DNA from: Chloroflexota bacterium
Lineage (GTDB): Bacteria > Chloroflexota > Anaerolineae > VGOG01
DNA length: 32,468 nt
Assembly: GCA_016875995.1 (NCBI GenBank)
Contig: VGOG01000015.1
Coordinates: 1 to 32,468 of the forward strand
Direction of reading: 5' to 3'
This document shows, piece by piece, positions 1-32,468 of this stretch (within the stretch, counting starts at the first letter, position 1; the number at the start of each line of letters is the position of its first letter). Below the pieces are notes generated by a model. That model was given only the letters and a program-made list of their open reading frames with translations. It was not told where the DNA came from and did no database searches. Position numbers and translations under genes: made by a program.

Positions 1-180
1 GATCTGAGAGCGGCGGTTCAGGTAGCCCCGCGCCAGGAAGCGCCCCTGGTAATCAGCGACCTCCACCACCTCACCGTCGGCGACCTCTCCCTCGACGCGC
101 TGGACGGCTCCGGAGAAGATCCAGGGATGTCGGTTGAGTACTGGCTTCTCACGGCCTCGTTTTAAGACGACTCGTGCCAT
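1..180 (-). CDS. 23S rRNA methyltransferase RlmI-like (PUA domain start), 5' end only, runs off the window
   Basis: Reverse-strand translation from ATG at 180: MARVVLKRGREKPVLNRHPWIFSGAVQRVEGEVADGEVVEVADYQGRFLARGYLNRRSQI, typical N-terminal PUA segment of class I rRNA m5C methyltransferases. Confidence 0.82.
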   Translation of the reverse strand, partial: MARVVLKRGREKPVLNRHPWIFSGAVQRVEGEVADGEVVEVADYQGRFLARGYLNRRSQI

Positions 181-213
181 AGCTTTGAAGTTTGGAGTTT
201 GAACTAAAGTGTT

Positions 214-268
214 GGAGTCCCCAACTCGTTGGGGGTGGCGCAACCAATCCGAACAAGTTCGGGACTCC
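214..268. repeat. Double-hairpin element, copy 1
   Basis: Outer arms GGAGTCCC (214-221) / GGGACTCC (261-268); inner hairpins CCCCAACTCGTTGGGG and CGAACAAGTTCG. Confidence 0.88.
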
Positions 269-320
269 GCTCCAAGCTGAGATTTAGCCCACAGGGCTTC
301 GTTCTTTCAGCGCGGGGGCT

Positions 321-2441
<2,121 letters not shown>

Positions 2442-2447
2442 TTAAGT

Positions 2448-2535
2448 GATCAGGGGATCAGGGATTAGGGAATCAGGCATCAGGTATGACCCTGATCCCT
2501 GATTCCCTGATTTCCTGACCCCTGATTCCCTGACC
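2448..2535. repeat. Intergenic 'GATCAGGGATTAGGGAATCAGG' repeat cluster arranged as imperfect inverted repeat
   Basis: Left arm gatcaggggatcagggattagggaatcaggcatcagg, right side ccctgatccctgattccctgatttcctgacccctgattccctgacc. Confidence 0.85.
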
Positions 2536-2550
2536 CGATTAGAGAACTGT

Positions 2551-2579
2551 TTGACAAAAACAGAGGTTGACTGTAGAAT
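2551..2579 (+). promoter_or_regulatory. Sigma70-type promoter TTGACA-17-TAGAAT
   Basis: TTGACA 2551-2556, 17-nt spacer, TAGAAT 2574-2579, directly upstream of ATG at 2586. Confidence 0.75.
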
Positions 2580-2585
2580 GAATCC

Positions 2586-3395
2586 ATGCCCAACTACGAC
2601 AAACTGAGCGTGGTGGTAAGTGTGATACTGCTTTGCCTGGCCCTCTCCCTGATCGTCGTCTTGCCGACTGAGACTCTCTCCTTCGTCGTCCTGGGCTCAC
2701 CTCTGACGATCCGCTTCTCTCAGAACTGGCTGGTGGCGGCGCTACTGGCCGGCATGGCCTGTAGCGGCACCGCCTCCATCGTACGCCTCCACCCCCTGTC
2801 CCGAGAAGGGAAGCTTCCCCCCACTTTCGTTTCCTGCATCCTCCCCGGCCTGGCGACGCTGGTGGCAGCAATCATCTTACCGCGAGCCCCCGACCGAATC
2901 TACACCCTGGGCGGCCTGGCTGTGATGGGAATCCTTCTCCCACTGCTCATCGCCGCCGAGTACTACACCATTGATCCCGCAGCTACTGGCTCCAGGACAA
3001 CCCGATTGGGCCTGAATTTCATCGCTTATCTTTTAGCCCTGGCCCTCTTTGCCCTCGTCCATGAGAGCAAAGCACCCCATCTACTCATCGTTGCGGCAGC
3101 GCTGGCTGGCAGCAGCCTGTTGGCCCTGGATGTGCTACACGGCGCTCAGCAGAGCTTTCGACGAACCGGCCTCTACGCTCTGATCGTCGGCCTGGTGATG
3201 GGGGAGATCGTCTGGGCCTTGGGCTACTCGCAGGTGAACAGCCTGACCGCTGGCATCCTGCTGCTGCTCATCTTCTACCTTATCACCGGCCTTGCCCGGC
3301 AGGGGCTTCTAAAGCTCCTCGATCGGCGGATCCTCATCGAGTTCGCGGTGGTGGCCCTGATCGGCCTGGCGCTGCTCCTCAGGTACTCCCCATGA
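2586..3395 (+). CDS. Multi-pass integral membrane protein, function unknown
   Basis: 269 aa with multiple hydrophobic helices; dedicated promoter immediately upstream. Confidence 0.8.
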   Translation: MPNYDKLSVVVSVILLCLALSLIVVLPTETLSFVVLGSPLTIRFSQNWLVAALLAGMACSGTASIVRLHPLSREGKLPPTFVSCILPGLATLVAAIILPRAPDRIYTLGGLAVMGILLPLLIAAEYYTIDPAATGSRTTRLGLNFIAYLLALALFALVHESKAPHLLIVAAALAGSSLLALDVLHGAQQSFRRTGLYALIVGLVMGEIVWALGYSQVNSLTAGILLLLIFYLITGLARQGLLKLLDRRILIEFAVVALIGLALLLRYSP

Positions 3396-3402
3396 GCTGG
3401 CC

Positions 3403-4392
3403 TCACAACTCAACCTCGATGCCCAGCCCCAGCATCTCAGCCCGAGTCAGCAACGCGCGGGCCACCGACACGTCCTGCACGGCGTTGCCCACCGACTTGA
3501 AGAGAGTGATCTCGTCGGGGTTCTCGCGCCCTGGCCTGATCCCGGCGGCGATCTCCCCCAGCTCGGCGTAGATGTCACCTTCGGTGATCAGGCCCTTCAC
3601 GATAGGGATGATCAGGTCGCCCGCCTCGGCCAGGCATGCCTCCCGTGAGCATACCACGAGCCTGGCCCTCCTGACCGTCTGTTCAGGGATCTCCTGCATC
3701 TGCGGCGTGAAGGAGCCAACGGCGTTGACGTGGACGCCGGGCTTGAGATCCTCGTCGGCGAAGACGGGTGTCTTCGAGGTCGTGGCCGTGCAGATGACGT
3801 CGGCCTCGCGGGCGGCCTCCGCCGGGGAGGAGGCGATCTTGAGGTCAGCGGGAATCCTCCCCTTTCCTCTCATCTCCTGGACGCACCTCTCCGCCGCCTG
3901 GGGGTTGACGTCGTACACCCAGGCCCTTTCGATGTCCCGCACCTCGCACACCGCCAGAAGTTGGGTGCGCCCCTGGGCTCCCGCGCCGAAGATGGCCGCC
4001 ACGCGGGCCTCCTGCCTGGCCAGGAGGTCGGTGGCTGCCCCCGAAGCCGCGCCGGTGCGCAGGGCCGTCAGATAAGTCCCGTCCATCACCGCCAGCGGCC
4101 GTCCGGTAGATGCCTCCACCACGACCACCAGGGCGAAGATAGTTGGCCATCCCATCTCCAGGTTGCGAGGAAAGACCGAAACGATCTTGACCCCCAGGTC
4201 GTCGCTTTCCGAGAGGTAAGCGGGCATGAAGAGAGCCACCCCCGCGTGTCTTTCCACTGGTAGCTGGGTGCGCAGGGGCACCACCGCCTTCCCCGCCGAG
4301 AGCTGGGCGAAGGCGTCTTTCACGATCTCGATGGCCTCCCGCATGGGGACGGCCTGCTGGACATCCTGCTTGGAGAGCACTCGTAGCTTCAT
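3403..4392 (-). CDS. Ornithine cyclodeaminase / mu-crystallin family protein (NAD(P)-dependent)
   Basis: 329 aa; MREAIEIVKDAF, GAGAQGRTQLLAVCEVRDIERAWVYD (Rossmann), HVNAVGSFTPQMQEIP motifs. Confidence 0.93.
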   Translation of the reverse strand: MKLRVLSKQDVQQAVPMREAIEIVKDAFAQLSAGKAVVPLRTQLPVERHAGVALFMPAYLSESDDLGVKIVSVFPRNLEMGWPTIFALVVVVEASTGRPLAVMDGTYLTALRTGAASGAATDLLARQEARVAAIFGAGAQGRTQLLAVCEVRDIERAWVYDVNPQAAERCVQEMRGKGRIPADLKIASSPAEAAREADVICTATTSKTPVFADEDLKPGVHVNAVGSFTPQMQEIPEQTVRRARLVVCSREACLAEAGDLIIPIVKGLITEGDIYAELGEIAAGIRPGRENPDEITLFKSVGNAVQDVSVARALLTRAEMLGLGIEVEL

Positions 4393-4422
4393 TAATCCCT
4401 CCTTAAACGTCGAACGTGAAGA

Positions 4423-4450
4423 CGTGATGCGTGAGGCGTGATGCGTGAGG
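4423..4450. repeat. Short tandem repeat, two 14-mer copies of CGTGATGCGTGAGG
   Basis: 4423-4436 and 4437-4450 identical, intergenic. Confidence 0.8.
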
Positions 4451-4566
4451 CGTGTTCCGTGCCAGGAGGTTGGGTTCTGGTTTGATGGTTAAATACTTCG
4501 AGGGCTCAGACCAGAAGAAAAGAGGTCCGGCCCTCGATATTTGCTTGGCAAAGTCCGCCGTGTGGC

Positions 4567-5154
4567 TTATGGCTCGATCTTGCTGCCCAATAGCTCCAGG
4601 AACTTGCGCATCCATTCGGGATGCCCCGGCCAGGCCGCTGCCGTGACCAGGTTGCCGTCCACGTAGGCGTTGGAGAAGGTCTCATTGACCTCGCCCCACT
4701 TAGCACCAGCTTGGAGCAGATCAGGTTTGACCGCCGGGTAAGCCGTGCAGAGCTTGCCCTCCACCACACCCGCGGCGGCCAGCACCTGCTGCCCATGGCA
4801 GATGGAGGCAATGGGCTTGTTGGCCTCGGCGAAGTGGCTGACGATCTCCAACACCCGCTCGTTCAGGCGGATATATTCCGGGGCGCGCCCTCCCGGAATC
4901 ACCAGGCCGTCGTAGTCTTCGGGGTTGATTTCCTCGAAAGTGGCGTTGATGGCGAAATTGTGACCCCGCTTCTCGCTGTAGGTCTGGTCTCCCTCAAAGT
5001 CGTGGACCGCCGTCCGCACAGTGTCGCCCGCCTTCTTACCAGGGCAAACGGCGTGGACCCGGTGACCCACCATGGTCAACATCTGGAAGGGGACCATCGC
5101 CTCGTAATCCTCGACGTAGTCCCCCACGAGCATAAGGATTTTCTTTGCACTCAT
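4567..5154 (-). CDS. DJ-1/PfpI family protein
   Basis: [26 protein letters not shown]..., nucleophile elbow [19 protein letters not shown]; start at 5154 preceded by AAGGAGGGA SD. Confidence 0.93.
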
Positions 5155-5275
5155 TGTTCCCTCCTTGTTTTGAATGATCAAACTGCCAACCTCCAAGAGA
5201 GACTATAGCACCCATCATGATCGCTTTGATCTGAACTCGGCATGGCGGTTAGCGCTAAAGCCTTGTGCCGTGTGT

Positions 5276-5587
5276 CTAGCATGGTCGCAAGGCAGGTGTT
5301 AGCGGTTCGTGCACATCTGCTCTGCGCTCTGCCCGTATGGGCTTCCCGGTTACTAAGCTGTACAGCACATCTGGACAGAAATCCACCTCGTTTGGCCAGA
5401 CGATGGTCCCCGCCTCGTGGTCAACCTGAACTTGCTTGAAGAAATCTGTGTCCTCTAGGGGGGTAAACACGCCTCCACGACCAACAACTCGTTCTCTGAA
5501 GTCAAACTCACCTTTTGTATCATCAGTGAAGCTCAACTCCAGACGATATTCTCCAAGATAACGGACTTGCTTAACTCTCGGAAACAT
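5276..5587 (-). CDS. DUF2442 domain protein (putative TA-pair partner)
   Basis: MFPRVKQVRYLGEYRLELSFTDDTKGEFDFRE...FTPLEDTDFFKQVQVDHEAGTIVWPNEVDFCPDVLY. Confidence 0.85.
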   Translation of the reverse strand: MFPRVKQVRYLGEYRLELSFTDDTKGEFDFRERVVGRGGVFTPLEDTDFFKQVQVDHEAGTIVWPNEVDFCPDVLYSLVTGKPIRAERRADVHEPLTPALRPC

Positions 5588-5597
5588 GTCTTCCTCC

Positions 5598-5858
5598 CTA
5601 CTCAAGAGGTTCTATTTTCAGAATGGGTTGATCATTTCGTAGTCGCTCCCAGTTGTTCATCAATTCCCGCTGATGAAGCGCGGCCCATTCTATTACCATT
5701 GAAATCGCACGACGTGGGAGTTGGCCCTCAAGAACTATGATAGGATCAATCCCGACCTGGGCTTCATTCCCACCATAGATGGCGTGGAAGTGTGGTGGGC
5801 TATGTTCATCGAAATACATGCGAATCACGATACCGAAGAAGCGGCTAACTTCTAGCAT
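5598..5858 (-). CDS. DUF4160 domain protein (putative TA-pair partner)
   Basis: MLEVSRFFGIVIRMYFDEHSPPHFHAIYGGNEAQVGID..., canonical DUF4160; immediately upstream of the DUF2442 gene. Confidence 0.88.
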   Translation of the reverse strand: MLEVSRFFGIVIRMYFDEHSPPHFHAIYGGNEAQVGIDPIIVLEGQLPRRAISMVIEWAALHQRELMNNWERLRNDQPILKIEPLE

Positions 5859-5912
5859 TTTGCCTCCGCGGGGTGATGTGCCGTAAGGATCCATAACGCC
5901 CGGCCCTCACTC

Positions 5913-6629
5913 TCACTCTTCCCCCAAATACGCCTTCCTCACCCGCTCGTCGCGTATCAGCTCCCCCGCTGAACCGGAGAGGATGGTGCGGCCCGTCTCC
6001 AGCACGTAGCCCTTGTCGGCCAGCCGGAGGGCAGCGCGGGCGTTCTGCTCCACCAACAGGATGGTCACCCCTCCCTCGTTGATCTCCCTGATGGTCTCAA
6101 AGATGGCCCGCACAAGCATGGGGGCCAGCCCCAGCGAAGGCTCATCCAGCATCAACAGCTTGGGCCTGGCCATCAGCGCCCGCCCAATGGACAGCATCTG
6201 CTGCTCCCCACCAGAGAGGGTGCCGGCGATCTGATTTTTCCGCTCCGCCAGGCGGGGGAAAAGCTCGAACACCCGCCTGCGGTTCTCCTCGATGGCCTCC
6301 CTATCGCCACCCAGGCTATAGGCCCCCATGTTCAGGTTCTCCTGCACGGTCAAGGTGGCGAAGACCTTGCGCCCCTCAGGAGCCTGAGAGATACCCATGT
6401 TCACGATCTGGTGAGCGGGCACGCCGTTGAGCACCTGACCGTCGAAGACAATTTGCCCCTCGCGGGGGATCAGCAATCCGGAGACCGTCCTGAGAGTGGT
6501 GGTCTTGCCCGCCCCATTGGCCCCGATCAGGGTGACGATTTCGCCCTCTTCGACCTCCAGAGAGATGCCTTTCAGGGCGTGCACGTGTCCGTAATATGAG
6601 TGAAGGTTCTCGATCTCTAGCAGAGCCAT
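5913..6629 (-). CDS. livF: Branched-chain amino acid ABC transporter ATP-binding protein LivF
   Basis: Walker A GANGAGKTT, LSGGEQQMLSIGRALMARPKLLMLDEPSLGLAP. Confidence 0.95.
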   Translation of the reverse strand: MALLEIENLHSYYGHVHALKGISLEVEEGEIVTLIGANGAGKTTTLRTVSGLLIPREGQIVFDGQVLNGVPAHQIVNMGISQAPEGRKVFATLTVQENLNMGAYSLGGDREAIEENRRRVFELFPRLAERKNQIAGTLSGGEQQMLSIGRALMARPKLLMLDEPSLGLAPMLVRAIFETIREINEGGVTILLVEQNARAALRLADKGYVLETGRTILSGSAGELIRDERVRKAYLGEE

Positions 6630-6632
6630 GTT

Positions 6633-7394
6633 CTACTCTTCCCTGCCCAGATAGGCCTCGATAACCCGTGGATTGTCCCGCACCTCGGCTGGCGCCCCCT
6701 CGGCGATCTTTTTCCCATTGTCCAAAACGATGATCCGATCCGAGATGCCCATCACCACCTTCATGTCGTGTTCGATGAGAAAGATGGTGATCCCCGAATC
6801 ACGAATCTGGCTGATTGATTGCATCAGCTCGTTGGTTTCCTGCTCATTGAGACCGGCCGCCGGCTCGTCCAGGATGAGAAGATGGGGATCAATGGCCAGC
6901 GCCCGAGCGATCTCCAGACGCCGCTGATCACCGTACGGCAGGTTCTTGGCCAGTTCTGCCCGCTGTTCGTACAGCTTCATGAACTGCAGGTGCCGTTCGG
7001 CCTGCTCACGAATAGACTGCTCCTCCAGCCGCTGGCTCTTGGGCTGTAATATCGCTCCTAGCCAGCCGGCCCTGGTGCGGCAGTGTCGCCCCGCCATGAC
7101 GTTCTCCATCACCGTCAGGTTGCGGAACAGGCGGATGGTCTGAAAGGTCCGCCCAATGCCTTGCTCGGTGATCGAATGGGGCCTCAGGCCCAACAGAGAC
7201 TGTCCGTTCAGGCGGATTTCCCCCTCGTCCGGCGGATAGATGCCGCTGATCAGATTGAAGACCGTGGTTTTCCCCGCCCCGTTAGGCCCGATCATGCCCA
7301 GGATTTCGCCTTCGTTGATCTCGAAATCCAAACGGTCAACCGCCGTCAGGCCGCCGAAGTTCTTGGTCAAGTTGCGCACTTCTAACAGAGCCAT
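6633..7394 (-). CDS. livG: Branched-chain amino acid ABC transporter ATP-binding protein LivG
   Basis: GPNGAGKTTVFNLISG, PYGDQRRLEIARALAIDPHLLILDEPAAGLN. Confidence 0.95.
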   Translation of the reverse strand: MALLEVRNLTKNFGGLTAVDRLDFEINEGEILGMIGPNGAGKTTVFNLISGIYPPDEGEIRLNGQSLLGLRPHSITEQGIGRTFQTIRLFRNLTVMENVMAGRHCRTRAGWLGAILQPKSQRLEEQSIREQAERHLQFMKLYEQRAELAKNLPYGDQRRLEIARALAIDPHLLILDEPAAGLNEQETNELMQSISQIRDSGITIFLIEHDMKVVMGISDRIIVLDNGKKIAEGAPAEVRDNPRVIEAYLGREE

Positions 7395-7395
7395 G

Positions 7396-8439
7396 TTAAT
7401 CTCCGGCTTCCAACTCGCGGCGGAAGCGCTGGCTGGGCCAGAGGCCCTCAGGGCGAAAGACCATCATAGAGATCATTGCCGCCCCGAAAATGAGCATACG
7501 CCATTGCTGGATGTTTAGCAAAACCTCGCGCAGGATCTCCGGCAGGACGATCATGCCCACCGTGCCCACCAGCACACCGGGGATGGAGCCCGTGCCACCC
7601 AACACCACGATACAGAACATGATCACCGACTCCCAGAAGCTAAAGCTCTCCGGGGCGATGACGGTCACCCAACTGGCGTAGAGGTTCCCCGCCACCCCTG
7701 CCCAGGCCGCGCCGATGGCGAAGGCCAGCAGCTTCACCCGCACGGTGTCAATGCCCATGGCCTCAGCCGCCAATTCATCTTCGCGCACGCAGGTCCAGGC
7801 CCGCCCAAGGCGCGAGTTTTCCAGCCGCCGCATGGCGAAGATGGTGAGGGCCACGAAAGCCAGAAACAGGTAGAAATAGTGCCACTGCTGGCGGAAGGTA
7901 AAGCCCAGGATACCGGGCCGATTGATGCCGAAGATACCGTTGGGCCCTCCCGTGATCACCAGGCCGGTCAGCTTCTCCTCCAGGAATTGGAGGCCGGGGA
8001 TCTTGGATAGAAAGACCAGGCTACTCGCATCGTTGCGCAGGGAAATACGCACGATCTCTCCAAAGCCAATGGTCACGATACAGAGGTAGTCGCCGCGCAG
8101 GTGCAGTATCGGCCGGCTGATCAGAATGGCGAAAACGGCCGACACCAGGCCAGCCACAGGCAATAGCCAGAAGGTTGGGATGTTGTAGCGGCTGCTGAGA
8201 ATGGCTGTGGTATAAGCTCCTACGGCGTAGAAGGCAGCGTGGCCAAGCTGAAACAGTCCAGCGTAGCCCACAATGATGTTGAGGCTTAACCCCAGCAGGG
8301 CATACACAAAGAAGAAGTTGGCCACCTGCGTCCAACGCACGCTCCGAACAAGCCAGGGAAACAGGACAGCCAGGATAGTCAGCGCCAGGTACAAATAGCG
8401 CTCATCAAGTTTTCGCCAGCGGGCGATTAAGTCCATCAA
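7396..8439 (-). CDS. livM: Branched-chain amino acid ABC transporter permease LivM
   Basis: 347 aa, LSLNIIVGYAGLFQLGHAAFYAVGAY and GGTGSIPGVLVG motifs. Confidence 0.95.
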   Translation of the reverse strand: MMDLIARWRKLDERYLYLALTILAVLFPWLVRSVRWTQVANFFFVYALLGLSLNIIVGYAGLFQLGHAAFYAVGAYTTAILSSRYNIPTFWLLPVAGLVSAVFAILISRPILHLRGDYLCIVTIGFGEIVRISLRNDASSLVFLSKIPGLQFLEEKLTGLVITGGPNGIFGINRPGILGFTFRQQWHYFYLFLAFVALTIFAMRRLENSRLGRAWTCVREDELAAEAMGIDTVRVKLLAFAIGAAWAGVAGNLYASWVTVIAPESFSFWESVIMFCIVVLGGTGSIPGVLVGTVGMIVLPEILREVLLNIQQWRMLIFGAAMISMMVFRPEGLWPSQRFRRELEAGD

Positions 8440-8454
8440 GTGAACCCACCCCCA

Positions 8455-9369
8455 TCACAACTTCTCTACTACTCGCTCCCCGAGCAGCCCCGTAGGCCTG
8501 ATGATGAGTATCAACACCAGCACAAAGAAGGCAATGGCGTTTTTCCAGGCATCGGACACAAAACCAGTGGCCAGCGCCTCGATGACCCCTAAGATCAATC
8601 CTCCAATCATGGCTCCTGGGATGTTGCCAATGCCTCCCAGGATGGCAGCCGTAAACGCTTTGATGCCATATCCCCAGCCGAGAGTGAAGTAAATCCGGCC
8701 GTAGTAGAGGCCAACCATGATCCCGCCTGCTGCCCCCAGGGCTGGCCCGATGAGGAAGACTACCCTGATAATACCATACACATCAATCCCCATCAACCGC
8801 GCAGTGTCGTGATCCAAGGCCACGGCACGCATCGCGGTGCCTACCCTGGTGTATTGGACAAAGGAATACAAACCGACCATCAGGAGAGCAGCGATGACCA
8901 ACATCACGATCTGGATCAGAGAAATTCTCGCTCCAGCGATTTCCCAAATCGTATCCGGGATAATGACCTTGAACTCCTCAGGATACGTCCTGTACCTGGC
9001 GCCGTACAGGAGCATCACCCCGTTCTGAATGAAGATGGCAGCTCCCAAGGCAGAGATGACAGGAGGCAGGCGACCTGCACGATACAGGGGGCGATAGGCC
9101 ACCCGCTCCAGCACGATCCCCACTCCCGCTACCACAGCCATGACGATCAGGAAAATCAATATGAGAAATGGTAAGCCAGCCATGCCGAGATTGACCACGA
9201 ATCCCATCAAGGTAACCAGGCCCAGATAAGCACCCAGCATGAACATATCGCCGTGGGCGAAGTTGATCAGCTTGAGCACGCCGTAGACCATGGTGTAGCC
9301 TAAGGCGATCAGGGCGTAGAACGATCCAATGGTCAAACCATTTATCAATTGCTGCAGAAGTTGTCCCAT
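8455..9369 (-). CDS. livH: Branched-chain amino acid ABC transporter permease LivH
   Basis: 304 aa, QLINGLTIGSFYALIALGYTMVYGVLKLINFAHGD and GGIGNIPGAMIGG motifs. Confidence 0.96.
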   Translation of the reverse strand: MGQLLQQLINGLTIGSFYALIALGYTMVYGVLKLINFAHGDMFMLGAYLGLVTLMGFVVNLGMAGLPFLILIFLIVMAVVAGVGIVLERVAYRPLYRAGRLPPVISALGAAIFIQNGVMLLYGARYRTYPEEFKVIIPDTIWEIAGARISLIQIVMLVIAALLMVGLYSFVQYTRVGTAMRAVALDHDTARLMGIDVYGIIRVVFLIGPALGAAGGIMVGLYYGRIYFTLGWGYGIKAFTAAILGGIGNIPGAMIGGLILGVIEALATGFVSDAWKNAIAFFVLVLILIIRPTGLLGERVVEKL

Positions 9370-9430
9370 AGGCTATTACTCGCTCTAGCTATCATCAAAC
9401 CATAATCTGACCTACTGGCAGGCTATAAAA

Positions 9431-9499
9431 CGTAAAACGCGAAACGTGAAGAGTCGAGAACTGGAGGCAATCATCACGTTTTACGCTTCACGTTTTACG
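9431..9499. repeat. Imperfect inverted/direct repeat cluster (CGTAAAACG / CGTTTTACG)
   Basis: cgtaaaacgcgaaacgtga ... tcacgttttacgcttcacgttttacg between livH and livK. Confidence 0.75.
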
Positions 9500-9558
9500 T
9501 AGAGAGGGAGTTCTGAAGGTCTCCCCCCTCGAACTCCCTCTCCTGGTCTTGGCAGGGC

Positions 9559-10698
9559 CTACTTGACCATCTCGAACTCGCCGGCGTCGGTGATGACGTA
9601 GGCTTCGTGGACCGTGCCTAACCGGTCGCCTTTCTCGTCGAAGCCAATGATGTTGCCCGTGACGCCTGGGTAGTCCTTGAACTTGGCATGCAGGTACTCG
9701 GCCGTCTGCGCCGAATCGGTGGAGTTGGTCTCTTCCATGGCCTTGACGATGACCTTCAGAGCATCGCCAGCCATGACCCACCAGATGCTGGCGGGCGGTT
9801 CGCCGTACTTGGCGACGAAGTCGTTGTAAAATGCCTTGGCCACGTCGCCAGGGATGTCCTTGGGCAGCGGCTCAGTGGTAATGTAGGTGCCTTTGGCCGC
9901 GTCCAGTCCGGCGATCTCGATCATCTCCGGGTTGTTGCAGGCGTTGCCCATCACCCACTGGAAACCGACTCCTAACTCTTTAGACTGCTTCAACAGAAGG
10001 CCACCCTGCGGATGGTAGCCGGTGAAGTAGACAGCCTTAGGATTGAGCCCGTTGATCCTGGTCAGGATGGGTTTGAAGTCGGTATCCTCGGGGTTGATGG
10101 CGTCAATCAGCAACGAATTGCCACCCGCCTCCTTATAGTATTTCTCGGCCCACTCAGCCAGGCCCTGGGCATAGGTGGAGTTATCGTGCAGAAAGACCGC
10201 TGTATCTGCGCCCAGTTTCTCCAGCATGAAGTTGGCAGCGAACAGGCCCTGGCGGTCATCCAGGAAGCAGACGCGGAAGAAGCGCTGGTAGCCTTTCTGC
10301 GACAGCCGGGTGGCCGTCGAGGAAGGGGTGATCTGCAGGATGCCGGCCTCGTTGTAGATGGCCGAAGCGGGCTCGGTGCAGGTGGAGCTGTAGCTGCCCA
10401 CCACTGCCTTGACCCCGGCCGCTACCAGGGTGCTGGCGCACTTGGACGCCTCGTCAGGCTTGCCCACGTCGTCGCACTTGACGATCTCGATCTTGCGCTC
10501 ACCCAGGATGCCCTTCTCGTTGATCTGCCCTACCACCAGATCAACGACCTTGACGAAGCCCTCGCCCTCGTAGGCGTACTCGCCGGTGATGGGGGCTTGC
10601 AGGCCGATCTTGATGGGCTCCTTGGCCGCGGGCTGGCAGCCAACTGCCATGGATACCACCAGCAACAGGGTAATCGGAACCAATAGTTTCTTAGACAT
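9559..10698 (-). CDS. livK: Branched-chain amino acid-type ABC transporter substrate-binding lipoprotein (LivK/periplasmic-binding type I)
   Basis: Lipobox SMAVGC, IKIGLQAPITGEYAYEGEGF; heads livHMGF. Confidence 0.94.
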   Translation of the reverse strand: MSKKLLVPITLLLVVSMAVGCQPAAKEPIKIGLQAPITGEYAYEGEGFVKVVDLVVGQINEKGILGERKIEIVKCDDVGKPDEASKCASTLVAAGVKAVVGSYSSTCTEPASAIYNEAGILQITPSSTATRLSQKGYQRFFRVCFLDDRQGLFAANFMLEKLGADTAVFLHDNSTYAQGLAEWAEKYYKEAGGNSLLIDAINPEDTDFKPILTRINGLNPKAVYFTGYHPQGGLLLKQSKELGVGFQWVMGNACNNPEMIEIAGLDAAKGTYITTEPLPKDIPGDVAKAFYNDFVAKYGEPPASIWWVMAGDALKVIVKAMEETNSTDSAQTAEYLHAKFKDYPGVTGNIIGFDEKGDRLGTVHEAYVITDAGEFEMVK

Positions 10699-10867
10699 GA
10701 CTCGCTCCTCCTTATGTGTTTGATTTGCCTCCCTGTCACCCAGTGGGCCAGGGAGACCAGCAGGTCTGACAACGACCCTCTTTTGCCTTTCGCATCCCCC
10801 CTTTCACAGACGCTATGCAAGAAACGAGCATCACCACGATTTGCGCAGATTTCTTCAGGTTAAATTC

Positions 10868-10896
10868 ATTTTAGCACAAAAATGCCCGAAAGTCAA
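10868..10896 (-). promoter_or_regulatory. Sigma70-type promoter for liv operon (TTGACT-17-TAAAAT)
   Basis: Reverse strand TTGACT (10896-10891), 17-nt spacer, TAAAAT (10873-10868). Confidence 0.65.
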
Positions 10897-10907
10897 AACA
10901 CCCCCCC

Positions 10908-12113
10908 TCAAAGCACCATCTTCTCTCCTGAGATTACCACCTCTCCCCTGGCGAACCGCTGCCAACTGAAGGGGTTGTCCTGATCGGCCATCTGGCCGGT
11001 GATCATGGCCACCACGTAGCGGCTGCCCTCAGGAGCACCCATGATGCCGTGGCCGCTGTAGCCCAGGTTGAAGAAAAGGCCCTCCACGTCGGGAGAAGGG
11101 CCGAGGATGGGCTTCGAGTCGGGGGTGCAGGTGTACTGGCCGGCACTGAGGAAAACGCTGTCGCGGGTGAGCCGCCCCATCACCTCCTCCCAGAAAGGCG
11201 CGAGCCTCGACATCTCCTCCATGACCAGGGCCGGGAAGGCCCAATCGGTGGGCACTTTTTCCAGCGGTTCACCGGGCTCCTCAGGGGTGGCCCAACCCAT
11301 AGCCGCTCCTCCCACCTCGGGCCGCCAATAGGCTCCCGAGGGGACACAGATGGTCATGGGAGCATCCTGGGGAATGGCAGCGTCCTGGCCGACTATCACC
11401 TTCTGCCGTCGCAGGATGGTCAAGGGCAACTCCAGGCCAGCTAACCTGGCCACCTGACCAGAGAATGGCCCGGCGGCGATGACCACCGTTCGGGTGGAGA
11501 TGGAGCCACGATTGGTCTCCACGCCCTTTACACCCTGGCTGTCGAGTTCGATTCCTGTGGCTTTGGTGCGTAAGAGAAACAGGGCTTCGCTGCCTTTGGC
11601 AAACCCGTGGGTCAGCTCGTGGGTCGAGAGCCAGCCATCGCGGGCGCGGTAGGTGGCGGCGGTTACTTGGGGGGAGGCCCAGGGGAAACGTTGCCGTACC
11701 TCGTCGCCGCTCAGAAACTCCACGTCGTCCAGGCCGATGCTCTGCTGAAGTTCGACCCTGGCCCGGAGGGTCTGCGGGCCTTCGGGATCGTCGGTGTAAA
11801 AGAGGTAGCCCTGCTGGTGTAAATTGATGTCATACCCTGGAATGCCGATCGCCTCAGAGAAGTTCTCGAAGACCTCGATGGAAGCCTTCATCATGGCCAC
11901 GTTCTCCGGCTCGCTGAACTGAGCGCGGAAACACTCTTCTGAGGCCGCGGTGGTGAGGGTGCCCAGGCCATCCCGCATCTCCAGCACCACCGCCTCCAGG
12001 CCAGCTCTTGAGGCGTAGAAAGCAGTGGCTGTCCCCAGGATGCCTCCGCCGATGATGACCACCTCGGCCTGCCTGGGGAACTCGCTCGCATCTGGAACGA
12101 TGATCTTACCCAT
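10908..12113 (-). CDS. DAO-type FAD-dependent oxidoreductase (DadA / sarcosine-dimethylglycine oxidase-like) 1
   Basis: GxGxxG EVVIIGGGILGTATAFYASRAG; C-terminal GLFFNLGYSGHGIMGAP. Confidence 0.92.
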   Translation of the reverse strand: MGKIIVPDASEFPRQAEVVIIGGGILGTATAFYASRAGLEAVVLEMRDGLGTLTTAASEECFRAQFSEPENVAMMKASIEVFENFSEAIGIPGYDINLHQQGYLFYTDDPEGPQTLRARVELQQSIGLDDVEFLSGDEVRQRFPWASPQVTAATYRARDGWLSTHELTHGFAKGSEALFLLRTKATGIELDSQGVKGVETNRGSISTRTVVIAAGPFSGQVARLAGLELPLTILRRQKVIVGQDAAIPQDAPMTICVPSGAYWRPEVGGAAMGWATPEEPGEPLEKVPTDWAFPALVMEEMSRLAPFWEEVMGRLTRDSVFLSAGQYTCTPDSKPILGPSPDVEGLFFNLGYSGHGIMGAPEGSRYVVAMITGQMADQDNPFSWQRFARGEVVISGEKMVL

Positions 12114-12175
12114 TTACTTCCTCCTAACGTCGTTGTTACGAGTGCTCTTCTTGGCCTCGTGCCACTCCGCACCAG

Positions 12176-12204
12176 ATTATGCCATAACCTACGGAATTAG
12201 TCAA
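12176..12204 (-). promoter_or_regulatory. Sigma70-type promoter (TTGACT-17-CATAAT) upstream of FAD oxidoreductase 1
   Basis: Reverse strand TTGACT (12204-12199), 17-nt spacer, CATAAT (12181-12176). Confidence 0.5.
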
Positions 12205-12207
12205 CCA

Positions 12208-13356
12208 TCAAACGACGCGCCTTTCTCCCGTCATCTCCTCGGCCCTGAATCTCTCCAAGCGGAAGGGGCTGAGGTCGTGCTCGGTCTGACCAGTGGTGAT
12301 GAGGTGCGCCAGGATGCGCCCCACGGCCGGCGACTGCATGAAGCCGTGGCCGCTGAAGCCCACGGCGCAGTAGAAGCCCTCCACCCCGCCGATGTCTTTG
12401 CCGATGATAGGGTTGTCGTCGGGGGTCACGTCGTAGAGGCCGCCCCAGCCGCGCATGAAGTCCGCTCGATCGAGGGCTGGCGCGCGGTGAGCGGCCTTTT
12501 CCGCCACCTTGACCAAAAACTCCAGATCGAAATTGGTGTTGAAGCTGGGGGGCTCATCCTGGTCGGTCATGCCCATCAGGATGCTGGCCCCCTCCCGCCG
12601 GAAGTAGAAACTGGGGGCGAAGTCAATGATCATGGGGATTTGCTTTGGCAAGTCGTCAAAGGGCGCGGTAACGAAGACCTGGCGACGATAGGGCACGACG
12701 GGCAGCTCCAGGCCGACCATGCGTCCCACCTGGGCTGCCCAGGCCCCGGCCACGTTGACCACTGCGGGGGTGGCAATTTCCCCTTTGTTGGCCACCACCG
12801 CCCTCACCCTCCCCTTGCCCACCTTGATGTCCAGAGCCTCCGTCTCTTCGCGAATACTCACCCCCAGACGCCGCGCCTGCCTGGCGAAGCCCATGGCCAC
12901 ACTGTAGGGATCGGCGTAACCGTCGCGCGGGCAGAACGTGCCTCCCAGAACGTCGTCCAGATAGAGATAGGGAGCCATATCGCCGATATCCTGTGGTGAC
13001 AGCAGACGCACCGGCACACCCATGCGCTGCTGCAGGGCCACGTTGGCCTGGAATTCGGCCCAGTCTTTGGGCTCTGTGGCCAGGAACAGGTAGCCATGCT
13101 GGCGGAAATCTATCTCCGTGTCGAATTCTTCGGCAAAGTGTTCAAAGTACCGCAGGCTCTCCATGGAGATGCGGATGTTGGCCTCGATAGAGAACTGCAG
13201 CCGGATTCCCCCGGCCGACAGGCCCGTGGAGCCGGAGACCAGTTGCTTCTTCTCCACCAGCACCACGTCCTGGCAGCCCAACCTGGCCAGATGATAGGCG
13301 GTACTGGTCCCCATGACCCCACCGCCGATGATCACCACGTCTGCTTTTTCCATCAC
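12208..13356 (-). CDS. DAO-type FAD-dependent oxidoreductase (sarcosine oxidase beta/DadA-like) 2
   Basis: ADVVIIGGGVMGTSTAYHLARLG, SGSTGLSAGGIRLQFS, GFYCAVGFSGHGFMQSPAVG. Confidence 0.94.
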   Translation of the reverse strand: MMEKADVVIIGGGVMGTSTAYHLARLGCQDVVLVEKKQLVSGSTGLSAGGIRLQFSIEANIRISMESLRYFEHFAEEFDTEIDFRQHGYLFLATEPKDWAEFQANVALQQRMGVPVRLLSPQDIGDMAPYLYLDDVLGGTFCPRDGYADPYSVAMGFARQARRLGVSIREETEALDIKVGKGRVRAVVANKGEIATPAVVNVAGAWAAQVGRMVGLELPVVPYRRQVFVTAPFDDLPKQIPMIIDFAPSFYFRREGASILMGMTDQDEPPSFNTNFDLEFLVKVAEKAAHRAPALDRADFMRGWGGLYDVTPDDNPIIGKDIGGVEGFYCAVGFSGHGFMQSPAVGRILAHLITTGQTEHDLSPFRLERFRAEEMTGERRVV

Positions 13357-13402
13357 TTTCTCCTAAATTAAGTGAGAGGTGCGCACCATTCCTTATCACC
13401 CC

Positions 13403-13451
13403 GGAGTGCGGACGCAAGTCCGCCCCACAAGCAGACTCGCGTCTGCACTCC
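13403..13451. repeat. Intergenic inverted repeat (outer arms GGAGTGCGGACGC / GCGTCTGCACTCC)
   Basis: 12/13 complementary outer arms at 13403-13415 and 13439-13451, abutting the stop codon at 13452. Confidence 0.8.
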
Positions 13452-13991
13452 TTACGTGCTCTCAGGATCATCTTCAACCAGCGTAAACTCCCAGGCACAC
13501 CAGTATTCAGCGGGGTGCGGGTCGGGTGGGCAGGCGATGCAGCGGGTTTGGAAGCGAGGGTCAATCGTGCGGGCGAAGTTGGCGTATTCCACCAGGCCCA
13601 CCGGTTTACAGGGAAAGTCGGGGCGACCATCCCGCTGACGCGCCGCCTGCACCCGGCACTCGTTCATGCGAAAGATGATGGTGCGCTCGTCCACGTCTTC
13701 GATCTCTTGCACGTTCAGGTAGGAGTAGAGACGGTATTGCAGCGCCTCTTTCAGAGCGGGAATCCCGCCGCCGGGCTCGATCCCCAGGTGCTGCATGATG
13801 CGCTTGGCCTCGATGGCCGTGAACTTCTCCCAGGCTTTGGCGTCCAATTCGATGGCCTTCTCCAGGCCGAAAGCCTCTTCCACGGCCAGAAACCAAAGCC
13901 CGTCGTGAGCCAGCCAGTTCCTGGCCGCGTTCTCCAGCAGGCTGATCAGCTCTTCTTTGGACAGTTGAAACAGCAGATCACGGTGAGTCAT
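13452..13991 (-). CDS. DUF6125-like family protein
   Basis: LSKEELISLLENAARNWLAHDGLWFLAVEEAFGLEKAIELDAKAWEKFTAIEAKRIM and CxACPPDPHPAEYWCAWEFTL motifs (family assigned from memory). Confidence 0.75.
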   Translation of the reverse strand: MTHRDLLFQLSKEELISLLENAARNWLAHDGLWFLAVEEAFGLEKAIELDAKAWEKFTAIEAKRIMQHLGIEPGGGIPALKEALQYRLYSYLNVQEIEDVDERTIIFRMNECRVQAARQRDGRPDFPCKPVGLVEYANFARTIDPRFQTRCIACPPDPHPAEYWCAWEFTLVEDDPEST

Positions 13992-14721
13992 GGCCCTCCC
14001 TTACTGATATTCTTTGAGCCAATGCCCGGGTGCGGCGGGCCACTAACTCGTTGCGTTCGGCCACGATGATCTCGAAGGGAGTCTGGCCGCTCCACAGGGG
14101 CTGGCACTGCCAGCCTCGCAGCCACATCAGGGTCTTGACCAAGGCTTCGCCCTCGCTGACAAAAGGTTTCCCCTCGCACTCACGGGTCAGTCGGTCCAGG
14201 AATTCCTCGGCCAATTCAGCCTCCTGAGGTCCACCTCCCACCATCACCTGGACCGGGGTCAATCCGGCGAAGAAGGGATGCGGCGTGGTGTTCCACTGCT
14301 GCTCCAGCGCCAAGTACGCTGCCTTTTTCTCGTTGGCATCCGCAAAAGGCTGGGCCTCCCAGCGGGACAGCATGGCTGCCCACACTTCGTCCTCTTCCTC
14401 GCCCCACGGCGGGGTGAAGAGGTTGAGAATGCCTCCTGAGCGCCGATAGGCCTCGGTGTAGCGTCCGGTCGGCCAGGGCCGGAGCAATCGCCGCAATTCC
14501 CGTCGCACTTTGCCGGGCACGAAAGACGGAAAGATGGACAGGGCTCGCTCGATGTCGCCGCTTGAGCAGGCCACTTCTGCCATGCTGGGCTCATTCCCTT
14601 CGGAGCGCTGGTTGACGCTGAACTCCAATCTCATCAAGAAGGAGCGCTCACCGGAAGCCCTGGTGGGGAACCAATGGTGCTTGAGCTGCAGTATGGGGCG
14701 ATCCTCTACCATGGCATCCAC
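13978..14721 (-). CDS. Hypothetical protein
   Basis: 247-aa ORF overlapping both neighbours by about 15 nt (translational coupling). Confidence 0.65.
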   Translation of the reverse strand: MDAMVEDRPILQLKHHWFPTRASGERSFLMRLEFSVNQRSEGNEPSMAEVACSSGDIERALSIFPSFVPGKVRRELRRLLRPWPTGRYTEAYRRSGGILNLFTPPWGEEEDEVWAAMLSRWEAQPFADANEKKAAYLALEQQWNTTPHPFFAGLTPVQVMVGGGPQEAELAEEFLDRLTRECEGKPFVSEGEALVKTLMWLRGWQCQPLWSGQTPFEIIVAERNELVARRTRALAQRISVREGHDSP

Positions 14722-15074
14722 CTCGGACTGCCTTTCAGTCCACGCAGAGTTTCTTTGGCCTGAGGATAGTCGGAGCGGCGTCTCAGGGCTTCCGCTACGT
14801 CAGCAATGGCCGCCCGTTTGTCGCCTTCCAAGAGATAGCGTACCACGCCCCGGTTGAGGAATACTTGCGCTCCCAGGCCAGTATCGTCGTCGGCCACCAG
14901 GGCCGCAGCCTGATTGAACCAGTCCAACGCGCCGGGGAAGTCGCCCAGGAGATAGCTCATGAATCCCAACTCGTAGCGGGGCTTGACGTAGCCGGGCAGT
15001 TCCGCCAGGGCATACTGATACATCCGACGTGCCCGCCAGAAATCGTGGGCATGGCGGTAGACCTGATCGGCCAC
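14706..15074 (-). CDS. TPR-like protein, probably N-terminally truncated
   Basis: YALAELPGYVKPRYELGFMSYLLGDFPGALDWFNQAAAL... VFLNRGVVRYLLEGDKRAAIADVAEALRR; no ATG at start. Confidence 0.6.
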   Translation of the reverse strand: MADQVYRHAHDFWRARRMYQYALAELPGYVKPRYELGFMSYLLGDFPGALDWFNQAAALVADDDTGLGAQVFLNRGVVRYLLEGDKRAAIADVAEALRRRSDYPQAKETLRGLKGSPRWMPW

Positions 15075-15082
15075 CCACTCAG

Positions 15083-15318
15083 ATTCCCCGGCCCCTGGAA
15101 CAGATCGGCGATGGCGGTGAAGGTACCGTACTCGCTAAGGGGGCGCACGCGGAAGACCTGGGGCTTGGCGATCTCCTCAATGCCCCACACGCGGTATTTG
15201 TCCACCAGCACTTCGATGATCTCCCTGGCCCTGCCCTTGAAGCGGCCCAGGAAGTCCTGGTTGCGGGTTTGGGGTCAATCAGTTTAGCGCGAGTATCGGC
15301 TTCGTTTAGCATGAACAC
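15083..15318 (-). pseudogene. Type I restriction endonuclease HsdR relic (N-terminal tip joined out of frame to C-terminal fragment)
   Basis: MLNEADTRAKLIDPK (HsdR start) followed in another frame by NQDFLGRFKGRAREIIEVLVDKYRVWGIEEIAKPQVFRVRPLSEYGTFTAIADLFQG (EcoEI-type HsdR C-terminal region). Confidence 0.65.
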
Positions 15319-15433
15319 TACTCCATCTCACCATCGTTGAAGCAGCCTGATGCCATGTGTGTCAGGCGTCTACCATAGCTCCAGCATCAACGTGCTTGGG
15401 GTGATTTGTTTCGGTGACGCTCATCGCAGTCGC

Positions 15434-15763
15434 TCAAAGCACAGGGTCAAGGTAGGCGTAGTCGAAGGGATTCTCAGTGTGAAGCAAGCTCGATGTAATG
15501 GGAATAAGCTGGTATCTGGTCGTCACACCCTTCATGTACTTGTCAAAGGTCACATCGCGCAACCTGCGCCCGATACGTCCGACCCTGTGTACGACAGAAA
15601 TAGCTGCTGCAACCTCTACCAGGCTGATCTCGGCCGTGAAAAGGGTGTTCACGATGTTCCCAGCAGCATCCACTTCGTCTACGATCTGCCACACCCAGGT
15701 GCTACCCGGCTCAGGCAAGTGGTACTTCACCTGAACATTGGCGTCGAAATAGTAGACACTCAC
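15434..15763 (-). CDS. PIN-domain (VapC-like) toxin, apparently C-terminally truncated
   Basis: MSVYYFDANVQVKYHLPEPGSTWVWQIVDE...FTAEISLVEVAAAISVVHRVGRI; lacks the usual YDAxQLA C-terminal acidic motif. Confidence 0.7.
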   Translation of the reverse strand: MSVYYFDANVQVKYHLPEPGSTWVWQIVDEVDAAGNIVNTLFTAEISLVEVAAAISVVHRVGRIGRRLRDVTFDKYMKGVTTRYQLIPITSSLLHTENPFDYAYLDPVL

Positions 15764-16104
15764 AACTCAACCACCTTCCCCGCCCGATTCAGGTCAATGA
15801 TTTCCGAGAGGAGAGGGTCGAGATGAAGAGTGACTAGCTCTTCATCAATGCGCCGCTTCTCAGCCTCGGGCAAAGCATCCCAGGCCGCCGCATGTTCCAA
15901 CTCCTCCAGCGCCGGATCACGAATCAGCCCTTCCTGGCGAAGCTCAGCTAATACTTGCCTCATGTCCGGAGGAGATACCTGCACGATCTCCTTCTCTTCC
16001 AACATGCCTTTACGCACCAGCGACAGGCGTAGAGAGCGCACTTCTCTTTCTAATATCTCTATGCGATTGGTCAGTTCTCTGATAACCGGCTGTTGCATAG
16101 CCAT
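15760..16104 (-). CDS. Small putative antitoxin partner of PIN gene
   Basis: 114 aa, overlaps PIN gene by 4 nt; strong SD CAGGAGGTG. Confidence 0.7.
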   Translation of the reverse strand: MAMQQPVIRELTNRIEILEREVRSLRLSLVRKGMLEEKEIVQVSPPDMRQVLAELRQEGLIRDPALEELEHAAAWDALPEAEKRRIDEELVTLHLDPLLSEIIDLNRAGKVVEL

Positions 16105-16152
16105 TTTGACACCTCCTGATCAGTTTTCGTCACCACTTTCATGCCAGTTCCC
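16101..16152 (-). repeat. Duplicated 5' leader, copy 1
   Basis: ccattttgacacctcctgatcagttttcgtcaccactttcatgccagttccc, about 50/52 identical to 18005-18056. Confidence 0.9.
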
Positions 16153-16172
16153 CTTACACCGCCTGTAGCCGC

Positions 16173-16472
16173 TCAGTCACCTCTCCAGTCCCCTTCAATG
16201 GCCGTGCCTTTGGCTATGGCTTCCTGACGGATCTCCTCGGTTAGCTCACGGACCCGAGCCACAATCTCCTCGCGGGGCACATCCCTCAGCAAGGTCGCCC
16301 GCCGCTGTGCCTCAGCACGCATCTCGGCCGGAGATAGCTGCGGCGTCGGTACAGCCCTGCGTTGTTTCAGGAACTCTACGAATTCGACGACCAACGACAG
16401 GTCTTCCTCTGGTAATCGGGTCAATTCAGACACAACCTGCCCGACTAAAGTGGGACTCACTGTGGCACTCAT
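16173..16472 (-). CDS. Small antitoxin-like protein
   Basis: 99 aa; SELTRLPEEDLSLVVEFVEFLKQRR followed by charged helical tail. Confidence 0.6.
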   Translation of the reverse strand: MSATVSPTLVGQVVSELTRLPEEDLSLVVEFVEFLKQRRAVPTPQLSPAEMRAEAQRRATLLRDVPREEIVARVRELTEEIRQEAIAKGTAIEGDWRGD

Positions 16473-16533
16473 CCAAAACCTCCTCTACTACTTCATGACG
16501 TCCCATAGTACAATCAGCATAGCTCTCAATCCC

Positions 16534-16625
16534 GCTCTTCCGCCAAGGTTTCGGCGCTAAAGGGCGGCTCCATACCACCCACTCGCGTAGGCACAACAAG
16601 CCAGTTCAGATTGCGATACGCCAGC
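16534..16625 (-). pseudogene. Frameshifted UPF0175 3'-end remnant
   Basis: About 90% identical to 18077-18164 with a 4-nt insertion; reverse-strand reading GVSQSELA..., then after frameshift MEPPFSAETLAEERD*. Confidence 0.8.
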
Positions 16626-16635
16626 AGCCCCAGCA

Positions 16636-17226
16636 TCAACGCGCTTCGGGCGGTATCCAGGGGGGCAGGCGCGCCTTTTCGTCAGCCTGATAGTCCAGAT
16701 AGTTGGCCTCAAAAATGCGCACTAACAGTGGACAGTAAGCCAACGGCACATCCGGCAGACCGCGATTGACGACCATGATGAGAGTCGCCAGAGCGATCTT
16801 GGCCACACGTGGCCGCTGCTCTCGGTAAGCACGCAACGCACATTCGTCCAGTCGACGCTCCAGTTCAGCCAGGAAGGAGTCGTCCAGCAGGTAACGGATG
16901 CGACCGGTGATGAACAGATACTTGCGGCTGTGCTTCTCCTCCACGACACGGTGCGGATCAAGAATTACCGGCTCAAGGCCCACCTTGAGCCGCTCGGCCC
17001 ATCCAGCAAGCCCGACCATCCGCTCCCACATGCGGCGACGATCAAAGCGCAGGTCGCGCAATTCCAGCTCATCAGCCAGCTCGTACGAATGCCACTGGTA
17101 CTCACCCATTCTTGGCCCCAGGTCGGCTAAGAAGTTCCGATCATCCTTCATCGCGGCCAGCGAGTGGTAATCCTCGAAGCGTAAGCTGACCTCCCGGCCA
17201 GGTCGGTTTCGTTGTCTTTTCCCCAT
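16636..17226 (-). CDS. Hypothetical protein
   Basis: MGKRQRNRPGREVSLRFEDYHSLAAMKDDRNFL...; ORF with upstream SD-like GAGGTGAGG. Confidence 0.6.
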   Translation of the reverse strand: MGKRQRNRPGREVSLRFEDYHSLAAMKDDRNFLADLGPRMGEYQWHSYELADELELRDLRFDRRRMWERMVGLAGWAERLKVGLEPVILDPHRVVEEKHSRKYLFITGRIRYLLDDSFLAELERRLDECALRAYREQRPRVAKIALATLIMVVNRGLPDVPLAYCPLLVRIFEANYLDYQADEKARLPPWIPPEAR

Positions 17227-17354
17227 TAGCCTCACCTCAAGTATCCAATTTAGCGGTGCCGGCAACAACCGCTTTCATGCCACTTCCCCTTGCACCATCC
17301 GCTCCGACCACCGTGGCTGCACGCCGAAAGCCCTGGCCTGCAGTCCCCACGTGG

Positions 17355-17720
17355 TTAAGCCAACTGCCAACGGACAAATTCGAGCACCTGGCGCAGGGCA
17401 GCCTCTGGCACGGAATCCAAATAGCTTTCGACGATCGTGCCTTCGTCGCCATCGTGAAAGTGGTCGGGAAATGTGCCCACGTGCGGATGGTGGGGCGCAT
17501 TATCCCACCGAAACAACTGGCCGCGTTGCCGACGTTGCTCCCAGTGATAGGCATAGTCTCCATCTGCTGAGAGCCAAACGTCCAGAAATGACCCATCGGT
17601 GAATGTCAACCGCAGTTTGTTGGGGCTGGTGGGCGTCCCCCCGACAAAGGTTGTACTTGTGACAACATCCCTGAACTCGTCCAGCGCGAGGCGGACAAGG
17701 GCCTGGTATGTCACCAGCAT
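17355..17720 (-). CDS. DUF6516-like protein (putative toxin)
   Basis: LRLTFTDGSFLDVWLSADGDYAYHWEQ...RWDNAPHHPHVGTFPDHFHDG. Confidence 0.75.
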   Translation of the reverse strand: MLVTYQALVRLALDEFRDVVTSTTFVGGTPTSPNKLRLTFTDGSFLDVWLSADGDYAYHWEQRRQRGQLFRWDNAPHHPHVGTFPDHFHDGDEGTIVESYLDSVPEAALRQVLEFVRWQLA

Positions 17721-17723
17721 GGT

Positions 17724-18008
17724 CTATCCCCTTCCCGCCATCTGGCGCAGACGCGCAATGTGGGCCTCCTTATTTTTCCAAACGATGTAATCTTCCCACG
17801 CCGGGTGTCCAGGAATCTCTCCATCCTGAATCGCCTGGTATAGTGATTCCTTGGAGAACACGTCGTATCGCTCGCGGATCCGAGCGATTTCCCACTCCGC
17901 CAGCCGAATCTCTTTTTCGATGAAGGCCAGTAACCCTTTTCGAATGAGCTCAGATTCCGAAATCGCCAACGTGTTGCTCAATTCGAGAGTCAACGCTTGC
18001 ACGTCCAT
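17724..18008 (-). CDS. Putative antitoxin paired with the DUF6516-like gene
   Basis: 94 aa, ends 4 nt upstream of the DUF6516-like start; SD CAGGAGGTG in shared leader. Confidence 0.7.
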   Translation of the reverse strand: MDVQALTLELSNTLAISESELIRKGLLAFIEKEIRLAEWEIARIRERYDVFSKESLYQAIQDGEIPGHPAWEDYIVWKNKEAHIARLRQMAGRG

Positions 18009-18056
18009 TTTGACACCTCCTGATCAGTTTTCGTCATCACTTTCATGCCAGTTCCT
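18005..18056 (-). repeat. Duplicated 5' leader, copy 2
   Basis: ccattttgacacctcctgatcagttttcgtcatcactttcatgccagttcct, near-identical to 16101-16152. Confidence 0.9.
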
Positions 18057-18068
18057 CTGGCACGGCAC

Positions 18069-18341
18069 TCAACCCAGCTCTTCCGCCAATGTTTCGGCGC
18101 TGAAGGGCGGCTCCATGCCACGCGCGTAGGCGTAACGAGCCAGTTCAGATTGCGATACGCCAGCCTGGTGTGCGGCCGCCCCAAAGGACATCCCCCCACG
18201 CGCATACCGTTCCAAAGCGCGTTCGATTCTCAACTCCCGCAGCCCGCGTTCCAATATTTCTGCCCAAAACTCCTGATTGGCTGAATCAAGTTCCTGGACC
18301 AGCGAAGCCAGAACGGTCAAAGTCAATGCTCTAGTTGACAT
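18069..18341 (-). CDS. UPF0175 family protein (putative antitoxin)
   Basis: ERGLRELRIERALERYARGGMSFGAAAHQAGVSQSELARYAYARGMEPPFSAETLAEEL. Confidence 0.85.
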   Translation of the reverse strand: MSTRALTLTVLASLVQELDSANQEFWAEILERGLRELRIERALERYARGGMSFGAAAHQAGVSQSELARYAYARGMEPPFSAETLAEELG

Positions 18342-18467
18342 CGTTCACCTCCAACAATAGTGTTTTCACTTTTCACTTTCAAGAATGGTAGGGCGCATTA
18401 CATCAAATTATATCACCTTTGCTTATGGAAATCAAGGTTGTTACCAGGAAACCATCCCCTGTCTGAG

Positions 18468-18895
18468 CTACTCCCCCACCTCGATAACCAGCCGATCCCC
18501 CTCCCGCTCGATCTCCGTCCCCATCTCCGCCGAGAGGCTGCGTATCCGCTCGGCGATCTCGTCGAAGGCAGCACCGCTGGCCCGATTGACCTGCATGTAG
18601 GAGATGAGCAGTGGGATCAATTCGATGCGCTCTACGCCCTGCGAGGTAGCGGTGAGGAGGAAAAGCAGTTGCTGATCGTTGCGCAGTTCCGGGTCCACGT
18701 AGTAGTCGTCAATCAGGTCGCCGGTGTCGTAGAGGATGGGCTTGCCGGTGTAGCAGACCCCGTCGCCGCCGGCTTGGCCGTACCAGCAGGCCCACAACTG
18801 GCACCGACGAGCAGCCCCGCCAGCACAGTCAGGAGTATCAGGCCGTGCCCGATCCTGACCTGGATTCCACCCCCAAAGCGCAACCTCAGAAACAT
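18468..18895 (-). pseudogene. CapA-like (poly-gamma-glutamate capsule family) relic: lipoprotein signal plus C-terminal fragment in another frame, central domain missing
   Basis: MFLRLRFGGGIQVRIGHGLILLTVLAGLLVGASC signal; second frame GVCYTGKPILYDTGDLIDDYYVDPELRNDQQLLFLL...GVERIELIPLLI, resembling a CapA C-terminus. Confidence 0.6.
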
Positions 18896-20004
18896 ATCAC
18901 ACCTCCTATCAACCTCCCCCAAGTTCCCCCGCTCCACCAGCCGCCCTTCCCAAGACCACAAGCAGCCAGCAGGCGCTCCGGCTGGCCTCGGTACTCTTCC
19001 CAGGGAATCTCCTCCTTCACGATGCCCATCAGCACTGCGTGCAAGGCTCGATTCACCGGCGCGTCCATCCCCAACTCCTGGGCGTACCTGACCACCGCCC
19101 CGTTCAGGCACTCCACCTCCGACTTGCCTTTGCCTCTGGACAGGTCCATGTGCAAGGAGGGCATCTTGCCACCGCGGCCAGGGACGATGACCCTCTGGAA
19201 AATGGGGCGCAACAGCCAGGCGGGCAGGGAGCAGATAGCCCAGGCGAACAGGGGCACGGAGTAGCCGGGCAGGGACACCGGGCAAGGGATCAGGGACAAG
19301 GGACAAGGGACAAGGGCTCGCATCACCGCCACCGCTTCGCAGAAGGCAGCCTGCTCCAGGTAAAACAGGCGGCTATCGGCAAAGGACTCAGCGGGGGACA
19401 CGTCCAGGATAGCCGGGGCAGCATTGGCCACGATGTTCAGGAGCAGCTTGGACCATTTCATCGCCTGGTAGCTTCGATACACGGCAGTCCTGAAACCAGT
19501 CACGCGGAAGACCTCGGCCAACTCAGTGACCGACTGACCAGGCGCGGTGGGCGCCAGGCCAATGCCACCCCGTGTGGTGGCCAGGCGCACCAGCCCAGGC
19601 TCCTGAACCTCCACTGACAGAGTAATCACCGCTGAGAGAATCGTCACCTCATCCAAGAGCTCCGCTACCGTTTCCTCGCCTCCCACGCCGTTCTGCATGA
19701 TGAGAATAGGAACGCCGCGCCGCGCCAGTGGCTCGACCTGGGCTGCGGCCTCGGCTGTGTCGTAGGCTTTCACGGTCAGGAGAACCAAATCGAAGGGCTC
19801 ATCGGCCCCATCCAGCACACTCGTTACCGCCCGCACGTTCGTCGTCCGTGTGACCTGTCCGCCTTCCTCGACGCCTAAGCCCCGCGCTTGCACCGCAGCC
19901 ACGTAAGGCTGACGGCCCACCAGGGTCACCTCGTGACCCGCTAGCGCCAACCGATGCCCCACCAGCGAACCAATAGCCCCCGCCCCAACAATCAACGCCC
20001 GCAC
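18886..20004 (-). CDS. 2-dehydropantoate 2-reductase (ketopantoate reductase) family protein
   Basis: GTG start at 20004 with SD GGGAGGAG; VRALIVGAGAIGSLVGHRLALAGHEVTLVGR; MKWSKLLLNIVANA; GGKMPSLHMDLSRGKGKSEVECLNG. Confidence 0.93.
   Translation of the reverse strand: MRALIVGAGAIGSLVGHRLALAGHEVTLVGRQPYVAAVQARGLGVEEGGQVTRTTNVRAVTSVLDGADEPFDLVLLTVKAYDTAEAAAQVEPLARRGVPILIMQNGVGGEETVAELLDEVTILSAVITLSVEVQEPGLVRLATTRGGIGLAPTAPGQSVTELAEVFRVTGFRTAVYRSYQAMKWSKLLLNIVANAAPAILDVSPAESFADSRLFYLEQAAFCEAVAVMRALVPCPLSLIPCPVSLPGYSVPLFAWAICSLPAWLLRPIFQRVIVPGRGGKMPSLHMDLSRGKGKSEVECLNGAVVRYAQELGMDAPVNRALHAVLMGIVKEEIPWEEYRGQPERLLAACGLGKGGWWSGGTWGRLIGGVICF
19277..19318. repeat. 'GGGACAAGGGACAAGGG' repeat inside ketopantoate reductase gene
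   Basis: ccgggcaagggatcagggacaagggacaagggacaagggctcg; encodes RALVPCPLSLIPCPVSLPG on the reverse strand. Confidence 0.85.
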
Positions 20005-20107
20005 GTCGCTCCTCCCAATACCCAATATCCAATATCCAGCTATCTCGCGCAACTCCACGGCGATCTCGGTGTTGTAAAGAATAGACTTTGAGTTGGAGGA
20101 GATTTCC

Positions 20108-20713
20108 GTGGAGATTCTTCGTTACGTGATCATGATAGCCCTCGGCTACTTGATGGGCTCCCTTCCCGTTGGCTACCTGGTGGTCAAAGTCGTGAAGGGT
20201 ACGGATGTGCGCCAACATGGCAGTGGCCGCTCAGGAGGCACCAACGTCTGGCGGGCGGCCGGCTTTTGGCCCGCTATCCTCACCACCGCAGGCGATTTTC
20301 TAAAGGGCATGAGCGCGGTTCTGATCGCCAGAGCTATCCTGGGCGACTCAGTTGGCGAAATCCTGGTCGGCGTGGCTGCGGTTGTGGGCCACAACTGGTC
20401 CGTTTTCCTGGGCTTTCGGGGTGGTGCGGGCACCGCCACCAATCTGGGTGTGATCTCGGCGCTATCCTTGCCTGTGGCCCTGGCTCTGATCGCCGCCGGG
20501 CTGCTGGTGGTGGTAGTATCCCGTTATGCGTCTCTGGGCTCTTTGGCAGTGGCCATCCTGGCCCCGGCTATCTTCCTCGGCCTGGCCCTCTTCGCTCACC
20601 ATCCCCTGCGCCATGCCCTCTATGGCCTGCTGGCGGGCGCCATTGTTATCCTGGCCCTTCGGCGCAACATCGTCCACCTGCTGTCCGGCACCGAGCGGCG
20701 GCTGAGCTATTAG
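20108..20713 (+). CDS. plsY: Glycerol-3-phosphate acyltransferase PlsY
   Basis: GYLMGSLPVGYLV, DVRQHGSGRSGGTNVWRAAG, GHNWSVFLGFRGGAGTATNLG; GTG start with SD GGAGGAG (ORF track starts at 20093). Confidence 0.96.
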   Translation: MEILRYVIMIALGYLMGSLPVGYLVVKVVKGTDVRQHGSGRSGGTNVWRAAGFWPAILTTAGDFLKGMSAVLIARAILGDSVGEILVGVAAVVGHNWSVFLGFRGGAGTATNLGVISALSLPVALALIAAGLLVVVVSRYASLGSLAVAILAPAIFLGLALFAHHPLRHALYGLLAGAIVILALRRNIVHLLSGTERRLSY

Positions 20714-20734
20714 ATTATAGCACAACGAGCCTTA

Positions 20735-20772
20735 AGGTGCAACGCACTCGAAGTGCTTGCACCTGTTTTTTT
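20735..20772 (+). terminator. Rho-independent terminator after plsY
   Basis: AGGTGCAA-C-GCACT-CGA-AGTGC-TTGCACCT stem then GTTTTTTT. Confidence 0.88.
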
Positions 20773-20781
20773 GATGGCCTG

Positions 20782-20810
20782 TTGACAAAATCCCGGCTAC
20801 GTGCTATGAT
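20782..20810 (+). promoter_or_regulatory. Strong sigma70-type promoter TTGACA-17-TATGAT driving the MttB genes
   Basis: TTGACA 20782-20787, 17-nt spacer, TATGAT 20805-20810. Confidence 0.82.
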
Positions 20811-20866
20811 TACGCCGCTCATCGGGGCTCGTCCCCAACATACAGACTTTCACACAGGAGAGAAAA

Positions 20867-22324
20867 ATGCTCAGACCCAAGCTGGAACTACTTGACAAAG
20901 GAACCGTCGAGCGTATCCTGGCGGAGGCCCACGAGTTGCTGTGGGACCCAGGTGTGCGCATCCACAGCGACCAGGCCCTGAAGCTGGTCGCTGAGGCCGG
21001 AGCTACGGTTGATTTCGCCAGCAAAGTGGCTAACATCCCGGTCGAACTGGTTAATAAAACCCTGGAAACGGTCCCTTCCTCGTTTTACCTCTACGATTCC
21101 GAGAGGAACCCTGTCGTCCACTACGGCGACGACGACGTGCAGTTCGACCCAGGCTCAGCAGCCATCGAATTCCTGGATTATGGAGCGACCCGGTCGCGCA
21201 AACCCGTCACCGCCGACTTCGTCGCTTACATCAAGCTGGCTGAGATGCTGCCCGAACTGGACGCCGTCAGCACGGCCCTGGTCTGCTCGGATGTGCCGGA
21301 GAGCATGGCCGATCTGTATCGTCTCTACCTGGTGCTGCGCTACGCCAGGAAGCCCGTGATCAGCGGCGCTTTCGCCGTCGAGACCTGGTCCATCATGAGA
21401 GACCTGCTGGTGGCCGTGGCTGGCAGCAAAGAGGCCCTGGCCGCCAAACCCATTGCCGTGTTCGACGTCTGCCCCTCGCCTCCCCTGCTGTGGAGCGAGA
21501 TCACCTGCCGGAACATGATGGACTGTGCCCGCGCCGGCATACCGGCTCAACTGGTCTCCATGCCCCTGGCTGGCGCGACAGGCCCCGCCACCCTGGTGGG
21601 CTCGGTGGTGCAGCACGCCGCCGAATCGCTGAGCGGGATCACCATCCACCAACTGGCCAGGGCCGGAGCCCCCATCGTCTGGGGTGGCTCGCCCGCCGCG
21701 TTCGACATGCGCACCGGGACACCGCCCATGGGGGCCATCGAGACCCTGATGATAGATTGCGCTTACGTCCAGGTCGGCAAGTACCTGGGACTGCCCACCC
21801 ACGCCTACATGGGCATGAGCGACGCCAAGATCGTGGACGCCCAGGCCGGCTTCGAGTCGGGCATCGGCAACGTTCTGGCCGCCCTGGCCGGGGTGAACAT
21901 GGTCTCCGGCGCCGGCATGATGGACTTCGAGAGCTGCTTCAGCCTGGAGAAGCTGGTGATTGATAACGAGCTCATCGGCATGGCCCGCCGCCTGGTGCGG
22001 GGCGTGGACACCTCGGAGGATCCATTGGCCACGGCCATCATGCGCCAGGTCGGCCATGGAGGCAATTTCCTGGCCACCAAACACACCCGCCGCTGGTTCA
22101 GGCAGGAGCTATTCATCCCTTCCCCGGTCATTGACCGCGATTACCGGGAGGCCTGGGAATCCAAGGGCGCGAAGGATGTAGTGCAACGAGCACATGAACG
22201 GGTGGAGCAGTTGCTGGCCGCCTACGAGCCCAAGCCGCTGCCCAAAGAGGTAGAGCAAGAGCTGGTAGCCATCACCCTGCGGGCGGCCCAAGAGCGGGGG
22301 ATGGGGACACTACCGCCGTTGTAA
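20867..22324 (+). CDS. MttB superfamily (COG5598) methyltransferase, non-pyrrolysine, copy 1
   Basis: 485 aa; ELLWDPGVRIHSDQALKLVAEAGATVDF, CPSPPLLWSEITCRNMMDCARAGIPAQLVSMPLAGATGPATL, SDAKIVDAQAGFESG; no internal TAG, stop TAA. Confidence 0.93.
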   Translation: MLRPKLELLDKGTVERILAEAHELLWDPGVRIHSDQALKLVAEAGATVDFASKVANIPVELVNKTLETVPSSFYLYDSERNPVVHYGDDDVQFDPGSAAIEFLDYGATRSRKPVTADFVAYIKLAEMLPELDAVSTALVCSDVPESMADLYRLYLVLRYARKPVISGAFAVETWSIMRDLLVAVAGSKEALAAKPIAVFDVCPSPPLLWSEITCRNMMDCARAGIPAQLVSMPLAGATGPATLVGSVVQHAAESLSGITIHQLARAGAPIVWGGSPAAFDMRTGTPPMGAIETLMIDCAYVQVGKYLGLPTHAYMGMSDAKIVDAQAGFESGIGNVLAALAGVNMVSGAGMMDFESCFSLEKLVIDNELIGMARRLVRGVDTSEDPLATAIMRQVGHGGNFLATKHTRRWFRQELFIPSPVIDRDYREAWESKGAKDVVQRAHERVEQLLAAYEPKPLPKEVEQELVAITLRAAQERGMGTLPPL

Positions 22325-22343
22325 TCTATTGGGGAAAACGGGT

Positions 22344-22381
22344 AATGAGGCAATGAGGCAACGAGGCAATGAGGGAATGAG
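22344..22381. repeat. Tandem 8-mer AATGAGGC (about 4.75 copies)
   Basis: aatgaggc aatgaggc aacgaggc aatgaggg aatgag. Confidence 0.88.
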
Positions 22382-22389
22382 TCGAGTGG

Positions 22390-22439
22390 ATTCGGGATTC
22401 GTAGACTCGTCCGAATCTACGAATCTACGAATCCCGAAT
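22390..22439. repeat. Perfect 16-bp inverted repeat ATTCGGGATTCGTAGA / TCTACGAATCCCGAAT
   Basis: Arms 22390-22405 and 22424-22439 immediately upstream of MttB copy 2. Confidence 0.92.
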
Positions 22440-22445
22440 TTACGA

Positions 22446-23891
22446 ATGGAGGTGCTGAGCCAGGAGGATGTGCGACGCATCCACCGCGCCAGCCTGGAGG
22501 TCATCGAGACGGTGGGAGTGTGCTTTCCCTCGGTCCGGGCGCTGGGTATTCTGGAAGAGGCCGGGGCGGCGGTGGATAGAGAAAGCCAGATCGCCCGTAT
22601 CCCAGGCCGGATTATTGAGGAGGCCCTGGCCAAGGCCCCGCCGTCTTACGTGCTTTGCGCCCGCGACCCGGCCCTGGACCTGCCTCTGGACGGCGAGCAC
22701 TCCTATCTATCCACCGACGGCTGCGGGGTAGAGGTCATTGACCTGGACACGGGGGAGCGACGGCGTTCGACCAAACAGGATGTAGCTGAGTCAGCATTGG
22801 TGGCCGATTACCTGCCCCAGATCGCTTTCTATTGGCCCATCGTAGCCGCCCAGGATTGTCCCCCGCAGACGCGCTCCCTGCACGAGCTGGAGGCGGCCTG
22901 GAACAATACCACCAAGCACGTCCAGACCGAGTGCGTCATCACGGCCAGGGAAGCCGAAGCGGCTATCGAGCTGGCAGCAGCCATCGTCGGTGGGCGCGAG
23001 GAGCTGCGGAAACGTCCCATCCTCTCCATCATGCAGTGCACCATCAGCCCGCTGGGGCAGGATGGAGGCAGCCTGGAGGCGGCTCTGGTGGCTGCCGAAG
23101 CTGGGCTACCCGTAGGTTTCATGACCATGGCCAGTTGCTGCTCCACCGGGCCGGCCACCCTGGCCGGCAACCTGGTGGTGGGCAACGCCGAGGTCATCGC
23201 TGCCTCGGCCCTCATCGAGCTGGCCTGCCCAAGCGCGCCCATTTTCTACGCTGCGGCCCAGACGGCCATGGACCTGCGCAGCGGGGGCTACACCGGCGGC
23301 GGGCCGGAGGATTACCTGTTTGGATGGGCCACCAACCAACTGGCCGACTTCTACAGGATCCCCCTCTCCATGGGCGCCTTCGCCACCGGCGCCAAGCAGC
23401 CCGACTGGCAGGCCGCCCTGGACAACGCCCTGGCCGGCCTGATGCCCGTGCTCAGCGGGGCCGACATGCTGACCGGTGCTGGCCTGCTCTATGGCTCGCG
23501 CATTCTGTCCTACAAGCAACTACTTCTGGATTGCGAAATCTACGACGTCATCCAGGCCACCGTGCGAGGCATCGAAGTAAATGAGGAGACCCTGGCCCTG
23601 GATGCCATCAAGGCCGTGGGCGTGCGGGGAAACTATCTGACCCACAAACACACCCTGAAACACATGAGGGAGCGCTGGGTGCCCAGCCTGGTGGATCGTC
23701 GCTCATACAGCGTCTGGGAAGAAGACGGCCGGCGCGGGGCGAGGGAGTGGGCCCGCGAGAAGGCGAAGTGGATCCTGGCTAATCACCGCCCGCAGCCGTT
23801 GGAGCCCAGGCTGCGGGAAGAGCTATCCAACATCATTGATAAGGGACAAGGGACAAGGGATAAGGGACAAGAGGCATCCATCATTCCCTAA
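22446..23891 (+). CDS. MttB superfamily methyltransferase, non-pyrrolysine, copy 2 (divergent)
   Basis: MEVLSQEDVRRIHRASLEVIETVGVCFPSVRALGILEEAGAAVD; SCCSTGPATLAGNLV; start chosen at 22446 because upstream codons are repeat sequence; stop TAA. Confidence 0.88.
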   Translation: MEVLSQEDVRRIHRASLEVIETVGVCFPSVRALGILEEAGAAVDRESQIARIPGRIIEEALAKAPPSYVLCARDPALDLPLDGEHSYLSTDGCGVEVIDLDTGERRRSTKQDVAESALVADYLPQIAFYWPIVAAQDCPPQTRSLHELEAAWNNTTKHVQTECVITAREAEAAIELAAAIVGGREELRKRPILSIMQCTISPLGQDGGSLEAALVAAEAGLPVGFMTMASCCSTGPATLAGNLVVGNAEVIAASALIELACPSAPIFYAAAQTAMDLRSGGYTGGGPEDYLFGWATNQLADFYRIPLSMGAFATGAKQPDWQAALDNALAGLMPVLSGADMLTGAGLLYGSRILSYKQLLLDCEIYDVIQATVRGIEVNEETLALDAIKAVGVRGNYLTHKHTLKHMRERWVPSLVDRRSYSVWEEDGRRGAREWAREKAKWILANHRPQPLEPRLREELSNIIDKGQGTRDKGQEASIIP

Positions 23892-23935
23892 TCCCTAGTC
23901 CCTAGCCCCTGATCCCTAGTCCCTGAGGGACAGGG
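23838..23935. repeat. GGGACAAGGGA / TCCCTAGTCCCTA repeat cluster between MttB copies 2 and 3
   Basis: aagggacaagggacaagggataagggacaagagg... taatccctagtccctagcccctgatccctagtccctgaggg; first part coding in MttB-2 C-terminus. Confidence 0.88.
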
Positions 23936-23944
23936 AGGTGAGCC

Positions 23945-25423
23945 GTGCGACCCAAACTGGAAATCCTGGACCAAGAACTGGTAGAACGCATCGTGGGCGA
24001 GGCCTACGAGCTGTTGTGGGACCCCGGCGTGCGGGTGCACCGGGAGGGTGCTCTCAAGCTCCTGGCTGATGGCGGGGCCACAGTGGACTTCGAGAAGAAG
24101 ACCGCCAGGATACCCCAGGACATGATCGAGGAAGCGCTGAAGACCGCCCCAGCCAGCGTGGACATCTACGACCTGAAGGGGGAGCTGCGTCTGCACCTGG
24201 GGCAGGACAACGTCTACTTCTACCCCGGCGCCACCGCCCTGCAGATCATAGACCCCGCCACCGACGAGTACCGCCCTCCCGTCACCGAGGACCTGGTGCG
24301 CTTCATCCAGGTGGTGGAGGGCCTGCCCCAGCTTGACGCCCAGGCTGGCTCGCTGCTGTGCGCCGACGTGCCCAGGATGGTTTCGGACAGCTACCGCTAT
24401 TACCTGATGCTGCTCTACGGCAGCAAGCCCCTGTGTGGCGGGGCCTTCAGCATCGAGGGCTGGTATCCGATGAAGGACCTGCTGGTGGCCTACCTCGGTA
24501 GCGAGGAGGCCATCGCCGCCAAACCGGTCAACACCATGGCCATCTGCCCCTCGCCGCCCCTCCTGTGGAGCGAGATCACCTGTCAGAACCTGATGGACTG
24601 CGCCAGGTGGGGCTTGCCAGCGGTGCTCATCTCCATGCCCCTGGCCGGAGCCACCGCCCCGGTGACCATCGCCGGCGCGGTGACACAGCACACTGCTGAA
24701 TCCCTGAGCGGCGTGGTCATCCACCAGTTGGTGAATCCCGGTGCGCCCATCATCTACGGCGGCTCGCCCGCCATGTTCGACATGCGGGAGGGCACCACGC
24801 CCATGGGCTCGATCGAGACCGTCATGATCAACTGCGCCAACGTCCAGGTGGGCAAATATCTGGGCTTGCCCACTCACGGCTACGTGGGCCTGAGCGACGC
24901 CAAAATCGTGGACGCGCAGGCCGGCCTGGAGTCGGCGATGGGGGCGATCCTGGGCGCGCTGGCTGGAATCAACCTGATTTGCGGGGCCGGCATGTCCGAC
25001 TTCGAGAGCGGGCTGAGCTTCGAGAAGGTGGTAATTGACGCCGAGGTGATCGGCATGACCAGGCGGTTGCTGGCCGGAGTCGAAGCCCGTGAGGAGACCT
25101 TGGCTACAGCCTTGATGCGGGAGGTGGGACATCACGGCCACTTCCTGGCCACCGATCACACCCGGAAGTGGTTCAGAGAGGAACAGTACATTCCCTCGGC
25201 GGTCATTGACCGGGCTTCCCAGAGCACCTGGGAAAATCGTGGGGCTAAGAACGTCGTGCAACGGGCCCGCGAGCGGGCCGAGGCCCTGATCGCCCAGTAC
25301 CAGCCCCCCGACGTGCCCGTCGAGGTCCGCAAGGAACTGAAAGCTGTTATGAGCAGGGCTGCGAGGCAGTATGGGATGGACGAATTGCCGCCGTTACCAG
25401 AATTGCAACGTCGCAAAAGCTAA
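23945..25423 (+). CDS. MttB superfamily methyltransferase, non-pyrrolysine, copy 3
   Basis: 492 aa, visibly closely related to copy 1 (RPKLEILDQELVERIVGEAYELLWDPGVRVH; LLWSEITCQNLMDCARWGLPAVLISMPLAGATAPVTIAG); GTG start; stop TAA. Confidence 0.93.
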   Translation: MRPKLEILDQELVERIVGEAYELLWDPGVRVHREGALKLLADGGATVDFEKKTARIPQDMIEEALKTAPASVDIYDLKGELRLHLGQDNVYFYPGATALQIIDPATDEYRPPVTEDLVRFIQVVEGLPQLDAQAGSLLCADVPRMVSDSYRYYLMLLYGSKPLCGGAFSIEGWYPMKDLLVAYLGSEEAIAAKPVNTMAICPSPPLLWSEITCQNLMDCARWGLPAVLISMPLAGATAPVTIAGAVTQHTAESLSGVVIHQLVNPGAPIIYGGSPAMFDMREGTTPMGSIETVMINCANVQVGKYLGLPTHGYVGLSDAKIVDAQAGLESAMGAILGALAGINLICGAGMSDFESGLSFEKVVIDAEVIGMTRRLLAGVEAREETLATALMREVGHHGHFLATDHTRKWFREEQYIPSAVIDRASQSTWENRGAKNVVQRARERAEALIAQYQPPDVPVEVRKELKAVMSRAARQYGMDELPPLPELQRRKS

Positions 25424-25455
25424 CCTTATGCCGCTTCAACCAGACGGAAACCACG

Positions 25456-25487
25456 AAGAGGGGTCATCTCTGACTCCTCTTTGTTTT
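25456..25487 (+). terminator. Rho-independent terminator after MttB copy 3
   Basis: AAGAGGGGTCA-TCTC-TGACTCCTCTT stem followed by TGTTTT. Confidence 0.75.
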
Positions 25488-25532
25488 GCCGGTTGGTATG
25501 ATTCTATTGAAAACGCGTCTCCGGTGACGGTG

Positions 25533-25613
25533 GGAGTCCCCAACTTGTTGGGGGGTTTTCTCATTCACAAACTGACTGCCTGGTGGAGACAACTCGAACG
25601 AGTTCGGGACTCC
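25533..25613. repeat. Double-hairpin element, copy 2
   Basis: Outer arms GGAGTCCC (25533-25540) / GGGACTCC (25606-25613); inner hairpins CCCCAACTTGTTGGGG and ACTCGAACGAGT. Confidence 0.88.
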
Positions 25614-25689
25614 GGCGCTTTCGGGTGGGGATCTATCCCACGGCACGCCGTTTTTTTCAACAAGGTATGGTATAGGGCATTGTTGGTCG

Positions 25690-26439
25690 CTATAAGATAT
25701 GCCGCAGAAAATCCTTCGTGCGCGGGTCCTGGGGGTGCTCGAACATCTCCTTCGGCGTTCCCTCCTCGACCCATACCCCATCATCCATGAAGATGATGCG
25801 ATGGGCTACTTCGCGGGCGAAGCCCATCTCGTGGGTGACGACAATCATGGTCATCCCCTCCCGCGCCAGGCGCTTCATCACGTCCAGCACCTCGCCGATC
25901 AGCTCCGGATCCAGCGCCGAGGTGGGCTCGTCGAAGAGCATGATCTTGGGCTCCATGGCCAGGGCGCGGGCGATGGCTACCCGCTGCTGTTGCCCACCGG
26001 AGAGGCGCGCCGGGTACTCGTCGCGCTTGTCCATCAGCCCCACCCAGCCCAAGAGCCGTTCGCCGATCTCAGTAGCTTGCCCCCTGGACATCCCTTTGAC
26101 CGTCATGGGCCCCTCGATGACGTTCCCCAGGGCCGTCATGTGGGGAAAGAGATTGAAGTGCTGGAAGACCATGCCGGTCTTGGCCCGAATCTGTTGGATG
26201 TGGGCACGGTGCTCGCGACCGGGCTCCCCCGCCGGAATGACCACCCCGTCAATCTCGATAGTGCCCGCCGTCGGCTCCTCCAGAAAATTCAGACAGCGCA
26301 GAAAAGTGCTCTTCCCCGACCCGGAGCGGCCGATGACTACTAACACCTCGCCCACTTCCACATCGAGATCTAGTCCCCTCAGGACGTAGAGCTTGCCGAA
26401 GCACTTCTCCAGGTTCCGAACCTTGATGATGGGTGCCAT
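25690..26439 (-). CDS. glnQ: Polar amino acid ABC transporter ATP-binding protein (GlnQ/HisP type)
   Basis: [61 protein letters not shown]. Confidence 0.96.
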
Positions 26440-26456
26440 CTCACTTCCTCGCGTCC

Positions 26457-26490
26457 AGACTTCCGAAGTTTCCAGAAACTTCGGAAGTCT
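26457..26490. repeat. Perfect 16-bp palindromic repeat AGACTTCCGAAGTTTC-CA-GAAACTTCGGAAGTCT
   Basis: Arms 26457-26472 and 26475-26490 in the glnP-glnQ gap. Confidence 0.92.
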
Positions 26491-26496
26491 TGCGAA

Positions 26497-27354
26497 TCAC
26501 TTCCTCTCACCCCGACCCATGTGAGCCTCCAGGCGAGCCTGCAGGGCCTGCAAGACAATGCACATAACCCAGTAGACGATCGCAGCCACGGTCAGCGTCT
26601 CCAGGGAGCGGAAATAGCGGCGGCCCATTTTGGTGGCGCGGTAAGTCAATTCCCAGACGCCCATCACCGACACCAAGGACGAATCCTTGATCATAGCCAC
26701 GAAGTCGTTGCCGATGGGGGGGATAACGACGCGGAGAGCCTGGGGCAGGATGATGCGGCGCATGGTCTGGCTTGGCGTCATGCCCACCGAATAAGCGGCC
26801 TCGGTCTGGCCTTTACGGATGGACTGGATGCCGGCCCGGAAGGTCTCGGTCATGTAGGCCCCGTAGCACACCCCCAGAGCCAGGACGCCGGCCGGGATAG
26901 CGGGCAATGTCAGGAGCTTCTGCGCCCCAGCCAAGCCAATTGCTTCCAACTGTTGCCCGATCTGTGGTAAGCCAAGGTACCACACGTAGACCTGAACCAG
27001 CAGGGGCGTGCCTCGGATGAAGGAGACGTAGAAGGTGGCAACGGCATTGGCGATGGGGTTCCTGGAAAGGCGTCCCAACGCTCCAATGAGGGCCAAAATG
27101 ATGGCTACGGTGATGCCTGCTGCCGACACGATCAGTGTGTATTCGATCCCCTCGATAATGAAGTCCAGCCTATCGAACATGAAATTCACGTCGAATCTAA
27201 GAAGGTTGAACACCACTCCCAGGGTGACGAAAATACCGAGCCACACCACTATCAATTTGATAACGAATCCCCGCACTTTGGCCCGCTGGCAAGCGATATT
27301 TTGCTGGGCCTCGGCCGATGGCTGAGCTACCACGACAGTAGATGTGCTACTCAT
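26497..27354 (-). CDS. Polar amino acid ABC transporter permease (GlnP/HisM type)
   Basis: FIRGTPLLVQVYVWYLGLPQIG, EAAYSVGMTPSQTMRRIILPQALRVVIPPIGNDFVAMIKDSSLVSVMGVWEL; start at 27354 with SD GGAGGTG. Confidence 0.95.
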   Translation of the reverse strand: MSSTSTVVVAQPSAEAQQNIACQRAKVRGFVIKLIVVWLGIFVTLGVVFNLLRFDVNFMFDRLDFIIEGIEYTLIVSAAGITVAIILALIGALGRLSRNPIANAVATFYVSFIRGTPLLVQVYVWYLGLPQIGQQLEAIGLAGAQKLLTLPAIPAGVLALGVCYGAYMTETFRAGIQSIRKGQTEAAYSVGMTPSQTMRRIILPQALRVVIPPIGNDFVAMIKDSSLVSVMGVWELTYRATKMGRRYFRSLETLTVAAIVYWVMCIVLQALQARLEAHMGRGERK

Positions 27355-27583
27355 CAGATCACCTCCATTCAAGTTCGTAGGTAGGAGGTAACTATTCACC
27401 TGCTCCCGCCGGATCGCCAGATTCGGCGGCCGACCAAGCTGAATTTGGCTAATTCCAGTCCATGAGGCCTGGATTTGGCAATCCAGGCCGAGCAAGGTGA
27501 GCAGTCACGGTAGGAGTAAGGCTTGTTCTTACTCAACTCTGGAGGGCGTTTTCAACCTCAGACAGGGGTTCCTGGCCCGCCGC

Positions 27584-28501
27584 TCAATCGGCGCGCAGAC
27601 GGGGATCCAAAGCGTCGCGTAGGCCATCGCCCAGCAGGTTGAAGCCCAGCACGCCCAGCATGATAGCCACACCTGGAGGAACGATGACCCACCAGGCGCC
27701 TTTGGCCAGGAACTTGTAGCAATCGCTCAGCATCGCTCCCCACTCTGGCTTTGGCGGCTGCTGTCCCAGTCCCAGGAAACCCAGCCCCGCCGCCCAGAGG
27801 ATGGCGCTCGCCAATCCCAGGGTGGATTGCACGATGATAGGTGAGAGGATATTGGGCAGTATGTGCCAAAACAGGATGCGTAGCCCCGTCACCCCAGAGC
27901 AAGTGGCAGCCGTAACGTACTCCTGCTCCCTGACCGAAAGCACCATCGAACGGGCCAGGCGGGCGAAGATGGGGATAAACACCACCCCAACGGCAACCAT
28001 GGTATTGTTCAACCCTGGCCCGCGCACAGCGACGATGGCAATGGCCAGAAGCATGGCCGGGAAAGCCAGGACGATGTCCATGCAGCGCATGATAATGTTG
28101 TCAGTCATCCCTCCAATAAAGCCGCCCAGCATACCCAGGGTCCCCCCAATGATCAAACCCATACCCACAGAAATGATGCCTACTCCCAACGAATAGCGGG
28201 CCCCATGGACTAATCGCACCACCACGTCTCGCCCCAGGTTATCGGTCCCCAGAAGGTGTTCGTGTGAGGGGGGCCTGAGCCGATCCTTGAGGCTAGAGTC
28301 TGTTTTGGGGTCGTAATCGTGTACGATGGGCGCTAGCACGGCCACCAGTAGTAAGACACCGATGATGACCATGCCCAGGCGCGCGGTATTGAGGGAAATC
28401 AATCGCCGCCAGGCATCGGCCCACAGAGAGCGCTGTCTGCGCACCGCAAAATCTACCGCTAAGTCCGTTTGACGGGCAATAGTCTCAGCCATAGCCCTCA
28501 C
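27584..28501 (-). CDS. dppC: Peptide/nickel-type ABC transporter permease DppC
   Basis: HEHLLGTDNLGRDVVVRLVHGARYSLGVG; EAA loop region; GLGFLGLGQQPPKPEWGAML; 4-nt overlap with dppB. Confidence 0.95.
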   Translation of the reverse strand: MRAMAETIARQTDLAVDFAVRRQRSLWADAWRRLISLNTARLGMVIIGVLLLVAVLAPIVHDYDPKTDSSLKDRLRPPSHEHLLGTDNLGRDVVVRLVHGARYSLGVGIISVGMGLIIGGTLGMLGGFIGGMTDNIIMRCMDIVLAFPAMLLAIAIVAVRGPGLNNTMVAVGVVFIPIFARLARSMVLSVREQEYVTAATCSGVTGLRILFWHILPNILSPIIVQSTLGLASAILWAAGLGFLGLGQQPPKPEWGAMLSDCYKFLAKGAWWVIVPPGVAIMLGVLGFNLLGDGLRDALDPRLRAD

Positions 28502-29577
28502 TCGAATCGAATCTTGGGGTTAAGGAAAGCATAGGAAACGTCAACTGCCAGGTTGATCACCGCTATGACCAGAGTGATGATCAGGACAGCTACCTGCACG
28601 ACGGGGTAATCCCGGGACAGGATGGCGTCGTACACCCATTTTCCCACCCCAGGCCAGGAAAAAACCGTCTCGGTCATGATGGCTCCTGCCAGCAGACCGC
28701 CGACCTGCAGACCGATGATCGTGATCACTGGCAGGAAGGCATTCTTCAGAGCATGACGCAAGATCACAACCTTCTCCTGCAATCCCTTGGCATAGGCCGT
28801 GCGGATGTAGTCCTCCTGCAACACTTCCAACATGGCGGAGCGGGTCATGCGGGCAATAATGGCCATAGGAATAGTGCCCAGGGCGAAAGATGGCATCACC
28901 AGATGTTTGAGTGCCAGACGCAAGGCCTGATAGTTGCCTGTGACGATACTGTCAAGGGTATAAAGGCCGGTGACCGTCTGGAGTGACAGGTCAACCGGAA
29001 ACCGACCATAGGTGGGAAACCATTTCAATCTGACCCCAAAAAAGTAAATGAGCATCAGCCCCAGCCAGAAGACAGGCATGGAGACGCCCACCAGTGAGCC
29101 GATCATGCTCGCACTATCGAAAACAGAGTTGCGCCGCGTGGCAGAGATGATGCCCGCCGGGATGCCTACGGCGATGGCAAAAGCCATGGACAGGAGCGAC
29201 AGCTCCACGGTGGCCGGGAATTTCAATTTCAGCAAATCAGCGATCGGCGTACGTCCATGAACGGACCTCCCCAGATCGCCTCGCAGCAGACGGCCCAGAA
29301 AGAGAAAATATTGCGATTCGAAGAGATTCCTGAACCCTTCACCGATGCTGGCCTCACCACTAAAGACCTGGCCCACGGCAGCGGGATTCAAGAAGAGCGG
29401 CTTGTTCAACCCCAACTGTTCGCGGATGCGTTCCACGTTTTCCACGGCGGCGTGCTCGCCCAGCATGACGATCGCTGGATCGCCAGGGATAAGGTGGATG
29501 AACAGGAAAACGATGACCGTCACCCCCAACAGAGTGGGAATCAGAGAAATCAACCTGCGGATGATGTATCTGGTCAT
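28498..29577 (-). CDS. dppB: Peptide/nickel-type ABC transporter permease DppB
   Basis: MTRYIIRRLISLIPTLLGVTVIVFLFIHLIPGDPA; TETVFSWPGVGKWVYDAILSRDYP. Confidence 0.95.
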   Translation of the reverse strand: MTRYIIRRLISLIPTLLGVTVIVFLFIHLIPGDPAIVMLGEHAAVENVERIREQLGLNKPLFLNPAAVGQVFSGEASIGEGFRNLFESQYFLFLGRLLRGDLGRSVHGRTPIADLLKLKFPATVELSLLSMAFAIAVGIPAGIISATRRNSVFDSASMIGSLVGVSMPVFWLGLMLIYFFGVRLKWFPTYGRFPVDLSLQTVTGLYTLDSIVTGNYQALRLALKHLVMPSFALGTIPMAIIARMTRSAMLEVLQEDYIRTAYAKGLQEKVVILRHALKNAFLPVITIIGLQVGGLLAGAIMTETVFSWPGVGKWVYDAILSRDYPVVQVAVLIITLVIAVINLAVDVSYAFLNPKIRFE

Positions 29578-29606
29578 TATGAAAGCACCCCTTGAAACAA
29601 GGATAA

Positions 29607-29637
29607 AAGGGGGTGCGGGACAACCCCGCACCCCCTT
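29607..29637 (-). terminator. Perfect 13-bp GC-rich stem-loop in SBP-dppB gap (attenuator/terminator or mRNA stabiliser)
   Basis: AAGGGGGTGCGGG / CCCGCACCCCCTT; on the reverse strand the stem runs into TTTT. Confidence 0.7.
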
Positions 29638-29704
29638 CTGCTGTCATGCGCGGCTCGTGACAGAGCCCAGGCCTGGTGCGGCTAAAGACCCAGCCTCACT
29701 ACGC

Positions 29705-32197
29705 CTAGTCCTTGATCACGACCCTCTCGTACTTGTCGGCGCCCACCGGCTGCACCTGGAAGCCGCTGACCTTCGAGGAGAAGAGACGCGGGGTGTTGTT
29801 GTGCATCACCCACAGGCGCGCACGGTCCTTGTGCAATAACCGCTCGACCTCCTCGTAGAGAGGCGCGCGCTTGGCCTGATCACGCTCAGTAGCCGCCTGG
29901 TAGAGCAGTTCGGCCACTTGCTGGTTGGCGTACCAACCCTCGCGTCCGTGAGGCTCTCTGACCTGACCGGGGGCACTCAGCCCGCCGAAGAAGTAGTTGA
30001 GGAAGTTGTCGGGGTCGCCGTTGTCGCCACCCCAGCCGAGCATGTAGAGGCCGTACAAGCGGCCCTCACGCCGCGCAGCGAGATAGGACGGCCAGTCGCC
30101 TTCCAGCACCAGCTCGGTCACGATGCCGGCCTTGGCCAGATCCGCAGCCATGGCCTCGCCGATCTCCTTGGGGCTGGGATAGTAGAAGCGGGTCACCGGC
30201 ATGTAGTAGAACTTCAGCGGCCCGACTTCGCCAGTGTCCAGGTTGGTGACTTCCTTCAACCCATCCGGGAAGCCAGCCTCGGCCAACAACTGCCTGGATA
30301 GCTCAGGATCGTAACTCCAATCCTCGATCTCAGGGCGGCCCCACATCGAAGGATGCAGGAAGGTGCTCGCCACCTGGCCATACTCACCGTAGAAGGCTTC
30401 TCTCAGAGCCTCGCGGTCAATGGCGTGGAACACCGCCTCTCGCACCCTCGGATCCTGGAACTCCTTGATGTGGTAGTTGAAGGCCAGATAAGCCGTGTTC
30501 AGACCCGTCGCCTCCACGTAGCAGTCGGGATCGGCCTCGCAATCCTTGATGTCTTCGATGTTGGCCTGCTCCATGGCGTGGATGTCGCCAGCCTTGAGGG
30601 CCAGGTAGCGGGCCGAGTCGTCGGGGATCACCCGCCAGATGATCTTTTCCAGGGTCGGCTTACCGCCCCAGTAGTCCACGTTGGCTTCCACCGTGATGTG
30701 GTGATCCTCCACCCACTCCACGAACTTGAAGGGGCCGGTTCCCACTGCTCCCACCGTCGGCATCCCATAGTCCGCCCCGTACTTCTCCAGAGCCGCAGGA
30801 CTGGAAATGGCGAACATGTCCATGGCCAGGTTGGCCAGTAGGGGAGCCAGCGGCGCTTTGAGGGTGATCTTGACCGTCAAGTCGTCCACCGCTTCGAAGC
30901 CGGTGATGAGGCAGTCATCGTCGAAGCCGTTGAACATGTACTCCCAGTACTCGTACACCTGGGTTTCGAAGTGCAACGGGTGATCGGTCTTCCACTGACG
31001 TTCGTAGTTGAGTACCACGGCGTCGGCATTGAACGGAGTGCCGTCGTGGAACTTAACGCCCTGGCGCAGGTTGATGGTCCACACCAGGCCATCGTCGCTG
31101 ACCGTGTAGCCAGTGGCCAGCGCCGGGATGGGTCTGGTGCCACCGTCCTCGTACTGGAACAACGGCTCCAGGATCTGGCCGGTGACGCGGAAGCTCTCGC
31201 CATCGGTGACCACGGCCGGATCGAGCTGGACAGAGTCACCGCCACGGCCGAAGATGAAGGTCTTGCCAATCGCTGGCTTCGGCGGGGTCGGCTTGGTGAT
31301 GTCCTCGCCGTACCAGTTCATGGAGAAGGCGGTCAGAGTGCCGTCGGCGTGCATGTCGGCGATGATCTGGTTGAGCTTGGCCAACAGCTTTTCGCCGGGC
31401 CCCCGCGCCTTGTCCAGGGCGAAGGACAGGGGCTCGTAGAAGGCCGGATCACCGACCAACTTGATGGGCACGCCCTCGACAATGGCAGCCTGCAAGGTGG
31501 GGACGGCCGACATCACGGCGTCCAGGCGGACGCCGTCGCCCAGCTTCAGGTCCTCGATGGCGTTGGCGTCGGTGGGGTAGGTTTTCAGCTCGCCAGGCTC
31601 CCAGGGGACGTAGTTAACCTCATATCCCGGTATGGAAATGACGAGGTCCTTCTCCATGAAGTACTCGTAGGTGCACTCGCTGCAGCAGCCGATGACCTTG
31701 CCTGCCAGGTCGTCAGTGGTCTTGATGGTCGTATTGTCCTTGTGCACGGCAAAGCCAGCAGGCGTGTAGTAGTAGGGATCGGTGAACCACAGCACCTTGC
31801 CCCGTTCTTCCGTGGGGGTCATGCTGCCGATGCTGATGTCCCAACGCCCACCCCAACTGCCAGCAGTGATGAGATCCCAGTCGGGGGTCACGAACTCCAC
31901 CTCGACGCCCAACCGCTTGGCGACCTCTTTGTAGACGTCAATGTCGAAGCCAACCATCTCCCCAGCTTCGTTCAGGAAGCTCTGGGGTGCGTAGTTAGGG
32001 TCGGTGGCTCCCAGCAATTTGCCTTTCCCCAGAATTATGTCCAGGAGATCTTCGACCACCGGGATCGGCGTGGGGGGCACCGGGGTCGGCGCAGGGGCCA
32101 TCGGGGTCGGTGTTGGCTTAGGGGCACAACTAACCACCAGGCTAGCCACCACGATCAAAGCCAACAGCGAAGTTACCAGATTTCTTTTGCTAATCAT
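29705..32197 (-). CDS. Fused solute-binding lipoprotein: SBP_bac_3 (about aa 52-300) + SBP_bac_5 (about aa 313-830)
   Basis: Lipobox LVVSC at Cys24, T/P-rich linker, GATDPNYAPQSFLNEAGEMVGFDIDVYKEVAKRLGVEVEF...MTPTEERGKVLWFTDPYYYT (SBP_3), linker EDITKPTPPKPAIG, then SVQLDPAVVTDGES...LATGYTVSDDGLVWTINLRQGVKFHDGTPFNADAVV (SBP_5). Confidence 0.93.
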   Translation of the reverse strand: MISKRNLVTSLLALIVVASLVVSCAPKPTPTPMAPAPTPVPPTPIPVVEDLLDIILGKGKLLGATDPNYAPQSFLNEAGEMVGFDIDVYKEVAKRLGVEVEFVTPDWDLITAGSWGGRWDISIGSMTPTEERGKVLWFTDPYYYTPAGFAVHKDNTTIKTTDDLAGKVIGCCSECTYEYFMEKDLVISIPGYEVNYVPWEPGELKTYPTDANAIEDLKLGDGVRLDAVMSAVPTLQAAIVEGVPIKLVGDPAFYEPLSFALDKARGPGEKLLAKLNQIIADMHADGTLTAFSMNWYGEDITKPTPPKPAIGKTFIFGRGGDSVQLDPAVVTDGESFRVTGQILEPLFQYEDGGTRPIPALATGYTVSDDGLVWTINLRQGVKFHDGTPFNADAVVLNYERQWKTDHPLHFETQVYEYWEYMFNGFDDDCLITGFEAVDDLTVKITLKAPLAPLLANLAMDMFAISSPAALEKYGADYGMPTVGAVGTGPFKFVEWVEDHHITVEANVDYWGGKPTLEKIIWRVIPDDSARYLALKAGDIHAMEQANIEDIKDCEADPDCYVEATGLNTAYLAFNYHIKEFQDPRVREAVFHAIDREALREAFYGEYGQVASTFLHPSMWGRPEIEDWSYDPELSRQLLAEAGFPDGLKEVTNLDTGEVGPLKFYYMPVTRFYYPSPKEIGEAMAADLAKAGIVTELVLEGDWPSYLAARREGRLYGLYMLGWGGDNGDPDNFLNYFFGGLSAPGQVREPHGREGWYANQQVAELLYQAATERDQAKRAPLYEEVERLLHKDRARLWVMHNNTPRLFSSKVSGFQVQPVGADKYERVVIKD

Positions 32198-32367
32198 TTT
32201 GTGTCTCCTCCTTTAAAAAGTTGGGAAAATCTGGTTTGGCAACCGTTTCGCGCGCTTTTTCGATGCGCATCACCTCCTTCCACCTGCTCCACGAAGCCTC
32301 ATACTGATTGAACAAACATTCTAACGAGGTCTCACCATTCAGGCCATTGCTGCGGACCAGTGTACCA

Positions 32368-32396
32368 AGTATAACAGAGAATGGCAAATTTGTCAA
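32368..32396 (-). promoter_or_regulatory. Sigma70-type promoter TTGACA-17-TATACT for hybrid ABC operon
   Basis: Reverse strand TTGACA (32396-32391), 17-nt spacer, TATACT (32373-32368). Confidence 0.8.
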
Positions 32397-32468
32397 AAAC
32401 AGTTGACCAGAGAGGCATAATTGTTCTAAATTCGTAACTACTCAGCCTCTGTTGTCATTGCGAGCGTT

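Follow-up and report, generated by a model that had tools for sequence, protein, structure and literature searches.

Two ABC importers are likely encoded in one operon of the window (the whole 32,468-nt stretch of DNA that was analysed, one entire contig of a 414-contig MAG), with their receptors joined in one lipid-anchored protein. The SBP3 half of this protein would take up a small carboxylate-bearing, amino-acid-like ligand and pass it to a PAAT permease powered by GlnQ, and the SBP5 half would take up dipeptide-like ligands and pass them to DppB/DppC. Joining would force a 1:1 production of the two receptors and put both on one anchor. Judging from the gene order SBP3.[SBP5-DppB-DppC].PAAT-GlnQ, a Dpp cassette seems to have come to lie inside a PAAT operon, after which the two receptor genes would have fused in frame. 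The features of the operon are listed in Table 1.

Table 1. Positions of the operon features in the window and the basis of each assignment
Feature	Position	Strand	Basis
Upstream promoter-like site TTGACA-17-TATACT	32368..32396	-	11/12 consensus matches; predicted
Fused SBP3-SBP5 lipoprotein gene	29705..32197	-	Continuous ORF, two Pfam domains, AF2 model, 61 fused relatives
Signal peptide and lipobox VVSC (residues 1-24)	32126..32197	-	Sequence motif
SBP family-3 domain, subtype A (residues 51-300)	31298..32047	-	PF00497, solved relatives, pocket alignment
Flexible linker (residues 301-311) with DNA-similarity breakpoint at 31267	31265..31297	-	pLDDT, blastn
SBP family-5 domain, DppA-like (residues 312-830)	29708..31264	-	PF00496, pocket alignment, Foldseek
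SBP5-DppB-DppC cassette	27584..31267	-	blastn; flanks unrelated or diverged on both sides
Conserved hairpin-rich RNA region, receptor gene to dppB, with a long terminator-like stem at its end	29605..29707	-	
DppB-type permease	28498..29577	-	PF00528, PF19300; proposed ATG start, reading frame open as far as 29631
DppC-type permease	27584..28501	-	PF00528, OppC_N
Polar amino acid (PAAT) permease	26497..27354	-	PF00528, TIGR01726; proposed ATG start, reading frame open as far as 27495
GlnQ/TcyN-type ATPase of the PAAT module	25690..26439	-	PF00005; co-varies with SBP3 half

The fused receptor is 830 aa long, its ORF is unbroken, and its ATG start has a strong AAAGGAGG site. The first-pass annotation had read two complete binding domains in this ORF, and a Pfam scan of 29705-32197 indeed finds both SBP_bac_3 (PF00497; residues 64-298, E 1.7e-32, 112.4 bits against a gathering score of 26.4) and SBP_bac_5 (PF00496; residues 356-739, E 3.4e-95, 319.7 bits, above the gathering score). 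Motif inspection also agrees with its reading that the SBP5 half lacks its own signal and that a single lipobox serves the whole chain; the lipobox cysteine, Cys24, is near-invariant in a 37-sequence alignment. The AlphaFold2 model of the receptor (mean pLDDT 88) shows two confident domains and a disordered linker between them, in which residues 306-310 have a pLDDT below 50. Nothing but the signal helix lies ahead of the two binding domains, and no transmembrane fusion of the GlnPQ kind is present.

The permeases DppB, DppC and PAAT and the GlnQ-like ATPase, previously assigned downstream on the same strand, are recovered by profile searches. The best NCBIfam models are DppB and DppC for the respective permeases, with both scores below the model cut-offs. 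The PAAT permease is of the 3-TM HEQRo type (TIGR01726 HEQRo_perm_3TM, 80.5 against a cut-off of 42.2), and the ATPase scores 120.9 against 25 for PF00005 and 321.8 for the GlnQ equivalog, below the cut-off of 379. The most likely starts of DppB (ATG 29577, 359 aa) and the PAAT permease (ATG 27354, 285 aa) each have a plausible ribosome site upstream, and the longer ORFs of both begin at upstream GTG/TTG codons. Both hexamers of the promoter-like site are identical in locus L118, where a 69-bp upstream match is 81% identical. The hairpin-rich region, with its terminator-like site at 29605-29639, has a fold common to six relatives, with a consensus energy of -56 kcal/mol and little covariation; an Rfam search of the operon gave no match.

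We found 61 SBP3-SBP5 fusions in 58 of the 298 Anaerolineae genomes searched, spread over 19 families, which extends the architecture to other Chloroflexota as had been proposed for a check. Because the fusion recurs in this way, it is not an assembly artefact; although the window contig comes from a fragmented MAG, a mis-assembly or sequencing error is extremely improbable, since the fusions lie in separate genomes, some on long contigs (1.5 Mb in L162 and L171, 266 kb in L155), and in L119, from a different genome with the same SBP3-A/SBP5 pairing, a 72% DNA similarity runs unbroken over the junction (window 29726-32005). Nor are the homologs always separate genes, as the first-pass annotation had allowed for: they are fused, split with the same gene set (L203, L209), or joined to other receptors, as SBP6-SBP5, SBP6-SBP3-SBP5, SBP6-SBP6-SBP5 and Bmp-SBP5 fusions. 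In other classes of Chloroflexota, no full-length fusion was found among the matches listed; the contig scan used for other phyla detects close relatives only. A plasmid search returned 3 records at 80% coverage, and in the one listed the match is split in two and extends beyond a single annotated gene. A search of open-access journal papers found none that describes SBP3-SBP5 fusions.

Blastn comparison shows that the SBP5-DppB-DppC cassette is stable and that the receptor at its N-terminal side is exchanged. An SBP3 partner usually comes with a matching PAAT permease. The DNA of the cassette is 83-88% identical to the window in L118 and L120 and 78-86% identical in L140 and L136. Similarity to the window stops at linker base 31267 in L118, L120, L140 and L039, and the other shared border lies near the end of dppC. 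The partner ahead of the conserved cassette is an SBP3 of type A, an SBP3 of type B, a LIV-type SBP6, or none, and the SBP5 tree requires at least 19 changes of the SBP3 label, 16 of them forced by starred branches. Between the window and L118, which belong to the same family, SBP5, DppB and DppC are 85, 86 and 91% identical, whereas SBP3, PAAT and GlnQ are only 31, 37 and 57% identical. The pattern is reversed against L129, where SBP3, PAAT and GlnQ are 68, 56 and 73% identical and SBP5 and DppC 29 and 44%.

A PAAT permease lies in the same directon at 35 of 40 loci with fused receptors, compared to 3 of 29 loci of other SBP5 proteins, all three of which carry an SBP3 at another place in the directon (Fisher P of 7e-11 by locus and 9e-5 by family x class). 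Among phylogenetically independent pairs, 9 favour PAAT with the fusion and 0 the opposite (median P 0.004). Co-variation over 34 loci is strong between the SBP3 half and both the PAAT permease (r 0.86) and GlnQ (0.84), and between the SBP5 half and DppB/DppC (0.86), but small between the two halves (0.20); the half-to-permease pattern persists within type B. When each family is represented by a single locus (14 loci), the contrast weakens to 0.55 for SBP3-SBP5 against 0.83 for SBP3-PAAT, and the interval of their difference spans 0. At some fusion loci no PAAT permease is in view (L132, L133, L137, L176 and L128, several of them limited by contig ends), and others have no nearby Dpp genes (L162, L171 and L174). 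A LIV component next to an SBP6-SBP5 fusion was seen in L140 only, and therefore the match of partner and permease is demonstrated for SBP3 only. The earlier proposal of one tethered receptor for two permeases thus holds in that the receptor adjoins both in many genomes and each half co-varies with its own permease, from which we infer docking to both; its view of a single hybrid importer with one GlnQ is not supported.

In the SBP5 half, Foldseek finds 3m8u (E 4e-52) and 1dpp (E 1e-49). R355 and D408 in mature E. coli DppA numbering (R383 and D436 in the precursor), which anchor the dipeptide in DppA (PMC12136057), are both present and are retained in 88 of 95 aligned sequences; the half scores 265 bits against the NCBIfam DppA equivalog cut-off of 1005. 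Its ligands are predicted from these residues to be dipeptide-like. In the pocket alignment of the SBP3 half, the ligand-carboxylate Arg (R77 of the LAO-binding protein) is present within TEER, and the amino-group Asp (D161) is replaced by Ala, as in most type-A relatives; this position is Ser in L131-L133 and L162 and Asp in nearly all type-B fusions. The predicted ligand is small, carboxylate-bearing and amino-acid-like. The only features that point to a possible handing-on of peptides and methylated amino acids are the Asp loss of subtype A and the adjoining MttB genes. MttB was rejected as a general partner, as too few receptor loci have it (the window, L118, L192 and L193), and the Rhizobiales loci examined for relatives of the type-A SBP3 have PAAT permeases and no MttB. 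A shared enzyme neighbour naming the substrate was likewise rejected: the 88 neighbouring genes belong to scattered families, of which MFS transporters are the most frequent (7), and peptidases are few.

The ATPases bear on whether the operon encodes a single, complete hybrid machine, in which GlnQ would be a multitask ATPase driving both the PAAT permease and DppBC. GlnQ is the sole ATPase in the window operon, where a Pfam search finds no DppD/DppF, and sugar importers offer examples of multitask ATPases (PMC7658222). However, GlnQ follows the SBP3/PAAT half, with an r of 0.76 to PAAT and of only 0.25-0.37 to SBP5, DppB or DppC, and unfused relatives of the cassette have DppD/DppF (L147, L219, L220). 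The window's genome has about 17 DppB sites against about 5-6 DppD/DppF sets, and at least 4 examined DppBC sets are without an adjoining ATPase. L129 and L139 hold the complete set of DppB-DppC-DppD-DppF with PAAT permease and GlnQ, as do L130 and L136 as far as the contig or examined sequence reaches. DppDF is a heterodimer, whereas GlnQ-type ATPases are homodimers. A shared GlnQ is therefore improbable; GlnQ is better read, on co-variation, as belonging to the PAAT half, and DppB/DppC probably rely on DppD/DppF ATPases encoded in other operons of the genome. Still less probable is that both halves feed one permease, the second being incidental: in GlnPQ a single translocator does carry two binding domains in tandem (PMC8025302), but the halves here come from different SBP families, each co-varying with a different permease.

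A more serious contender, although we consider it unlikely, is a neutral by-product, in which a stop codon and a signal peptide were lost after cassette insertion and the receptors act as separate ones on a functionless tether. The nested gene order, the sharp DNA borders, the split forms and the linkers, which vary in sequence and length among fusions (about 2-35 aa), fit this account, as does the independent ligand binding of the GlnPQ tandem domains; against it, linker length matters for GlnPQ transport (PMC8025302). The many partner changes on the SBP5 tree, together with the SBP6, Bmp and double fusions, suggest that joining is repeatedly favoured or easily tolerated, and neither proves selection. 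Beyond two coupled importers with joined receptors, we tentatively raise a broader possibility: Anaerolineae may build combinatorial multi-receptor lipoproteins and thereby link importers from different ABC families physically, with permeases in some operons carrying grafted propeller, Ig-like, SH3 or half-receptor domains and one anchor serving several translocators in a cell-surface uptake complex.

In the textbook picture of ABC importers, each translocator is served by a single receptor or shared by several. If correct, one receptor chain with halves following two unrelated translocators would be a third arrangement. Because the cassette is nearly constant and its partner is swapped at one base, the effect of the tether on uptake should be measurable with matched natural variants. 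Best-hit labels call the fused receptors plain peptide receptors, a caveat for annotation.

Among known systems, GlnPQ of Lactococcus lactis (PMC8025302) likewise has two binding domains per chain, a flexible linker, a membrane tether and differing ligand preferences, but both its domains are family 3 and are fused to the permease of one translocator, whereas the window receptor combines families 3 and 5, has a lipid anchor and tracks two different permeases. The SBP5 half and DppB/DppC are homologous to E. coli DppABCDF (PMC12136057), including both dipeptide-binding residues and, in DppB, scoop residue E41, with R42 being His (counted by eye from the proposed ATG); the window differs in its extra N-terminal receptor, in having no dppD/dppF in the operon and in its DppA equivalog score. 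Like the PAAT importers GlnHPQ, cystine TcyJLN and ectoine EhuABCD, the window has an SBP3, a HEQRo-type permease and a GlnQ/TcyN-like ATPase, but its SBP3 is not a separate gene, precedes a Dpp cassette and is of a subtype without the amino-group Asp. The MsmX-type multitask ATPases (PMC7658222) are a precedent for permeases borrowing an ATPase encoded elsewhere; such sharing is known for sugar importers, and by analogy DppDF could be shared here.

The fused receptor gene heads a five-gene operon (see the table) and encodes an 830-aa lipoprotein that joins a family 3, amino-acid-like substrate-binding protein (SBP3) to a family 5, DppA-like one (SBP5). As the first-pass annotation had described, both domains lie in one ORF: Pfam recovers SBP_bac_3 at residues 64-298 and SBP_bac_5 at 356-739, and a single signal with lipobox is present at the N-terminus only. 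The AlphaFold2 model, built from a 37-sequence alignment, has a mean pLDDT of 88; both domains are well predicted, residues 306-310 form a disordered joint, and the pTM of 0.69 is compatible with the lack of a fixed orientation between the domains. By Foldseek, the SBP5 half falls among glutathione- and dipeptide-binding proteins. A strong hairpin region between the receptor gene and dppB is kept in six relatives, whose sequences are so similar that there is almost no covariation.

The fusion is more than an accident of this metagenome-assembled genome. Two queries against 298 genomes of its class, presumably Anaerolineae, followed by annotation of the fetched loci (L-numbers), show that the architecture picked out earlier recurs as 61 SBP3-SBP5 fusions in 58 genomes and 19 families, a count that includes one SBP6-SBP3-SBP5 (SBP6, family 6, LIV-type), and SBP3 precedes SBP5 in every one. 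No full-length fusion is among the matches listed for other classes of the phylum; both queries are family members, so this absence is weak evidence. L192 and L193 carry a second, divergent fusion beyond an MttB gene that follows the GlnQ gene. Other receptor fusions are SBP6-SBP5, SBP6-SBP6-SBP5 (1336 aa), SBP6-SBP3-SBP5 (1132 aa) and Bmp(PnrA)-SBP5, the last adjoining an RbsA-type double ATPase.

The first-pass annotation had also paired the receptor with permeases of two ABC families, and this pairing recurs in many relatives. Among loci with DppC visible and not ending right after it, 35 of the 40 that are SBP3-fused have a polar amino acid (PAAT) permease downstream within their directon, compared with 3 of the 29 others, in which SBP5 stands alone or is joined to SBP6 or Bmp (Fisher P 7e-11 by locus; 9e-5 with each family and class counted once). 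Of these three exceptions, L203 and L209 each encode SBP3 as a gene of its own within the operon, and the operon of L136 includes an SBP3-SBP5 fusion. In independent pairs on the SBP5 tree that differ in fusion, PAAT differs the same way in nine and the opposite way in none (median P 0.004).

Each receptor half appears to have its own history, tied to its own permease. Across 34 complete loci, the correlation of pairwise distances is 0.86 between the SBP3 half and the PAAT permease, 0.86 between the SBP5 half and DppB, and 0.86 between the SBP5 half and DppC, but only 0.20 between the two halves, whose partial correlations are near zero. The pattern also holds within type B, an SBP3 subtype; with one locus per family (14 loci) the ranking is unchanged, with a smaller difference and an interval that includes zero, so the co-variation evidence is strong but not decisive. 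The window and L118 belong to the same family and are flanked by the same genes (ApbA, an unknown gene and MttB, 83-86% DNA identity); they share 85-91% identity in SBP5, DppB and DppC, but 31% in SBP3, 37% in the PAAT permease and 57% in GlnQ; L129 shows the opposite pattern. The SBP5-DppB-DppC cassette is conserved by blastn between the window and L118, L120, L140 and L039, and in each of the four the similarity stops at window base 31267; at the other edge it starts within about 20 bases of the dppC end (27584) in most of them. Beyond 31267 lies a type A SBP3 in the window, a type B SBP3 in L118 and L120, and SBP6 in L140 and L039; the L136 cassette has no partner receptor, and its SBP5 has its own signal. 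The SBP5 tree requires at least 19 changes of SBP3 label (16 forced by starred branches alone), gains and losses not being told apart. The L039 cassette, in a record titled Candidatus Neomarinimicrobiota chromosome, may have moved between phyla or may result from chimeric assembly.

The operon had been read as a single hybrid importer with one GlnQ. GlnQ, however, goes with the SBP3 half (r 0.84, 34 loci), and the gene order suggests that a Dpp cassette sits inside a PAAT operon, SBP3.[SBP5-DppB-DppC].PAAT-GlnQ; L129 and L139 still have the whole nested arrangement, DppD and DppF included. Two importers with receptors sharing one anchor are thus the most likely reading. GlnQ would power the PAAT half, and DppBC would probably be energized by DppD/DppF encoded elsewhere, since this genome has about 17 DppB sites versus 5-6 DppDF sets. 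The tether between the receptors may itself matter.

A LIV-type branched-chain importer operon often adjoins the fused gene, in most cases immediately upstream, so that three ABC importer families are clustered. Some PAAT permeases of fusion operons carry large additions (WD40 propeller or DUF11/Ig-like segments), and some DppB proteins an internal Reg_prop propeller or bacterial SH3 segments. In L129, L130 and L137, DppC has an insert after the first transmembrane helix that looks like a portion of an SBP3 domain; it scores 35-50 bits against SBP3 references and has no Pfam hit.

Coordinates of features in the window and in relatives' loci
Feature	Position	Remarks
SBP3-SBP5 lipoprotein, DppB, DppC, PAAT permease, GlnQ-like ATPase	window 25690-32197	five-gene row; minus strand
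Promoter-like site	window 32368-32396	both hexamers base-for-base identical in L118
DppB, proposed start	window 29577	shorter than in ORF list
PAAT permease, proposed start	window 27354	shorter than in ORF list
MttB-family genes (PF06253)	window 20867-25423	three in a row; convergent with transporter operon
Rfam PYLIS_3 match	window 21815-21914	pyrrolysine insertion element of mttB; inside MttB-family gene, frame without stop codon
Second importer region	window 5913-13356	complete LIV-type operon (SBP6, two permeases, two ATPases); adjoins two DAO-family oxidoreductases
Further receptor fusions	L140 937-3777; L142 3827-6730; L194 9670-12528; L197 5905-8775, 9268-13278; L153 4618-8016; L141 6625-9564	
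Permeases with large extra domains	L139 766-3027; L129 1311-3479, 6807-8480; L130 10731-13067; L185 7634-8950; L168 12719-14098	
DppC with SBP3-like insert	L129 5542-6795; L130 13074-14252; L137 272-1417	
LIV operon beside fused gene	L118, L120, L121, L122, L129, L139, L154, L163, L164, L166, L168, L170, L173	
Partial SBP6-SBP5 fusion	L039 8083-10563	about 85% identical to window cassette
DppB	L039 10991-11914	matched only over residues 4-206
Open frame of about 1850 aa	L152 1-5555	SBP5 domain at residues 886-1255; no other Pfam match

In the window SBP3 half (type A), the carboxylate-binding Arg is kept and Ala replaces the Asp that binds the amino group in amino-acid receptors, positions that correspond to R77 (carboxylate) and D161 (alpha-amino group) in LAO-binding protein numbering; nearly all type-B fusions retain the Asp. 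These residues make plausible a carboxylate ligand whose amino group is modified or absent, e.g., an N-methylated amino acid or betaine, and three MttB-family methyltransferase genes lie next door, all of which score under the NCBIfam trimethylamine methyltransferase cut-off. Pocket alignment shows that the window SBP5 half has both residues that hold the dipeptide carboxyl and amino ends in E. coli DppA (R383 and D436 in the precursor, R355 and D408 in the mature protein; PMC12136057).

In the literature searched, neither a receptor chain that links family 3 to family 5 nor one with halves tracking two translocators is described. Shared ATPases are known in sugar importers (PMC7658222). In GlnPQ, a single translocator carries tandem binding domains that work independently, and transport depends on linker length (PMC8025302), whereas the halves of the window receptor appear to follow two translocators.
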